Shown here piece by piece: positions 1-64,000 of a stretch of DNA of 64,000 bases. Both the position numbers and the translations under genes were made by a program. The DNA is from Dryocola clanedunensis subsp. sulfonylureivorans (GTDB taxonomy: Bacteria > Pseudomonadota > Gammaproteobacteria > Enterobacterales > Enterobacteriaceae), in the NCBI RefSeq assembly GCF_016756775.1, contig NZ_JAERMU010000005.1:1-64000 (forward strand), written 5' to 3'. The notes under the pieces are model-generated. The model saw nothing but the letters and a program-made list of their open reading frames with translations. It was not told the origin of the DNA and did not search any database. Numbering within the stretch: the first letter of the stretch is position 1; each line of letters opens with the position of its first letter.

Positions 1-1442
1 GTATGTCCGGCCACCACAATCAGCCAGCCCGGTTTGGCCTTAATGCCAACCAGCGAATTCACCAGCATTTTGGTGGAGCCGGTTTTCAGCTCTGCCTTGC
101 CGGAATCGAACAGCGACATGCTGTCGAGACGGATGGTTTTCGGACCCTGAATGATTTTCTTAATGACCGGTGGAGGCGGTGGAGGTGGAGCCCAGTCGCT
201 GACGGCGGCCTCAACGGGTGGAACCAGGCGCAGTCCCTGATACAGACCCAGGCGATAACGCAGTGGCTCCCCGCGACGCTGCCAGTCGTCCAGCAATGCG
301 CCATCGGCCCTGAGACGCTGCTGGGCCCGCAGTTTCGGGGCAACAGGCTTACCCGTCAGCTGGTGATATAACGCAAGGTGATCGCCAACATTACGAATGA
401 GGCGCTGGTTGTTCATCCAGGACGCCAGCATGGCCAGCGCCAGGAAAATTCCCCCCAGTAATCCGGCATAGCGCCAGAACACCATTCTGCGGCTGACACC
501 CCGTCGGCGTGGTAACGCCGGTAGCAGCAGTTCAGGTAACGGCAGTGGCCCGGTGGTGACAACGGCATCCGGTGGCAGCGCCGTCACGGCAGTGATGTGC
601 TGTTGCCAGAGATTGCCCGCGATACCGCTCACCGGCACCATGCACATACCCTGCACGCAGGGCTTCATCACCGGCAGCTCGCCCTGTCGTACCGACAGCA
701 GGTCATTCACCGCGCTACTCTGCCAGGCAAGCAGACTGTCCAGCCACAGGCCCTGGCTCAGACGCGGAAGACGCCCGTCTGAGCCGGTCTCCCGGGTCCA
801 CTCCGTCAGTGACACATTGCCCTGTCCCGGCTGATACACCTGAATACCATTCCTCTGGTTTACCGTGGTAAACCAGACGGGCTCTGCCTCCGCGCAGGCC
901 ACTGGGGGCGATACCCAGGTCACGGTCCACAGCGGGGGGAGAGTGCCAAATGCTGCACGGCACTGGACGACAGCACGCTGCCAGCCCCGCAAAGACTGGG
1001 TAAAATCATCACCGGATGTGTGCAGCTCAGGCACCACCGCCAGCATGACGGAGATTTGCGACACCAGGGCCGGACGCATCAGGCTCAGGTGCAGTGCCAG
1101 GAGTGGCAGCTGTTCTGCATCCTTCACCCACAGATACCAGCCCTGCCGGGTTTCCCGATGACGGGAACCGGACACAAACAGCGGGGCATTGTCGCCACAG
1201 ACGAGGATAACCGCCCCCTGAAAATCTTCCGGCGGCAGGTTTTCATCCACAATTTCCCGGACAGCGGTCGCCCGCGCCTGAGAAGCCCGACGCTGACGCC
1301 AGAGCATCACCCCGGACACCAGAACAACCAGCAGGCTGAGTACCACACGGCTCCCCGTGGACAGAGGCCAGAATCCCAGGATGAGCCACAGCGCCAGTAC
1401 GGCACCCAGGGCAGTTAACAGACTTCGGTACGCATCCCGCAT
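1..1442 (-). CDS. T6SS OmpA-domain protein, 3' end outside window
   Basis: Reading the minus strand from the ATG at 1442 gives 480 uninterrupted codons running off the left edge. Hydrophobic segments lie near residues 8-24, 33-48 and 323-342. A run of seven prolines at about 419-425 is followed by the start of an OmpA-like peptidoglycan-binding domain (IRLDSMSLFDSGKAELK, ending in the VAGHT motif at the edge). The gene starts 3 bp after the tssL stop, so it is translationally linked to the T6SS operon. In family terms it is the separate OmpA-like wall anchor found beside short DotU/TssL proteins; the anchoring role is inferred. Periplasmic or inner-membrane location is expected from the membrane segments. 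The full length cannot be judged here. Confidence 0.85.
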   Translation of the reverse strand, partial: MRDAYRSLLTALGAVLALWLILGFWPLSTGSRVVLSLLVVLVSGVMLWRQRRASQARATAVREIVDENLPPEDFQGAVILVCGDNAPLFVSGSRHRETRQGWYLWVKDAEQLPLLALHLSLMRPALVSQISVMLAVVPELHTSGDDFTQSLRGWQRAVVQCRAAFGTLPPLWTVTWVSPPVACAEAEPVWFTTVNQRNGIQVYQPGQGNVSLTEWTRETGSDGRLPRLSQGLWLDSLLAWQSSAVNDLLSVRQGELPVMKPCVQGMCMVPVSGIAGNLWQQHITAVTALPPDAVVTTGPLPLPELLLPALPRRRGVSRRMVFWRYAGLLGGIFLALAMLASWMNNQRLIRNVGDHLALYHQLTGKPVAPKLRAQQRLRADGALLDDWQRRGEPLRYRLGLYQGLRLVPPVEAAVSDWAPPPPPPPVIKKIIQGPKTIRLDSMSLFDSGKAELKTGSTKMLVNSLVGIKAKPGWLIVVAGH

Positions 1443-1445
1443 CGC

Positions 1446-2099
1446 TTACCCCGGCTTCATAGTCTGGCTTACCAGTTCAGTAAGCGAAGACGAAAGGAAG
1501 AACCAGAGAGCCGCGAGAGCGACAACGGCCACAACCCAGGTCAGCCAGTACCAGCGACGACCGCTGCGCAGGCGTGATGCCCGGGCAACAATGGGGGCGT
1601 CCTGTGCCAGCGTGAAGGCCGGCACCCGTTCCGCGAGCACGCGAACAATATCTTCCCGACGATTATCATCCTGGGCGCGATACTGACCGACGAACCCCAG
1701 TTGCAGAGTCCGGTACATACAGGTCAGGACTGCGGCGTCAGGGGCGGTTTCTTTCAGCAGATTTCGGATCCTTTCCCACAGCTCCTCACCGGCATTGAGG
1801 GTGCCAAAGAAGTGTGCCTGCAGCGGGTCACGGCGCCAGGTCAGGTAACCATCATCGGTGGTTCCCCGGTTCATCACGCTCTCATCAAGCAGTGCACACA
1901 GGGCATACACCATATGGTCACGGCTGATGTCGCTGTAACCTGCCTCCGTAAGCGCAGCCTTCGCCTCCTGCACCAGGCGGCAGGCCCGACGATAGAGCCC
2001 TTCCCCGTCACGGACTTCCTGACCGCCCCGCAGCTGGCTGGCCATCAGCCAGCCCGGGTAGAAAATACGTTCAATCTCGCTGGTATCGGATTTATTCAT
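1446..2099 (-). CDS. tssL: Type VI secretion protein TssL (DotU/IcmH family), short form
   Basis: The product has 217 aa. It is a DotU-type cytoplasmic helical domain (about residues 20-170, including the segment ALCALLDESVMN typical of the family) followed by a single C-terminal membrane helix at about 182-205 (WYWLTWVVAVVALAALWFF). It belongs to the TssJLM membrane complex that docks the T6SS baseplate at the inner membrane. It lacks a fused peptidoglycan-binding domain; the OmpA-domain gene immediately downstream probably supplies that function. Its ATG overlaps the tssK stop by 4 bp (ATGA), showing tight translational coupling. Confidence 0.93.
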   Translation of the reverse strand: MNKSDTSEIERIFYPGWLMASQLRGGQEVRDGEGLYRRACRLVQEAKAALTEAGYSDISRDHMVYALCALLDESVMNRGTTDDGYLTWRRDPLQAHFFGTLNAGEELWERIRNLLKETAPDAAVLTCMYRTLQLGFVGQYRAQDDNRREDIVRVLAERVPAFTLAQDAPIVARASRLRSGRRWYWLTWVVAVVALAALWFFLSSSLTELVSQTMKPG

Positions 2100-3433
2100 G
2101 AGCGCAGCACCGCAAAGAGTTCAAGATTCACATCCCCCAGTGAGCGCGGGGTGTAGAAGGTGCAGCTACCCATCTCAAGCATCGTCCGTGCCGCCTCAGT
2201 ACTCAGATCCAGCGAGAAATACTGGTTCTCAAGGCGTAACGGGATAGCGGCCGGAACATGAGTCAGCGGCTTGATAACCATCCCGCTCAGAGCCACATTC
2301 ACTACATCCGACACATCATCAAAGCTGCCCGCTTTACACAGCTGCGGGAATTTCGTCTGAAGTTCATGATTCGGCATGGAGGAGCGTACGGAGAGGTAGA
2401 AATCTGCCCCTTCGCGCAGGCGCGCATCGTGCAGGGCACCTTTCCAGATCTGGTCCTGATGCTCCAGGTGGATACTCACCACCCGCGACGGCAGGCTCGC
2501 TTCCAGCAGCTTATCGAGCAGTGCCAGCAGCGGCGGGAATACCCGCTCCGGTCCATCGTGCTGATAAACAGGAATATCCCCGGCGTCGTGCTCCAGTGAG
2601 AAGGTCAGCAGGCTGCCGGCCAGACGGGTCAGCTCCCGGTACAACAGTTCCGGGTGACGCTCAGGCGTCTGCAGCAGTTCCGTCAGCACCGGCTCGGCGC
2701 TGTTCAGGGCATTGAGCAACCAGAACAGGGAGACATCCGCGACCGCAAAGTCGGCCATCCGCTCATTGCTTTCACGACGCATGGCCATCAGGCGACGACG
2801 GCGGGCCTGCAGACGAACCAGCAGATCGCCCAGTTCGGTGGCAAGCCACGGACTGGCAGCAACGGAAAGCATTGGCGGAATAAAGGCCGTGTCACGGCTC
2901 CACTGTCCCTGCGCATTACGTACCAGCCGGGCCACCGGACAGGTCAGGTAGGCGGTGTTTTCCTGGCTGGACAGGCGCAGGGTCAGCGCATTACGCAGAA
3001 TCGCAAGCTCCCCGCTTTCATGACCGGCCAGCTCCTGCACCACCACACGCTCAGCTTTCCAGCGACGCGGGCGCTCACTGTCCTGGCCGTTATCGAGGTT
3101 GCCACCATTCGCACTCAGCAGCGGCAGCGCGACAACCACGTCAACAGCCTCACTGCCGGCGGCAACTGACAAATCACAGACCGGAGGAAGCGTGTCTGCC
3201 AGGTCAGTATCAACAAGGGTACCGTCCTGAAAGCGCACCACCAGACGGGTGGCGTTCAGGCGCGAGAGCGCCAGTGCGGCATCATCAAATTCTGCCGCCA
3301 CCACGCCCCAGGGATGAGAAATACCCATCCGGGCGACCATGTCGGCAACGTGTTCACTCCAGCGAGCCTGCTGCTGGAACTGTTGCGGGGCCAGAGCGGC
3401 CCCATCCTCCCAAAGTGGGCGGTAAATTTTCAT
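2096..3433 (-). CDS. tssK: Type VI secretion baseplate protein TssK
   Basis: The product has 445 aa, normal for TssK (ImpJ/VasE family). The N-terminus MKIYRPLWEDGAALAPQQFQ is the characteristic family opening, which supports this start. TssK links the phage-like baseplate to the TssL/TssM membrane complex in the cytoplasm. The gene lies 18 bp downstream of tssC and overlaps tssL by 4 bp, placing it in the middle of the operon. No damage is visible in the reading frame. Confidence 0.95.
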   Translation of the reverse strand: MKIYRPLWEDGAALAPQQFQQQARWSEHVADMVARMGISHPWGVVAAEFDDAALALSRLNATRLVVRFQDGTLVDTDLADTLPPVCDLSVAAGSEAVDVVVALPLLSANGGNLDNGQDSERPRRWKAERVVVQELAGHESGELAILRNALTLRLSSQENTAYLTCPVARLVRNAQGQWSRDTAFIPPMLSVAASPWLATELGDLLVRLQARRRRLMAMRRESNERMADFAVADVSLFWLLNALNSAEPVLTELLQTPERHPELLYRELTRLAGSLLTFSLEHDAGDIPVYQHDGPERVFPPLLALLDKLLEASLPSRVVSIHLEHQDQIWKGALHDARLREGADFYLSVRSSMPNHELQTKFPQLCKAGSFDDVSDVVNVALSGMVIKPLTHVPAAIPLRLENQYFSLDLSTEAARTMLEMGSCTFYTPRSLGDVNLELFAVLRS

Positions 3434-3451
3434 CCCTGATTTCCCCTCGCC

Positions 3452-5002
3452 TTACGATTTGGCTTTCGGCATCTGAGAAACCAGTGACAGGTTGACGTCC
3501 ATCCCTTCCACCTGGAAGTGCGGAATGGCGTACAACTTCACGCGGAAGAAGCCCGGGTTATCCTCAATATCTTCTACCGTCACTTTTGCATCGCGCAGCG
3601 GGTGAGAAGCCTGCAAATCGTCACCCGGATCGGTCATTTCAGTCACCAGACTGCGCACCCAGGTATTCAGCTCCAGCTCCAGCAGACGACGGTCTTTAGT
3701 GGTACCGATGTTTTCACGCTGAATAAGCTTCAGGTAGTGGGCGATACGCGACAGCAGGAAGATGTACGGCAGGCGCGCGTTAATACGGCTGTTGGCAGTA
3801 GCATCAGCCGTGTCATACAGCGCGGGCTTCTGGGTGGAGTTCGCCGAGAAGAAGCAGGAGTAATCGCGGTTTTTGTAGTAGGACAGCGGGATGAAGCCGA
3901 GGTTAGCGAATTCAAATTCGCGGGTTTCCGGGATCATGACTTCGGACGGGATCTTCACCTGATTGCCGGTACCCAGGTCATACAGGTGAATCGGCAGATC
4001 CTGCACGGCACCACCGGCCTGCGGGCCACGGATTTGTACGCACCAGCCGTTGTTGATGAAGCTCTTCACCATGTTGGCGGCAAACGCGAACGACGCATTG
4101 GTCCACAGGTATTTGTCGTGATCCGGGCCTTTCACTTCTTCGACGTAGTTGAAGCTGCGCACCGGCACGGTGTCCGGACCATACGGCAGACGACCCAGCA
4201 CGCGCGGCATCACCAGACCAAGATAGCGGGAATCGTCCGTCTCGCGGAACGATTTCCATTTGATGTACTCGGCACGGTCGAAGTAGTTGCCGATATCTTT
4301 GATGGCGGCAACCTGCTCCATATCGTCTTTTAAAAAGAATTTCGGTCCCGCGGAGCCGATAAACGGCATATGGGCAGCAGCGGAAACTTTTGATATATTA
4401 CGCATCAGCGCCACATCCTGAGCTGACGCATCAAATTCGTACGCAGAGATGACCGCAGCAATGGGCTCCCCGCCAGGGGTGTCATATTCGGCGATGTAGG
4501 TCTGCTTGTACAACCCGCTCTGGATAATTTCCGGGCAATCCTCGAAATCCTGACGCAACTCTTCTTTAGATAAATCAAGTAGTTCCAGCTTAACGTTCTG
4601 CCTGAAGTCGGTTTTTTTCACCAAATCCTGCAGTCCGCGCCAGACCGATTCCACTTTCTGGAACTCTTCGTTGTGCATGACTTCATCGAGCTGGCGGCTG
4701 ATCTGGAAATCCAGTTCAGCGATGTGGTGATCAAGCAGGGTCTTATCAAGCTTTTCCACTTTCTGACCTGACTTCTGCAGGCACTGCATAAAGACCTGTA
4801 CCGCGGCGGTCACACGGGCGTTTGTCGACGTTTCAGCCATCACCGTATTATCATCAAACCCATTAAGCGAGTTCATTTCGGCGACCGGCTCCAGGTTTAT
4901 TTTGTCGAACAGTGAGGCATATACGCCGCCGGCTGGCAGTATTTTTTCAATGGTCGCGCCCGTCACCGGGTTCTGGGATTCGTTATTGGCTGACATAAGC
5001 AT
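3452..5002 (-). CDS. tssC: Type VI secretion contractile sheath large subunit TssC
   Basis: The product has 516 aa, similar to the VipB/TssC/EvpB family. Recognisable family segments include SVWRGLQDLVKKTDF, the AYEFDASAQDVALM region and the C-terminal YAIPHFQVEGMDVNLSLVSQMPK. With TssB it builds the contractile sheath that propels the Hcp tube. It is transcribed directly after tssB (40 bp gap). Either the first ATG (5002) or the third codon (4996) could be the start; both lie at workable distance from a GGAA ribosome-binding element. The C-terminal anchor segment is intact. Confidence 0.95.
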   Translation of the reverse strand: MLMSANNESQNPVTGATIEKILPAGGVYASLFDKINLEPVAEMNSLNGFDDNTVMAETSTNARVTAAVQVFMQCLQKSGQKVEKLDKTLLDHHIAELDFQISRQLDEVMHNEEFQKVESVWRGLQDLVKKTDFRQNVKLELLDLSKEELRQDFEDCPEIIQSGLYKQTYIAEYDTPGGEPIAAVISAYEFDASAQDVALMRNISKVSAAAHMPFIGSAGPKFFLKDDMEQVAAIKDIGNYFDRAEYIKWKSFRETDDSRYLGLVMPRVLGRLPYGPDTVPVRSFNYVEEVKGPDHDKYLWTNASFAFAANMVKSFINNGWCVQIRGPQAGGAVQDLPIHLYDLGTGNQVKIPSEVMIPETREFEFANLGFIPLSYYKNRDYSCFFSANSTQKPALYDTADATANSRINARLPYIFLLSRIAHYLKLIQRENIGTTKDRRLLELELNTWVRSLVTEMTDPGDDLQASHPLRDAKVTVEDIEDNPGFFRVKLYAIPHFQVEGMDVNLSLVSQMPKAKS

Positions 5003-5042
5003 TATTTCCAGTTATTCCGTTAATGTTTCCAGTAGTACGTTA

Positions 5043-5540
5043 TTAATCCTGGGACGGGGAAAGGGCATTAAGTTCGTTACGCAACTCATCACTCAGAGTC
5101 GGGTCTTTCAGAATCTTTTCAAATTCTTTCTTGAACGTAGTATTGTCGAGAAGATTGGATTTGAGGTCGCGCAGTAAATTACGCATGGCGAGCATGGCTT
5201 TCAGCTGTGGTATTTGGCGGGCTATCTGCTCTGGCTCGAAATCTTTCATATTCTGGAAGCTCAGGCGGACATTTTCTTCAGAGCCGTCATCGGCGAGGGT
5301 ATTTTTTACGGTGAGACTGACTTCGGGGTTCAGCTCAGATAATACCGAGTCGAAATTATTTTTATTAACATTCAATTTACTTCTTTCTGACAGGGTACCG
5401 GTAGCTTTACCGTTGCTGAAGTCGCCTACACTCAGTAACTTAAGGGGGAGTTCAACTTTCTTTTGCGCACCTCCCGTGTGTAAATCTAACGAAATGTTAA
5501 CGCGCGCCTTCGGGATTTCATTCTGAAAGCTTTGGCTCAT
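5043..5540 (-). CDS. tssB: Type VI secretion contractile sheath small subunit TssB
   Basis: The product has 165 aa from the ATG at 5540. That start is preceded by GGAG at 9 nt and gives MSQSFQNEIPKARVNI, the family's usual N-terminus. An in-frame upstream ATG at 5555 would add five residues but overlaps the ribosome-binding site. TssB (VipA/ImpB) pairs with TssC in the sheath and is recycled by ClpV. The segment VELPLKLLSVGDFSNG is typical of the family. It is the first T6SS gene in the visible transcription unit; clpV, hcp and vgrG are not in the window. Confidence 0.95.
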   Translation of the reverse strand: MSQSFQNEIPKARVNISLDLHTGGAQKKVELPLKLLSVGDFSNGKATGTLSERSKLNVNKNNFDSVLSELNPEVSLTVKNTLADDGSEENVRLSFQNMKDFEPEQIARQIPQLKAMLAMRNLLRDLKSNLLDNTTFKKEFEKILKDPTLSDELRNELNALSPSQD

Positions 5541-5989
5541 CCGCTCATTCTCCATTTAATGTGTAATTGGGCTTCCTGCCAGATAAAGAGCATGCAACAG
5601 ATATAACGGCAGGCCATTTATTTTTACACTTCTCGATACCGCACGTAAACAGGACAAACCCGAATTAATTACTCCCGGGAATTCTGCGTCGAATGCCAGA
5701 ATGAGCTTAAAACCGCATGAATAGCGGGATTAATGGTAAATCCCAAAGATTGACTTCTAATAAATAAAATTTACTTTTAAACTTCTTTCATGATTTTTTG
5801 GGATTTTTTGTGACTCAAATCACTGGCGTGATTTATTAAGAAAAAAGAATAAGTCCAATATCGGACTAATAAACAAACGTAACTATTCAAAAATATGTTC
5901 TATACCCTGCGAAACTTTTAAGCCATCCTTTATCACATAAATAAGCACAGCTTAATTGAAATTAGTGGTGACAGCATTATCACTCATTT
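5541..5989. other. Intergenic region upstream of the T6SS operon
   Basis: This 449 bp AT-rich stretch lies between tssB and a decayed hydrolase. It should contain the T6SS operon promoter. No convincing sigma-70 or sigma-54 hexamers, operator or additional reading frame could be singled out by eye. Confidence 0.5.
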
Positions 5990-6310
5990 TCAAACTGGGT
6001 TTCCCATACGAAGAATGGCTTCGCTAATGGAATGGCCCCCCACGACGGTATCACAGTGCGAGCCTGTCACTAATGGCGGTTTTTTATCATTCAGTCCTTC
6101 ACGCCGACCAATTAAATTACCAGCCGCATCCTGGGATACGCTAAGACCGGCAGCTTTAAACTCGTCTCGTAACCAATTTCGGGCTTCAGAAAATTCAGTT
6201 GAAAAAGCACTACGAGTCCAGGGGATATCTGCTTTCGTGAACGATGAGAGCATCTTCACCCGCTGCCATAAACGTTCGGCGCTAATGGGCGGCCAGGTAA
6301 TCGTATTCAT
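5990..6310 (-). pseudogene. N-carbamoyl-amino-acid hydrolase / M20 amidohydrolase, N-terminal remnant
   Basis: Only 106 codons remain of a protein normally about 400 aa long. The fragment runs from the true start to the metal-binding segment PLVTGSHCDTVVGG, which matches the beginning of M20-family N-carbamoyl-L-amino-acid hydrolases and allantoate amidohydrolases. After the double Gly, where the family has a conserved GRFDG-type sequence, the frame continues for 14 unrelated residues and stops. The break lies beside a short C tract at about 6043-6048. The start codon overlaps the stop of the upstream amidohydrolase remnant in the pattern ATGA, so the two once formed an operon. No activity is expected from this fragment. 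Confidence 0.85.
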
Positions 6311-6985
6311 GATTGTTGCCCTTCCTGAACCTTTACTTTTTTGCCATGAGGCCGCAGAAAATTACCATAACCAGGTGCACTGGCAATTTTGTGCCCATCA
6401 AAAACCAGTGCTCCACGACAATACGTTGCCGCAACCCGCACGGTAAACTCCATCCCTTCAAACGAACTCCAGGGCTGTTCGACGGGTCGTACTTATAGCA
6501 ATCAGGTTTAAGGATCACGATATCGGCATCCGCACCAGGGTTGAGCGATCCCTTACGGCCATCGAGCAAAAAGTGACGCGCGGGATTGCTACTTAGCTGG
6601 CGTGTCACCATGCTTGGGGAAATCCCCCTGACCTGACAACCAGTCCAGAACGCCGGCAGCAGAGTTTCAAGTCCCGGCCCACCAGACGCATTCTTAAATA
6701 CATTGGGGTTCTCCTTACGCTCAAGGCCCCAACTGACATGGCCTGAGGAGACGGAGGTACAATCGTTATTGGCGATATGTTTCCACAGTTTTTCGGTTTC
6801 CGCTTTGGGACGGATGGGAGGATAGTGTTTGGTTCTGGCACCGAAACGCCGTGTATGCTCTTCATGATTGAGCATAAGATACTGAATACAGGTTTCAATG
6901 CTGCTGATATGTCCGGCTTGTCGATACATCTTGCATAGCTCGAAACCACGATCGGTGGAAACATGCACAACGTGAGCCCCCCCCC
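6307..6985 (-). pseudogene. Dihydropyrimidinase/hydantoinase-family amidohydrolase, C-terminal remnant with frameshift
   Basis: The open stretch corresponds to the C-terminal half of a cyclic amidohydrolase: HVVHVSTDRG, then the ENPNVFKNASGGPGLET region, then SLNPGADADIVIL. The N-terminal half, including the first metal-binding histidines, is missing. Homology stops at a run of nine Cs at about 6975-6984. Near 6473 one base has been lost. Reading on in the adjacent frame gives a natural-looking C-terminus (WSSFEGMEF, then GALVFDGHKIASAPGYG) ending at 6307, with TGA overlapping the next ATG. In the unshifted frame the last residues are nonsense. It is thus doubly inactivated: 5' deletion plus frameshift. 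The original substrate could have been a hydantoin, dihydropyrimidine or allantoin-like ring. Confidence 0.85.
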
Positions 6986-7009
6986 TCGATCAAACCAAGT
7001 GAAAACGCT

Positions 7010-7291
7010 CTACTTCTCGATGATAAGTTCCTGATAAATCCCTTCATCTTTCTCTGCATCTTCCTGCTGTGATACCTGAACGATACGCCATCCCTCTGTG
7101 CTTAATTCGGGAATCGTTCCTTTGACTTTCTCATCGCAGGTAAACTGCGTTTTATTCGATAAATTACTGATATTTCCCTGGTGATCCGGTTGCGCGGCCT
7201 TAGACTTACACACCAGCGCACTGCCCGCGTTCGCCGTTCCCGTTAATAAAAGCATGGCCACAACTATTAAACGCATCATCTTTAATCTCAT
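7010..7291 (-). CDS. Small exported protein of unknown function
   Basis: The product has 93 aa, with a clear Sec signal peptide (hydrophobic core LIVVAMLLLTGTANA, cleavage probably after ANA, then about 70 mature residues). The mature part has two cysteines (segments LVCKS and FTCDE) that could form a periplasmic disulphide. The ATG at 7291 almost touches the AAGG element, so initiation at 7279 or 7276 (residues 5 or 6) is more likely; the signal peptide is kept either way. It is a single gene between the pseudogene pair and an AT-rich gap. I do not recognise the family. Confidence 0.7.
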   Translation of the reverse strand: MRLKMMRLIVVAMLLLTGTANAGSALVCKSKAAQPDHQGNISNLSNKTQFTCDEKVKGTIPELSTEGWRIVQVSQQEDAEKDEGIYQELIIEK

Positions 7292-7861
7292 CCTTTTTTG
7301 TTACAAAAATTCGAATATAGTCCCATAACAACAATTTAAGCTTAAACGAACGCGCCATCACAATTAAAAACAACTTATTATCGATTACATTTTAAAAAAA
7401 TTGAATTCAATGCTGATGTAGAGGGCGTGTGCATCCCATCAGGAGGATGTATAAACAAAATACCGAGCGATGAAAAAGAATCATACTTCGAGTGCTGAAA
7501 TAAAATCTGATTAACCATCAAGGTGAATTATCCTCCATGGACATTTCATTATTCAAAGTTCGCCCCACGGCGGGCTTATCATCTCAGGGCAATAATAGTC
7601 AGTCTATACAATCAGTTGATTTAAAAGCCCCCTACCCTCGTCTATTTTTAAACTTTAAACCAAACCACTTCATTTAATAAAAGATACGTTCACAAAAAAT
7701 TACTCAGGGTATTCCGAGGAAATGGATGAAAAATGAATGACAAGTTGATTTATCTCAGGTATTAAAATAACATTATCTGCCAGTATCAATGACTACCACC
7801 GTTTGCTTCCAAAGTTGTGCCTTAACTGTATCAATAGCACTTGCCCCAGAAAGGATGACCT
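7292..7861. other. AT-rich intergenic region
   Basis: This 570 bp stretch has low GC content. Apart from a doubtful 46-codon frame (7537-7677) I see no gene, no terminator hairpin and no clear promoter. It resembles decayed or recently acquired DNA at the end of the pseudogene block. Confidence 0.5.
7537..7677 (+). CDS. Possible 46-aa small protein
   Basis: The ATG at 7537 opens 46 codons beginning MDISLFKVRPTAGLSS and ending KPNHFI. AAGGTGA lies about 10 nt upstream, a usable ribosome-binding site. There is no signal peptide or membrane segment, and the composition is ordinary. It could be the remnant of a longer gene or a chance frame in AT-rich DNA. No family is recognised. Confidence 0.25.
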   Translation: MDISLFKVRPTAGLSSQGNNSQSIQSVDLKAPYPRLFLNFKPNHFI

Positions 7862-8044
7862 ATGGCAAAGAGTAAGGAAAACTCCGATGAAGACTTTATC
7901 GAAATGGTAGGCCTCTGCTTTTCTGAGGATTTCTCATCACGCAAAAAAATAGATGCATTAATTAACTCGGTTTTTGACAATGAGAATGCTGAAAACACTC
8001 CGCTGGCTAGCGGTGAGGTGCAAAAAACTAAATATTCTATTTAA
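7862..8044 (+). CDS. Hypothetical acidic small protein, 60 aa
   Basis: The product has 60 aa (begins MAKSKENSDEDFIEMVG). It is acidic at the N-terminus with a central amphipathic stretch RKKIDALINSVFDNEN that could form a helix. The start is strongly supported by AGAAAGGA placed 6 nt before the ATG. It has no signal peptide and no transmembrane segment. It stands alone; the next gene is on the opposite strand. I do not recognise it, and no function can be inferred from its neighbours. Confidence 0.55.
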   Translation: MAKSKENSDEDFIEMVGLCFSEDFSSRKKIDALINSVFDNENAENTPLASGEVQKTKYSI

Positions 8045-8330
8045 TGTTGTGCACTTGTTCGTTCTGTTAATCATTCCTATCCTTACTCTTACTGGAATAG
8101 CAGAAGCTTGAACAGCTAAATCAATCTATCTGACCGCCACTAACTCATCGGGAAGAGTAAGTGACTTCATGTCATAAGCACGGGGTTCGAGGCCCCGGTG
8201 GCGGCCCATTTCTTCCCTTCGGTTCATGCCTGCCAGTAGCGAGCTTTCGCTGTGCTATTTCCAATACTTTGTCGGGTACCCGTCATTTGGGACTGATGAT
8301 AATTTTCGTCACATTGCAGGATGACTGCCA

Positions 8331-10487
8331 TCAGGATTTTTTACCCAACCGCCAGCGGTGGAAACGCGCCAGGATATGCAGAGTACGCCTGGGGGCGTGT
8401 GCCTTTTTCCATGCGCCGGCAACGTATTTATTGGCTTCACTCAGGGTAGGATAAATATGGATAGTGCCCAATATCTTGTTTAGCCCGTAGCCATTTTTCA
8501 TGGCGGTAACGAACTCCGCGATCGACTCACCGGCCTGTTCACCGACGATAGTCACGCCCAGAATACGGTCCCGGCCAGGTTCGGTCAGGACTTTGATATA
8601 CCCGTGTGCAACGTTTTCCGTAATTGCGCGATCCAGCTCGTTGAGTTCAAACCGTGTCACCTCATACGCGATCCCCTTTCGCCTGGCTTCCTGCTCATTG
8701 AGTCCTGCACAAGCAACTTCAGGAGCAGTAAACGTTGCCCGGGGCATTAACCGGTAATCCACTTTGAAACGTTTAAACTGGCCGAACAGACCATTCACCG
8801 CGGCAAACCAGGCCTGGTGAGCCGCAGCGTGGGTGAACTGGTAAGGCCCGGTGACATCTCCCACAGCAAAAATATGCGCGAAGCGTGTCGCCAGATACTC
8901 ATCTGTCTCCAGGGTTCCGTCGTCTCTGACGGCAAGCGAGAGCGTCTCCAGGCCAAAGCCACTCACATTTGCCCTTCGCCCCAGAGCCAGCAGGACACGA
9001 TCAAAGGGCAGCGAGATTTCAGTATCACGTTCTTCGTTATAGCAAACGAGTCGCTGCACGCCTGCTTGCGTTTCAAAACGTACCGTTTGCTGACGCAGGT
9101 GCACACACACGCCATCTGCAATGAGGGCCTGCATGACGGCCTCGCTGGCGTCGCTGTCTTCGCGCTTTAACAGGCGTGCGCCGCGTTCAACCAGCGTCAC
9201 GTCGCATCCCAAACGCTGGAAAGCCTGCGCGAGCTCGCAGCCGACGGGGCCTCCTCCCAGGATCAATAATCGCTGTGGTTTTTCGCGTAATGACCAAATC
9301 GTGTCGGTAGTCAGGGCGTCAACCTGTTCCAGGCCGGGTATCTGAGGAATAAATGGCCTTGCGCCAGTGGCAATAATTAACGAGCGGGCAGTGAGATGTT
9401 GACCGTTGACTTCGACACTCCAGGGAGACGTAATCGTCGCTTTCCCCTGGATCACTTCAACCCCCAGCTGAGAATAGCGCTCGACAGAATCATGAGGCGC
9501 AATACGCTCAATCACCTGCTGCACACGTTCCATGACAGCCGCAAAATTCACCTCAAAGGAAGCGTGACTTAGCCCCAGTAATTCAGCCCGTTTCAGGTCA
9601 TTGGCCAGTCGCGCCGCGCGGATTAATGCTTTTGAAGGCACACAACCGGTGTTCAGGCAGTCCCCGCCCATCTCGCTCTTTTCGATTAGCGTGACTTTCG
9701 CTTTGACGGCCGCCGCTATATAGGCCGAGACTAAGCCGCCCGAACCGGCGCCAATCACCACCAGATTGCGATCGAAGTGCGCTGGTTTGCGCCATCCGGC
9801 ACAGCGCTGACGTTGCTTGAAAAGATCAAGCGCCTTACGGGAGACAAGCGGGAGCAGTGCCAGCAGAACAAATGCCCCAATCAGCCCGGGGGTCACTATT
9901 CCGGCAAGCGAGGTGATTTGTGCAAGTTCGCGGCCCGCATTCACATAGACCAACGTGCCAGGCAGCATCCCCAGCTGGCTGACCCACCAAAAAGTACGTA
10001 CCGGCAGGCGAGTAAGCCCCATCGTCAGGTTGATAAGGAAGAAAGGAAACACCGGCACCAGGCGTAGCGCAAACAGGTAGAACGCACCATCCCGCTCGAT
10101 CCCTCTATCAATCGTGCCAATTCGCTGTTGAAATCGTTGCTGAACCCAGTCACGAAGCAAAAAGCGGCTCAAAAGCATTGCCAAAGAAGCTCCGAGTGTG
10201 GAGGCAAATGAAACCAATAGCGTTCCTGCCGTCAGGCCAAACATGGCTCCCCCAAGCAACGTCATCAACGCAGCTCCGGGTACAGATAAGGCGGTAATCA
10301 GGACATAGAATAAGAAAAAAAGGCTACCTGCCGACCAGGGATTCCGAATAACCCAACTATTCAACATAGCCTGATGGCTCTTCAGTGCCGCCAGATTCAG
10401 ATAATCTGCTGCCGGGGAGAAGATAAAGATAATCATCACCAGGAAAACTATTGCCAGTACAATAATTTTATTTTTCTTCTGCATCAT
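8331..10487 (-). CDS. Fusion of VTT (TVP38/TMEM64) membrane domain and FAD-dependent disulphide oxidoreductase
   Basis: The product has 718 aa from the ATG at 10487 (AGAAGG 9 nt upstream); upstream TTG and ATG codons at 10514 and 10493 are poorly placed. Residues about 5-30 are a membrane helix, and 50-220 a multi-helix VTT/DedA-like domain. From about 240 on it is a pyridine nucleotide-disulphide oxidoreductase of the mercuric reductase/dihydrolipoamide dehydrogenase type. This part has an FAD motif GAGSGG (246-251), redox-active CLNTGC (Cys277 and Cys282), an NAD(P) motif GGGPVG and a C-terminal HIYPTLSE segment with the His/Glu used as acid-base pair. It lacks the extra C-terminal Cys pair that binds mercury in MerA. 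This fusion exists in other proteobacteria; its substrate is unknown. It would be a membrane-tethered reductase facing the cytoplasm. Confidence 0.9.
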   Translation of the reverse strand: MMQKKNKIIVLAIVFLVMIIFIFSPAADYLNLAALKSHQAMLNSWVIRNPWSAGSLFFLFYVLITALSVPGAALMTLLGGAMFGLTAGTLLVSFASTLGASLAMLLSRFLLRDWVQQRFQQRIGTIDRGIERDGAFYLFALRLVPVFPFFLINLTMGLTRLPVRTFWWVSQLGMLPGTLVYVNAGRELAQITSLAGIVTPGLIGAFVLLALLPLVSRKALDLFKQRQRCAGWRKPAHFDRNLVVIGAGSGGLVSAYIAAAVKAKVTLIEKSEMGGDCLNTGCVPSKALIRAARLANDLKRAELLGLSHASFEVNFAAVMERVQQVIERIAPHDSVERYSQLGVEVIQGKATITSPWSVEVNGQHLTARSLIIATGARPFIPQIPGLEQVDALTTDTIWSLREKPQRLLILGGGPVGCELAQAFQRLGCDVTLVERGARLLKREDSDASEAVMQALIADGVCVHLRQQTVRFETQAGVQRLVCYNEERDTEISLPFDRVLLALGRRANVSGFGLETLSLAVRDDGTLETDEYLATRFAHIFAVGDVTGPYQFTHAAAHQAWFAAVNGLFGQFKRFKVDYRLMPRATFTAPEVACAGLNEQEARRKGIAYEVTRFELNELDRAITENVAHGYIKVLTEPGRDRILGVTIVGEQAGESIAEFVTAMKNGYGLNKILGTIHIYPTLSEANKYVAGAWKKAHAPRRTLHILARFHRWRLGKKS

Positions 10488-11174
10488 GCTCATTATCCTT
10501 CTACTGGTCGACAAAAAGAACTCAAAAAAATATATTCCCGATGATGCATTATCAAGACCGGCTGCTCGACACCTGGTCCTTCCAGCACTCTATCAGAGCA
10601 ATCCCTTCTGACGATAGAGTGGACAAACGAAGATGATATTTCCTGGTGAGCGAACCAGAGCATTAATTAACATATCATAACTGTTTCCCTGGCAGATGAT
10701 ATCATGATGGTGAGCAGACCTGACAGACACTTGTCAGAAAATGAATCCTCTGCAAGGGGTGACAAATGAATCAACATCGAGATGATTTTAATTTTAGAAA
10801 TTTTGTTTTTCATCCCCAGTAAAACAGTCAAAATACTATTTTTCATTACGTTAATATGGCACCATAGATGCCAAAAGGGCCTTCAACTACAAAAATCACT
10901 CACACTAATTACCTCCCTTCATAATAATCCCTGCACTTATTTTACTTCAGGCTGCATTTATAAAGAAAAAAATCACTTCATTAAAGTGTTATTGTAATTT
11001 ACTTATCACGACAAAGTCACAGCCGTATGTTCGATTGGGTCTCAATAACTTATCCTCTGCTTTATCAGCATCACTACTGACAATGACACACACGGCAAGT
11101 CAGCGAAAAAAAATACACCTGCAAATTAAATCATCGAAAAATAAAATTTCATATACCAAAAAGAGAGTAACAAC
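10488..11174. other. Divergent intergenic region between the flavoprotein fusion and a LysR-type regulator
   Basis: This 687 bp stretch is strongly AT-rich on its right half. It should hold the promoters of both divergent genes. Visible structures are the inverted repeat at 10586-10621 and a 10-bp perfect palindrome ATGATATCAT at 10696-10705. No further gene is convincing. Confidence 0.5.
10586..10621. promoter_or_regulatory. Inverted repeat upstream of the VTT-flavoprotein gene
   Basis: CACTCTATC at 10586-10594 is matched by its exact complement GATAGAGTG at 10613-10621, with a short extra AGA/TCT match inside. It lies about 100 bp upstream of the start of the minus-strand flavoprotein gene and has no T tract. 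An operator or mRNA-leader structure is therefore more likely than a terminator. The regulator is unknown. Confidence 0.4.
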
Positions 11175-12074
11175 ATGTTTGATTCAATCGATATAAAAGT
11201 ACTGAGGGCTGTTTATTTATTAATGACCTGTAAAAGCGTAAAGAAAACAGCCCAACTCCTTGATGTGACACCCGGTGCCGTAAGCTATCTATTGAATAAA
11301 GCCAGAAAAGAAACCGGCTCTGTTCTTTTTTTGAGAACGAAAGCTGGCATGATCCCTAACGATATAGCTAATGAGCTTGGGCAGCGTTATCTCAGCCTTT
11401 CCAGGCACTTGAGTGATAGCCACCAGACTGATTCATCCAGTGACAGAAAAATATCTATCTGCACCGACTCTATAGTGGAGTTTTTAATCTCAAAAAAAGT
11501 ATCTGAAAGGAAAAATTACCCGCGACAGATCAGTTTTTTGCCATCAGAAATGGATGATGAAAACCGCCTTCTCGGACTGCGTTGTAAAAAGGTTGATATC
11601 GATGCCGGTACCCGACTGCCGCCCGACAGCCACATTGTCCAGAGTTTATTATTTTCCGGCGGTATGAAAATTTTGATGGCTAAAGATAACCCGTTGGCCA
11701 ACGATGAGTTTACGCTTAAACAATGGAAAACGTGTCGTCATGTGCACTGGTCACGAAAGATAAACTATCTTTACGATGACAAAAAACAGGCCGGGCGTTT
11801 TAACAATTTAATGGACAAACGTAAAGTCAGGGTGATGTCCGGTGACTCTCTGAACATGGTGATGGCCTGCGCTTTCTCCGATCACATCATATTGATGCCT
11901 GAGAGTCTTTCCCGTTTGATAGTAAAAAGATTACCCATGATTGAACATTCCCCACCACCAGAATTAAACATGCACGTTAACTATTATTTACACTATAACC
12001 ACAACGCCGCCAATGATGAACAACTACAGGACATCATGAAGACATTGCGGAATATTTTTAAACCTGATGAGTAG
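11175..12074 (+). CDS. LysR-type transcriptional regulator (island paralogue 1)
   Basis: The product has 299 aa. A LysR-type winged helix-turn-helix lies at about residues 6-64 (KKTAQLLDVTPGAVSYLLNKAR is the recognition region). The effector-binding half is divergent but carries the segment KVDIDAGTRLPPDSHIV, which is shared in related form by the three other regulators at 36.1, 38.4 and 39.4 kb. GAGAG 7 nt before the ATG supports the start. It lies at the left border of the adhesin island, facing the DUF4331 and adhesin genes. A role in controlling the island is inferred from position and paralogy only. Confidence 0.88.
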   Translation: MFDSIDIKVLRAVYLLMTCKSVKKTAQLLDVTPGAVSYLLNKARKETGSVLFLRTKAGMIPNDIANELGQRYLSLSRHLSDSHQTDSSSDRKISICTDSIVEFLISKKVSERKNYPRQISFLPSEMDDENRLLGLRCKKVDIDAGTRLPPDSHIVQSLLFSGGMKILMAKDNPLANDEFTLKQWKTCRHVHWSRKINYLYDDKKQAGRFNNLMDKRKVRVMSGDSLNMVMACAFSDHIILMPESLSRLIVKRLPMIEHSPPPELNMHVNYYLHYNHNAANDEQLQDIMKTLRNIFKPDE

Positions 12075-12182
12075 AAGTGTTATCGATTTTAAATCGCAGT
12101 GATAGCATGTTCCGGCGCTGACAACAAAAAATACAGGTGTATTGCTGGCGTTCTTTTAGCAGGTTTATTAAAGGAGCATGAT

Positions 12183-12261
12183 GGTTAGTCAAGCCTTTTG
12201 ACCATGCAAAAAAGCACCGAACGATTATCTCGCCGGTGCTTTGCCGATGTTTTGACTAACC
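12183..12261. terminator. Terminator hairpin nested inside a longer inverted repeat
   Basis: The inner hairpin AAAGCACCG (12211-12219) / CGGTGCTTT (12234-12242) has A and T flanks and would terminate the LysR gene. Around it, GGTTAGTCAA (12183-12192) is exactly complementary to TTGACTAACC (12252-12261). The region 12075-12388 otherwise holds nothing. Confidence 0.65.
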
Positions 12262-12388
12262 CGCAATGTTTTGTCGCAACAGTCTGTCGTAAAATTTAAA
12301 AAGGCTATTATAGCAAATAACATATCACCGCGAGTTTCTAAAAGGCCTTCACAAATAACGGATGCATAGTTTCCGTAACCATGCCCGC

Positions 12389-13450
12389 TTATTCAAAAGG
12401 AGCCGGAATCAGATACGGAAAATAATGCGTATACATCTTTTTATTGGTCACCCGCTGGTCGACTGGCTCGCCTAATAGCAGCGTCAGCATTTCACTCATG
12501 GCATCATCACTCAGACTGCGGCCATTGATCGCCCCTGCCGTGAATCTTGCCGCGGTCCAGGTGTAATAGGTAATGACATCCGGCACCAGCATACTGGCGA
12601 CTCTATCGCCATAAGCCTGAGGGTCTTTTTGGCTGTTGGTCACGCTGCTGGTATGGGCCACGCGGGCGGAAACGTATTTGCTCATATCCTGCATATTGCC
12701 AGGGCGGCTCCGGTTGTGTTCTGATTTTAATGTTTTATTGTCATCAAACATGAAATAAGAGAGTAGCGGCAGCGCCGAATACTGCACTTGCTCCCAGCTG
12801 GAATCCTTTGGCACTGCGGTGGTCATGAACACATTAACTGTTTTCCCCAGCAGCTTATTAGGGACATCCAATACGATGGCAGCACATTTTCGGCCAGAAA
12901 AACTGTTCTTCCCTTTTGCTGACGCCCAGATTGCGGGATCATAAGTTCCTTTGGAGAGCTGCTGTTGCAGGCGTTCTACGCCCTGGGAGTTGGCAAAGAA
13001 GGGATCTTTCACCACGCCAGCCCATACCCGAACACCTTCAGCCAGCGCGGTTTTTTTATTTAGTTCCCCCGTACCAATTGGCTGCCCTTTTTCCCCGACG
13101 GGTGCATCAGGTGCAGCTAATCGATAGACAGTGTATTCCCCATTGTTATTGAACATCAGCGAGAAGGTCTGGCCTGTCTTAAATTTAGCATCATTGGCAA
13201 TATGGATGTTATAAAGGACACCTGGTTTAAAAACACCATCAGGAGCATTTTTGGGTGACGGGTTAACGTCCATGATGAAAGAAGTTGCATCCACAAGCGA
13301 TGACTGGAAAACATAATTATCAAGTTGGATAATCCTCGTGTCCGTCATCTCATCTGCTGAATCAAAGTGTTGGCTGGCGAAGGCTCCCCAGGTCCATAAA
13401 AGTGAAGTAATCAGTAGAGTAAATTTAAGCACAGGTGTTTGTATTTTCAT
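12389..13450 (-). CDS. Exported DUF4331-family protein
   Basis: The product has 353 aa with an N-terminal signal peptide (hydrophobic stretch FTLLITSLLWTWGAFA, cleavage about residue 25). The mature protein opens with SQHFDSADEMTDTRIIQLDNYVFQ and later has VRVWAGVVKDPFFAN, both typical of DUF4331 proteins, whose biochemical function is not established. AAGGAATAATT before the ATG supports the start. It is monocistronic, separated by about 1 kb from adhesin 3. It is likely periplasmic or surface-exposed. Its link with the adhesin island is positional only. Confidence 0.75.
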   Translation of the reverse strand: MKIQTPVLKFTLLITSLLWTWGAFASQHFDSADEMTDTRIIQLDNYVFQSSLVDATSFIMDVNPSPKNAPDGVFKPGVLYNIHIANDAKFKTGQTFSLMFNNNGEYTVYRLAAPDAPVGEKGQPIGTGELNKKTALAEGVRVWAGVVKDPFFANSQGVERLQQQLSKGTYDPAIWASAKGKNSFSGRKCAAIVLDVPNKLLGKTVNVFMTTAVPKDSSWEQVQYSALPLLSYFMFDDNKTLKSEHNRSRPGNMQDMSKYVSARVAHTSSVTNSQKDPQAYGDRVASMLVPDVITYYTWTAARFTAGAINGRSLSDDAMSEMLTLLLGEPVDQRVTNKKMYTHYFPYLIPAPFE

Positions 13451-14533
13451 AATTATTCCTTAATTAGTCTACAGAAAATATATAAAGCTTCCCTGTTGGA
13501 AGTGCAGTTATATAGACTTAATACTCTATCCTCTGACGTTATCAGCCTCGTTGAGGAACAGCACAATAGGTGCTTTAAAAAAGGGAACATGTGATTTTCC
13601 GCTGTCACATCTACATTTAAAACTTAGCTTTACATGCTTACAGTCATTAACCTCTCTCTTTTCATTCTGTTTAGATCATTTAAAAACGATGCCAGATGAC
13701 TCATTTCCTATGGTTCCGTAACCCCCCAAAGAATTAAGAACAAGGCTGAAATTTTATCTGCCGCACATATTACAACAAAAAAAACGCCCCGCTTGAACCC
13801 CCATCCAAAAAGCAATTTTGATTATTTGAAACAACCGTTACCAGTGACATGACTCTTAATTTAAGACTAGTTTAACAAAAGTTATTGCTCAACCTATAAA
13901 TCAGCACACGAAAATAACCATGTCATTTGAAAGGTTTAAATGAAAATTAATATACTTTAAAACAAGAACTTCGCAGAATTAAAAGCCAACAAATCGCATC
14001 CATCAAGATATAAACACCATGAAGTTGCGATGTGCAGATATTAAAATAGAAACTATGAATAATTGTATATTATTTCATTGAACCTTGATGAGTAAGGGTA
14101 ATGTTTGCGGATGTTGATATGTTTATTTATCCCTCTCTCAAGCCAGATACTCTCTCCATGTCTTTATCTTCCGACTGTTTCTCTCTAACTCGTGATTCAA
14201 AAGCGCCGGGGTGTTTTATCCGTACTGCGTTATCGTCAATTCCAGCGTAACATTAAGGACAAATATTAAAAATGAGAAATCAGAAAATTATCACCATTTT
14301 TCCAGATCATGGTTTCAATGCATTAAGAAATGTCGCGATTCAAATGATATTAACCGCTCCCGACTGCGGCTCGTGTTGGTAAACTGAAGTCACTGAGCAC
14401 ATATCGAATACGATCCGCAATAGCGTATAAAAAAAGCACCGACGATATACTCGTTCGGTGCTTTAAATTTTGTGAGGCTTCAGTCAAATGAATTGAAAGC
14501 CAGACACAGTTTAGCCGGTTGGTTTAGCCACGA
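13451..14533. other. Long AT-rich intergenic region
   Basis: This is 1083 bp without a convincing gene on either strand. It contains the terminator of adhesin 3 (14433-14464), and should contain the promoter of the DUF4331 gene at its left end. Nothing else is recognisable. Confidence 0.55.
14433..14464 (-). terminator. Rho-independent terminator of adhesin 3
   Basis: AAAGCACCGA (14433-14442) pairs with TCGGTGCTTT (14455-14464). On the minus strand the stem is followed by seven Ts. It lies 70 bp beyond the adhesin 3 stop codon. The stem sequence closely resembles that of the terminator at 12211-12242. Confidence 0.85.
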
Positions 14534-17500
14534 TCAGGATTGATGCAGTTCAACCCCCTGCTGGACAAACAGTTCGGCATGACTCTCTGTCTGCTGGTAA
14601 ACCTCATAAGTAACACCGGCTATCGTAGACTGCCCTGTTTCCTGCCACTGGCTCTGCACGTCATCCAGTTTCAGCTCGATCGTATCTCCCCGCTCCCCCT
14701 GGACCGCGAGCTGCTGCTGTCCATCGGAGGTAAACATATCGCTCTGCCCGTGGCTGAGCACATCATTCAGGGTCAGGGCAAGCGTGTCCTCGCTACCGTT
14801 ATGCAGATTTAACATTGAGCTTTGCGCCACTGTATTCGCTTCGGATGGCGACAAGGCTGACAGATTAATGACCCCATTGGCAGCATCAGACTGGGTCAGT
14901 ACATCTGTATTGTGAACGTCTGCCACTGCATGTAGCGGCTCTACCGCGGCATTTTGCAAAGCCAGAGAAGAATAGTACGGATAATCCGTAATATCATTCA
15001 CCCAGACATCGAAGCTCTGGTAGGCATGATCGGCCACTTCATTACCATTGCTGTCCAGCGGAACGATTTTCCAGCTAGCCAGATAAATCCCCCCATTCCA
15101 GATGTTATATCCGTTGCCAATTTGGGCGGTAAAAGTCCAGGATCCGTCACTGCCAACCTTGACGGTGTCCATCGTTGTTCCCCCTTCATTAGTATAAATA
15201 TGAAGCGTACTGTTCGCAGTCCCGCTTCCGTACAAAGTCGGTGAAAGGTCATTAACCATAGGAAGATCGGCATAGGGATCGCCTGGTGGTGCGTAGTTAT
15301 CTCCATAGACATTATGATTAATCTGAACATTATCAAACACATAAGATAATGTTGGTTTATCGGGTGTGGTCACGGCATCCACATTCACGACAAAGCCGCC
15401 TGACTTAACGCTGGCATTCCCTGCAGCATCCGTTGCGGTGGCAGTGAAGGTATGCTTACCATCATTGAGCTGCGGAGTGGTATAGCTCCAGTCACCCTGG
15501 CTACCCGCTGTGACGGAACCAATCTCTGTAGTGCCTTCGAATATTTTCACTACACTGTCGGCTTCAGCCTTTCCGTGTAGCTCGGGTTTAGTGTCGTCCG
15601 TTTTACCACCGTTACCATCACTTCCCTGAGATCCCCCTACATCATCGTAGTAGCTGTTGATAGTTGGCGCATCCGGCGCGGTGGTGTCGTCATGGTTGCC
15701 GGCGACATAATCCACCTTGAACTTGTCGCTGCTCGCACTGTTGCCGGCCTCATCCGCTGCCGTGACCTGAAACGTCCAGTTACCCCGATTTCCGAGCTCG
15801 CGCGAACCGTCACTGAGCTGAATGTGCCAGTTTCCGTCGCTGTCGGTTACCGTATGGGCAACATTGCTGTATTTCATCCCCTGCGGTCCCCACATGGTCA
15901 GGCTGATTTGGCTACCCGCTTCAGCATGACCGCTCAGCAAACCGTTGCTGTCATCGGTACGACCGCCATTCTCCACCGTACCCGTGGCGGCACCCACGTC
16001 ATCCAGGTAACCGACTATAACCGGTGCGTCCGTGTGCGTGTCCAGCGTAAAGCCAATGTCCTCCGAGGCCGGGCTCTTGTTACCCGCAGCATCCTCAACC
16101 ACCGTGCTGAAGCTGTGGCTGCCGTCGGCAAGCTTAACGTCTGGCGTGAACGTCCATTTACCATCATCACCCACCACCGCTGAGCCAATCTGCTTGCCGT
16201 TGTCAGAGACAATCACCGTCGTCCCGGCTTCCGCCTGGCCGCTCAGCGTTGGCTGTGCGTCATCGGTGTGGTCGCCATTGTGGATATCGCCTTTCACCGG
16301 GCCAACATCATCGGCCAGAACCTGGTGTGTTGTTGCCTCCGGCGCGGTGGTGTCGTCCTGGTTGCTGGCGACATAATTCACCTTGAACTTGTCGCTGCTC
16401 GCACTGTTGCCGGCCTCATCTGCAGCCGTGACCTGAAACGTCCAGTTACCCCGATTTCCGAGCTCGCGCGAACCGTCACTGAGCTGAATGTGCCAGTTTC
16501 CGTCGCTGTCGGTTACCGTATGGGCAACATTGCTGTATTTCATCCCCCGCGGTCCCCACATGGTCAGGCTGATATGGCTGCCCGCTTCAGCATGACCGCT
16601 TAGTACGCCGTTGCTGTCATCGGTACGACCGCCATTCTCCACCGTACCCATGCGGGCACCCACGTCATCCAGGTAACCGACGATCACCGGTGCGTCCGTG
16701 TGCGTGTCCAGCGTGAAGCCAATGGCGTCCGAGGCCGGGCTCTTGTTGCCCGCTGCGTCCTCAACCACCGTGCTGAAGCTGTGGCTGCCGTCGGCAAGCT
16801 TAACGTCTGGCGTGAACGTCCATTTACCCTCGTCACCCACCACCGCCGAGCCAATCTGTCTGCCGTTGTCAGAAACAATCACCGTCGCCCCGGCTTCCGC
16901 CTGGCCGCTCAGCGTTGGCTGTGCGTCATCGGTGTGGTCGCCATTGTGGATATCACCTTTCACCGGGCCAACATCATCGGCCAGAACCTGGTGTGTTGCC
17001 GCCGCCGGTGGTGTGGTGTCCGCACCGTTATCGAGCGGCACGACATTCAGGTAGAAAATATCGGATGCGTCGAAGTTACCAGCAGCGTCCTGCGATACAA
17101 CATTGATCGGCGTTTGGTTATTGTTGTCCCCCACCAACAGAGGGTGGTTATCAGGGATCTGGAAGCTCCAGTGGCCCGTTGCATCCGCGACCGTTGAACC
17201 AATAGTATCCGAAGCGATATTACCGCCAACGTTAATGAATACGATGCTGCCCGCTTCCGCTGTCCCTTTCAGCAGAGGCGTGGTGTCATCAGTGGTCCCC
17301 CTGCTCAGCACATCCCCCTGATTCACCCCCACATTATCCACAGCGAGGGTAATCACCGGTTTTTCAATTGCCGTATCAACAGTAAAGCCAATAGCCTCCG
17401 AGGCCGGACTCTTGTTACCCCCGGCGTCCTTAACCACGGTGCTGAAGCTGTGGCTGCCGTCGGCAAGCTTAACGTCTGGCGTGAACGTCCATTTACCATC

Positions 17501-19771
17501 GTCACCCACCACCGCTGAGCCAATCTGCTTGCCGTTGTCAGAGACCATCACCGTCGTCCCCGCTTCCGCCTGGCCGCTCAGCGTTGGCTGTGCGTCATCG
17601 GTGTGGTCGCCGTTGTGGATATCACCTTTCACCGGGCCAACATCATCGGCCAGAACCTGGTGTGTTGTTGCCTCCGGCGCGGTGGTGTCGTCCCGGTTGC
17701 TGGCGACATAATTCACCTTAAATGAGTCGCTGCTCGCACTGTTGCCGGCCTCATCCGCTGCCGTCACCTGGAACGTCCAGTTACCCCGATTTCCGAGCTC
17801 GCGCGAACCGTCACTGAGCTGAATGTGCCAGTTTCCGTCGCTGTCGGTTACCGTATGGGCAACATTGCTGTATTTCATCCCCCTCGGTCCCCACATGGTC
17901 AGGCTGATTTGGCTGCCCGCTTCAGCATGACCGCTTAGTACGCCATTGCTGTCATCGGTACGACCGCCATTCTCCACCGTACCCGTGGCGGCGCCCACGT
18001 CATCCAGATAACCGACGATCACCGGCGCGTCCGTGTGCGTGTCCACCGTGAAGCCAATGGCGTCCGAGGCCGGGCTCCTGTTGCCCGCTGCGTCCTCAAC
18101 CACCGTGCTGAAGCTGTGGCTGCCGTCGGCAAGCTTAACGTCTGGCGTGAACGTCCACTTACCATCGTCACCCACCACCGCTGAGCCAATTGGCTTGCCG
18201 TTGTCAGAGACAATCACCGTCGTCCCCGCTTCCGCCTGGCCGCTCAGCGTTGGCTGTGCATCATCGGTTCTGTCGCCGTTGTGGATATCACCTTTCACCG
18301 GGCCAACATCATCGGCCAGAACCTGGTGTGTTGTTGCATCCGGCGCGGTGATGTCATCCCGGTTGCTGGCGACATAATTCACCTTAAATGAGTCGCTGCG
18401 CGCGCTGTTGCCGGCCTCATCCACTGCCGTCACCTGGAACGTCCAGTTACCCCGATTTCCGAGCTCGCGCGAACCGTCACTGAGCTGAATGTGCCAGTTT
18501 CCGTCGCTGTCGGTTACCGTATGGGCAACATTGCTGTATTTCATCCCCCTCGGTCCCCACATGGTCAGGCTGATATGGCTGCCCGCTTCAGCATGACCGC
18601 TCAGCAAACCGTTGCTGTCATCGGTACGACCGCCATTCTCCACCGTACCCGTGGCGGCACCCACGTCATCCAGGTAACCGACGATAACCGGTGCGTCCGT
18701 GTGCGTGTCCAGCGTAAAGCCAATGGCCTCCGAGGCCGGGCTCTTGTTACCCGCTGTGTCCTCAACCACCGTGCTGAAGCTGTGGCTGCCGTCGGCAAGC
18801 TTAACGTCTGGCGTGAACGTCCATTTACCCTCGTCACCCACCACCGCCGAGCCAATCTGTCTGCCGTTGTCAGAGACAATCACCGTCGCCCCGGCTTCCG
18901 CCTGGCCGCTCAGCGTCGGCTGCGTGTCATCGGTACTGTCGCCATTGTGAATGTCGCCTTTCACCGGGCCAACATCATCGGCCAGAACCTGGTGTGTTGC
19001 CGCCGCCGGCGGTGTGGTGTCAGGAGCATCAACGATAAAGTCCGTAGCCGGGGATTGTTCACCTGGCTTGCCGTCGGCGTTCACCTCTGCCGCGGTAATG
19101 CTGTGCTCGCCGTCTGCCAGCGGGGTTTCCGGCGTGAATGTCCAGTTTCCATTATCATTAGTGGTTACCGAACCAACCGGCTGACCATTGTCGTAAATCA
19201 CCACGACGCTGCCCGGATCTGCCTTACCAAAAATGGCCGGCTGGGCGTCATCCGTGGTGTCACCATTGTGTATCGGCCCTTTCTGCTCACCGATATCATC
19301 CCAGAGCCCATCCACCTCAGGGATAGACGCCGTATCGCCATTGCTGGCGGTGGTAATAATGGTGTAAGTCTCTGACGCGACCAGGATCTCGTCGGTTAAA
19401 GGGTCTTTGAGGACAACCTCAAAAGCATACTTGCTGCCCCCTTCAAGCGTATCAGGAGTGAACGACCAGCTACCGTCCGCGCCTACGGTAGTGCTGCCGA
19501 GTTGTACGCCGTTGGCGTAAATACGTAGCACCTGCGCTTCACCGCCTTCAATTGTGCCCTGTAGTGTGGGGGTCAGGTCGTCCGTTGTCCCGAAATGACC
19601 AATATCTCCCTGCTTGCTGCCTACGTTGTCATTAACACTATCAGTATTAATCAGGCCAGGCGCGCCCGGCGTGGGTATGCTATACCCCGGCCGTTCCACG
19701 TTGCTCAGCGCTGCGGCATCTGCCAAAGTATTTACAGTTACAGTTTTATTACGAGTCTCATGATTATCCAT
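14534..19771 (-). CDS. Bap-like type I secreted adhesin 3, 1745 aa
   Basis: A giant repeat protein with about 14 Ig-like (BIG-type) domains of about 100 residues, each with the pattern DDVG...GD..DD..P.L.G.AE. Two unique domains are followed by ten in an alternating A-B order (A1 B1 A2 B2 A3 C A4 B3 A5 B4), then two more unique ones. The last about 85 residues (LNDVLSHGQSDMF to the LFVQQGVELH tail) form the C-terminal secretion module shared with the two other adhesins. Unlike them it has no N-terminal prefix/retention domain: it starts MDNHETRNKTVTVN and enters the Ig repeats by about residue 40. The start has AGGAG 8 nt upstream. It is probably exported by the T1SS encoded at 30.5-35.6 kb and may be released rather than held at the surface. 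Confidence 0.9.
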   Translation of the reverse strand: MDNHETRNKTVTVNTLADAAALSNVERPGYSIPTPGAPGLINTDSVNDNVGSKQGDIGHFGTTDDLTPTLQGTIEGGEAQVLRIYANGVQLGSTTVGADGSWSFTPDTLEGGSKYAFEVVLKDPLTDEILVASETYTIITTASNGDTASIPEVDGLWDDIGEQKGPIHNGDTTDDAQPAIFGKADPGSVVVIYDNGQPVGSVTTNDNGNWTFTPETPLADGEHSITAAEVNADGKPGEQSPATDFIVDAPDTTPPAAATHQVLADDVGPVKGDIHNGDSTDDTQPTLSGQAEAGATVIVSDNGRQIGSAVVGDEGKWTFTPDVKLADGSHSFSTVVEDTAGNKSPASEAIGFTLDTHTDAPVIVGYLDDVGAATGTVENGGRTDDSNGLLSGHAEAGSHISLTMWGPRGMKYSNVAHTVTDSDGNWHIQLSDGSRELGNRGNWTFQVTAVDEAGNSARSDSFKVNYVASNRDDITAPDATTHQVLADDVGPVKGDIHNGDRTDDAQPTLSGQAEAGTTVIVSDNGKPIGSAVVGDDGKWTFTPDVKLADGSHSFSTVVEDAAGNRSPASDAIGFTVDTHTDAPVIVGYLDDVGAATGTVENGGRTDDSNGVLSGHAEAGSQISLTMWGPRGMKYSNVAHTVTDSDGNWHIQLSDGSRELGNRGNWTFQVTAADEAGNSASSDSFKVNYVASNRDDTTAPEATTHQVLADDVGPVKGDIHNGDHTDDAQPTLSGQAEAGTTVMVSDNGKQIGSAVVGDDGKWTFTPDVKLADGSHSFSTVVKDAGGNKSPASEAIGFTVDTAIEKPVITLAVDNVGVNQGDVLSRGTTDDTTPLLKGTAEAGSIVFINVGGNIASDTIGSTVADATGHWSFQIPDNHPLLVGDNNNQTPINVVSQDAAGNFDASDIFYLNVVPLDNGADTTPPAAATHQVLADDVGPVKGDIHNGDHTDDAQPTLSGQAEAGATVIVSDNGRQIGSAVVGDEGKWTFTPDVKLADGSHSFSTVVEDAAGNKSPASDAIGFTLDTHTDAPVIVGYLDDVGARMGTVENGGRTDDSNGVLSGHAEAGSHISLTMWGPRGMKYSNVAHTVTDSDGNWHIQLSDGSRELGNRGNWTFQVTAADEAGNSASSDKFKVNYVASNQDDTTAPEATTHQVLADDVGPVKGDIHNGDHTDDAQPTLSGQAEAGTTVIVSDNGKQIGSAVVGDDGKWTFTPDVKLADGSHSFSTVVEDAAGNKSPASEDIGFTLDTHTDAPVIVGYLDDVGAATGTVENGGRTDDSNGLLSGHAEAGSQISLTMWGPQGMKYSNVAHTVTDSDGNWHIQLSDGSRELGNRGNWTFQVTAADEAGNSASSDKFKVDYVAGNHDDTTAPDAPTINSYYDDVGGSQGSDGNGGKTDDTKPELHGKAEADSVVKIFEGTTEIGSVTAGSQGDWSYTTPQLNDGKHTFTATATDAAGNASVKSGGFVVNVDAVTTPDKPTLSYVFDNVQINHNVYGDNYAPPGDPYADLPMVNDLSPTLYGSGTANSTLHIYTNEGGTTMDTVKVGSDGSWTFTAQIGNGYNIWNGGIYLASWKIVPLDSNGNEVADHAYQSFDVWVNDITDYPYYSSLALQNAAVEPLHAVADVHNTDVLTQSDAANGVINLSALSPSEANTVAQSSMLNLHNGSEDTLALTLNDVLSHGQSDMFTSDGQQQLAVQGERGDTIELKLDDVQSQWQETGQSTIAGVTYEVYQQTESHAELFVQQGVELHQS
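15700..19000. repeat. Tandem 666-669 bp two-domain repeats inside adhesin 3
   Basis: The DNA encoding ADDVGPVKGDIHNGD recurs five times. The marker AACCTGG just beside it falls at 16319, 16985, 17654, 18320 and 18986, spacings of 666, 669, 666 and 666 bp. Each unit encodes an A-type plus a B-type Ig domain, with one B position replaced by a different domain (about 17.0-17.35 kb). Copies are almost identical at nucleotide level. Confidence 0.9.
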
Positions 19772-20163
19772 AAAGGTATCTCCTGAATATTATTCGATAA
19801 AAAATAAAAGAGTCAGCCCGGAAATAACAAAATCACTCATCTTTTATTTTTTTATTTTAAGACGGATCCCAGACCATCCGACAATAATGTTTTTAGCAAA
19901 CCTTAATCAGGAAATAAAGACCAGAACAGGCCATGAATTGAAATAAGAAAAGCAGATAAAACAACCCTTAACAAACACCAAGAAATACAAAACCTTACAC
20001 TGCAACATAGCTATTAGAATGAGGTGCTATTATTTTAGAATGTCACAATTTAAATTATAGAAAACATCCACACACAGCATAAGTACACTAATAAAAAATG
20101 CCAGCCATGGTTCCCCATGGCTGGCAGGTCATATTTTAATTAAATATCTTAATGACTATTTAA
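19772..20163. other. Intergenic region between adhesins 2 and 3
   Basis: This 392 bp AT-rich stretch holds a strong terminator for adhesin 2 (20099-20126). Adhesin 3 therefore needs its own promoter somewhere in the about 300 bp between that hairpin and 19771. None could be pinpointed. Confidence 0.5.
20099..20126 (-). terminator. Rho-independent terminator of adhesin 2
   Basis: TGCCAGCCATGG (20099-20110) and its exact complement (20115-20126) form a 12-bp stem with loop TTCC. On the minus strand the stem is followed by TTTTTT. It lies 38 bp past the adhesin 2 stop. Confidence 0.92.
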
Positions 20164-23100
20164 TCACACAGTATGAAGTTCAATACCATGCTGCACGAGC
20201 AATTCGCTGTTTTGATTTGCTACGTTATACACATCATAAGTCACACCGCTCTCAGTGATTGACCCAGTTTGTTGCAGGCTGGCTTCATTCACACCGGACA
20301 GTTCAACCTGCGAACCATCTTCACCCGTAATGGCCAACTGCGTTTTGCCATCATCAGTGAACAGATTCTGCTCGCCGTGGCTCAGAACATCATCAACAGA
20401 CAGCGCCAGCGTTCCTTTACCCAGTTCATGGATATCCACCACGCCCGGTTCAGTTGTGGAATTGCTGTTCAGACTTTCCAGCGAAATGGCTGAAGAATCC
20501 ACATGCTGTGCATCTGTACCCAGCAAGGCTGTTGCCAGCTCATGCGCAGGCATCTCTGCGGAATGCAGTTCAGCAGACTGTTGTGCTGGTGCGATGTCTG
20601 ATTGGCCCCATGTGAAACCATCCACACGAATACCGGTATCACCAGCCCCTTCAGGACCCACGTTAATGGTCATGTAGGAGATCAGTTCACCCGCAGGCGC
20701 AGTCCAGGCAATGGTATCCACGATAGAGCTGGAAGTGCCTGCCTGAGCTTCAATCGGCGTGGTGTGTAGCAAGTTACCCGCAGCATCGTAGTAGCTCACG
20801 CTCGATCCGGCATAGTTAGCGCCAGCAACATCAAAGCTCACGCTGTTAGTGAGGCCACCAAACTCATATTTGGTTTCAGATTCCGCTAACAGTACCAGCG
20901 CTTGTTTACCAAAATCAGGGGTAAACAGTGCAATACCTTTTCTGGTGATTTCAGTTGCGGTGTTATTCGCACTGCCATCAACACCTTCTTTGGTATAGGT
21001 AATGGTCAGACCCGTCGGCAACGCCAGCGAATCACCTTCGCTGAATACATGCGTCTCATCAGTATCAAAGTTGTCGCTACCCTGAACAATCACGTCAAAG
21101 TGAGTAGGTTCGCTCGGACCACTTGAGTTCCCGGCTTCATCGACTGTTTCAGTAGTGACATCATGCGGGCCAGTATCGAGCGGAGTTTCAGGCGTGAAGT
21201 CCCACTTACCATCGTCACCTGCAACCGCCGATCCAATCACTTCGCCATTATCACTGATAATGACCGTTGAGCCTGGATCTGTGTTGCCGTTGAAGGTTGG
21301 CGTGGTGTCATCCGTTGCGCCACCCGGTACGACGATCCCCTGGTCAGGACCAGCGTTATCGTTGATGACAACCGCGTCGTTCGCAGGAGCCGTTGTATCA
21401 ACAGTGAAGTTAAATGGATCCGATGGATCGCTGGTGTTACCCGCCGCATCAGTCGCAGTCAGCGTGATGTCATGTGGACCATCGGCAAGTGCGGCATTTG
21501 CATCGGTTTTCCAGGTGCCATCTTCTGCTACCACTGCGGAGCCGATAGCCTTGCCACCATCCAGGACAGTGATGATTTCGCCAGGTACCTGGCCCTTGCC
21601 GGAGAAGGTCGGCAGGTTATCATCAGTTACGCCGCCATTCTCAACAGGCCCCTGAATCGTCCCCTGGTCATCGCTAACCGTCAGGTCATCAGGTGTTGCA
21701 ATAGCAGGTGCATCCGGTGCAGTCGTATCGATGTCCAGCGTGAAAATACCAGACGGTTCGCTTTCACCCGCCACGCTAGTCTGCACTGTCGCTGTCAGAG
21801 CGTTAGCTCCTTCACTCAGGTCGCTGGCCGGCGTGAATGTCCATTTTCCGTCAGCGTCGGAAGTGGTGGAACCAATTTTCACATCGTTGTCGTAAATGAA
21901 TACGGTGCTATTGGCCGTCGCGCTACCGTGCAGTTCCGGGCGCAGATCGTTAGTCGAGCTGTTATTTTCCAGCTCACCGACAATCGGAGCAATATCATCA
22001 TAAGCGCCATCGATGGAGATAACGATCGCTGAAGTATCAACGGTAAAGTTGAACGCATCAGACGGCTCGCTGGTGTTACCGGCTTCGTCTGTAGCGGTCA
22101 GGGTGATGTCATGTGGACCATCGGCCAGTGCCGCTGTCGGATCGGTTTGCCAGGTACCATCTTCTGCAACAACAGCAGAGCCGATAGGCTGACCACCATC
22201 CAGTACGGTGATGATTTGACCAGGCACCTGATCCTTACCGGAGAAGGTCGGCAGGCTATCATCGGTCAAACCGCCATTTTCAACTGGCCCCTGAACCGCA
22301 CCCTGGTCATCGCTGACGGTCAGGTTATCAGGTGTCACAATCGGAGGCGCATCCGGTGCCGTGGTATCAACGGTGAAGTTGAACGCATCAGACGGATCGC
22401 TGACGTTACCGGCTTCGTCGGTTGCAGTCAGGGTGATGTCGTGTGGACCCTCAGCCAGTTCCGCTGTCGGATCGGTTTGCCATGTACCATCTTCTGCAAC
22501 AACAGCAGAGCCGATAGGCTGACCACCGTCCAGTACGGTGATGATTTCACCAGGCACCTGGCCCTTACCAGAGAAGGTTGGCAGGGTATCATCGGTCACG
22601 CCGCCATTTTCAACCGGGCCCTGAACCGCACCCTGGTCATCGCTGACGGTCAGGTTATCAGGTGTCACAATCGGAGGCGCATCCGGTGCCGTGGTATCCA
22701 CGGTGAAGTTGAACGCATCAGACGGATCGCTGACGTTACCGGCTTCGTCGGTTGCAGTCAGGGTGATGTCGTGTGGACCCTCAGCCAGTTCCGCTGTTGG
22801 ATCGGTTTGCCATGTACCATCTTCTGCAACAACGGCAGAGCCGATAGGCTGACCACCATCCAGTACGGTGATGATTTCGCCAGGCACCTGGCCCTTGCCG
22901 GAGAAGGTTGGCAGGGTATCATCGGTCACGCCGCCATTTTCAACCGGGCCCTGAACCGCACCCTGGTCATCGCTGACGGTCAGGTTATCAGGTGTCAAAA
23001 TCGGAGGCGCATCCGGTGCCGTGGTATCAACGGTGAAGTTGAACGCATCTGATGGCTCGCTGACGTTCCCGGCTTCATCGGTCGCGGTTAGCGTGATGTT

Positions 23101-26061
23101 ATGTGGGCCTTCTGCCAGTTCAGCCGTTGGATCGGTTTTCCAGGTACCATCAGCTTCAACCACCGCGGAGCCGATGGCCTTACCATCATCAAGTACGGTG
23201 ATGATATCGCCAGGCGTCTGATCCTTACCGGAGAAGGTCGGCAGGGTATCATCGGTCACGCCGCCATTATCAACCGGGCCCTGAACCGCACCCTGGTCAT
23301 CGCTGACGGTCAGGTTATCAGGTGTTGCAACACCGGTAGTATCCACGGTGAAGTTGAACGCGTCTGACGGATCGCTGACGTTCCCGGCTTCATCGGTTGC
23401 AGTCAGGGTGATGTCGTGCGGACCCTCTGCCAGTTCAGCCGTTGGGTCGGTTTGCCATGTACCATCTTCTGCAACAACCGCAGAACCGATAGGCTGGCCA
23501 CCGTCCAGTACGGTGATGATTTCACCTGGTACCTGGCCCTTGCCGGAGAAGGTCGGCAGGGTATCATCGGTCACGCCGCCTTTTTCAACCGGGCCCTGAA
23601 CCGCACCCTGGTCATCGCTGACGGTCAGGTTATCAGGTGTCAAAATCGGAGGCGCATCCGGTGCCGTGGTATCAACGGTAAAGTTGAACGCATCAGACGG
23701 ATCGCTGACATTACCAACTTCGTCGGTCGCGGTCAGGGTTATCTCATGTGGACCCTCTGCCAGTTCAGCTGTTGGATCGGTTTGCCATGTACCATCTTCT
23801 GCAACAACGGCAGAACCGATAGGCTGGCCACCGTCCAGTACGGTGATGATGTCACCAGGCGTCTGACCTTTGCCGGAGAAGGTTGGCAGGGTATCATCGG
23901 TCACGCCGCCATTATCAACCGGGCCCTGAATAGCCCCCTGGTCATCGCTGACGGTCAGGTCATCAGGTGTCGCAACGGAAGGAACATCCGGCGCAGTGGT
24001 ATCAACGGTGAAGTTGAACGCGTCTGAAGGTGCACTGGTGTTGCCAACGCTGTCTGTCGCCGTCAGCGTGATGTCATGTGGACCATCTGCCAGCGCTGCT
24101 GTCGGATCGGTTTGCCAGGTACCATCTTCTGCCACTACCGCAGAGCCGATAGGCTCGCCGCCATCCAGCACGGTGATGATGTCGCCAGGCGTCTGATTCT
24201 TACCGGAGAAGGTCGGCAGGTTATCATCAGTCACGCCATTCATTTCCACTGGACCCTGAACCGCGCCCTGGTCATCGCTGACGGTCAGGTCATCAGGTGT
24301 CGCAATTGGAGGCACAACCGGCGCAGTAGTATCCACGGTGAAATCGAACGCATCTGAAGGCGCACTGGTGTTACCGGCTTCATCGGTCGCGGTCAGCGTG
24401 ATCTCATGTGGACCCTCTGCCAGTTCCGCTGTTGGGTCGGTATGCCACGTGCCGTCAGGCCCAACGATAGCAGAACCGATAGGCTCGCCACCATCCAGTA
24501 CGGTGATAATTTGGCCTGGCGTCTGGCCCTTACCGGAGAAGGTTGGCAGGGTATCATCCGTCATACCGCCATTTTCAACTGGCCCCTGAATTGCACCCTG
24601 GTCATCACTGACCGTCAGGTCATCAGGCGTCGCGATGGAAGGAGCATCCGGAACAGCAGTATCAACAGTAAAGGAACCGGCAAAGCCCGGTAAGCTCACA
24701 TTACCTGCGCTGTCTGTCACGGTGGAAACAAAGTTGTGTAATCCATCCGGTAAGGCTTCAGTCGGCGTAAAGCTCCACTCACCCGCTTCGTTGGTTACCG
24801 TTGAACCGAGTGGAACACCATTTTCGTAAATCGTAATGATATTGCCGGCATCACTCTTACCCGTGAATTCAGGCAGGTTATCGTCGGTTACATCGCCAGG
24901 ATTAATGACACCCGTAATGGCACCGACATCATCGTTAACAACCACTTCGCCAGCAAAAGGTGGCGCCGTAATATCGATAGTGACATCGAACGGAGCAGAG
25001 GTTTCCCCCTGGATATTGTTATAAACAGGTACCGCGGTGAAAGCGTGTTCGCCTTCCGCCAGCACTGCTGTCGGAGCGTATACCCACTTGCCGTCAGGAC
25101 CCGCTACCGTTGAACCCAGCAGCGTTTCGCCATCATACACGCTGACGACGGCGCCGGCAGTTGCACTACCCTGTACGGTCGGGGTGCTGTCATCTGTCAC
25201 GCCACCGCTGGCCACTTCGCCTTTGTAAGAACCCGTGTCATCAAACAGAGAGTCAATCGTCGCGACCGGAACAACTTCCGGGGCAAAATTAACTTCATAT
25301 GGGAGCGTCAGGTAAGTTTGCTTACCAACCGGGTCAGTCACCATTGCAAGGAAACTATAAGTGCCGTCAACAGGCTCTAACACGCCTTCAGGGGTGATGG
25401 TCCAGGTGTCATCGTCACCAATGGTTGCTTTGCCAACTAAGTTACCGTTGTTATAAAGCTCGACGATTAATGTTGACCCCCCTTCCAGATGACCAGAAAT
25501 GGTTGGCATGGTGTCGTCAGTGTAACCGCCATTTTCGATGGAGCCTGTTTGATTGCCCTGATCATCGACAACATCATCAATGGCGAACGGGCTGTCAGAG
25601 GCTGCTGTTAACGCAGGTTTAGCAACAGGCTCTTCCGCTACAGGCTGAGCTGCTGGCTCTGCTGATGCAGCAAGCGTATTGACGCCATGCGTCACGGTTG
25701 CAGACAGAATATTCTCAGTTGGAGACGTCGCAACGGCTTGTAGCTCGCCATTTTCTGAAACCTGAGCACTATCGATTGTTTGATAGTTACCGTGGCTGTC
25801 AAGGACGCTGATATGGTTTGCCGAAGAGAAATAGTTAGGGAAAGTAATATCCGCAGGCGAGTCGTTTACGCTAACAATACGTAAATCGTTCCCATCCTGC
25901 ACAAAAGAAATCGCTTCAGCGGAGACTTCACCGTCAGCTGAGCTAATGACATATTGCGCATTGACCAGCTCAGGCACGACGTAAGCACTGCCAGTCTCGT
26001 CGATCTGAGCAATATTTTTAATCGCACTATTTTGTAGCGATACAATATTAATTTTGTTCAT
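20164..26061 (-). CDS. Bap-like type I secreted adhesin 2, 1965 aa
   Basis: The start is the ATG at 26061 (AGG 8 nt upstream); a GTG three codons earlier lies within the ribosome-binding region. Residues 1 to about 150 form a prefix-like domain (MNKINIVSLQNSA, with the DGNDLRIVS motif). About 155-1660 are 14 Ig-like domains, nine of the LTVSDDQG type, eight of which are contiguous. About 1661-1820 form a beta-rich, possibly carbohydrate-binding domain shared with adhesin 1. About 1881-1965 form the C-terminal secretion module (LSVDDVLSHGEQNLF, ending ELLVQHGIELHTV). There is no Sec signal, consistent with type I export. It follows the OmpA-domain gene and is flanked by terminators on both sides, so it is probably transcribed separately. 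Role in aggregation, biofilm or host contact is inferred from the Bap/BapA/SiiE-like architecture. Confidence 0.92.
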   Translation of the reverse strand: MNKINIVSLQNSAIKNIAQIDETGSAYVVPELVNAQYVISSADGEVSAEAISFVQDGNDLRIVSVNDSPADITFPNYFSSANHISVLDSHGNYQTIDSAQVSENGELQAVATSPTENILSATVTHGVNTLAASAEPAAQPVAEEPVAKPALTAASDSPFAIDDVVDDQGNQTGSIENGGYTDDTMPTISGHLEGGSTLIVELYNNGNLVGKATIGDDDTWTITPEGVLEPVDGTYSFLAMVTDPVGKQTYLTLPYEVNFAPEVVPVATIDSLFDDTGSYKGEVASGGVTDDSTPTVQGSATAGAVVSVYDGETLLGSTVAGPDGKWVYAPTAVLAEGEHAFTAVPVYNNIQGETSAPFDVTIDITAPPFAGEVVVNDDVGAITGVINPGDVTDDNLPEFTGKSDAGNIITIYENGVPLGSTVTNEAGEWSFTPTEALPDGLHNFVSTVTDSAGNVSLPGFAGSFTVDTAVPDAPSIATPDDLTVSDDQGAIQGPVENGGMTDDTLPTFSGKGQTPGQIITVLDGGEPIGSAIVGPDGTWHTDPTAELAEGPHEITLTATDEAGNTSAPSDAFDFTVDTTAPVVPPIATPDDLTVSDDQGAVQGPVEMNGVTDDNLPTFSGKNQTPGDIITVLDGGEPIGSAVVAEDGTWQTDPTAALADGPHDITLTATDSVGNTSAPSDAFNFTVDTTAPDVPSVATPDDLTVSDDQGAIQGPVDNGGVTDDTLPTFSGKGQTPGDIITVLDGGQPIGSAVVAEDGTWQTDPTAELAEGPHEITLTATDEVGNVSDPSDAFNFTVDTTAPDAPPILTPDNLTVSDDQGAVQGPVEKGGVTDDTLPTFSGKGQVPGEIITVLDGGQPIGSAVVAEDGTWQTDPTAELAEGPHDITLTATDEAGNVSDPSDAFNFTVDTTGVATPDNLTVSDDQGAVQGPVDNGGVTDDTLPTFSGKDQTPGDIITVLDDGKAIGSAVVEADGTWKTDPTAELAEGPHNITLTATDEAGNVSEPSDAFNFTVDTTAPDAPPILTPDNLTVSDDQGAVQGPVENGGVTDDTLPTFSGKGQVPGEIITVLDGGQPIGSAVVAEDGTWQTDPTAELAEGPHDITLTATDEAGNVSDPSDAFNFTVDTTAPDAPPIVTPDNLTVSDDQGAVQGPVENGGVTDDTLPTFSGKGQVPGEIITVLDGGQPIGSAVVAEDGTWQTDPTAELAEGPHDITLTATDEAGNVSDPSDAFNFTVDTTAPDAPPIVTPDNLTVSDDQGAVQGPVENGGLTDDSLPTFSGKDQVPGQIITVLDGGQPIGSAVVAEDGTWQTDPTAALADGPHDITLTATDEAGNTSEPSDAFNFTVDTSAIVISIDGAYDDIAPIVGELENNSSTNDLRPELHGSATANSTVFIYDNDVKIGSTTSDADGKWTFTPASDLSEGANALTATVQTSVAGESEPSGIFTLDIDTTAPDAPAIATPDDLTVSDDQGTIQGPVENGGVTDDNLPTFSGKGQVPGEIITVLDGGKAIGSAVVAEDGTWKTDANAALADGPHDITLTATDAAGNTSDPSDPFNFTVDTTAPANDAVVINDNAGPDQGIVVPGGATDDTTPTFNGNTDPGSTVIISDNGEVIGSAVAGDDGKWDFTPETPLDTGPHDVTTETVDEAGNSSGPSEPTHFDVIVQGSDNFDTDETHVFSEGDSLALPTGLTITYTKEGVDGSANNTATEITRKGIALFTPDFGKQALVLLAESETKYEFGGLTNSVSFDVAGANYAGSSVSYYDAAGNLLHTTPIEAQAGTSSSIVDTIAWTAPAGELISYMTINVGPEGAGDTGIRVDGFTWGQSDIAPAQQSAELHSAEMPAHELATALLGTDAQHVDSSAISLESLNSNSTTEPGVVDIHELGKGTLALSVDDVLSHGEQNLFTDDGKTQLAITGEDGSQVELSGVNEASLQQTGSITESGVTYDVYNVANQNSELLVQHGIELHTV
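22040..24640. repeat. Tandem 330-bp Ig-domain repeats inside adhesin 2
   Basis: Eight contiguous copies encode a domain starting LTVSDDQGA(I/V)QGPV. The shared GGTCAT marker lies at 22305, 22635, 22965, 23295, 23610, 23940, 24270 and 24600. The period is therefore 330 bp except for one 315-bp unit lacking five linker residues (TAPDAPP shortened to TG). A ninth copy lies apart near 21.4-21.7 kb. Confidence 0.92.
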
Positions 26062-26517
26062 TAAAAGCACCTATTTTAAATAGCCGGAATTAGTATCCAA
26101 GGACTAAATATAACTATAAGAAGAGAGAGAACGCTCTCACAAAGAACGTACCAGAAACACCTGAAATTATTGCACCTCCTTTTTAACTTACTCCACTCCA
26201 TATATTTCCTGAATACTTAAAATAATCGACCCATCACCACACCAAGTCAACACCAACAATTAAAAACAGTAACAACAAAAAACGCTCGTTAATCCCACGC
26301 AATGCCAGAAAAAAAACAAAAAGATAAAAATACCTCAAAATCAATAAGATACATCAAGACGTAATTAACCATAAATTACTTACGTAACAATATAAGTGGA
26401 GTCACGCAATGAAAAATAAAAAAGCCAATCATAATCAATAAAAAACACGCAGAGAATAACCCCTGCGTGTTCATAATAAATTTAATTTATTGTTCAAAGA
26501 GCTAATAATTTAATTAC
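26062..26517. other. Intergenic region between the OmpA-domain gene and adhesin 2
   Basis: This 456 bp very AT-rich stretch holds the terminator at 26444-26471 and, to its left, what should be the promoter of adhesin 2. No gene is seen. Confidence 0.5.
26444..26471 (-). terminator. Terminator after the OmpA-domain gene
   Basis: AACACGCAG (26444-26452) pairs with CTGCGTGTT (26463-26471). On the minus strand the stem runs into TTTTTTATTG. It lies 46 bp past the OmpA-domain stop. Confidence 0.85.
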
Positions 26518-27402
26518 TTAATTATCGATACGAACCACTACCCGGCGGACCGGTGCGTAACAAGCAATTTGTTTATTACGAGTTAATCGGGAGCATTCCT
26601 GGGTCAGACTATTGTCACTCCCCTGCGATGAGATTTTTAATTGGCTGGCACTAATGCCATCCGCGATGAGCAGATTACGGACGGTGTTTGCCCGGTTCAT
26701 TCCCAACTGCCTATTGCTTTCTTCGGAGCCAATAGGATCCGTGTAGCCAATAACAGCAATCTTTTTGTCATCCGCAAGCAGCTGCTTTGCCACATCATGG
26801 ATGGCCACTTTTCCATCCTGCGTAATGTCTGTTTCTTTATATTTGCCAAACGGGAACATGACATTGCTTTGTAAAACATAATCCTTATAGAGATAGTGGC
26901 AAGGTTCAACCGTAGAGGCACGTGACAGCAGGTGAATTTGCTTTCGTGTTTTTAATAATTCGGCTACAGGCGGTGAGGATAATTGCTCCTGAAGCATCTC
27001 CTTTCCCTGTTCATCAACCTTGAAGTAATAAGTCGTGCCTTTCTTAAGCTCGATGGATTTAACATTGTCACTTTTCCCGTGATAGAGAGGCTCATCCTTT
27101 AGATAAGCCCCTAACTGATGTACCCCGGGCTTTACGCAGAAGGCAGTATAGCCTCCCGGCATCAGTGCAGTCTGAAACTCGCGATCGATGTAAACATGAG
27201 CTGCGCCGTTCGAATCCGAAGCAGATGCAGCTCGGTAATAGACAATCTGAGCCTGGTTATCGCTAACGTTTGCAACAGGTTGATAGCTATCCCCAAAAAT
27301 ACTTTTTGCATTTTCATCGGCAAAGCTTAAGCCAGTAGCAGAGACCAGCAGGCAAAGTGCGGCAGCCGCACCCAGCGAAGAGTTTTTATTAAAATATTTC
27401 AT
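26518..27402 (-). CDS. Exported OmpA-domain protein of the adhesin island
   Basis: The product has 294 aa. Signal peptide 1-28 (core AAAALCLLVSATGLSFA). Residues about 50-140 resemble DUF2846-type beta domains (HVYIDREFQTALMPGGYT). About 180-294 form an OmpA-like peptidoglycan-binding domain (VIGYTDPIGSEESNRQLGMNRANTV, with the Asp and Arg that bind diaminopimelate). Such a protein is often found beside Bap-type adhesins and T1SS genes. A likely role is stabilising the export channel or adhesin base at the cell wall. It starts 90 bp after adhesin 1 and is closed by a terminator, so it probably shares the exporter-adhesin 1 transcript. AAGGTC lies upstream of the ATG. Confidence 0.85.
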   Translation of the reverse strand: MKYFNKNSSLGAAAALCLLVSATGLSFADENAKSIFGDSYQPVANVSDNQAQIVYYRAASASDSNGAAHVYIDREFQTALMPGGYTAFCVKPGVHQLGAYLKDEPLYHGKSDNVKSIELKKGTTYYFKVDEQGKEMLQEQLSSPPVAELLKTRKQIHLLSRASTVEPCHYLYKDYVLQSNVMFPFGKYKETDITQDGKVAIHDVAKQLLADDKKIAVIGYTDPIGSEESNRQLGMNRANTVRNLLIADGISASQLKISSQGSDNSLTQECSRLTRNKQIACYAPVRRVVVRIDN

Positions 27403-27492
27403 ACATGACCTTAAATATTGTGCATGCCGCTATTGAATGCCTCATGTCATAAAACACGATGTTTTATTATCATGAGGCCAACCTCAATACTT

Positions 27493-30213
27493 TTAAATTG
27501 AATGAATATCAATGCTGTGCTGAATCAATAACTCAGCCATGCCCGTATTCTGCTGATAAGTGTCATACACAACACCGCCTACGGTTGCACTGCCAATGCT
27601 GGACCAGTCGGCAGCATCAATATGCACCGTATCACTTTCGTTGCCCTGCACGGCAAATTGCTCTTTACCATCGTCGATGAACATATTTTTACTTGCATGC
27701 GCCAGCACGTCATCAATGCTCAGGACCAGGTTGGTGTTATCCTGCAGATGAACAATACCTTGCTGCTCGTTAATACCCGCGGCGGTGTAGAGCTGCGACA
27801 GGGTTGAAACATCACCGGAGTGAGTATCAGAAAGCGCAAGGGCTTGCGGCTGCGCGGAATGCGTATCGGCCGATTGAACAGCGGCATCTCCCCAGGATAA
27901 AGCATCGATTCTGAGACCATCAACCTCATTAGGGTTTTCGGCATGCCCTTCATCACCCACGGTGATAATGATAGAAGCAATCATCTCACCCTCTGGTGCA
28001 GTCCAGCCCACCTTAGCGACGGACTCATCTGGCTGAACCGGCAGCTCCTGAGAATGCAATAAAGTCCCGTTGGCATCATAGTATTCAACCGTGTTCCCGG
28101 CGTAGTTCGATGAGTTAACGTTAAAACTCACTGCCTGCGCAGGATCGGGGAATGAGTACTGCATTGATGATTCAGCGAGCTGCATCATGGCCTTATGACC
28201 AAACTCTGGTACAAACAGCGCAATCCCTTTATTGGTAATTTCCGTCGCGGAATTAGCCGCAGAACCATCAATGCCCTGACTGATACAGGTCATTGTCATG
28301 CCGCTGGCAAGCGTCACGGAATCGCCCGTGTGGAAAACCCTGTTCTCTGCCGAGTCAAAATCTTCGCTGCTGCCGTTGACCACTGTCGTACTGGTGTCTA
28401 CGGTGAAGTCGAACGCATCAGACGGCGCGCTGGTATTACCGGCCTCATCCGTTGCCGTTAGCGTTATCGTGTGTTCACCGTCAGCCAGCGCAGTTTCCGG
28501 CTCCATGCTCCAGCGCCCCTCATCGTTGACGACTGCACTACCGATAATCTCACCGCCATCGAATACGGTAATCACCTGGCCTGGCTGCTCACCCATGCCC
28601 GAAATTGTTGGGATGTTGTCATCCGTCACGTCATTGAAGGCAAGGGGTCCCTGGACAGAGCCCACGTCATCAACCACGGTGAAATTATCAGGTGAGACAA
28701 CAGAAGGAATATCTGGACTGGTTGTATCAAGATTGATGACGAAGGCGCCTGAAGGTGCGCTTTCACCGTTTGCCTCTGTCACAACGGTCGCCGTCAGCGA
28801 GTTAGCTCCCTCGCTCAGCGGTTGCGATGGCGTAACACTCCATTTCCCGGCAGCATCTGAGGTCGTTGACGCAATTTTGACCCCATTATCATAAATATTG
28901 ACGGTACTGTTTGCCGTGGCAATACCATTCAACGTCGGCAGGGCATCGTTGGTATAGCCATTATTGACAACATCACCCACAATAGGCGCAACATCATCCG
29001 TCACGCTTTGAATACTCACCATACTGCCACTGGTATCAACGGTAAAATCAATCGATTCACTGGGAACACTGACGTTACCCGCATCATCAGTGACAACGGT
29101 ATTAAAGCTGTGCGAGCCATCGTCTAATGGGGTGGATGGCGTGAAGTTCCAGTTGCCGTCACCGTCTACTGCAGCCGTGCCAATAACGGTACCGTTGTCC
29201 GATACCGTGACAACGCTGCCTGGCTCTGCTTTACCGTTGAATGTCGGCGTATTATCGTCAGTCACGCTATTATCAACGATGGGGCCAACGATCTCACCCG
29301 CATCATCGTTAAGCGTCCCTGTTGCCGGGGCTGGCGCAACGGTATCAACAACAACAATGACGGGATCGGAAGGCGCTGATTGCTCGCCATCTGGATCAAC
29401 GACCACCACCACCACGGCGTGGTTGCCATCCGGCAGCGAAGTATCAGGCGTGAAACTCCAGTCTCCGTTGCCATCGGCGGTCGCAGAGCCAATCTCTTTG
29501 CCGTTATCAATAATCACCACCGTATCGCCCGGCGTGACACCGCCACCGCTGAATGTCGGTGTATTGTCATCCGTCGCGCCGCCGTTGGGAATATCACCCT
29601 GCTTGTCCCCGACATTATCCGTCACGGCATCAATGGTGCCTGGGGCAACGCTGGTGGTACTGTTGCCATCGCCGTTATCGGAATGATTAGAACTGTGGTG
29701 ATGATTATTAGCGATTGCCGCACCGAGTAAGCCCAGCCCCAGAAGACCCAGGCCAGCTAGCGCCGCGTAAAGGCCATAATTATTACTGTCCGCAACCAGA
29801 CCATCAGCAAAACCAGGGATATCGTCACTGCCAAGCGCCAATGGCACCGCCGTCCCTTCAGGCAAGTTCGCTGCTTCATGAGAGATGATGCCGTCAGTGG
29901 TAACGTACTGATGGTAGGCCCCATCTTCCCCCATCCCAACCAGCTCGCCAGGATGTTGATAAAAATCTTTAATAATTAACTGCGGATCCTCGGTGTCAGT
30001 ACCCTCGGTAGATACATACAAATCGTTACCGACGCGTTTTGCAGTGATATTTTCCGGTGCAACGCCAGTGCCATCCTCTGCAAAAATGTATTTACCTTTA
30101 TCAACAGCATTAATAGTGATCGTTTTGCCTGTGCCTGGTCCGGCGGGCAAATCAATACTACGCTCGATTTTTTTACCGCTGATAATAGCGACTTTAACAG
30201 TTTTCATTTCCAC
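27493..30213 (-). CDS. Bap-like type I secreted adhesin 1, 906 aa
   Basis: The smallest and most BapA-like of the three. Residues 1-140 form a prefix domain (RVGNDLYVS, then QLIIKDFYQHPGE). A 22-residue glycine/leucine-rich hydrophobic segment at 147-168 follows, as in adhesins held in the outer membrane channel. Four Ig-like domains span about 185-612. About 615-775 form the beta-rich domain also found in adhesin 2 (43-48% identity by eye in places; not computed). About 824-906 are the secretion module ending ELLIQHSIDIHSI. The start may be this GTG (AAGGGG 11 nt upstream) or the ATG at 30207. It lies 277 bp downstream of the TolC-like gene, with no T-tract terminator between, so it may be co-transcribed with its exporter. 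Confidence 0.9.
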   Translation of the reverse strand: MEMKTVKVAIISGKKIERSIDLPAGPGTGKTITINAVDKGKYIFAEDGTGVAPENITAKRVGNDLYVSTEGTDTEDPQLIIKDFYQHPGELVGMGEDGAYHQYVTTDGIISHEAANLPEGTAVPLALGSDDIPGFADGLVADSNNYGLYAALAGLGLLGLGLLGAAIANNHHHSSNHSDNGDGNSTTSVAPGTIDAVTDNVGDKQGDIPNGGATDDNTPTFSGGGVTPGDTVVIIDNGKEIGSATADGNGDWSFTPDTSLPDGNHAVVVVVVDPDGEQSAPSDPVIVVVDTVAPAPATGTLNDDAGEIVGPIVDNSVTDDNTPTFNGKAEPGSVVTVSDNGTVIGTAAVDGDGNWNFTPSTPLDDGSHSFNTVVTDDAGNVSVPSESIDFTVDTSGSMVSIQSVTDDVAPIVGDVVNNGYTNDALPTLNGIATANSTVNIYDNGVKIASTTSDAAGKWSVTPSQPLSEGANSLTATVVTEANGESAPSGAFVINLDTTSPDIPSVVSPDNFTVVDDVGSVQGPLAFNDVTDDNIPTISGMGEQPGQVITVFDGGEIIGSAVVNDEGRWSMEPETALADGEHTITLTATDEAGNTSAPSDAFDFTVDTSTTVVNGSSEDFDSAENRVFHTGDSVTLASGMTMTCISQGIDGSAANSATEITNKGIALFVPEFGHKAMMQLAESSMQYSFPDPAQAVSFNVNSSNYAGNTVEYYDANGTLLHSQELPVQPDESVAKVGWTAPEGEMIASIIITVGDEGHAENPNEVDGLRIDALSWGDAAVQSADTHSAQPQALALSDTHSGDVSTLSQLYTAAGINEQQGIVHLQDNTNLVLSIDDVLAHASKNMFIDDGKEQFAVQGNESDTVHIDAADWSSIGSATVGGVVYDTYQQNTGMAELLIQHSIDIHSI

Positions 30214-30490
30214 GAATTAAAAAACCCCTTTTTTGATTTATAAAATTGTCCTCCATTCAGTGATGAACCCATCCATCAAGTAGCATAAAGCCTGAATCGT
30301 TAATTAAATACCACGGAGAACAAGGGTAACAGCTTCCAGACAATATTGTTTTGGTTACAGCTTGAGACAAATGCTAGCATAATGTTTTAAAACCCATTTA
30401 GATGGATTTTAAAAATCTAAACTAGACTAAATGACTTCCAGTGCGGTTGGACAATGGAAGCCCTTGATGGATGAGGAGGGTTCTCCTCCG

Positions 30491-32050
30491 TTACAGACCA
30501 AGCCAGCTTGTTAATTCACCTGAGTTAGCGTAGCTATTGAATATTTGATCATAACCATTAAAGCGGGTCGTGACTTCATTAACCTGATTATTGTAATAAT
30601 CACTTTCAGCGGTAAGCACATCAAGCAGCGTACGTTTATTTAGCTGGCGCCACTGCTCGAAAAAGTCTTTCCGAACCTGATTCGTTTCCTGGGCCAGTTG
30701 ATGGTACTGTTCGGCCTGGGAAAGCATTGTTTCCGAATCATGGACTGCCGCCATTATATTATTCGTTAATAACAGCTCTTGTTCTTCGACTTTATGTTTC
30801 GCCGCTTCGGCTCGTGCCGCAGCTGCCTTTTCCTGGGCGTTACCGGACCCGCCCTGGAAAAGCTTCCAGCTTACGTTCAGGTAAGTTTGCCAGGATTGCT
30901 CGTAGGCACTGTTATTAATGGGTATCGTTTTTTGTACCACCCAATTAAGCTGAGGAAGATTTGATGATTTAACCGCGCTTGCCTGGTTATAGGCTGCCAT
31001 TGCCTCATTTCTTGCCTGACGAATCGTGGGATGATTACCAACCTCTTTTAGCAACGCTTTGGTGGACGCTGGTTTAAACCCCCAATTTTCCTCGGTGGGC
31101 AAATCCTTAAAGGAGCTATAGCCGGTTAGCTTATTCAAGGCTATTTCTGCATCGCGAATTTTCGCCGCGGTGCTGTCTTTCGTTGCTAACGCCTGAAGCA
31201 GTTTAGCCCTTGCCTGGGTCAATTCGCTGACGCGACCTGAATCGACCTCACTGATTTCCTGGACCATAGTGACAAGGCGCTGCATACGGTCGACAAACTC
31301 CACGCTGATGGAATAAATCAGTTTTTGTTTGGCTAACTCAGCCAGCTGCGAACACACTTTATAAGAAGTATCTTCATATTGGGCACTGAAATTGTTATGG
31401 GCAGCTTTCGCGGAATAATTTTTGCTTTCGATTGTTTCGCTGTTATAGCCCCAGTCATAGACAGGGGTTGTCATATTGACTGACAGACCGTTGGTTTGCT
31501 CATCATCAGGTACACGTTCGCCTGAGCCAAATTGTGCGGGTTGAGACTGTAAGCCAACGCTAACCTGAGGAAGTCGCTGTCCTTTAGCCTCATCAACGTC
31601 CGCTTCTGCTGCCTGTGCGTTTGCATCCGCCTCTCGCAATTGGGGCGTATAGGCCTTGGCTGCCTTGACCATTTTTGCAATATAATGTTTTAACATTATG
31701 CTATTAGCTGACCTTCCGGTGGCAGTCTTCTGCGGGCTATCAAGCTCGAAAGTACTAGTCATTGCCTGCTGGCGGTCATGCTCATCGCTGACACGCGGCT
31801 GATTATCAGGTTTGAAAAAAGATGATGTCGGCGCTGGCGGCGCTAATTTAGCGCCCGACAGAGTGCTGCTGGCAGTCGTCTCACTGGCCGTGTCTGACGC
31901 TTGCCCGGATGAAAAAAATGCAGACTTATTTGTTTGAGGACGATTGTCCGAAAAAAACTTACCGGCATAAACAGGATAGCTAATTCCTGATAATCCAATA
32001 GCCAGAAGCATAATGGTAATTTGATTTTTCTTATCATTCAGCATGAGCAA
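30491..32050 (-). CDS. TolC-family outer membrane channel of the adhesin T1SS
   Basis: The product is 519 aa from a TTG at 32050 (AAGGG 6 nt upstream) or 517 aa from the ATG at 32044. Signal peptide about 10-30 (MLLAIGLSGISYPVYAG). It then has an unusual low-complexity Ser/Thr/Pro-rich stretch (about 35-110) before the helical TolC repeats (about 115-510). It is related to the LapE/AggA-type outer membrane components dedicated to large adhesins rather than to the housekeeping TolC. It follows the HlyD gene by 26 bp. Confidence 0.9.
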   Translation of the reverse strand: MLMLNDKKNQITIMLLAIGLSGISYPVYAGKFFSDNRPQTNKSAFFSSGQASDTASETTASSTLSGAKLAPPAPTSSFFKPDNQPRVSDEHDRQQAMTSTFELDSPQKTATGRSANSIMLKHYIAKMVKAAKAYTPQLREADANAQAAEADVDEAKGQRLPQVSVGLQSQPAQFGSGERVPDDEQTNGLSVNMTTPVYDWGYNSETIESKNYSAKAAHNNFSAQYEDTSYKVCSQLAELAKQKLIYSISVEFVDRMQRLVTMVQEISEVDSGRVSELTQARAKLLQALATKDSTAAKIRDAEIALNKLTGYSSFKDLPTEENWGFKPASTKALLKEVGNHPTIRQARNEAMAAYNQASAVKSSNLPQLNWVVQKTIPINNSAYEQSWQTYLNVSWKLFQGGSGNAQEKAAAARAEAAKHKVEEQELLLTNNIMAAVHDSETMLSQAEQYHQLAQETNQVRKDFFEQWRQLNKRTLLDVLTAESDYYNNQVNEVTTRFNGYDQIFNSYANSGELTSWLGL

Positions 32051-32076
32051 TACATTCCCTTAGATCGATATTATTA

Positions 32077-33318
32077 TTAACGTTCTCTGAACGCCTCTTT
32101 GACCTTTAATATTGGCTTAAGAATATAATCAAGAATCGTTTTTTCTCCGGTTTTAATCTCTACTCTTGCGACCATACCCGGAATAATCGGCAGTTTTTTA
32201 TTCCCGGCATGTAAATTGCTATCGTCAGTAAGGATCATGACCTTGTAATAGGTACTGTCAGGTTTACCCGTTGCTTCTTTATCTTTATCCGTTAAGGTGT
32301 CGGGACTTATTTGCTGTATCTTGCCATGTAAACCACCATAGATACTGAAGTCATAAGCTGTGATTTTTACTGTCGCCTCAAGTCCAGGACGCAAGAAAGC
32401 GACATCAGCGGGCCTGATTTTAGCTTCGACTAATAGCTGATCGGCAAGGGGGATCAGGCTCAGAATATGCTCACCGGGCTGAATAACGCCGCCAACGGTA
32501 TTGAAGTTAATATCTTTAATGGTGCCGCGAGTAGGTGCACGAATAATAGTTCTGGTTAAGACATCTTTCTTTCCAACCAGTGACTCTTCGGCCTGAGACA
32601 ATTCTAGCTGCATACTGGAAAGCTGCGAATTCGCATCAGCACGGAATTTATTCTGTCGTTCAACTATCTGAGAACGTAAATCCGTTGCCTGGCGACGAGT
32701 ACGCAGAAGTTCAACCTCAGACATTAAACCTCTTTTAACAAGTGGGGCTGCGAGGTTAATTTCTTTCATCGTCAGATTATAGCTATGCTCCAGCGCATCG
32801 ACACTTGCCTGTAAATCTTTCTTTCGCGAGTTATAGGCATCGGTCTCATTTTGGATAATTTCCTCGTCTGTAATTGAAGGCGAAAAAACCAATGGTTTAT
32901 TATATGCCTCAGCACTCAAACGCTCGATAGCTGCTTTCAAGCCATCAACTTTTGATAACGTCTCTTTATAATTTGAATCTGAGCGAGTGGGATCAAGTTG
33001 TACCAGCACCTGACCTTTTACAACCGTATCGCCTTCTTTTACTTCCATGCGGGATAAAATCCCGCCCTCGAGACTCTGAATGACCTGCTCGCGAGATTTA
33101 GCGATAATTTTAGCGTCGCCCTGTGTTATCTCTTCTACCTTTGAATACTTCGCCCAAACAAAACCGATAACGACCAACAGAGCGATTAACTGCAAAATAA
33201 TTTTTGAGCCTGGTGTTTTCTGTGCCAGCAAAGATTCCTTAACATCATTCATAAAAACTGCATCTTCCGCAGTCACTTCCTCAGATGTTTTTTTCTTTTT
33301 AAATATATTAAACATCAT
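32077..33318 (-). CDS. HlyD/LapC-family T1SS membrane fusion protein
   Basis: The product has 413 aa. A short cytoplasmic tail, one membrane helix (about 41-57, IILQLIALLVVIGFVWA), a coiled-coil hairpin (about 125-265) and a lipoyl/beta-barrel region with VIRAPTRGTIK-like and GGVIQPGEHILSLIP segments are all typical of HlyD adaptors. It bridges the ABC exporter and the TolC-like channel across the periplasm. Its ATG shares one base with the ABC stop (TAATG), showing translational coupling. The next codon is also ATG, so the start could be 33315. Confidence 0.95.
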   Translation of the reverse strand: MMFNIFKKKKTSEEVTAEDAVFMNDVKESLLAQKTPGSKIILQLIALLVVIGFVWAKYSKVEEITQGDAKIIAKSREQVIQSLEGGILSRMEVKEGDTVVKGQVLVQLDPTRSDSNYKETLSKVDGLKAAIERLSAEAYNKPLVFSPSITDEEIIQNETDAYNSRKKDLQASVDALEHSYNLTMKEINLAAPLVKRGLMSEVELLRTRRQATDLRSQIVERQNKFRADANSQLSSMQLELSQAEESLVGKKDVLTRTIIRAPTRGTIKDINFNTVGGVIQPGEHILSLIPLADQLLVEAKIRPADVAFLRPGLEATVKITAYDFSIYGGLHGKIQQISPDTLTDKDKEATGKPDSTYYKVMILTDDSNLHAGNKKLPIIPGMVARVEIKTGEKTILDYILKPILKVKEAFRER

Positions 33319-35558
33319 TAAGCCTCATCCATTTGTTTGACTTTCCTGACCGGCTCAGGCTTTTTGGGAGCGCTCGCAGGTTGAGTTTTTGAAAGAGAAG
33401 CTAAAACTTCAGCCTTAGGACCATCGGCAACGATCTTGCCGTCATCAACGATAATGATTCGATCAACCAGTGCCAGCAGAGAAGGCCTGTGCGTCACGAC
33501 AATTAATGTTTGCCCTTTAGTCGCATTTTTTAATCGCGCAATGAATTGTGATTCCGTCTGGGCATCCATTGAGCTGGTCGGTTCATCCAGCAGTAGTAAG
33601 GAAGGCCGGGCCAGAAGGCTGCGAGCAAGTGAAACCAGCTGGCGTTGTCCGCCTGACAATCCCTCCCCCATCTCACCAATCGGCAAGTTAATACCCAATG
33701 GATGTTTCGCCGCAATCTGATCAAGACCTGTCATTTTAAGGACGCGTAAAAACTCATTCGTGGTCGCTGAAGGTTTGCCGATCATGACGTTTTCCCGCAG
33801 CGAACCGAAGAATAAACGGGAGTCCTGCCCCACGAAGCCAACATGCTTGCGCCAGTCTGCGGGATCAATCTGCGATACATCCAGGCCATCGCAGAAGATC
33901 TGTCCAGACGTTGCGGTATATAAACGCGCCATAACCCTTAGCAGCGTTGATTTGCCGCTCCCTATTTTCCCCAGGATGGCAATATTTTCCCCTGTGCGGG
34001 TGGTGAAATTAATATTCTTTAAAACCGGGTAAATAGGCTGCATTGGGGGTGCAGGGTAGCCAAAACAGACATCTTTTAACGTCAGCTGTCCGGTGAGTTC
34101 AGGCTCGGCGATATACTGCAGCTCCTTGTTACGATCGACAGGCAAGATCATAAGTTTATTCAACGAATCAAGCGCTGCCTTGGCTTGCTGGAAGCGTACG
34201 GCAAGACCAACAATCTGCCCTAAGGGTGCAGTGGCGCGGCTGGCCAACATCACGGTACCGATCAATGCACCCTGGGTGAGTTTCCCATCACTGATCAAAT
34301 ACACCCCGGAGACCACAATCATCACCGTTTGCACCTGCTGGAAAAATGCAAACGCACCGGTAGCGAGGCTTGCTAACCTTTTAGATTTCATGGAGGTGTG
34401 TGCCGACAGCGCGCTGAAGTTTTCCCAGCGTCTTTGCATATGCGACTCTCCGCCCACTGCTTTTAACGTCTCCAGCCCTTCAATGGACTCGATCAATACG
34501 CCCTGCTTCAGGGAAGACTCACGTAAATTCTCCTTCATGGTTTTTGCCAGCGGCCATTGAATGGCCAGACTGATTGATAAAATAATCGGCAGCATGATCA
34601 GGGGGATAAATCCAAGCATCCCGCCAATGAAGAAGATGACGCCGATAAACAGCAGTACGAAGGGGATATCAGCGATGGCGGACAACGTTGCAGAGGCGGC
34701 GAAGTCGCGTACGGATTCATACTCTCTGAGTTGGTTTGCGAACGAACCTGATGAGGTGGGTTTATGCTCCATTTTTATAGAGAGCATCTGTTTGAAAAGT
34801 AACGTCCCAAGTACGATGTCAGCTTTTTTACCTGCGATGTCCAGAAGGTGAGCACGCGTATAGCGTGAAACGGCCTCAAACATCATCGCAATGCCTGTCC
34901 CTATCGCTAACGTCCATAGCGTCACAAAAGCCTGGTTGGGGACGACCCGGTCATAGACATTCATCGTAAAGAATACGCTGGCAAGCGCCAGTATATTGAT
35001 AAGAATAGTGCCGTATGCCGCACTACGATAATAGCGACGGTAACGCCATAACGTACTTAACAACCAGTGGCCGGCCGGTACCGGTTCATTTAAGTCACCA
35101 TGGCGAATCTCAGCTTTAACTTTTGGTTTAACAAGAATGGCATAGCCCGAATAAATCGCCAGCAATTCCTCTTCCGTTAATGAGACGGCATCATTGCCTA
35201 ATTCCGGAAGAACGACCTGGTAGACAGTTTCTTTTGCTTTTTTGCCTTTTTGCTTTCCAAGAAGAATGCATCCCCCTTCATTATTTTTCCGTAAGAGAAT
35301 GATGGGAGCTAACTGTAATGGAATTGCGCTAATATGCCTCTCGACCAAACCAGCTACCAAACCAACATTTTGCAAGGCATGTAGAGACAGACCCGAAGTG
35401 ATAAAACGACCAACCGGCAAACCCGCAACCAATGATTCTCTTGAAACCCTTAAACCATATTTTTCGCAGATATAAGTTAATGACATTAACAGGGTATCAT
35501 CTATTGTTGTTGCGCCCAGTTCTTTAGTTGTGCCGGACTCATCTTTTACATTTTCCAT
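33318..35558 (-). CDS. LapB-type T1SS ABC transporter
   Basis: The product has 746 aa from the ATG at 35558 (AAAAGGG 8 nt upstream); an earlier GTG overlaps that site. The N-terminal 130 residues are a C39-like domain without the catalytic Cys (the motif region reads SLTYICEKYGLRVS and lacks the Gln/Cys/His set), so it recognises but does not cleave its substrate. About 150-430 are membrane helices. The ATPase domain has GKIGSGKST (Walker A), LSGGQRQ (signature) and LLLLDEPTSS (Walker B). It is the first gene of the exporter unit and belongs to the family that secretes giant Bap/LapA/SiiE-type adhesins. Confidence 0.95.
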   Translation of the reverse strand: MENVKDESGTTKELGATTIDDTLLMSLTYICEKYGLRVSRESLVAGLPVGRFITSGLSLHALQNVGLVAGLVERHISAIPLQLAPIILLRKNNEGGCILLGKQKGKKAKETVYQVVLPELGNDAVSLTEEELLAIYSGYAILVKPKVKAEIRHGDLNEPVPAGHWLLSTLWRYRRYYRSAAYGTILINILALASVFFTMNVYDRVVPNQAFVTLWTLAIGTGIAMMFEAVSRYTRAHLLDIAGKKADIVLGTLLFKQMLSIKMEHKPTSSGSFANQLREYESVRDFAASATLSAIADIPFVLLFIGVIFFIGGMLGFIPLIMLPIILSISLAIQWPLAKTMKENLRESSLKQGVLIESIEGLETLKAVGGESHMQRRWENFSALSAHTSMKSKRLASLATGAFAFFQQVQTVMIVVSGVYLISDGKLTQGALIGTVMLASRATAPLGQIVGLAVRFQQAKAALDSLNKLMILPVDRNKELQYIAEPELTGQLTLKDVCFGYPAPPMQPIYPVLKNINFTTRTGENIAILGKIGSGKSTLLRVMARLYTATSGQIFCDGLDVSQIDPADWRKHVGFVGQDSRLFFGSLRENVMIGKPSATTNEFLRVLKMTGLDQIAAKHPLGINLPIGEMGEGLSGGQRQLVSLARSLLARPSLLLLDEPTSSMDAQTESQFIARLKNATKGQTLIVVTHRPSLLALVDRIIIVDDGKIVADGPKAEVLASLSKTQPASAPKKPEPVRKVKQMDEA

Positions 35559-36093
35559 TGAAAGCACCCTTTTCTACATTATTCCATTCACGCACAAGTG
35601 AAACCTGACCCACTGACACCCTGAAATAGGTACATAATGCGTTTGATCATCCCACCAGGTTGCAACTGCTAATTCCTGTTCTAATACTTCGCAAAACCGC
35701 CTGTTTTGTCTATATTATTTTTTGCTGGTTACTGTTTTTAAAAAATAAACATCACCAAAGGACTTTTCATAACTATATGATTTTAATGATGTTATACAAA
35801 AGACTCTCACCAGAATGTTGTTTGGCAATGGAATATAAAACGATAAACAGAACATTCAATCTATGTATTTCTCGGCTGTCCACATCCTACACTTTGGCTG
35901 ATGTTTACTTTTTAAAATTCCCTATTTGTTATTATATGCTAGTCATAACATCTCTGATGTATAGAGTAGATAAAGTTAGCAGGACAAATTTCACGCGAAT
36001 ATCTCTTGCTTAAGGATGATGATGACTATTATAAAAAGGATCGTCCATGAATTTTTGAATGCATTTCAGGAATGAAATATAAATTTAAAAACA
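35559..36093. other. Divergent AT-rich intergenic region, exporter operon and regulator promoters
   Basis: This 535 bp stretch lies between the T1SS exporter (minus) and a LysR-type regulator (plus). It must contain both promoters and is the natural binding region for the adjacent regulator. An open frame on the plus strand (35660-36013) is hydrophobic but has poor codon character and no clear ribosome-binding site, so it is not called. Confidence 0.5.
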
Positions 36094-37053
36094 ATGGTAA
36101 CGACAATGCTTAAAGACTTTGATTTGAATGCCTTGCAAATATTAAGCTCGGTTATAAAATGCCGTAGCGTTACAGAAGCTGCGAATTTATTGGAAATTTC
36201 ACCATCCTCTGTTACCTACGCCATAAATAAAATAAGGAAAGCGACCGATAATCCGCTATTCTCTCGTTCTAAGAATGGTATTGTTCCAACGACAATGGCT
36301 CTGGAATTAAACAACCGCTATATTAAAGCAATGGAGCTTATCAGAGATGGGATGGCCTTCTCATCTGACCAGACCAGCACAGAGATAGAACAAAACATCA
36401 CTCTCAGCACTTATACATTTCTGGAACTTTGGTTTTCTTGTATTGCATTGAAAGAAGAGAGCATGAATCATATCTGTCTCAATTTCATAAGCAATAAATA
36501 TGAAGATAAAGAAAGAATCCTACGTATTCGTAAACATCATATCGACATTGATATTGGCAGCGTCCTTCCTTATGATCCGTCGATAATCTCGACAAAGTTA
36601 TTTTCATCCAACTATCAGGTGCTGGTAAGCAAGAACCATTCAACCATCAAAGATACCTTTACGATGGATGACTGGAACAAAAGCAAATACATACGATGGA
36701 TGAAAAGCCATGAAGAGATCTATAAGCATATCGGTAATGCAGGGAACATCGATGAGATAAAAAATATTGATTTCCATGTTACCTCTGACTCTTCACTGAA
36801 CTCGCTATTTTTATGCGCAATGTCTGATTTTCTGTTGCTCATTCCGGGGTATATGGCAGAGTTCTACATGGAGATTTTGCCGGTAAGAACATTCGATCTC
36901 CCATTTGAAAATGATTTAAGATCAGAATGTTATGCACACCACCATCGTTCAGAAAAGAACAATGCAAGAATTGCAACTTGCCTGAAATTATTGAAAAAAA
37001 TGCATTCTGAATTTGATGATACGGAACACTCTCGCAAACAATTAATAACTTGA
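36094..37053 (+). CDS. LysR-type transcriptional regulator (island paralogue 2)
   Basis: The product has 319 aa from 36094; a start at 36106 (MLKDFDLNALQ) fits the family better, but neither has a strong ribosome-binding site. The helix-turn-helix (about residues 14-70, VTEAANLLEISPSSVTYAINKIR) is clear. The effector half has the segment HHIDIDIGSVLPYDPSII, which corresponds to the motif in the other three island regulators. It is divergent from the exporter operon and 19 bp upstream of the TPR/glycosyltransferase-like gene, so it is probably co-transcribed with that gene. It is a candidate activator or silencer of the adhesin exporter. Confidence 0.88.
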   Translation: MVTTMLKDFDLNALQILSSVIKCRSVTEAANLLEISPSSVTYAINKIRKATDNPLFSRSKNGIVPTTMALELNNRYIKAMELIRDGMAFSSDQTSTEIEQNITLSTYTFLELWFSCIALKEESMNHICLNFISNKYEDKERILRIRKHHIDIDIGSVLPYDPSIISTKLFSSNYQVLVSKNHSTIKDTFTMDDWNKSKYIRWMKSHEEIYKHIGNAGNIDEIKNIDFHVTSDSSLNSLFLCAMSDFLLLIPGYMAEFYMEILPVRTFDLPFENDLRSECYAHHHRSEKNNARIATCLKLLKKMHSEFDDTEHSRKQLIT

Positions 37054-37072
37054 ACTAAGGTGAATCGTCGGG

Positions 37073-38332
37073 ATGACAACATTAAATCGAAAATATTCCC
37101 TTTCTGCGATGCAAAAAAAGATCAATGTGTTTTCTGCTGGGTTCAAAAGGGCAATGCAGCTGGCAGATTATCCTGCGGCAAAAGACTATTGTGAAAAGGT
37201 GTTAGCCATTATGCCGGACAACAGTCATGTCCTGGCTGATTATGGATTAGCCTGCATGAGAAACGGTGATTATCAGCAGTCGTATGATATTTACTTGAAT
37301 TTATATAAGAAAATCGATGTATCAGCACATCCTGGCAACTGGTTAGACGGTCTTGCTGAAGTTTGTGGCTGGTTAGGTAAAGAAGAGGAGCTGGCGTTTT
37401 TCGGCAACTTATCACTCACTCTTGCTGATGCCGGGTATCGTGATGGCCCTGTCTACCCTGCTATACAGATGTCACCACCAAAATTTGTTGCGACGCAGCA
37501 AGATAAAAATGTCATTGCATTTAGCCTCTATGGTGCGAATCCAAAATATACTGAAACGCTGGTGAAAAATGTGGAGGTTGCAAAAGACCTCTATCCAGAC
37601 TGGACGTGCCGGGTCTATTTCAATAACAGCGTACCCGATCACGTTATTGACAGGTTACGCACGCAGAATGTTCAACTTATTGATATGTCTGAAGATGAAG
37701 GAATCCCTCCCACGATGTGGCGTTTTTTAGTCATGGATGATCCTTCCATTACACGCTTCATCGTCAGGGATGCCGACTCACTGATTTCAGAAAAAGAGGC
37801 TGCAGCTGTCGCTGAATGGCTCGATTCGAATTTTTGGTTCCACCATATGCGGGATTATTTCACCCATACAGACCTGATGTTGGCGGGATTATGGGGAGGC
37901 TGTAACGGCGTATTTAAAGATGTCCGAACATTGATGCATCAGTTTATCACCGGCTATAAGGGCGCAGAACGGTTCACCGATCAGCAGTTCTTGAAAAAAG
38001 TGCTCTGGCCAACGGTCCGCAAGAGTATTTTAAACCATGACGAAACGTTTAAATTTCACAATGCCCAAAGATATCCGGCACATGCTCCGGTGCGCTGGAA
38101 GACAGCAGCATTCCATATTGGAAGCAATGCGGGCTATTTGACAATCTCTGGAGCAGTACGCTCGTTAACGAACGGCAAACAGGCAATTGATTTGACGTTT
38201 AATAATACAAGTGTGACTTACTATGCCGACGCTAATGAACAATCATGGTCGCTCAATATGCCATTTTTTCTCATCGAACTGCTCCGTAAGGATGAACTAA
38301 CTGTATCCATTAAAGATGCCAGTGATAAGTAA
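37073..38332 (+). CDS. TPR-containing putative glycosyltransferase
   Basis: The product has 419 aa with no signal peptide. About residues 20-115 form tetratricopeptide-like helices (ADYPAAKDYCEKVLAIMPDN, then YGLACMRNGDYQQSYDIYL). About 145-340 look like a GT-A type transferase domain: VIAFSLYGANPKYTETLV as a nucleotide-binding opening, FIVRDADSLIS with a DxD-like motif at 233-235, and AGLWGGCNG. The C-terminal 90 residues are unassigned. TAAGGTGA about 9 nt before the ATG supports the start. It probably forms an operon with the LysR gene ahead. Position beside giant Ser/Thr-rich adhesins suggests cytoplasmic glycosylation before export, but no acceptor or sugar can be deduced. Confidence 0.7.
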   Translation: MTTLNRKYSLSAMQKKINVFSAGFKRAMQLADYPAAKDYCEKVLAIMPDNSHVLADYGLACMRNGDYQQSYDIYLNLYKKIDVSAHPGNWLDGLAEVCGWLGKEEELAFFGNLSLTLADAGYRDGPVYPAIQMSPPKFVATQQDKNVIAFSLYGANPKYTETLVKNVEVAKDLYPDWTCRVYFNNSVPDHVIDRLRTQNVQLIDMSEDEGIPPTMWRFLVMDDPSITRFIVRDADSLISEKEAAAVAEWLDSNFWFHHMRDYFTHTDLMLAGLWGGCNGVFKDVRTLMHQFITGYKGAERFTDQQFLKKVLWPTVRKSILNHDETFKFHNAQRYPAHAPVRWKTAAFHIGSNAGYLTISGAVRSLTNGKQAIDLTFNNTSVTYYADANEQSWSLNMPFFLIELLRKDELTVSIKDASDK

Positions 38333-38369
38333 ATGAGGGCCAGGGGAATTGTACTCTTTTCGAAAAAAA

Positions 38370-38396
38370 CAAGTGGCCTACCAATGAAACCACTTG
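38370..38396 (-). terminator. Terminator between the glycosyltransferase-like gene and a LysR gene
   Basis: CAAGTGG (38370-38376) pairs with CCACTTG (38390-38396). On the minus strand it is followed by seven Ts, so it terminates the LysR gene at 38416. It can also act weakly for the plus-strand gene ending at 38332. Confidence 0.75.
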
Positions 38397-38415
38397 CCAT
38401 AATTTATTGCTGTAG

Positions 38416-39312
38416 TTAATTTTGTTGATCACAAAGGATATTAAGGATATCGGCAACCCCTTCATCGTTAGCCAGAGAACGATGATAGTGTACATAGCAA
38501 CTTAAGTTAAAATTACATGATCCCGGCATATCGTATGATTGCAAAGGAAAAATATTCTTAAGCATATTCTCAAACACTTCAGGAAGTGCAATTATCATGT
38601 TACTTTGGGCACAGCGTACTATTATGTTCATTAAGTTGCTACTTTCATACTTTATATTTCTTGTCTTTAGCAAATCAATTAGCCCTTCTTTATTATCACA
38701 CGCTTTTTCTACAATGTTATCGACTCTTGACCAATCTGCGTGTTCACATTTATGCCAGTCGTCGATGGTGAGTATATCGCCGATTTCATTATTATCTTTA
38801 CTCGCAAACACTTTCAGCTTTGAGCTAAAAAAAAACTTAGAGATGATCGCACTTTCATCCGGCAGTTGTGAACCAATATCAATGTCTACTTCCGAATTCC
38901 TAAGTTTTAAGATTCTTTCCTCATCTGATAAGCAAAGAGAGTTAAATTGAATGCGATATTTCCCGTTTTCAATGTCCCTTGCGTACAAATGTTGGCTTAA
39001 ATAAAATTCAATCAGTGAGTAAGTACTGATCACGACTTCGCGATTAAATATACTTTGTTTCTCTACACTGACATCGTAGAGATGCTTAGTCAATTTGTGA
39101 TATTTTTCTTGCAATGCGAAAGCATTTTCATCAGGAATCAGTCCCCTCCCACTACGGATAAAGAGCTTGTGACCGGTCGTTTTACGTAGTTCCTTGAGTA
39201 AATAATTAATTGATGACGACGATTTATTCACGGATTCCGCAGCACGCCGGATATTTTTATGAGTAACCAGTGCATCAATGACTTTCAATGTCTTTAAACT
39301 TATCTCATTCAT
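38416..39312 (-). CDS. LysR-type transcriptional regulator (island paralogue 3)
   Basis: The product has 298 aa. Winged helix region about residues 5-62 (IRRAAESVNKSSSSINYLLKELR). The effector half contains SEVDIDIGSQLPDESAII followed by FFSSKLKVFASKDN, matching the same positions in the regulators at 36.1 and 39.4 kb. AAGGTG 6 nt before the ATG supports the start. It lies 63 bp downstream of the next regulator gene on the same strand, so the two are probably co-transcribed. Target genes are unknown; location suggests the adhesin island. Confidence 0.88.
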   Translation of the reverse strand: MNEISLKTLKVIDALVTHKNIRRAAESVNKSSSSINYLLKELRKTTGHKLFIRSGRGLIPDENAFALQEKYHKLTKHLYDVSVEKQSIFNREVVISTYSLIEFYLSQHLYARDIENGKYRIQFNSLCLSDEERILKLRNSEVDIDIGSQLPDESAIISKFFFSSKLKVFASKDNNEIGDILTIDDWHKCEHADWSRVDNIVEKACDNKEGLIDLLKTRNIKYESSNLMNIIVRCAQSNMIIALPEVFENMLKNIFPLQSYDMPGSCNFNLSCYVHYHRSLANDEGVADILNILCDQQN

Positions 39313-39375
39313 TTAAAACACCTTGTCCTTATCTGGTGCAATACACAGCGATATGATCAATATTTGAAAAATTTG

Positions 39376-40317
39376 TTATGAAGTAATCTCTCCCTTAGGA
39401 GAAGCAGGAAATGTATAACGCGTGGCATCATCACTCCCATTAAATATATGTCCAAAGGATTCGATCACTCCCTCTTCTTCAAATAACTCGCTATTGCAGT
39501 GCAAATAACAATCATAAAAAATCTCTAACTTATCCGGTAACGGATAAGCCACCACCGGGAAAAAACTCTTTAATTTTTCCACAAAAAAGTCGGGGATTAG
39601 CATGACGGAGTCGCTGTAGGCACAGAACGCTATCAAATTCAGCGAATTTGCAGAGGTCAGAGAAGCATTTCCTTTTTCGAGATATTCTTTTGTTTGTATC
39701 GATGACTCGATATTGTTGCAAAAGTAATCCATTGTATCAGCCGACATTAACAGATTTTCTTTTATATTCCAAAGACTTCTCGCGTGCTCATCTGACATGT
39801 TTCTATTGTTCACACTGGCCAGCAGTGAAACTTTCGATGAGAACATCTTAATTTTCATGATATTGCTATCTTCTGGCAGTCTTGTGCCAATATCAATATC
39901 GACACTTTTATTTTTCAAGCTATAAATCCTTTCCTCACTACTCTTAGACTGCGGAAGATAGATAGTCTTGCATTTATTTTTTTTATTGTTCGAACTTAAT
40001 GACTGCATTAGCTCTATCAGAGCATTACTTCTTATCGTCAGTTGCGTTCTGGGTTGATCTGTTACTTCACTTTCGCTCGGCGTTTCTTCCTTGAGCATGC
40101 TCATATATCTTGCACTGAGATCTCTTGCAATCGAATCCGGAATCATCCCTTTTTTGGTACGAATAAAAAGATGAGATCCTACCACTCCTCTTATTTTGTT
40201 GATTGCGTAACTCACTGTCGCAGGTGAAACCTCCAGTACCTCGGCAGTTTTAATCACGCTGCGATACTGGACTAATGTATGAACAATTCTGAGATGCTTA
40301 AGGTCAATAGTTTCCAT
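39376..40317 (-). CDS. LysR-type transcriptional regulator (island paralogue 4)
   Basis: The product has 313 aa. The helix-turn-helix is about residues 5-65 (VIKTAEVLEVSPATVSYAINKIR), very similar to paralogue 2. The effector half shows KSVDIDIGTRLPEDSNIMKIKMFSSKVSLLAS, again the clade motif. AAGGGAAT lies about 12 nt before the ATG. It is the first of two tandem regulator genes at the right border of the island, with a 1-kb AT-rich gap upstream. Confidence 0.88.
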   Translation of the reverse strand: METIDLKHLRIVHTLVQYRSVIKTAEVLEVSPATVSYAINKIRGVVGSHLFIRTKKGMIPDSIARDLSARYMSMLKEETPSESEVTDQPRTQLTIRSNALIELMQSLSSNNKKNKCKTIYLPQSKSSEERIYSLKNKSVDIDIGTRLPEDSNIMKIKMFSSKVSLLASVNNRNMSDEHARSLWNIKENLLMSADTMDYFCNNIESSIQTKEYLEKGNASLTSANSLNLIAFCAYSDSVMLIPDFFVEKLKSFFPVVAYPLPDKLEIFYDCYLHCNSELFEEEGVIESFGHIFNGSDDATRYTFPASPKGEITS

Positions 40318-41333
40318 TATGTATATATTCCCTTGCAGTTACCGCACTCGGTTTTCGGGTAAAAAAAACCCACACATAGCGGTGATGGTGGTTATATCTT
40401 TCGATATTCACCGCAAAAGCAGCATTTCGTAGCCAGTCCTACCCCTTTCTTAGCCGCAACCCATCCGAATATACATTTTAAATTAGTATAAAAAGTGGGT
40501 GATTAAAAATGATTATTTGTGAATAACTTGTAGCACCACCTTAACAAAATCCAGAAGACAATGTAACACTATGTTTTTAATATAAAATTACATGAAATCT
40601 GTTTTTTAATAAAATATATTTTATTTATAATTAATCTTAAAAATTCGATCAATAAAGGAGCAATTTTTAATATTTAAAATAAATAAACGGGAAATTGAAT
40701 CAATATAAACACACGTCAATTCATTGATATTTAGAACAAATATTCAGTTATTGCTATTGATATCAACAATGGGTATAGGCCCTAAGTAAAATTCCATTTT
40801 TCCACCAGAGCTTTGATGTTTAAATTTAAATTAATAAAATTAATAATACAGCAACCTTAATTTTTTAAAACGTTAAAATCACTGATGAAAAACATGACTA
40901 AAGTCAGTTTTTTAGAATTTTGATCTGCACAAAGGAGCTCCTGGAGGATTCCCCACGATTTATCGTAGGTTTACGAAAAGAGTCTTCGATTGGCGAGCAT
41001 CTGAATGGACGAAACATAAAATTAACATATCAACAACAACCTGGGCGGAATCCTTCTTGTTGAACAGAGCGTAAGGCAAGCAGTGAATGAGGTGTATTGA
41101 GGGCGCTGAATAGGGGAATGGAGAGTGAGACTTTCTAACCAACAACGCTATCATGAGCAAATAAACTCGAAAGCCGTTTCTTCATTTGAGGCGTACTAAT
41201 TTAACAGCATCATTTAAGCATCATTCAAAAGTCGGAGAGGCCTGCCGGGGTGACACATATCCGTAATCATTAATAAGGACCTGGGAGCATTATAACGTCT
41301 GACCCAGGCCCTGAGGCTGCTCTTCATTAAGAG
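40318..41333. other. Long AT-rich intergenic region at the right border of the island
   Basis: This stretch is 1016 bp. The left 600 bp is extremely AT-rich and presumably carries the promoter of the tandem regulators. A weak CCTGGG/CCCAGG inverted repeat near 41282-41310 may terminate the symporter gene. No gene, tRNA or insertion-sequence end was found. Confidence 0.55.
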
Positions 41334-42818
41334 CTACCTGGTCACAGAAGAAACCTCATCCAGCCCTTTAGATCCCGCCTCCTTTCCTTCGTGACGATCG
41401 TACCAGTAATCTGCATTTTTTATATCCAGATTAGCCGGATCGAACACTGGGTCAATGCCTTCCGCACTCTGCTTTTCATAGTCCTTCAGGCAGGTAAAAG
41501 CGGTTTTGCGTAACAACACGATGGCAATGATGTTGAGCCAGGCCATCATGCCCACGCCCATGTCCCCCAGTCCCCATGCAAGATCTGCCGTTCGAACCGT
41601 TCCGTATACCGTCGCGCCCATGAGGCAAAGCTTGAGTAGAAACGTCAGCCAGGGGCGATTGATCTTCCGGTTGATGAAGGCAATGTTGGTTTCCGCAATG
41701 TAGTAATAAGCAATGATGGTCGTGAAGGCGAAGAAGAAGAGCGCAATGGCAACAAAGGCGTTACCAAACCCAGGCATCATGCTTTCCATTGCCGTCTGAA
41801 CATAGCCAGGCCCTGCTGCCACCCCCGCAATCCCCGTATAAATAGCCTCACCTTCGACGCCCTGGACATTATAAAGTCCTGTTATCAGCAGCATAAATCC
41901 AGTGGCCGAGCAGACAAAAAGAGTATCGATATACACCGAAAACGCCTGGACCAGTCCCTGTTTAGCCGGATGGCTTACCGCGGCGGCTGATGAGGCATGC
42001 GGTGCTGTCCCCTGAGCCGCTTCGTTGGAATAGACCCCTCTTTTAACCCCCCACATAATGGCCTGTCCCAGAATGGCGCCAAACCCTGCTTCAAGACCAA
42101 AAGCACTTTTCCAGATCAGGAGAATAACGCCGGGGAGTTTATCAATATTTATAGCAATAATAACGCAGGCAACAATAATATAGCCAAGCGCCATAAATGG
42201 AACGACCATGCTGGTGAAGCTGGCTATTCTGCGTATGCCACCAAAAATAATAAATCCGAGCAGCAATGCTAACAGCGCAGCGGTGACATTGGGGCTGATA
42301 CCAAAGGCAGTATTGAGTGCTGCACCGACAGAATTAGCCTGCACGCCCGGTAAAAGGATACCGCAGGAAAAAATAGTAACGACTGCAAATATCCATGCAT
42401 ACCATTTCATACCCAGCCCTTTTTCTATATAAAAGGCGGGGCCCCCACGATATTCACCATTGATTTTTTCTTTATAAACCTGCCCAAGCGTGGATTCAGC
42501 GAAAGCCGAACTGGCGCCAAAAAAAGCGACGATCCACATCCAGAATAATGCCCCTGGCCCACCAAAAGTAATGGCTGTTGCGACACCAGCAATGTTTCCC
42601 GTCCCCACCCGACCCGCCAGAGTCATGGTCAAAGCCTGAAATGAGGAGACACCAGCATCAGTAGCTTTCCCTTGAAAAATAAGACGAATCATACTTCTGA
42701 TGTGGCGCAACTGGAGGAACCGACTGCGTAACGTGAAGTAAAGTCCGACAGCCAGACATAAAAAGATGAGCGCCGGACTCCATATCACACCGTTTATTGC
42801 ACTAATTAATTCATTCAT
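41334..42818 (-). CDS. Alanine/glycine:cation symporter (AGCS) family transporter
   Basis: The product has 494 aa, about 11 membrane helices. Family signatures include TLAGRVGTGNIAGVATAITFGGPGA, the FAESTLGQVYKE segment and GVYSNEAAQGTAPHASSAA. These sodium- or proton-coupled carriers import small neutral amino acids such as alanine and glycine; the substrate here is not decided by sequence. The hydrophilic C-terminus of about 60 residues is longer than in some relatives. The gene is alone and divergent, across 783 bp, from the formamidase-family gene. Confidence 0.92.
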   Translation of the reverse strand: MNELISAINGVIWSPALIFLCLAVGLYFTLRSRFLQLRHIRSMIRLIFQGKATDAGVSSFQALTMTLAGRVGTGNIAGVATAITFGGPGALFWMWIVAFFGASSAFAESTLGQVYKEKINGEYRGGPAFYIEKGLGMKWYAWIFAVVTIFSCGILLPGVQANSVGAALNTAFGISPNVTAALLALLLGFIIFGGIRRIASFTSMVVPFMALGYIIVACVIIAINIDKLPGVILLIWKSAFGLEAGFGAILGQAIMWGVKRGVYSNEAAQGTAPHASSAAAVSHPAKQGLVQAFSVYIDTLFVCSATGFMLLITGLYNVQGVEGEAIYTGIAGVAAGPGYVQTAMESMMPGFGNAFVAIALFFFAFTTIIAYYYIAETNIAFINRKINRPWLTFLLKLCLMGATVYGTVRTADLAWGLGDMGVGMMAWLNIIAIVLLRKTAFTCLKDYEKQSAEGIDPVFDPANLDIKNADYWYDRHEGKEAGSKGLDEVSSVTR

Positions 42819-43601
42819 CTATGACCCCTTATCTATGCCGGAGCAAATTAATTTCAGAGAACATTAATCCCCGGGGTTTATTTTTCGGTTCAATTATTCA
42901 CTGAATGAATCTGGAACATAGAGAATTCATGTTGCTGAGCCAAACTAATTCTGTCTTACATCTATTAAGTTGTGACACACCGCACGATTAATTGTCCGAA
43001 TAGCGAAAAACAGCCTGAATATTAAATTTTTCGTGATAAGTAGCATAATTTGAATGTCGTCACTTTTATTAAAAATAAACAAAAAGCAATCGAAACAATA
43101 AATTTGTACTTTTAAATAATACTAACCAGCCTATTAATTAATACGAAAAGAGATGGTTTTAGCGGAATTTCTCGCCAAACTGACAATGGTCAGAGCCCCC
43201 TGAACAAGCACGGGATCGCCCACAGTTAGGTGCTGCCGGTGCAACCGGATAGCGCATAGCTCGTTCAGCTTTCTACCCAAATCAGAAGCTCCACAAAACC
43301 TTTACAGGGACACTGTGCTCATCTTACGACAAGTTGAGGGTGGACTATTTGGGTTGCAGATTGAGTCATGTTGCTCTGCATATTCTTCAGACCGATATTT
43401 CGTCCATATTTCGTTCTCAATTCCTGCGATCCCTCTGTCGCGCTTAAGTTTAGAAAATTAAAAAACCAAATTAAACAATCCGGTTGTATCGCCGCACGAA
43501 CGCATTTGCTTTTGATTGGGGTAACCGTAAGATTAATGGCTCACTCCTTTTTCAAAAAGGAGAAGTAAAAGAAACAACAATAACAGCAGACAGGGAAAAT
43601 A
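42819..43601. other. Intergenic region between the symporter and the amidase operon
   Basis: This 783 bp divergent spacer should contain promoters for both directions. No operator-like repeat, riboswitch or coding sequence could be recognised. The plus-strand frame at 43368-43568 lacks support. Confidence 0.5.
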
Positions 43602-44516
43602 ATGATAAGAATAAGCAACGAACAGGTTATCTACGCTATGTCCCGGGATAACCAACCCGTAGCAACGGTAAAAAGTGGAAATGAGGTCGTATTTGAAACC
43701 TGCGACTGTTTTTCCGACCAAATCACCGCCGAAGACACCGTGTTTCAGGCACTCGACTGGCAGCGTATTAATCCTGCCACCGGCCCGGTCTTCGTTGAGG
43801 ATGCACAGCCAGGTGACGTGCTGCGCGTGACTATCAAGCAGATCAGCTTTACCCGCGAGCACGCCGTCATGGTCACCGCCCCGGGCCTTGGCGTAATTGG
43901 CGATGAGCTACACGCTCCGCAGGTTTCGATTATTCCCGTCGCCAATGGCAAAGCACGACTGACTGGTGGCATTGAGGTGCCCCTGCGGCCAATGATCGGC
44001 GTTATCGGCGTTGCGCCTGCTGGTGAGCCCATTTCCTGTGGAACACCAGATAGCCACGGCGGCAACATGGATTGCAAAGAAATTGTTGCTGGCAGCACCC
44101 TCTGGCTGCCGGTGAATGTACCCGGCGCGTTGTTTGCCCTTGGGGACCTTCACGCAGCGATGGGAGATGGCGAAGTCTCAGTTTGCGGACTGGAAATCCC
44201 CGGCGAGGTCACCGTAAAACTAGAGGTCGTTAAAAACCGCACTTTACCGCTGCCAATGCTGGAAAATGACCACACGCTGTTCACGCTGGCTTCCGCCCTG
44301 ACGCTGGACGACGCCGCAGCGATGGCAACCCGCAACATGGCACATTTTATTGCGGACAATTCAGACCTGTCGCTTGCAGAAGCGATTAGCGTCATGAGTA
44401 TTACCGGCGACCTGCAGATTTGCCAGGTCGTTGACCCGCTTAAAACCTGCCGTTTCGCCTTACCTAAAACCGTTGCCGTCCAGCTCGGGTTGTCCGTAGC
44501 CGGGGTGGAAGAATGA
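43602..44516 (+). CDS. Acetamidase/formamidase (FmdA/AmdA) family protein
   Basis: The product has 304 aa, short-type FmdA/AmdA. Diagnostic segments are PGDVLRVTI, PMIGVIGVAP, TPDSHGGNMDCKEI and FALGDLHAAMGDGEVSVCGLE. Members hydrolyse short amides (formamide, acetamide) to the acid and ammonia; the precise amide is unknown. AGGGAAAATA directly before the ATG supports the start. Its stop overlaps the start of the APC permease by 4 bp, implying that the permease brings in the amide or a related nitrogen compound. It is cytoplasmic (no signal peptide). Confidence 0.92.
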   Translation: MIRISNEQVIYAMSRDNQPVATVKSGNEVVFETCDCFSDQITAEDTVFQALDWQRINPATGPVFVEDAQPGDVLRVTIKQISFTREHAVMVTAPGLGVIGDELHAPQVSIIPVANGKARLTGGIEVPLRPMIGVIGVAPAGEPISCGTPDSHGGNMDCKEIVAGSTLWLPVNVPGALFALGDLHAAMGDGEVSVCGLEIPGEVTVKLEVVKNRTLPLPMLENDHTLFTLASALTLDDAAAMATRNMAHFIADNSDLSLAEAISVMSITGDLQICQVVDPLKTCRFALPKTVAVQLGLSVAGVEE

Positions 44517-45856
44517 GCGTAGAACAATTTGGCTATAAGCAAGAGCTGCACCGGGTGCTGACTTTTAAGGATCTGCTCATTTATGGCATGATTTTTATGG
44601 TGCCTATCGCTCCCTTTGGCGTCTTCGGTTACGTCTGGGACGGTGCTAAAGGAATGGTCGCCCTCGCCTATCTCATCGGTATGGTGGCCATGTTTTTTAC
44701 CGCCATGAGCTACTGGTCGATGTCACGGGCCTTTCCGGTTTCCGGCTCCGTGTATGCCTACGCCCAGCGTGGTATTCATCCGATGGTCGGCTTTTTCGCC
44801 GGCTGGCTGATCCTGCTCGATTATATTCTTGTCCCCTCCCTGCTTTATATCGTCAGCGCTGCGGCCCTGGCGCCTATGGTTCCCGGCGTACCGACCTGGG
44901 TATGGATTGTGGGCTTTATCGCGATTAATAGCCTCATCAACCTGCGAGGGATAACGTTTACCGCTAAAGCCAACAACACGATTCTGGTAGCCGAAATTAT
45001 CGTGCTGGCAGTGTTCGTAGTACTGGGTCTGATCGCCCTTTATTCCGGCGCAGGTGCAGGACATTTAACGCTGGACCCGCTCTATAATCCGCAGAAGTTC
45101 AGTCTGCCGCTGGTCATGGGCGCGGTGTCCATTGCCGTGCTCTCTTTCCTCGGATTTGACGGTATTTCTACGCTGTCAGAAGAGACAAAGGATGGTGCGG
45201 ATACGGTTGGCAAAGCCTCTCTTGTCGCACTGATTCTTGTCGGCTCACTGTTTATTCTCCAGACATGGATTGCCGCAGACCTGTCGCAAGGCATGACATT
45301 CTCAAGCCTGGATACCGCCTTCTACGATGCGGCTAACACCGCCGGAGGGCAGTGGCTCAAATATGTCACTATGTGGTCGACCGTCATCTCCTGGGGGATT
45401 GCAAATGCACTGGTCGCTCAGGCTGCCGTGTCACGCATCCTGTTTGCCATGGCCCGTGATAAACAGCTGCCGGCGCTGCTGGCCAAAGTTCATCCACGCC
45501 TGAAAACACCCTATGTCAGTACGCTGTTTGTTGCGGTCATCTCGCTGGCCTCTGGCCTGTGGTTTAACGGGGATATTGATAACCTGAGCCGTCTGGTCAA
45601 CTTTGGTGCCCTGATGGGCTTTCTGGTGCTGCATGTGGCGGTCATCAATCACTACGTTATTCTTCAGAAATCACGTAACCTGGTGATGCATCTCCTCTTT
45701 CCACTGATTGGTTTTTGTATTATCGGCTTTGTGATTTACGAAATGGACGCCGAGGCAAAAATCCTCGGCATCAGCTGGTTGGGCATAGGGATTGTTTATT
45801 ATCTCGTGATGCGGCTGCTGTTTAAGCGTAACGTTGTTCTCAACCTGGAAAGTTAA
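44513..45856 (+). CDS. APC-family amino acid/amine permease
   Basis: The product has 447 aa with 12 predicted helices. An N-terminal IYGMIFMVPIAPFGVFG region and FLGFDGISTLSEETKD in the central helices are typical of the amino acid-polyamine-organocation superfamily. The start overlaps the amidase stop (ATGA) and is preceded by GGTGGAAG, so the two are one transcription unit. Its substrate probably feeds the amidase; this is inferred from coupling alone. Confidence 0.92.
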   Translation: MSVEQFGYKQELHRVLTFKDLLIYGMIFMVPIAPFGVFGYVWDGAKGMVALAYLIGMVAMFFTAMSYWSMSRAFPVSGSVYAYAQRGIHPMVGFFAGWLILLDYILVPSLLYIVSAAALAPMVPGVPTWVWIVGFIAINSLINLRGITFTAKANNTILVAEIIVLAVFVVLGLIALYSGAGAGHLTLDPLYNPQKFSLPLVMGAVSIAVLSFLGFDGISTLSEETKDGADTVGKASLVALILVGSLFILQTWIAADLSQGMTFSSLDTAFYDAANTAGGQWLKYVTMWSTVISWGIANALVAQAAVSRILFAMARDKQLPALLAKVHPRLKTPYVSTLFVAVISLASGLWFNGDIDNLSRLVNFGALMGFLVLHVAVINHYVILQKSRNLVMHLLFPLIGFCIIGFVIYEMDAEAKILGISWLGIGIVYYLVMRLLFKRNVVLNLES

Positions 45857-45862
45857 CTCCGT

Positions 45863-45889
45863 GCCCCAGGCGTCGTGAGCTCCTGGGGC
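45863..45889. promoter_or_regulatory. GC-rich hairpin between permease and potassium channel genes
   Basis: GCCCCAGG (45863-45870) pairs with CCTGGGGC (45882-45889). There is no T tract directly after it (CGTGCAAAAAT), so it may be a weak terminator, an attenuator or an mRNA-processing structure. Confidence 0.4.
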
Positions 45890-45909
45890 CGTGCAAAAAT
45901 AGGGATGTT

Positions 45910-47088
45910 ATGAAAGCATTTTCTAAACAGCTCACCCTTTTCAAATCGGTCTTCTTGCCCCATCGCTGGATTGGCTTCCTGACGCTCATTATCGGCGGTC
46001 TGTTTCTTAAACCGGTCTTGCTGGAGCTTTACCATCTCGTTCCCGAGGCTATGGGGGAGTTCCCGGGCTGGAAGGAGCTGATTTCTACTCTCGGGCTTCT
46101 GACGCTGCCGCAGGTGGTGCTCGGTATTGCGATTGTCCTGATGAGCATTGGCCTGTTTTTACGCGCGCGCGTGGCCTGGTCATTTTCATTAATTTTGCTG
46201 GTAGCGGTAGTGCTGTTCAATTTTCTGCTCCCAACCGGGGATCACCGCATCGGCTATCTCTCGCTGCTCAACTGCTTCTTTCTGCTGTGGTTCTGGCGGG
46301 ATTTCAATCAGTCCAGCCTTGCTGCCGGTACGCTGTTTGCGTTGATAAGCTTTGCGTCTCTGCTGGTTTATTCGCTTTGTGGCGCGCTCTATCTGGGTGA
46401 TGAGTTTCACCCGGTCATTAACGAACTGTCCACGGCGCTCTATTTCTCGACGGTCAGCATGTCCACAGTGGGCTTTGGCGATATTGTACCGGTGACGCCT
46501 TCTGCCCGCCTGTTCACCGTCTCCATCATTATTCTCGGCATTACCGTGTTTGCCACGTCGATCAGTGCCATTATTGGCCCGATGATTGGTGGCAATCTGA
46601 AACGCATTATCAAAGGAAGAATTTCACACGCCATGCGTAAAAATCACATCATTATCATCGGCGCGACACCGCTGGCGCTGAGCGTTTATAACGGACTCAC
46701 AGCAAAGGATGAAACGGTCACCGTCATTATTCCACCGGAGGTGACGCACGATTATCCGCCGGAAGCGGACGTGCTGATGGACGATCCTTCATCTGACAAA
46801 ACGCTGCGCGAAGCCGGGGCGGATAAAGCCCGCTATATCCTGGTGCTGCGCAATGATGATTCGGATAATGCCTTTATTGTGCTGGCTGCTAAAGAGGTGG
46901 TCAGCCCCGAGGCGAAGATCCTGGCGCTGGTCAATTCCGATAAAAACTTGAACAAGATTAAACGCGTTCAGCCGGATATCGTCTTCTCGCTTCAGACGCT
47001 GGCAAGCGAAATGCTGCTGCGTAAGCTGAGCGGCGAGAGCATGAACACCGACAATCTGATGGATCTGTTGTTCCAGGACGGACATTAA
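45910..47088 (+). CDS. kch: Kch-type voltage-gated potassium channel with RCK domain
   Basis: The product has 392 aa. Six membrane segments lie in the first 225 residues. The selectivity filter is STVGFGDIVP (filter residues 186-190); the filter is TVGFG instead of the TVGYG of E. coli Kch, as far as I recall. A cytoplasmic RCK/TrkA-N domain (about 245-385, NHIIIIGATPLALSVYNGL, ending KNLNKIKRVQPDI) aligns well with Kch. AGGGATGTT before the ATG supports the start. It may be co-transcribed with the two upstream genes (53 bp gap). It ends before a strong bidirectional terminator. Confidence 0.9.
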   Translation: MKAFSKQLTLFKSVFLPHRWIGFLTLIIGGLFLKPVLLELYHLVPEAMGEFPGWKELISTLGLLTLPQVVLGIAIVLMSIGLFLRARVAWSFSLILLVAVVLFNFLLPTGDHRIGYLSLLNCFFLLWFWRDFNQSSLAAGTLFALISFASLLVYSLCGALYLGDEFHPVINELSTALYFSTVSMSTVGFGDIVPVTPSARLFTVSIIILGITVFATSISAIIGPMIGGNLKRIIKGRISHAMRKNHIIIIGATPLALSVYNGLTAKDETVTVIIPPEVTHDYPPEADVLMDDPSSDKTLREAGADKARYILVLRNDDSDNAFIVLAAKEVVSPEAKILALVNSDKNLNKIKRVQPDIVFSLQTLASEMLLRKLSGESMNTDNLMDLLFQDGH

Positions 47089-47108
47089 CCAGGCTTGAGG
47101 GAAAGACT

Positions 47109-47138
47109 AAAAAAGCCGATGGGATCATCGGCTTTTTT
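47109..47138. terminator. Bidirectional terminator between kch and the nucleosidase gene
   Basis: AAAAAAGCCGATG (47109-47121) and CATCGGCTTTTTT (47126-47138) form a 13-bp stem with a 4-nt loop. A and T tracts on both sides suit both convergent genes. Confidence 0.95.
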
Positions 47139-47157
47139 GATTTTTAGTACAGCGTCA

Positions 47158-48003
47158 TCAGTGGGTCTGAATTTTGGCGATGTAAGCTTTTACCACCTGG
47201 TAAACATAATCCTGACAGGCAAGGCCCGTCTGCGGATCGTATTTTCCCTGGTTGGTGATGTTGTTGGACAGAATACGAATACCGATAAACGGAATGTCGA
47301 ACGCCGCGGCAATTTGTGCCGCAGAAGCGGTTTCCATCTCTTCAACGGAGGTCTGGTAGCTGTGATGGAAATGGCTGATACGGTCCAGTTCGCTGTTCCA
47401 CATATCGGCTGAGCCGATAACGCCCTCCACTACGGAGCCCCTTTTGTAGCCGGCCTTTACGCTTTCCGCCACGGCCAGGAGCTGCGCGTCTGCCGGGAAT
47501 TTACGGATGGTGTGCGGAGTTTTATCTTCTCCCGCGCTGCCTTTCGAGGCCAGCAAATCCATCGGCTTCCACTGCAATGAGTCGCTTCCCTCGCCCGCCG
47601 CCTTTTTCGGTGATTTAAAGGCCCCCAGGTTGACCGAGTATTTCCCCAGCACGATGTCGTAGACCTTCAGGGCCGGGTCATGACCGCCAGCGGTTCCCTG
47701 ATTGATTATCGCCACCGGATGAAACTGAGTAGCAGCAATAGCCGTGGCCGCCGATGAGTTAGACATGCCCTTCAGCGTCTCTGAGACGATCACCGGATAA
47801 CCGTCAACCGTGCCACGCCAGAAGCGCCAGCCCCCGATTTCAACCGCCTGCGGGTTATCGAGCCGCTGGGCGAATCGTTCCGCCTCAACGGGCATTGCCC
47901 CCTGTATAACCACAGGGCCTGCGGCACGCTGCTGCGCATAGCTAAATGAAGAAACGGCCGTACAGCAAACGGCCAGCGTCATCACGATTGTCTTTGTATT
48001 CAT
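47158..48003 (-). CDS. Exported MTA/SAH nucleosidase-like protein (phosphorylase superfamily)
   Basis: The product has 281 aa from the ATG at 48003 (GGGAAG 8 nt upstream). Signal peptide about 1-24 (TIVMTLAVCCTAVSSFSYA), so it is periplasmic, unlike the cytosolic Pfs/MTAN. Matches to MTAN include GAMPVEAERF (the Glu corresponds to E. coli Glu12) and EEMETASAAQIAAAF (Glu174 region). At the place of the catalytic acid Asp197 (ISD in E. coli) this protein has LSN, an Asp-to-Asn change at residue 247 (ATG numbering). Insertions at about 120-165 enlarge it. It probably cleaves or binds a nucleoside in the periplasm, but the substrate may differ from MTA/SAH. Confidence 0.85.
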   Translation of the reverse strand: MNTKTIVMTLAVCCTAVSSFSYAQQRAAGPVVIQGAMPVEAERFAQRLDNPQAVEIGGWRFWRGTVDGYPVIVSETLKGMSNSSAATAIAATQFHPVAIINQGTAGGHDPALKVYDIVLGKYSVNLGAFKSPKKAAGEGSDSLQWKPMDLLASKGSAGEDKTPHTIRKFPADAQLLAVAESVKAGYKRGSVVEGVIGSADMWNSELDRISHFHHSYQTSVEEMETASAAQIAAAFDIPFIGIRILSNNITNQGKYDPQTGLACQDYVYQVVKAYIAKIQTH

Positions 48004-48236
48004 CACCACGGCTTCCCAATAAAACGCAAACGATTACTTTAACCAAAAACAGCCACTTAAGGTACTTTTTTAATCCAGCCGTCCGTTTTTGCCTGAGAGC
48101 AAAATGCACTTTTCACGCCCTTTGCTCATCCATTAAGCAAACGCGTTATAAAGAACAAATTACGCTTGACCAAAGCGGGCTGACTCCCTATAGTAGCGCC
48201 CCGTTGCCCCCCATAAGTGGGTAACAAAAACAATAC

Positions 48237-48324
48237 GGTGAGGTGTCCGAGTGGCTGAAGGAGCACGCCTGGAAAGTGTGTATACGGCAACGTATCGAGG
48301 GTTCGAACCCCTCTCTCACCGCCA
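48237..48324 (+). tRNA. tRNA-Ser (anticodon GGA)
   Basis: The 88-nt class II tRNA starts GGTGAGGTGTCCGAGTGG and ends CTCTCACCGCCA with the CCA encoded. The acceptor stem GGTGAG(A/G) pairs with CTCTCACC. The anticodon loop CTGGAAA carries GGA, reading serine UCC/UCU. A long variable arm (TGTATACGGCAACGTATCGA) and a GGTTCGAACC T arm confirm the class. Confidence 0.97.
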
Positions 48325-48549
48325 CATTCAAAGAAGAGCTCGCATGCAAATGCGGGCTTTTTTTTCGCCTATAGCACCATACGAGAGAGGGTGAGAATCC
48401 TCGACAGGGTTCGACAACAGGCTTTAGCCTGTTGGACGTCAGGGACAGATATGGCCATGACGCCCGCAGGGTGAGCGCAGCGAATCAGCCCCTCTCTCAC
48501 CGCCACATTAAAAGAAGAGCTCGCATGCAAATGCGGGCTTTTTTTTCGC
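48308..48549 (+). repeat. Direct repeat of tRNA-Ser 3' end plus terminator (61 bp, offset 181 bp)
   Basis: The segment 48308-48368 (last 17 nt of the tRNA plus the spacer and terminator) is repeated at 48489-48549 with a single mismatch. The intervening DNA includes a perfect hairpin CAACAGGCT/AGCCTGTTG (48413-48432) and a GAGAGAGGGTGAGAATCCTC segment that echoes tRNA-Ser sequence. Each copy carries GCTCGCAT/ATGCGGGC followed by eight Ts, a good terminator (48338-48365 in copy 1). The arrangement resembles the tandem repeats downstream of some enterobacterial tRNA genes. Confidence 0.92.
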
Positions 48550-48908
48550 ATATGGTGGCTAAAATCATTGGTAAAAGCGTTCAAACACAGCATCTCTCTG
48601 CTTCATAGCACCTCAAAAACAACAATTGCGACACACAATGCAAACATTGAATTAAAAATTATTTTACAAATTACATTTCATTGTCTTTCCTTCCTAACAC
48701 AAAATAATTGAAAACTAATATTTTTCAGTCTATTACCTTCAAACCACCGGCCTGTCTCCCCCGATAATATTCAGCTCGCCATAACAGATCTGCAGCACAT
48801 ATTTAGCTCTGACTAAATGGGTATTAGGCAAAAACTAATTCTGTAAACCCGGTAATTCCCCTATTCCTGTTAAGCATCCGATGTGGATTGTTTAACCAGG
48901 AGATAACC
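48550..48908. promoter_or_regulatory. AT-rich promoter region of the catabolic operon
   Basis: This 359 bp stretch lies between the tRNA-associated repeat and the first catabolic gene. The left part is AT-rich; the last 110 bp contain tandem palindromes (listed separately). A further symmetric TGAAAA/TTTTCA pair spaced by 7 nt lies near 48709-48727. No gene is present. A promoter is required here, but its hexamers are not certain by eye. Confidence 0.6.
48801..48839. promoter_or_regulatory. Two tandem palindromes, probable operator of the catabolic operon
   Basis: ATTTAG-N6-CTAAAT at 48801-48818 and ATTAG-N7-CTAAT at 48823-48839 are perfect inverted repeats with nearly the same half-site, centred about 21-22 bp apart (two helical turns). 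They end 69 bp before the start codon at 48909. This geometry suits a dimer-of-dimers regulator such as the LysR-type protein encoded at the other end of the operon (57868-58758); that pairing is an inference. Confidence 0.65.
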
Positions 48909-49706
48909 ATGGCTGCCGTGCAGCGTTCCTTTCTTTTTGTTCCCGGCGACCGGCCTGAACGGTTTGAGAAAGCCCTCAACAGCGGAGCCGACGCGGTCAT
49001 TATCGATCTGGAAGATGCCGTTACCGCAGACAATAAACAGCTTGCCCGCCAGAATGCCCTTGCCTTTTTCGCAAGCCAGCGGCAGGCATGGGTGCGGATA
49101 AACGCTGTAGATACCCCGTGGTATAGCGAAGACCTTAACGTTATCAGACATACCGGGTGTCTTGGGGTGCTGCTCCCGAAAGCAGAAGAGCCAGGCAAAA
49201 TCATTCCCCTGACTCAGCCTGGAAAACCTGTGCTCCCCATCATTGAAACGGCCAAAGGCGCAATGAATGTCAGAGCGATAGCAGCGCTTAGCGGCGTACA
49301 GCGGCTGGTATTCGGTACGCTCGATTTCAGCCTGGATACCGGTATGGCGGATGATGAAAAGACGCTCGTTGCTATCCGCACCGAGTTGGTACTGGCCTCC
49401 CGAGTGGCTGACATCCTCTCTCCGATAGATGGTGTCACCACCGAATTTCGCCATAACACGTTAACCGCCACCAGCGCCCGCCATGCCAGCGATATGGGAT
49501 TTGGCGGCAAGCTGTGTATCCATCCTTCGCAAATTGGCGTGGTGAATGAAATCTTCAGCTACTCCGCCGAAGAGATCCGCTGGGCGCAGGACATTGTCAA
49601 CCTCAGCGAATCCGCCTTTGGTGCGCTCAGCCACAACGGGCGAATGGTAGACAAGCCGGTGCTGGAAAAGGCGAAAAAAATTCTGGCTCATCACCTTATG
49701 CCCTAA
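48909..49706 (+). CDS. CitE-like (HpcH/HpaI family) acyl-CoA lyase, probable citramalyl-CoA lyase
   Basis: The product has 265 aa from the ATG at 48909, preceded by AGGAG; an in-frame TTG at 48888 lies upstream of that site. It is a TIM-barrel of the CitE type: RSFLFVPGDRPERFEKAL, then AVIIDLEDAV (metal and substrate residues 33-38), PIIETAKGAMN, FGTLDFSLDTG and the C-terminal GKLCIHPSQI. There is no CitD/CitF nearby, so it is not citrate lyase. Stand-alone members cleave malyl-, citramalyl- or methylmalyl-CoA. With the hydratase encoded in the same operon, (S)-citramalyl-CoA to acetyl-CoA plus pyruvate is the best guess. It is the first gene of the operon, cytoplasmic. Confidence 0.85.
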   Translation: MAAVQRSFLFVPGDRPERFEKALNSGADAVIIDLEDAVTADNKQLARQNALAFFASQRQAWVRINAVDTPWYSEDLNVIRHTGCLGVLLPKAEEPGKIIPLTQPGKPVLPIIETAKGAMNVRAIAALSGVQRLVFGTLDFSLDTGMADDEKTLVAIRTELVLASRVADILSPIDGVTTEFRHNTLTATSARHASDMGFGGKLCIHPSQIGVVNEIFSYSAEEIRWAQDIVNLSESAFGALSHNGRMVDKPVLEKAKKILAHHLMP

Positions 49707-49728
49707 CCCCTGATGGAGGGAATTCAAG

Positions 49729-50478
49729 ATGAAAGTTTTAGTCTGTATCAAGCAAGTCGTTGACCATAAAGTCAAAATTCGCATTAAGCCCGATCGCTCC
49801 GGCGTGGATATCGCCGACTGCAAGCTCAGTATCAATCCCTTTGACGAGATTGCCGTTGAAGAAGCTGTTCGCCTGAAAGAGCAAGGCCAGATTGAAGAAA
49901 TTATTGTCGTCTCCATCGGAGGTGTAAGGGTGACAGATGCTCTGCGCACGGCACTGGCTCTCGGAGCCGATCGCGGGGTTCATGTGTCAACCGACAGCCT
50001 GCTCGCCCCGTTGACGGTGGCAAAAACGCTGGCCGCTATCGCCAGAATCGAGCAGCCCGCATTGATTCTGGCGGGTAAGCAAGCCATTGATGATGACTGT
50101 AACCAGACGGGACAAATGCTCGCCGCCCTGCTGGCATGGCCTCAGGCCACCAATGCCAGCACCCTCATCCTCAGTGAGGATGCTCTTCAGGTGATTCGAG
50201 AGATGGATGGCGGTATGGAAACGCTGTGTCTGCAGCTGCCGGCGGTGGTCACCACCGATCTACGATTGAATACCCCGCGCAACATTAGTCTGCCCAATAT
50301 CATGAAGGCGAAGAAGAAGCCTCTGACCGAGATGACGCTACAGCAGCTCGGTATAGATCCCACCTCCAGACTCACCCTGCTGAAAGTCAGCGAACCACCC
50401 CAGAGAGCCCCCGGTATTGTTGTCACCGATGTTGATGCCCTTATCCATAAGCTAAAAAACGAAGCAAAAGTTGTCTAA
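49729..50478 (+). CDS. etfB: Electron transfer flavoprotein beta subunit
   Basis: The product has 249 aa. N-terminus MKVLVCIKQVVDHKVKIRI, nucleotide-binding GKQAIDDDCNQTGQMLAALL and the C-terminal LPNIMKAKKKPL match the classical mitochondrial-type (group 1) EtfB rather than the enteric FixA/YdiQ/YgcR lines. GGAGGG lies 8 nt before the ATG. It pairs with the downstream alpha subunit to carry electrons from the acyl-CoA dehydrogenase of this operon. The gap to etfA is 10 bp. Confidence 0.93.
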   Translation: MKVLVCIKQVVDHKVKIRIKPDRSGVDIADCKLSINPFDEIAVEEAVRLKEQGQIEEIIVVSIGGVRVTDALRTALALGADRGVHVSTDSLLAPLTVAKTLAAIARIEQPALILAGKQAIDDDCNQTGQMLAALLAWPQATNASTLILSEDALQVIREMDGGMETLCLQLPAVVTTDLRLNTPRNISLPNIMKAKKKPLTEMTLQQLGIDPTSRLTLLKVSEPPQRAPGIVVTDVDALIHKLKNEAKVV

Positions 50479-50488
50479 GGAGAATGCC

Positions 50489-51442
50489 ATGCCCTCTTTA
50501 ATTATTGCTGAACACAATGGCAGCACGCTGTTGCCATCAACTCGCAGCACCATTACGGCCGCTAAATACATCGATGACGACATTCACCTGCTGCTGATGG
50601 GAGATGACATCGCGGCGCTCGCCCATCAGGCCAGCCAAATCGATGGGGTTAGGGTGGTGTTTATGGTCGACAGCCCTGTTTTTAAGCATGTGCTCGCAGA
50701 GAACGTTGAGCTGCAGATCGGCACTTTTTTGCACCAGCAGGGAAACGTCTATCAGGCCATTCTCTTTCCGGCCAGCACCTATGGCAAAAACTGCGCCCCC
50801 CGTTTAGCGGCGAAACTGGATGTCTTCCAAATCAGTGATATCACCGCCGTTATCGATCCGCATACTTTCGAGCGCCCAATCTACGCCGGTAACGCCGTGG
50901 CAACGCTCCGTAGCAATGACACGATCAAGGTGATTACAGTCCGCCCTACAGCCTTCGAACCTGCTACCGATGGGGGCAACGCCCGTGTTGAGTCGATCGA
51001 CGCCATTTCCGGGACTCAACAGACTGAGTTCATCAGCCAGCAGGTCACACAAAACACTCGTCCGGATCTGCAGGCTGCGAAAATTATTGTCTCCGGCGGG
51101 AGAGCCCTGGGCAGCGCCAGCGCTTTCGCGGAGGTCGTGGAAAGGCTCGCCGATACGCTCGGTGCTGCCGTGGGGGCCAGCAGAGCCGCCGTAGATGCAG
51201 GCTACGCCCCGAATGATTATCAGATTGGCCAGACCGGCAAAATTGTCGCTCCCCAGCTTTATATTGCGCTGGGGATTTCCGGGGCGATTCAGCATATCGC
51301 CGGGATGAAAGAGTCCGCGGTAGTGGTGGCTATCAATAAAGATCCTGATGCGCCTATTTTCGCCGCCGTGGACTACGGGCTGGTTGCCGACCTCTTTACC
51401 GCCGTTCCTGAACTGATTGAAAAATTGCCCTCCAGCCACTGA
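50489..51442 (+). CDS. etfA: Electron transfer flavoprotein alpha subunit
   Basis: The product has 317 aa from the ATG at 50489 (AAGGAG 6 nt upstream); a TTG at 50471 lies before the ribosome-binding site. The C-terminal FAD domain is canonical: SGGRALGSASAFAEV, GASRAAVDAGY, QIGQTGKIVAPQLYIALGISGAIQH, and INKDPDAPIFAAVDYGLVAD. Length is normal. It forms the FAD-holding heterodimer with EtfB and should pass electrons to the ETF:quinone oxidoreductase at the operon's end. Confidence 0.95.
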   Translation: MPSLIIAEHNGSTLLPSTRSTITAAKYIDDDIHLLLMGDDIAALAHQASQIDGVRVVFMVDSPVFKHVLAENVELQIGTFLHQQGNVYQAILFPASTYGKNCAPRLAAKLDVFQISDITAVIDPHTFERPIYAGNAVATLRSNDTIKVITVRPTAFEPATDGGNARVESIDAISGTQQTEFISQQVTQNTRPDLQAAKIIVSGGRALGSASAFAEVVERLADTLGAAVGASRAAVDAGYAPNDYQIGQTGKIVAPQLYIALGISGAIQHIAGMKESAVVVAINKDPDAPIFAAVDYGLVADLFTAVPELIEKLPSSH

Positions 51443-51456
51443 TGACAAGGACATTT

Positions 51457-52299
51457 ATGTCAACCGCAACCTTATGGCAGCCGGCGCCACTGCACGATGC
51501 CGATTGTCTGGCAACGGGGCCAGCTAACCGCCTTGCCGCTATGTTCGACACCGCAATAAAGCCACTTAAAGAGGGAGATGCGCTCCCCGAACTGTGGCAC
51601 TGGCTCTATTTTTTGCCAGCGGATCGTCAGTCAGCACTGGCAGCCGACGGGCATCCTGAAAAAGGGCATTTCCTGCCGCCAGTATCTTTACCAAGAAGGA
51701 TGTGGGCTGCCAGCCATTTGCTCTGGCACTCCCCTTTCAGGTTGGGTGAAGCGATCGACAAAACCTCCCGCGTGAAGCAGGTCAGCGAAAAAAATGGCCG
51801 CAGCGGAAAACTGGTTTTTGTCGATGTAGAGCACCACTACACCGCAGGTGAGAGGAAGGTGTTAACCGAAGTTCATTCTATTGTCTACCGGGAGCGAGCT
51901 TCCTCCTTCGCCGCGGAAAGGCGTAACACCAGCAATATGGAACTGCCACAGGCGCAATTCTCACAACAGATTGTCCCCGATCCCAGACTGCTGTTCCGTT
52001 ACTCCGCCCTGACATTTAATACCCACCGTATCCATTACGATCTTGATTACGCCAGGCACGCCGAAGGGTATCCGGGGCTGGTCGTTCACGGGCCACTCAC
52101 GGCTACATTGTTGGTGAATCTGCTGCGGAAAACCGTCCCGGACATCAGGATCCATAGCCTGCAATTTAAGGCTCTGGCGCCGCTGTTCAGCCCCAACCCA
52201 ATCACACTCTGCGGCCGTATCGATGGTAATGAAGTCACCCTGTGGGCCTGTGGCCCGCAGAATTTGCTGTCCATGAAAGCAACGGCATTACTCAACTGA
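51457..52299 (+). CDS. Itaconyl-/mesaconyl-C4-CoA hydratase-like protein (double hotdog, FAS1-like dehydratase)
   Basis: The product has 280 aa. The ATG at 51457 has AAGGA 5 nt upstream; another ATG at 51442 overlaps the etfA stop. The C-terminal hotdog has SALTFNTHRIHYDLDYA and EGYPGLVVHGPLTATLL, the HTD2/mesaconyl-C4-CoA hydratase pattern. The N-terminal half is a second, degenerate hotdog with FLPPVSLPRRMWAAS. Characterised relatives hydrate mesaconyl-C4-CoA or itaconyl-CoA to (S)-citramalyl-CoA, which would feed the CitE-like lyase. Cytoplasmic. Confidence 0.82.
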   Translation: MSTATLWQPAPLHDADCLATGPANRLAAMFDTAIKPLKEGDALPELWHWLYFLPADRQSALAADGHPEKGHFLPPVSLPRRMWAASHLLWHSPFRLGEAIDKTSRVKQVSEKNGRSGKLVFVDVEHHYTAGERKVLTEVHSIVYRERASSFAAERRNTSNMELPQAQFSQQIVPDPRLLFRYSALTFNTHRIHYDLDYARHAEGYPGLVVHGPLTATLLVNLLRKTVPDIRIHSLQFKALAPLFSPNPITLCGRIDGNEVTLWACGPQNLLSMKATALLN

Positions 52300-52309
52300 G
52301 GGCAATTTA

Positions 52310-53473
52310 ATGAAAAGCATTGAACAGGACAATTATCAGGACATTCGTGAGGCTGTACGTGCGCTGTGTGCCGGGTTCAGTGATGAGTACCATCGCCAGG
52401 TGGATGAGAAGAAAGGTTATCCGGAGGCCTTTGTGGATGCGCTGACGCAGGCGGGATGGCTTGCGGCCCTGATCCCCGAAGAGTATGGCGGTGCAGGCCT
52501 GGGACTGACGGAAGCATCGGTCATCATGGAGGAGATCAACCGCTCTGGCGGCAATTCAGGTTCCTGTCACGGCCAGATGTATAACATGAACACCCTGTTA
52601 CGCCACGGCTCAGAGCAACAGAAAGCGTTCTGGTTACCTCGTATTGCCAGCGGGGAATGGCGGCTCCAGTCGATGGGGGTCACAGAGCCTACCACCGGCA
52701 CCGACACCACCAAAATCAAAACTACGGCCATTAAAAGAGACGGTCGCTATGTCATCAACGGCCAAAAGGTCTGGATTTCTCGGGTACAACATTCGGACTG
52801 GATGATCCTGCTGGCGCGCACGACCCCTCTGTCCGAGGTACGCCGCAAATCTGAAGGTATGTCAATTTTTATGGTTGATATCAAAGAAGCCATGCAAAGC
52901 GGCATGACGGTTCGCCCCATCGCCAACATGGTCAATCACGAAACCAATGAGCTGTTCTTTGAAAACCTCGAAATCCCGGAGCAAAACCTAATCGGTGAAG
53001 AGGGGATGGGATTTCGTTACATCCTGGATGGGCTAAATGCCGAACGCACGCTGATTGCCGCAGAGTGTATTGGTGACGGCTACTGGTTCCTGGACCGCGT
53101 CACTAAGTATGTCAGCGAGCGCGAAGTGTTTGGCCGCCCTATTGGGCAGAACCAGGGGGTGCAGTTCCCGATTGCCGAAGCTTTTATTGAAGTGGAAGCG
53201 GCGAATCTGATGCGTTTCAAAGCCTGCGAACTCTTCGACAGGCATCTCCCCTGTGGCGCACAGGCCAATATGGCCAAATATCTCGCCGCTAAAGCTAGCT
53301 GGGAAGCTGCCAACGCCTGCCTGCAGTTCCACGGCGGATACGGCTTTGCTAACGAATATGATATCGAGCGAAAGTTCCGTGAGACCCGGCTTTACCAGGT
53401 CGCGCCTGTCTCGACGAATCTTATCCTCAGCTATATCGCCGAGCACGTGCTGGATCTGCCGCGTTCGTTTTAA
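52310..53473 (+). CDS. Acyl-CoA dehydrogenase
   Basis: The product has 387 aa, normal length. Substrate and FAD segments: ALIPEEYGGAGLGLTEA, QSMGVTEPTTGTDTT, YVINGQKVWISRVQHSDW, REVFGRPIGQNQGVQFPIAE and CLQFHGGYGFANEYDIERKFRE. The usual C-terminal catalytic Glu (the EGT motif after RDA-type Arg) is absent; the aligned stretch reads YQVAPVSTN. Instead, Glu245 in GLNAERTLIA sits where isovaleryl-CoA and long-chain dehydrogenases carry their base. This points to a branched substrate. It is expected to reduce the operon's ETF. GAGGG 7 nt before the ATG. Confidence 0.93.
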   Translation: MKSIEQDNYQDIREAVRALCAGFSDEYHRQVDEKKGYPEAFVDALTQAGWLAALIPEEYGGAGLGLTEASVIMEEINRSGGNSGSCHGQMYNMNTLLRHGSEQQKAFWLPRIASGEWRLQSMGVTEPTTGTDTTKIKTTAIKRDGRYVINGQKVWISRVQHSDWMILLARTTPLSEVRRKSEGMSIFMVDIKEAMQSGMTVRPIANMVNHETNELFFENLEIPEQNLIGEEGMGFRYILDGLNAERTLIAAECIGDGYWFLDRVTKYVSEREVFGRPIGQNQGVQFPIAEAFIEVEAANLMRFKACELFDRHLPCGAQANMAKYLAAKASWEAANACLQFHGGYGFANEYDIERKFRETRLYQVAPVSTNLILSYIAEHVLDLPRSF

Positions 53474-53515
53474 CGATCCGACTTCTCTTTTTCTGGCTGA
53501 AGCCGGAGGTCTTAT

Positions 53516-54712
53516 ATGAAACAGTTACCCTTGACGGGGATCACCGTGGTCTCCATTGAACATGCGATCGCCGCCCCATATTGCACCAGGCAACTTGCAG
53601 ATTACGGCGCTCGCGTCATCAAAATAGAACGCACGGGCAGCGGTGATTTTGCCCGTGGTTACGATGAACGAGTAAACGGTATTTCGTCGCATTTTGTGTG
53701 GACCAACCGTTCAAAAGAGAGCATCGCGGTGGATCTCAAAACCCCCGCGGGGCAAGCGATCCTCAAACAGCTGATCGCCAAAGCAGATGTGTTTGTGCAG
53801 AACCTGGCACCCGGTGCGGCAGCCCGTATGGGGCTTGACTGGGGCACCCTGTCGGCAGCACACCCCGGATTGATTGTCTGCGATATTTCCGGCTACGGGG
53901 ATGACCCCCAGCAACCTGGCCCTTATCGCGACAAGCGGGCTTACGATCTGCTGATTCAGGGAGAGTCAGGATTTTTATCTGTCACCGGCACACCGGAAGC
54001 ACCCTCGAAAGCGGGCAATTCGATTGCCGATATCTCCGCGGGAATGTACGCGTTGACCAATATCCTGGCGGCCCTCCTCCAACGTAGCCTGAGCGGTAAA
54101 GGCCGTAGAATCGATATCTCGATGCTCGAAAGCATGGCGGAATGGATGGGATACCCCCTCTATTACACCTTTGATGGGGCAGTCGCCCCTGTTCGTACCG
54201 GCGCGGCACATGCCACTATTTACCCTTACGGTCCCTTTCCGGCTCAGGGTGACGAATCCATTCTGATGGGCATTCAGAACGATCGTGAGTGGCAGCGCTT
54301 CTGCCAGACGGTAATTGAACGCCCGGAGCTGGCAAAGGATGACCGCTTTGCGCAGAACTCTTCACGAGTGCAAAACCGCGTGCTGCTGCGGGAGATTATC
54401 GTTTCTGTGTTCCGGGATTTTAGCGCCGCAGAGCTGATTAACCGGCTGGAGGCAAGCCAGATAGCCAACGCCAGAATGAGTGATATCAGCGACTTATGGA
54501 CCCATCCGCAGCTGAGCGCCCGCAAACGCTGGGTTGATATCACTACCCCCGCCGGGACAGTCCCAGCCCTGTTACCGCCGGGTATCAGGGATATCAGGGA
54601 TACACAAATGATGGCGGTACCTGCGCTGGGTGAACACACGAGCAAAATCCTCAAAGAGCTAAATTACAGCCAGCAACTTATTAATGAAATGCGTACCAAT
54701 AACATCATCTGA
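53516..54712 (+). CDS. Class III (CaiB/BaiF) CoA-transferase
   Basis: The product has 398 aa. N-terminal ITVVSIEHAIAAPYCTRQLADYGARVIKIE, LVHTNRSKES-like (here VWTNRSKESIAVDLK), and RAYDLLIQGESGF, whose Asp144 is the predicted nucleophile that forms the aspartyl-CoA intermediate. GGAGG 6 nt before the ATG. It should move CoA from a donor such as succinyl-CoA or acetyl-CoA onto the imported acid, the first step of the proposed pathway. Characterised relatives act on itaconate, mesaconate, succinate or carnitine; the sequence does not choose among them. Confidence 0.92.
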   Translation: MKQLPLTGITVVSIEHAIAAPYCTRQLADYGARVIKIERTGSGDFARGYDERVNGISSHFVWTNRSKESIAVDLKTPAGQAILKQLIAKADVFVQNLAPGAAARMGLDWGTLSAAHPGLIVCDISGYGDDPQQPGPYRDKRAYDLLIQGESGFLSVTGTPEAPSKAGNSIADISAGMYALTNILAALLQRSLSGKGRRIDISMLESMAEWMGYPLYYTFDGAVAPVRTGAAHATIYPYGPFPAQGDESILMGIQNDREWQRFCQTVIERPELAKDDRFAQNSSRVQNRVLLREIIVSVFRDFSAAELINRLEASQIANARMSDISDLWTHPQLSARKRWVDITTPAGTVPALLPPGIRDIRDTQMMAVPALGEHTSKILKELNYSQQLINEMRTNNII

Positions 54713-54766
54713 CACTTAATTATAAAAACATCTACCTCATATTCTCTTTATCGTGGAGTACACCTT

Positions 54767-56140
54767 ATGAATACAACGAATGACATCGCCGAGGGCCGCA
54801 CGCATGACATAAGTAATAAACTAAGAGTCAAATCCATACTGAGTGCCTGTGCAGGTAACCTTGTTGAGTGGTATGACTTTTTTATTTATGCCTATACGTC
54901 GATCTATTTTGCTGCGCTCTTTTTCCCAGACGGTAATCAGACCACGCAATTAATGGCCACCGCAGGCATCTTTGCGGTTGGCTTTTTTATGCGCCCGATC
55001 GGCGGCTGGATTTTTGGTTATATTGCCGATAATAAAGGCAGAAAAATCGCCATGATCATCTCAATTTTCCTGATGTGTGGCGGATCGTTGCTGATTGCTT
55101 TCCTGCCGACCTACGAATCGATTGGCGTCATCGCTCCCTTATTGCTGTTGGTTGCACGTTTAATGCAGGGGTTATCGGTTGGTGCGGAGTACGGCACTGG
55201 TGCGACATATATTAGTGAAATATCCCGTAAAGGGACGCGCTGTTTCTTTGGTTCTTTTCAGTACATGACCATCATTGCCGGGCAATTGCTGGCGCTGCTC
55301 ACGGTCTCGGTGCTGCAGTTTGTGCTCAGCGCCGAAGAGATGCGGGCCTGGGGCTGGCGCGTTCCGTTCCTGATTGGCGCGGTGAGCGCAATCATCGTGG
55401 TCTGGCTGCGCCGTCATATGGTAGAGACTATCGCCAACAAGAAAGACAAAAATGCGCAGGCTGGTACGATCAGGGAGCTGATGAAATATAAAAAGGCCAT
55501 CATTGTCACTTTATTCATCACCATGGGCTGCTCGCTCTACTTCTATACCTTCACCAGCTATATGCAGAAGTTTCTTGTCCTCTCCGTAGGCCTGCCCCCA
55601 GAGAAAGCTGGTTTCATCATGACGGCTGCGCTGGTGCTGTTTATGTTTCTGCAACCGGTATTTGGCGCGCTTGCCGATCGTATTGGCTCAAGAAACAGCA
55701 TGATGTTGTTCGGGTTGCTCGCCACCTTCTTTGTTATCCCACTAATGCAGACACTGCAGGGGGCGAATGACATCTGGACCGCTATGGCTCTGGTCATTGC
55801 CGGGTTATTGATTGCCAGCTTCTATACCCCTGTAACAGGGGTCATGAAAGCGGATCTGTATCCGGCCAACGTCCGGGTGTTGGGCGTTTCACTTCCCTAT
55901 GCTATCGGCAACGCCCTTTGTGGAGGCACCGCAGAATATATCGCGTTATATACACGATCTGTCGGTGTTGAGAGCCATTTCTATATTTATGTCGCGGTCA
56001 TGACTTTCCTCTCCTTTGTTGCCGCCTGGATGCTACCGGATTTGAAGAAGCACGGTTGGCTGGATGGCGACGGCAAGATCGAAGAGATGACCGTCCTGCG
56101 TAATAAAAAAGCTGCGCTGATTTCAGACACTCAGCTTTGA
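54767..56140 (+). CDS. MHS-family MFS carboxylate:proton symporter (KgtP/ShiA-like)
   Basis: The product has 457 aa, 12 helices. The opening SACAGNLVEWYDFFIYAYTS, the loop RPIGGWIFGYIADNKGRKIA and LMQGLSVGAEYGTGATYISE are signatures of the metabolite:H+ symporter family, which includes transporters for 2-oxoglutarate, citrate, shikimate and betaine. GGAGT 7 nt before the ATG. Set between the CoA-transferase and ETF:quinone oxidoreductase genes, it probably imports the operon's growth substrate, a small (di)carboxylate. Confidence 0.92.
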   Translation: MNTTNDIAEGRTHDISNKLRVKSILSACAGNLVEWYDFFIYAYTSIYFAALFFPDGNQTTQLMATAGIFAVGFFMRPIGGWIFGYIADNKGRKIAMIISIFLMCGGSLLIAFLPTYESIGVIAPLLLLVARLMQGLSVGAEYGTGATYISEISRKGTRCFFGSFQYMTIIAGQLLALLTVSVLQFVLSAEEMRAWGWRVPFLIGAVSAIIVVWLRRHMVETIANKKDKNAQAGTIRELMKYKKAIIVTLFITMGCSLYFYTFTSYMQKFLVLSVGLPPEKAGFIMTAALVLFMFLQPVFGALADRIGSRNSMMLFGLLATFFVIPLMQTLQGANDIWTAMALVIAGLLIASFYTPVTGVMKADLYPANVRVLGVSLPYAIGNALCGGTAEYIALYTRSVGVESHFYIYVAVMTFLSFVAAWMLPDLKKHGWLDGDGKIEEMTVLRNKKAALISDTQL

Positions 56141-56174
56141 TTGCCGTTTCTGTTGCTGACTACAGGAGTCAATA

Positions 56175-57860
56175 ATGACTGATTTTTCTTCCACAAGTCC
56201 GTTAGCACGCGAAACCATGGAATGTGATGTGCTGATAGTAGGGGCGGGTCCGGCAGGTCTGGCGAGCGCTATCAGGCTAAAAACACTGGCCGATGCCGCA
56301 GGTCAACCGCTCTCTGTGATTGTTATAGATAAGGGATCGGAAGCTGGCGCTCATATCTTAAGTGGTGCCGTGATGGATCCTCGTGCACTCAATGAGCTGA
56401 TTCCAGACTGGCGGCAACAAGGGGCTCCGCTGAAACAGGCCGTCACCTGCGAGGACGTTCTACTTTTGTCAAAGCACAAAGCCTGGCGAGTCCCTGACTG
56501 GCTCGTACCGGGCAATCTTCACAATCAGGGGAATTTCATTATTAACCTTGGCAATCTGATTAAATGGCTGTCGGATTATGCGGAAAAACTCGGCGTCGAT
56601 GTCTTTGCTGGCTTCCCGGCCAGCGAAGTGTTGTACAACAACGAGGGCGTGGTTATCGGTGTTGCTACCGGAGATGCAGGCCGTGACCGCGAAGGCCATC
56701 CCAAAATGGAGTTCCAGTCAGGCATTGAGATACTCGCCAGCTATACCGTGTTTGCGGAAGGGGCCAGAGGACAGCTAGGAAAAGAATTAATTGAACAGTT
56801 TCAGCTGGATGCAGACAAAGCGCCCCCCAGTTTCAGCCTCGGTATCAAAGAGCTTTGGGAAGTCCCGCAACGCTTGTCCCGACCCGGTCTGGTCGTGCAC
56901 ACCACGGGATGGCCAATGGACGCCGAAACCTTTGGTGGAGGGTTCCTTTACCATCTCGATAATAATAAAGTCGCCGTCGGGATGGTGATCGGCCTTGACT
57001 ATCCTAATCCCTGGTTAAGCCCTTTTGAGGAGATGCAACGCCTCAAAACACACCCGGCTATCTGCCAGCATCTCGTCGGGGGAAAACGCCTCGGCTACGG
57101 AGCACGAACCATCAATAATGGGGGCGTACCTTCCATGCCCACTCCCTGTTTTGCCGGTGGTCTGCTGATTGGTTGCAATAGCGGGACGCTCAACGCCAGC
57201 CGCATTAAGGGTAGCCACACCGCGATGAAAAGCGGGATGATCGCTGCAGAGGCCATTTTCTCTGCCCTTAGTGCGGGTCGGCGTCATGACGTGCTGATTG
57301 AGTATCAGCACCAGCTGCAACAGAGTTGGCTGTGGCAGGAGTTGACCCGCGCCAGTAACTTCAAACCCTGGTTCAAAAAAGGCCGTCTTACTGGTTTGCT
57401 GATGACGGGTATTGAGCACTGGCTGCTACCCCGGCTGGGTATCCGCACCATTCCCTGGCAACTAAAGCACCACCAGCCCGATCACGCCACGCTGCAACCC
57501 GCCAGTCAATGCCAGAAAAAGCAGTACGCCCGACCTGATGGCATACTGACTTTCGACATTCCCTCCTCGGTCTACCTCAGCAACACCTGGCATGAGGAGG
57601 CGCAGCCGGTACATTTAAAACTTAAGGACCGGGGCATTGCGTTGACGGTAAATTATGCGCTCTACGCCGGGCCGGAGGGGCGTTATTGTCCCGCAGGGGT
57701 GTATGAATATTTGCAAGATACCGCAGGGCAAACGCCACGCTTACAGATCAATGCGCAAAATTGTCTGCATTGTAAAACTTGCGACATTAAAGATCCCCGC
57801 CAGAATATTCGCTGGGTGGCACCAGAGGGGGGGGGCGGACCAAACTATAGCGGGATGTAA
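56175..57860 (+). CDS. Electron transfer flavoprotein:ubiquinone oxidoreductase, single chain
   Basis: The product has 561 aa, the full length of mitochondrial/pseudomonad-type ETF-QO. FAD motif CDVLIVGAGPAGLASAIRL at about 18-37, quinone/membrane-binding region in the middle, and a 4Fe-4S domain with Cys505, Cys530, Cys533 and Cys536 (CPAGVY; CLHCKTC) ending WVAPEGGGGPNYSGM. Enteric FixC/FixX-type systems split these parts into two proteins; here they are one. It passes electrons from the operon's ETF to the quinone pool at the inner membrane. CAGGAG before the ATG. Last gene of the operon, 7 bp from the convergent LysR gene. Confidence 0.95.
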   Translation: MTDFSSTSPLARETMECDVLIVGAGPAGLASAIRLKTLADAAGQPLSVIVIDKGSEAGAHILSGAVMDPRALNELIPDWRQQGAPLKQAVTCEDVLLLSKHKAWRVPDWLVPGNLHNQGNFIINLGNLIKWLSDYAEKLGVDVFAGFPASEVLYNNEGVVIGVATGDAGRDREGHPKMEFQSGIEILASYTVFAEGARGQLGKELIEQFQLDADKAPPSFSLGIKELWEVPQRLSRPGLVVHTTGWPMDAETFGGGFLYHLDNNKVAVGMVIGLDYPNPWLSPFEEMQRLKTHPAICQHLVGGKRLGYGARTINNGGVPSMPTPCFAGGLLIGCNSGTLNASRIKGSHTAMKSGMIAAEAIFSALSAGRRHDVLIEYQHQLQQSWLWQELTRASNFKPWFKKGRLTGLLMTGIEHWLLPRLGIRTIPWQLKHHQPDHATLQPASQCQKKQYARPDGILTFDIPSSVYLSNTWHEEAQPVHLKLKDRGIALTVNYALYAGPEGRYCPAGVYEYLQDTAGQTPRLQINAQNCLHCKTCDIKDPRQNIRWVAPEGGGGPNYSGM

Positions 57861-57867
57861 ATCGGAT

Positions 57868-58758
57868 TTATGAGGGCTGCGGCGCCAATAATGAGACCAG
57901 CTGTTGGGCAAAACCTGGCAACTGGTCAAAGCGACGGGCGCAAAGGTGTAACTGACGAAATGCCCAAATATCCTCCAGATCTATAATCGTGAAGTCGTGA
58001 AGTTGTTGCAGGCGCGAAGCAGCCGAAAAAGGCATAACCCCAATCCCTACTTTGGCAGCCACCATGCGGCAAAAAGTTTCAAAATTCCCCACCTGAATGC
58101 GAATTTTCAGTTTTCGGTTAATCGCCTCAGCCTGCTTTTTGATGAACTCATACATGCCGGTTCCCTCCGGCAGCGTGATATGTTCGTAGTGGGTTAACTC
58201 TGCAAAGCTGACATTTTTCAACGCCACCAGAGGATGATCGTTCGCGGTGATAAGAACCAATTTATCAGTGCGAAACGGCAATAGCTCCAGGCTGTCATTC
58301 ATGATGTTACCGGCCACAATCCCCAGATCCGTTGTCCCGTCAATCACTGAACGGACAATCTCAGGACTGGGGTACTCCCGCAGATCGATATCCACATCAT
58401 TGTACTGCGTCAGATACTGGCTAAGCAGAGGTGGCAGATATTCAGCAATAGCCGTAATACTGGCAAAAATGCGCACATGACCTTTTATGCCTTTCACATG
58501 CTCCTGCATATCGCTGTGCAGCCGCTCATGTTGGTTAAGAATCAGCCGAACATGGTAACAGAATGTCTCACCCGCAGGCGTCAGCCTCACTCCCTGGCTG
58601 CTGCGGTAGAACAGTCGCAGTTTAATGCGCTCCTCCAGGTTTTTTAACCGTACGCTCGCCGAGGCAGCCGACATAAAGGCTTTTTGCGCCCCCTGGGTCA
58701 AACTCTGCTGCTCGCTGATGGCAAGGAACAGCTTCAAATCAGTAATATCGAAGTGCAT
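57868..58758 (-). CDS. LysR-type regulator of the catabolic operon
   Basis: The product has 296 aa with standard LysR layout: helix-turn-helix at residues 4-62 (LKLFLAISEQQSLTQGAQKA, then ASASVRLKNLEERI) and a full co-inducer domain (GHVRIFASITAIAEYLPPLL, ending LAPQPS). It is more conventional than the four island regulators and not closely related to them. It is convergent with the operon. An autoregulatory-looking palindrome lies just upstream of its start. A likely activator responding to the substrate or its CoA ester. Confidence 0.92.
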   Translation of the reverse strand: MHFDITDLKLFLAISEQQSLTQGAQKAFMSAASASVRLKNLEERIKLRLFYRSSQGVRLTPAGETFCYHVRLILNQHERLHSDMQEHVKGIKGHVRIFASITAIAEYLPPLLSQYLTQYNDVDIDLREYPSPEIVRSVIDGTTDLGIVAGNIMNDSLELLPFRTDKLVLITANDHPLVALKNVSFAELTHYEHITLPEGTGMYEFIKKQAEAINRKLKIRIQVGNFETFCRMVAAKVGIGVMPFSAASRLQQLHDFTIIDLEDIWAFRQLHLCARRFDQLPGFAQQLVSLLAPQPS

Positions 58759-58783
58759 TTTGCTATCCGTCTGTTTCAGCCAG

Positions 58784-58800
58784 AGGTGAATTTATCACCT
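58784..58800. promoter_or_regulatory. Palindrome upstream of the catabolic LysR gene
   Basis: AGGTGA-N5-TCACCT is a perfect inverted repeat starting 26 bp upstream of the LysR start, and CACC-N4-GGTG overlaps its right end. It is a plausible autoregulatory site. Its half-site differs from the operator in front of the operon, so a different regulator or site type is possible. Confidence 0.45.
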
Positions 58801-58978
58801 TGTGGTGCAAGGAAAAATCATCACCTTCCGTCGAATACCTGGCTTGTGACATTGATCGTTAACAGGGGAACAGAGACGTATTATTGCAGTTTAAGGGAGG
58901 CTTTTTTTCGTCTTTAAAACACCCGGTCATACACTTCGTTTATCCACCTACAGTCACCCGCTATTCCGAGCGCATAAA

Positions 58979-59004
58979 AAAGCCCGAACCTGGGTTCGGG
59001 CTTT
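58979..59004. terminator. Bidirectional terminator downstream of acrF
   Basis: AAAGCCCGAACC (58979-58990) and GGTTCGGGCTTT (58993-59004) form a 12-bp stem. On the minus strand it runs into TTTTTTATG, good for acrF; on the plus strand it has only CTTTA. Confidence 0.85.
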
Positions 59005-59013
59005 AGGTTGCTG

Positions 59014-59049
59014 ACAAAGAAGGAAAAAGCGTGGTTTTTCCTTCTTTGT
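59014..59049. repeat. Perfect 15-bp inverted repeat
   Basis: ACAAAGAAGGAAAAA (59014-59028) is exactly complementary to TTTTTCCTTCTTTGT (59035-59049), with loop GCGTGG. Flanking GGTTGCT/AGCAGCC (59006-59012, 59054-59060) can extend the stem with one G-U pair. Confidence 0.85.
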
Positions 59050-59060
59050 AGTAAGCAGCC

Positions 59061-59082
59061 GAAAATCAATGAATTGATTTTC
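59061..59082. repeat. Perfect 10-bp inverted repeat
   Basis: GAAAATCAAT and ATTGATTTTC flank a 2-nt centre (GA). With the neighbouring hairpins it forms a compact structured block in the acrF 3' region. Confidence 0.75.
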
Positions 59083-59148
59083 CTTGTTATTTATTCGGTG
59101 AGATCTTTGCGAAACGCATTCGCTTTAGGTTTGTCATCAGTCTGAAAC

Positions 59149-59170
59149 CCGAACCTGAGTCCGGGCTTTC
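59149..59170 (-). terminator. Imperfect first terminator of acrF
   Basis: CCCGAAC and GTCCGGG (one mismatch) lie 18-40 bp beyond the acrF stop. The sequence CCCGAACCTG repeats that of the stronger hairpin at 58979-59004, so the two look like diverged copies. Confidence 0.6.
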
Positions 59171-59187
59171 TGCACTTCAGCACTTCA

Positions 59188-62100
59188 TTACTCTTTCGGC
59201 TTGCTGAACCGCTCTCTTATCACCACGAAGAACACCGGCACAAAGAAGATGGCCAGCAGGGTTGCCGAGAGCATCCCGCCCATCACCCCCGTCCCCACGG
59301 CATTCTGCGCACCGCTCCCTGCCCCGCTACTCATCACCAGCGGCAGCACGCCGAGGATAAAGGCCAGCGAGGTCATCAGGATTGGGCGCAGACGCATACG
59401 CACCGCTTCAAGCGTCGCATCCAGCAGGCCTTTGCCCTCTTTCTCCATCAGATCCTTGGCGAACTCCACAATCAGTATCGCGTTCTTCGCCGACAGGCCG
59501 ATGGTGGTCAGCAGTCCCACCTGGAAGTAGACGTCGTTGTTCATACCGCGCATTGCCGCAGCAAGCAGAGCCCCGACCACGCCAAGCGGCACGACCAGCA
59601 TGACCGAGAACGGAATCGACCAGCTTTCATACAGCGCCGCCAGACACAGGAAGACGACGATAAGCGAGATGGCGTAAAGTGCGGGCGCCTGATTACCGGA
59701 CAGCCTTTCCTGGTAGGACATCCCCGTCCAGTCGTAGCCGATACCGGAAGGCAGTTTCGCCGCCAGTTTCTCCATCAGGTCCATCGCCTCACCGGTACTT
59801 TTGCCCGCTGCCGCTTCGCCTAACAGCTCCATCGACGGCAGGCCGTTATAGCGCTCAAGGCGAGGTGAGCCATACATCCAGTGGGATGTCGAAAACGCGG
59901 AGAACGGCACCATCTGACCGGAAGTTCCTCGCACATAGAGATTGTTGATATCCTTCGGCAGCATGCGGTAACGCGCATCGGCCTGGACATAAACCTTCTT
60001 CACGCGGCCATGATCGATGAAGTCGTTAACGTAGGAGCCGCCGAGCGCCGTGGCAATCGTCTGGTTGATATCCGCGAGATTCACGCCGAGGGACTGCGCT
60101 TTCTCCTGGTCAATCTCCAGTTTGTACTGCGGCGTATCTTCAAGACCGTTTGGACGCACGCGCACCAGCAGGTCCGGGTGCTGTGCCACCATCCCAAGCA
60201 GTTTGTTACGTGCCTGAGTCAGCGCCTGATGTCCCAGGTTTGCCTGGTCTATCAGCTCAAAGTCGAAGCCTGTTGCCGTACCCAGTTCGATAATCGCCGG
60301 CAGATTGAACGGGAAGACCAGCCCGTCACGAATCTGGCTAAAGGCACGCGTCGCTCGCTCAACGATGGCCCCCACGCCGTTTTCTTTACCCGGACGCTCC
60401 TCCCACGGTTTCAGGCTGATAAACGCCAGGCCGGAGTTTTGCCCCTGGCCGCTGTAGCTGAAGCCGTTCACCGTAAACACCGACTCAACGTTAGCCTTCT
60501 CGGTGTTCAGGTAGTAATGGGTTATCTGGTCGAGCACCTTCTGGGTTCTTTCCTGAGTCGCCCCCGCCGGCAGCTGCACCATGGTCATAAAGACGCCCTG
60601 GTCCTCTTCCGGCAGGAAGGAGGTTGGCAGGCGCAGGAAGAGCACGGCCATGCCTATCACAATCAGCAGGTAGAGCAGCAGATAGCGTCCGGTATTGCGC
60701 AGGATGTTGCTGACGCTGTCGGTGTAGTGGTGCGCGCTCTGGTCAAACTTGCGGTTAAACCAGCCAAAGAAGCCGCCTTTATGGTGCGCTTCGGGATCGA
60801 CAGGTTTGAGCAACGTGGCGCACAGCGCCGGGGTGAGGATCAGCGCGACCAGCACGGACAATGCCATTGCCGATACGATAGTAATGGAGAACTGACGGTA
60901 AATTGCCCCGGTCGAGCCGCCGAAGAAGGCCATTGGGATGAACACTGCAGAGAGCACCATCGCGATGCCCACCAGCGCCCCCTGAATCTGCTCCATCGAT
61001 TTTTTGGTGGCCTCTTTCGGCGAGAGATGATCTTCCACCATCACGCGCTCGACGTTTTCCACCACCACGATGGCGTCATCCACCAGCAGGCCTATCGCCA
61101 GCACCATGCCGAACATCGTCAGGGTGTTTATCGAGAAGCCAAACGCCGACAGCACGGCAAACGTCCCCAGCAGCACCACCGGCACGGCGATGGTCGGGAT
61201 CAGCGTCGCGCGGAAGTTTTGCAGGAAGAGATACATCACCAGGAACACCAGGATTATCGCTTCAAACAGCGTTTTCACCACTTCATGAATCGAAATCTTC
61301 ACGAACGGCGTGGTGTCGTACGGGTAGACAACCTTCATGCCCTGCGGGAAATAAGGCTGCAACGAGGCCAGTTTGGCTTTAATGGCCGCTGCGGTGTCCA
61401 GCGCGTTCGCGCCGGTCGCAAGCTTGATCCCCAGGCCTGCCGCGGGCTGGCCGTTGATTTTCGCCACCACGTTGTAGTTTTCTCCGCCCAGTTCGATACG
61501 CGCCACATCGCTTAAATGCACGACCGAACCGTCGGGATTCACCTTCAGCGTTACCCTGCCGAACTCAACCGGATCTTTCAGGCGCGTCTGGGCGATGATT
61601 GAGGCGTTCAGCTGCTGATCTTTCACCGCAGGCGTACCGCCGAGCTGCCCGGCGGCAACCTGGTCGTTCTGCACCTGGAGCTGGCTGACCACGTCGCCCG
61701 GATTGAGCTGGTATTTGTTCAGCGCATCGGCATTCAGCCAGACGCGCATCGCGTACTGCGCGCCGAAGAGCTGAACGTCCCCCACCCCGTTGGTCCGGCT
61801 GATCGCATCCTTCACGTTGGAGGCAACGTAGTCGGAAATATCGTCCTGGGTCAGTTTGGCGTTATCAGAGATGAAACCGGCCACCAGCAGGAAGCTGCTG
61901 GAGGATTTTTCCACGCTGATCCCCTGCTGCTGTACTTCCTGCGGCAGCAGCGGCATCGCCAGCTGGAGCTTGTTCTGCACCTGGACCTGGGCGATATCCG
62001 GGCTGGTGCCGGAGTTAAACGTCAGGGTAATGGTCACGCCGCCGGCCGAGTCGCTGGTGGAGGACATGTACATCAGGTTATCGATGCCGTTCATGTTCTG

Positions 62101-62298
62101 CTCGATAACCTGGGTCACGGTATCCTGCACAGTCTGCGCATCGGCCCCCGGATAGGTTGCGGTTATCGCTACGGCGGGCGGCGCAATCGTCGGGTACTGG
62201 GCAACGGGCAGCTTAAAGATCGCCAGCGCCCCGGCGATCATCAGGATGATCGCCAGCACCCACGCAAAGATAGGTCGTTCAATAAAAAACTTAGCCAT
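59188..62298 (-). CDS. acrF: RND multidrug efflux permease, AcrF-type
   Basis: The product has 1036 aa, 12 membrane helices and two large periplasmic loops. N-terminus [28 protein letters not shown] and [16 protein letters not shown] resemble AcrF more than AcrB. The proton-relay aspartates are present ([14 protein letters not shown]). It forms the inner-membrane pump of a tripartite efflux system with the AcrE-like adaptor and TolC. It starts 13 bp after acrE. AAGGTAAG lies upstream of the ATG. Substrates are not predictable beyond broad hydrophobic compounds. Confidence 0.93.
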
Positions 62299-62311
62299 TA
62301 CAAAACTTACC

Positions 62312-63466
62312 TTAGCGGGTCTGAGCGGCAGCGCTGTCCGGCACTACCTGAACAGGAGCTCCCGGACGCACTCTTTGCAGCCCGCTGACAATAATCTGGT
62401 CGCCCGGCTGCACGCCTTTGGTCACCAGCCATTTATCGCCGATGGCCTGAGGAGCCACAATTTCACGCATCTGGGCGGTGTGGTTTTTATCGACCACCAT
62501 CACCGTGGCGTCGCCGCGCGGGTTGCGGGTTACGCCCTGCTGCGGAACCAGAATGGCTGACGGCTGCACGCCTTCATCAATTTTTGCGCGAACGTACATG
62601 CCCGGCAGCAGCTGGAGCTGCGGGTTCGGGAAGACCGCACGCAGGGTGATGGAGCCGGTGGTCTGGTCGACGGTAACGTCGGAGAACTCAAGCTGGCCGC
62701 TGAGCGGATAGGGCTGGCCGTCTTCCATCACCAGCTGGACGGACGTTTTACCGTCGCCTTTTTTCAGGCTGCCCTGCTCGATAGACTGCTTAAGCTGCAT
62801 AAAGTCGTTGCTGGACTGGGTAACGTCGACGTAGATCGGGTCGAGCTGCTGGACGGTCGCCATCGCCGTGGCCTGGCCGTTGGTGACCAGCGCCCCTTCG
62901 GTGACGCTGGATTTACCGATGCGTCCGTCAATAGGCGACGTGACTTTGGTGTAGGCCAGATTGATGCGGGCGTTATCCACGTCGGCTTTTGCAGCTTTGA
63001 CTTCTGCATCCGCCTGCTCCGCCGTAGCAACGGCCTCATCGTATTCCTGCTGGCTGATGTATTTTGTGCCCAGCAGCGGAACGTAACGTTTAACCGTCAG
63101 GTGGGCGATCTTCGCCGCAGCCTGCGCTTTGGCAAGCGAGCCCTGCGCGCTGTTCCAGGCCGCCTGATAGGTCGCTGGGTCGATCTGATACAGAGACTGA
63201 CCCGCGACAATATCGCTACCTTCAACAAAATTGCGCTTGAGGATAATACCGCTGACCTGTGGACGAACTTCCGCTACGCGGTACGCATCGGTACGCCCCG
63301 GAAGTTCAGTCGTCACGGATAACGGCGCAGCCTTAGCGGTAAAGACATTCACCTGTGCTGCCGGCATTTTCGCCTTTGCATCGCCGTTGTCATTACAGCC
63401 CGTGAGGAGTCCTGCAGTGATCAACAGCACGGAAGGCAGGATGATGAACTCGCCATATTTCTTCAT
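62312..63466 (-). CDS. acrE: RND efflux periplasmic adaptor, AcrE-type lipoprotein
   Basis: The product has 384 aa. Lipoprotein signal peptide with lipobox LLTG-C (Cys24), coiled-coil hairpin (about 100-170), lipoyl and beta-barrel regions ([40 protein letters not shown]). It matches AcrE/AcrA in length and order. AAGGAACC before the ATG supports the start. It is co-transcribed with acrF. No AcrS/AcrR-type repressor gene lies next to it in the window; upstream is instead the tail of a second RND gene. Confidence 0.93.
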
Positions 63467-63543
63467 TACGGTTCCTTAATAATACAAGCGTACAAATGCC
63501 CACAGGGGCAACGCTGAACATGATTCTCAAACAAAAGTGACGA

Positions 63544-63565
63544 CCGGCGGGCCTCGGCCCACCGG
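63544..63565 (-). terminator. GC-rich hairpin between the two RND units
   Basis: CCGGCGGGCC (63544-63553) and GGCCCACCGG (63556-63565) pair over 10 bp with one wobble. There is only a weak T-rich tail (TCGTCACTTTTG) on the minus strand, so it is a partial terminator or attenuator 14 bp after the upstream RND stop. Confidence 0.5.
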
Positions 63566-63578
63566 CAACGGATCTCAG

Positions 63579-64000
63579 CTATTTCACTTTGCCAAAGCGG
63601 CGGCTTATCACGACAAAGAAGACCGGGACAAAGAAGATGGCCAGCAGCGTGGCGGACACCATGCCGCCCATTACCCCGGTCCCCACCGCGTTTTGCGCAC
63701 CACTCCCCGCCCCGCTGCTGATAACCAGCGGAAGGACGCCGAGGATGAAGGCCAGTGAGGTCATGAGGATCGGACGCAGGCGCATACGCACCGCTTCGAG
63801 CGTGGCGTCGAGCAGTCCTTTGCCTTCTTTATCAATGAGATCTTTGGCGAATTCGACGATAAGAATGGCGTTCTTCGCCGACAGGCCGATGGTGGTCAAC
63901 AGCCCCACCTGGAAATAAACGTCGTTATTGAGCCCGCGCAGGCTCGCCGCCAGCAGCGCGCCCACCACGCCAAGCGGCACGACCAGCATGACAGAGAAAG
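63579..64000 (-). CDS. Second RND efflux permease, C-terminal part (5' end outside window)
   Basis: The frame is open from the right edge ([16 protein letters not shown]) to the stop at 63579, about 140 residues. It comprises the last membrane helices of an AcrB/AcrF-type pump, including [24 protein letters not shown] and [20 protein letters not shown]. It is nearly identical over most of this stretch to the end of the acrF gene 1.3 kb downstream. The intergenic gap to acrE is 112 bp. It is therefore the tail of a tandem RND operon. Confidence 0.93.

What the first reader, a model, noticed from the sequence alone, without database searches (positions are those of the whole stretch)
48909..57860. 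Eight-gene operon encoding a complete candidate route for methylsuccinate (or itaconate/mesaconate) catabolism
Seen: CitE-like lyase, etfB, etfA, mesaconyl/itaconyl-CoA-type hydratase, acyl-CoA dehydrogenase, class III CoA-transferase, MHS carboxylate transporter and ETF:quinone oxidoreductase, all on one strand with short gaps. Known: CoA-transferase, hydratase and CitE-like lyase together form the itaconate route (Ict-Ich-Ccl; rip genes of Salmonella), ending in acetyl-CoA and pyruvate. Inference: the extra dehydrogenase with its own ETF and ETF-QO adds an oxidation step ahead of the hydratase. The natural substrate would then be the saturated acid, methylsuccinate. I know of no described enterobacterial operon of this composition.
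Basis: partly seen in the sequence, partly recalled or inferred. Interest (0 to 1): 0.85.

Follow-up and report, generated by a model that had tools for sequence, protein, structure and literature searches.

The report
Self-powered methylsuccinate-degradation operon in an enterobacterium
This is a set of eight neighbouring genes that very probably lets a relative of the gut bacteria take up and burn the five-carbon acid methylsuccinate (and itaconate) by a route already proven in other bacteria, here packaged with its own wiring to the respiratory chain.

Summary
Eight genes at 48909-57860 (+), with spacers of -1 to 54 bases, encode Ccl, EtfB, EtfA, Ich, Mcd, Ict, an MHS transporter and ETF-QO; a convergent LysR gene follows. 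The window's dehydrogenase is 75-80% identical to those of 30 Pseudomonadaceae loci, 28 of which have Ich next to it. What differs: the operon carries its own ETF and ETF-QO, the only ones found in this genome; it has an MHS transporter; no MmgE/PrpD isomerase was found in the genome, so (R)-methylsuccinate is the expected enantiomer. The whole operon also occurs in Buttiauxella sp. B2 and Pluralibacter gergoviae, and eroded in two Salmonella-group genomes. Two new details: all 55 Mcd rows have Glu on helix G as in isovaleryl-CoA dehydrogenase and Pro at the usual catalytic Glu, and the eroded copies keep mcd, ETF and ETF-QO under purifying selection after losing the CoA-transferase. Verdict: new variant of a known pathway.

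The parts
48909..49706 (+). ccl: CitE-like (S)-citramalyl-CoA lyase, P. aeruginosa type
   Evidence: 42% identity to the 8khl/9nzb chain; below the RipC cut-off (154 vs 375 bits)
49729..50478 (+). etfB: electron-transfer flavoprotein beta subunit
   Evidence: one of only two PF01012 matches in the genome
50489..51442 (+). etfA: electron-transfer flavoprotein alpha subunit
   Evidence: the ORF listing gives an earlier TTG start at 50471; 50489 ATG chosen
51442..52299 (+). ich: itaconyl-CoA / mesaconyl-C4-CoA hydratase (MaoC-like)
   Evidence: only PDB matches at E <= 0.001 are 8huc and 8khg; 43% identity to 8huc
52310..53473 (+). mcd: methylsuccinyl-C4-CoA dehydrogenase (acyl-CoA dehydrogenase family)
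   Evidence: 75-96% identity to Mcd of C5-dicarboxylate clusters; tree
53042..53044 (+). codon of Mcd Glu245, predicted catalytic base on helix G (isovaleryl-CoA dehydrogenase position)
   Evidence: Glu in 55 of 55 Mcd rows, Glu in the IVD row, Gly in the SCAD row
53405..53407 (+). codon of Mcd Pro366, at the position of the usual C-terminal catalytic Glu
   Evidence: Pro in 55 of 55 Mcd rows, Glu in the SCAD row, Ala in the IVD row
53516..54712 (+). ict: class III (CaiB/BaiF) CoA-transferase for itaconate / (R)-methylsuccinate
   Evidence: PF02515 340 bits; 60% identity to the Ict of a Pseudomonas Mcd-Ict-EtfBA-Ich-Ccl cluster
54767..56140 (+). MHS-type MFS carboxylate/H+ symporter
   Evidence: 541 bits to NCBIfam PRK10406, cut-off 550; 58% identity to an MFS transporter near the Haematobacter four-enzyme cluster
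56175..57860 (+). ETF:ubiquinone oxidoreductase
   Evidence: PF05187 and PF21162; only PF05187 match in the genome
57868..58758 (-). LysR-type regulator, convergent; probable pathway regulator
   Evidence: 46-53% identity, over the part fetched, to a LysR beside Ich-Mcd in 26 of 30 Pseudomonadaceae loci
48237..48324 (+). tRNA-Ser(GGA) just left of the segment absent from a congener
   Evidence: congener G065 passes within 23 bases from own 48545 to own 67832
48546..64000 (.). part inside the window of a ~19.3-kb segment (own contig 48546-67831) absent from congener G065 at this site, holding the operon, LysR and two tandem AcrB-type pump genes; insertion inferred

Best explanation
A horizontally acquired catabolic operon for branched C5 dicarboxylates, chiefly (R)-methylsuccinate and itaconate, with its own respiratory coupling. 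Uptake: the MHS symporter imports the acid (inferred). Activation: Ict moves CoA from succinyl-CoA to (R)-methylsuccinate or itaconate (by homology). Oxidation: Mcd removes two hydrogens from methylsuccinyl-C4-CoA to give mesaconyl-C4-CoA; from alignment I infer that Glu245 on helix G is the base, as in isovaleryl-CoA dehydrogenase, whose substrate is also methyl-branched at the beta carbon. Electrons pass from Mcd FAD to EtfBA and via ETF-QO to ubiquinone (inferred; no other ETF or ETF-QO was found in this genome). Hydration: Ich gives (S)-citramalyl-CoA, from itaconyl-CoA too. Cleavage: Ccl gives acetyl-CoA and pyruvate. The LysR protein is the likely regulator. Shown here: gene content, homology, conserved neighbourhood, no other ETF/ETF-QO/MmgE match in the genome, a segment absent from a congener at a tRNA gene. 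Inferred: every catalytic step, the substrate and the direction of transfer.
For: Ich and Ccl have as best solved relatives an itaconyl-CoA hydratase and acyl-CoA lyases. Mcd is 75-80% identical to the Mcds of 30 Pseudomonadaceae loci; Ich is next to it in 28 and an MmgE (the published isomerase's family) in 26 of the 30. In two Pseudomonas genomes the next acyl-CoA dehydrogenases are at 34% or less, so the family is sharply separated. Of 85 loci with Ich, 21 have Mcd, and 17 of these 21 also have Ict and Ccl. Published assays: C. necator and P. aeruginosa Mcd act on both methylsuccinyl-CoA enantiomers and make mesaconyl-C4-CoA (C. necator enzyme), Ict prefers (R)-methylsuccinate, and the authors assume ETF as acceptor (PMC12290011). 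EtfBA also lies with the same enzymes in Variovorax, Paraburkholderia and Pseudomonas (L084, L082, L138). The eight-gene order is complete in Buttiauxella sp. B2 and Pluralibacter gergoviae. Catalytic-residue pattern in 55 of 55 Mcd rows, window included.
Against: No enzyme or growth data exist for this genome. Ich and Ccl are only 43 and 42% identical to the solved chains. No protein of the operon reaches a curated NCBIfam cut-off, so specificity rests on neighbourhood. Mcd orthologues at 75-76% lie away from Ich in 2 of 30 Pseudomonadaceae loci (L107/L137, L109) and in L106; L137 is a large cluster of acyl-CoA dehydrogenases and enoyl-CoA hydratases, so the family may have other substrates. 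64 of the 85 Ich loci show no Mcd in the stretch held; 44 of them, mostly Polynucleobacter and other Burkholderiaceae by title, have Ich, Ccl and an MmgE without Mcd, so Ich does not imply methylsuccinate use. No isomerase here. I could not compare directly with the assayed PA0879 or C. necator H16 proteins.
Confidence: 0.85

Rival explanations
1. It is in practice an itaconate (and citramalate/mesaconate) degradation or detoxification operon; Mcd and its ETF are minor passengers.
For: Ict, Ich and Ccl alone suffice for itaconate, and three-gene forms are usual in pathogens (PMC12290011). No MmgE/PrpD isomerase found in the genome.
Against: Mcd, EtfB, EtfA and ETF-QO are four of the eight genes and kept in all three complete operons. 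Mcd is the best conserved protein of the operon (96, 93, 87% in L001-L003, against 84, 63, 63% for Ich). In the two Salmonella-group remnants the oxidation genes persist while ict and ccl decay.
Confidence: 0.08
2. The substrate is a different beta-branched or dicarboxylic acyl-CoA (for example glutarate or a breakdown product of a larger compound); the enzymes are recruited homologues with shifted specificity.
For: An Mcd orthologue lies in a larger degradation cluster in L137. The CoA-transferase's best NCBIfam score is succinate--glutarate CoA-transferase, far below cut-off (271 vs 750 bits).
Against: Published C. necator Ict has kcat/KM 0.06 for glutarate against 65 for (R)-methylsuccinate. 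Glutaryl-CoA oxidation would not need Ich and Ccl (recalled pathway knowledge). Ich, Mcd, Ict and Ccl lie together in 17 of the 21 Mcd-bearing loci.
Confidence: 0.05
3. The operon is decaying or silent, kept by hitch-hiking with the neighbouring pump genes.
For: Its hydratase is absent from the other 5 of the 6 genus genomes, the segment is absent from congener G065, and related copies in two Salmonella-group genomes are eroded.
Against: All eight frames are open and closely spaced. Buttiauxella sp. B2 keeps the whole operon at 86.4% DNA identity over 10.3 kb, and the further 1.9 kb of its contig do not match the pump genes.
Confidence: 0.03

Closest known systems
C. necator / P. aeruginosa itaconate-methylsuccinate degradation cluster (PA0878-PA0883)
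   Same: Homologues of Ich, Mcd, Ict, Ccl; a LysR of the same family beside it in 26 of 30 Pseudomonadaceae loci
   Different: No MmgE/PrpD isomerase and no PA0880 homologue in the operon; own EtfBA and ETF-QO; MHS symporter instead of the TRAP transporter; LysR convergent at the 3' end; enterobacterial host
Variovorax paradoxus VAI-C plasmid cluster (L084) and Pseudomonas sp. MIACH cluster (L138), met in no paper that I opened
   Same: The same four enzymes plus EtfBA in the cluster
   Different: No ETF-QO match in the 16-19 kb examined; L084 has MmgE; gene order differs
Yersinia/Salmonella rip operon and Serratia entomophila itaconate operon
   Same: Same logic for itaconate: CoA-transferase, hydratase, lyase
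   Different: Convergently evolved variant with nonhomologous or distantly homologous enzymes (PMC12290011); no dehydrogenase or ETF named in the S. entomophila text; RipC cut-off not met here
Ethylmalonyl-CoA pathway (2S)-methylsuccinyl-C1-CoA dehydrogenase
   Same: Acyl-CoA dehydrogenase family, also makes a mesaconyl-CoA
   Different: Acts on the C1 ester. The solved enzyme, which I recall to be 6es9, is a distant relative of the window protein (E 1.2e-43, 37th of 39)

Membership tests
P. aeruginosa/C. necator-type methylsuccinate-itaconate cluster | Ich and Ccl of the P. aeruginosa type | tested here: met
   Best PDB relatives 8huc/8khg and 9nzb/8khl; 43% and 42% identity. That these are PA0878 and PA0883 is recalled
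P. aeruginosa/C. necator-type methylsuccinate-itaconate cluster | Mcd-family dehydrogenase in the cluster | tested here: met
   75-80% identity to Mcds of which 28 of 30 are next to Ich; same tree. Not compared with PA0879 or the C. necator H16 protein itself
P. aeruginosa/C. necator-type methylsuccinate-itaconate cluster | Class III CoA-transferase Ict in the cluster | tested here: met
   PF02515; 60% to the Ict of L138
P. aeruginosa/C. necator-type methylsuccinate-itaconate cluster | MmgE/PrpD (S)-(R)-methylsuccinate isomerase (fifth gene) | tested here: not met
   No PF03972 match at E <= 0.001 in the whole genome; 7 of 14 controls ring, E. coli among them. Hence filed as a variant, not as the five-gene cluster
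P. aeruginosa/C. necator-type methylsuccinate-itaconate cluster | Enzyme activities on C5 CoA esters | not testable with these tools
   Needs purified enzymes
Rip (Yersinia/Salmonella) itaconate operon | RipC equivalog lyase | tested here: not met
   154 bits against cut-off 375; best in the genome 153.8 bits
Isovaleryl-CoA-dehydrogenase-like catalytic arrangement (works like, not member of) | Glu on helix G, none at the usual C-terminal position | tested here: met
   Glu245 and Pro366 in 55 of 55 rows; IVD row Glu and Ala; SCAD row Gly and Glu. L140 is an IVD by its best matches 4o5m, 4kto, 1ivh. The catalytic role of that Glu in IVD is recalled
ETF:ubiquinone oxidoreductase | UQ-binding and 4Fe-4S ETF-QO domains | tested here: met
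   PF21162 132 bits, PF05187 163 bits

The most novel reading that the evidence does not exclude
Mcd, EtfBA and ETF-QO are a transferable oxidation module that can feed either of the two convergent C5 routes. In the window's genome it feeds its own Ich and Ccl. In two genomes of the Salmonella group that lost ict and the transporter before they split, and whose ccl (in one also ich) is broken, mcd, etfB, etfA and the ETF-QO gene remain open and under purifying selection. Both genomes carry a RipC elsewhere (RipA and RipB were not sought), so the retained module may pass its mesaconyl-CoA to the unrelated Rip enzymes and widen itaconate degradation to methylsuccinate, which PMC12290011 (citing others) reports as a gut product of itaconate reduction.
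Probability: 0.25. Interest if true: 0.55.

Novelty: new variant of a known kind. Interest (0 to 1): 0.38.

Why it matters
It places methylsuccinate catabolism, described so far for Cupriavidus, Paraburkholderia and Pseudomonas type clusters, in Enterobacteriaceae, and suggests what the pathway needs in a host without another ETF or ETF-QO: it brings its own. That makes the ETF step, which the 2025 paper only assumes, testable with cognate proteins. The invariant Glu245/Pro366 pattern is a precise mechanistic prediction for the Mcd family. Methylsuccinate is reported as abundant in human faecal samples as a reduction product of itaconate (PMC12290011 citing others), so enteric users of it are of ecological interest.

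Tried and rejected
Rejected: membership in the Rip operon (RipC cut-off not met). Rejected: a glutarate pathway as main function (published Ict kinetics). Rejected: the 65-bp repeat of the tRNA-Ser 3' tail (48308-48372 and 48489-48553) as a scar of this segment, because the tail repeat also lies beside another tRNA-Ser copy in the genome and in a congener. Rejected: ETF-QO as a marker of this operon alone: 14 of 295 family genomes have it and only 4 of these carry this operon or its remnant.

Led nowhere: E. coli collection (the rows listed are acrB, no place covers 80% of the query; no match to mcd); plasmid DNA search gave 2 records, mcd only; growth phenotypes: passages of one paper say that Siccibacter and Franconibacter do not use itaconate, and the 5 papers listed I did not open. 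(papers on PA0878/PA0883 structures) was seen as a listing only. I could not obtain P. aeruginosa PA0879 or the C. necator H16 proteins. I did not run a structure prediction.

Rows dropped or limits: the 85 loci are the best 80 of 356 relatives of the hydratase plus 5 plasmid loci, many cut by contig ends, and genes are called present by bit-score thresholds, so absences there are not proof. Mcd rows are distinct matches of at least 60% identity and 350 residues among fetched loci, which were themselves found by similarity. The 30 loci are the best by score among 161 matching genomes of 398. The family draws are 295 genomes of a larger group. dN/dS is a simple Nei-Gojobori count on one pair of genomes. 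The tree has two outgroup rows on very long branches, so its root is unsure. One search covered an unrelated family only to learn where the window lies.
Full report
OBSERVATION. The eight open frames lie at the stated places on the + strand: ccl 48909-49706, etfB 49729-50478, etfA 50489-51442, ich 51442-52299, mcd 52310-53473, ict 53516-54712, MHS transporter 54767-56140, ETF-QO 56175-57860. Spacers run from -1 to 54 bases. A LysR gene, 57868-58758, faces the operon's end. The hydratase has only two solved relatives at E <= 0.001, 8huc and 8khg, the second deposited as itaconyl-CoA hydratase; the lyase's best are 9nzb and 8khl. That these chains are P. aeruginosa PA0878 and PA0883 is recalled, not stated by a call; of the 28 Pseudomonadaceae loci with Ich beside Mcd, 27 match the hydratase chain at 71-82% and one (L108) at 50%.

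WHAT IT IS. De Witt et al. 2023 (PMC9875883; passages) moved PA0878-PA0886 into P. [quoted passage not shown] Gonner et al. 2025 (PMC12290011; introduction, results and first part of the discussion read) purified the enzymes: the acyl-CoA dehydrogenase of C. necator and P. aeruginosa oxidises both enantiomers of methylsuccinyl-CoA, with mesaconyl-C4-CoA as product for the C. necator enzyme; Ict prefers (R)-methylsuccinate; the MmgE/PrpD protein is the (S)-(R)-methylsuccinate isomerase. They assume ETF as electron acceptor without testing it.

FAMILY TESTS. In Pseudomonadaceae 161 of 398 genomes have an Mcd at E <= 1e-150. In the 30 loci fetched, identity to the window's Mcd is 75-80%; Ich is adjacent in 28, an MmgE lies within the fetched stretch in 26 and a LysR related to the window's in 26. 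In two Pseudomonas genomes the next acyl-CoA dehydrogenases are at most 34% identical. Ict is 60% identical to that of a Pseudomonas cluster, the level published between C. necator and P. aeruginosa (60%). Ich and Ccl are more diverged, 43 and 42% to the solved chains. A Rip-type lyase is excluded (154 vs 375 bits). Of 85 Ich-bearing loci, 21 have Mcd and 17 of these also Ict and Ccl.

WHAT DIFFERS. (1) Respiratory coupling. The genome has two PF01012 matches, both in this operon, and one PF05187 match, here. The Escherichia coli control rings for ETF but not for ETF-QO. In the family draw 14 of 295 genomes carry ETF-QO; 4 of these carry this operon or its remnant. In the stretches around the other 10, both EtfA and EtfB are present in 9 and a SCAD-like dehydrogenase in 7; the tenth has only a short EtfA-like piece. 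ETF-QO is thus an accessory gene in this family that travels with ETF. (2) No MmgE/PrpD match in the genome, so efficient use of (S)-methylsuccinate is not expected. (3) An MHS symporter in place of the TRAP transporter. EtfBA without ETF-QO lies with the same enzymes in Variovorax VAI-C, Paraburkholderia caribensis MBA4 and Pseudomonas sp. MIACH, and an MHS transporter near the four enzymes in Haematobacter massiliensis, so only the full combination is new.

DISTRIBUTION. Among 295 family genomes 3 have the hydratase: the window's, one (G074) with the identities of Pluralibacter gergoviae, and one (G045) whose contig is identical with that of S. enterica arizonae CCUG 6322T (L003 and L104 are 100% identical over 14,231 bases). 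In the genus it is 1 of 6. Complete operons: Buttiauxella sp. B2 (L001) and Pluralibacter gergoviae (L002). The five enteric Mcds form one clade (100/99) next to plasmid-borne Mcds of Variovorax and Acinetobacter (97/88; joined at 95/84). I infer one entry into the enterics, perhaps from a plasmid pool; ETF linkage outside them (L138, L082) is scattered on the tree. At tRNA-Ser(GGA), congener G065 passes within 23 bases from own 48545 to own 67832, so the operon, the LysR gene and two AcrB-type pump genes lie in a ~19.3-kb segment that G065 lacks. I examined this site in one congener only; insertion rather than loss is inferred. An integrase was not sought.

SALMONELLA-GROUP REMNANTS. S. arizonae (L003/L104) and a second genome of the same genus group, G260 (L103), keep etfB, etfA, mcd, ETF-QO and LysR open; ccl is broken, ict is reduced to about its first 53-72 codons, the transporter is gone, and G260 also lacks most of ich. 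The stretch with the ict remnant is collinear in both, so that loss predates their split. dN/dS between the two is 0.26 (etfB), 0.17 (etfA), 0.11 (mcd), 0.16 (ETF-QO) and 0.21 (LysR), while the remnant stretch is 79.5% identical with 10 gap positions, against 90-94% for the genes. Both genomes have a RipC over cut-off elsewhere (445 and 453 bits); the window's and G074 do not. RipA and RipB were not sought. The simplest reading is that the oxidation module is still used. Against: one pair only, recombination not tested, and the published Y. pestis CoA-transferase is ~30 times less efficient with methylsuccinate than with itaconate.

MECHANISM DETAIL. At the position of the usual C-terminal catalytic Glu (Glu in the SCAD-like row) all 55 Mcd rows have Pro366; all 55 have Glu245 on the helix where isovaleryl-CoA dehydrogenase has Glu and SCAD has Gly (printed alignments). 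That the helix-G Glu is the base in isovaleryl-CoA dehydrogenase is recalled knowledge. Isovaleryl-CoA and methylsuccinyl-C4-CoA share the methyl branch at the beta carbon, which fits. PMC12290011 has no occurrence of 'glutamate', 'catalytic base' or 'isovaleryl'.

RESULTS AGAINST. L106, L107/L137 and L109 hold Mcds away from Ich, with the same residues; L137 lies among other acyl-CoA dehydrogenases, enoyl-CoA hydratases, a CaiB enzyme and EtfBA. So 75% identity alone does not fix the pathway; the neighbourhood does. 64 of the 85 Ich loci show no Mcd, and 44 of these have Ich, Ccl and MmgE without Mcd, which is at odds with the published statement that the isomerase gene always lies next to an Mcd gene, unless these MmgE proteins have another function. 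No protein of this operon has been assayed.

VERDICT. Observation confirmed, interpretation supported, chemistry already known; a new variant, of moderate interest for the self-contained ETF/ETF-QO, the enteric host and the retained module in the Salmonella group. On checking I lowered the main confidence from 0.86 to 0.85 for the Ich loci without Mcd.

Noticed in passing
window 59000-59150: A ~145-bp intergenic repeat: 39 further places in the window's own genome at 87-98% identity in the (capped) list, and more diverged ones in congeners; family not identified.
   Followed up: no
window 59188-62298 and own contig C5 63582-66704 (L167): Two tandem AcrB-type pump genes lie in the same segment as the operon, each 75-77% identical in DNA to the acrB-like gene of four congeners.
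   Followed up: partly
window 48308-48372 and 48489-48553: 65-bp direct repeat of the tRNA-Ser(GGA) 3' tail plus terminator, 181 bases apart; the tail repeat also occurs at another tRNA-Ser copy and in a congener.
   Followed up: partly
L137 (Pseudomonas sp. JAI120): An Mcd orthologue (75%) sits in a large cluster with several other acyl-CoA dehydrogenases, enoyl-CoA hydratases, an SDR, a MaoC protein, a CaiB enzyme and EtfBA; its substrate is unknown.
   Followed up: partly
L004, L005 and 42 similar loci: Ich, an MmgE (64-66% to the Variovorax one in L004 and L005) and Ccl together without Mcd or Ict, mostly in Polynucleobacter and other Burkholderiaceae: a different use of the isomerase family or an Mcd elsewhere.
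   Followed up: no
L105 (G265, same genus as the window) 9973-14661: A different EtfB-EtfA-ETF-QO set with a SCAD-like dehydrogenase (42%) beside it in a congener, a second accessory ETF set in the genus.
   Followed up: no
L103 and L003/L104: Eroded forms of the operon in two Salmonella-group genomes that keep mcd, etfBA, ETF-QO and LysR under purifying selection.
   Followed up: yes
window 45910-48009: An ion-channel/TrkA-N gene and a PNP_UDP-type phosphorylase gene left of the tRNA have no DNA match in the five congeners beyond short pieces.
   Followed up: no
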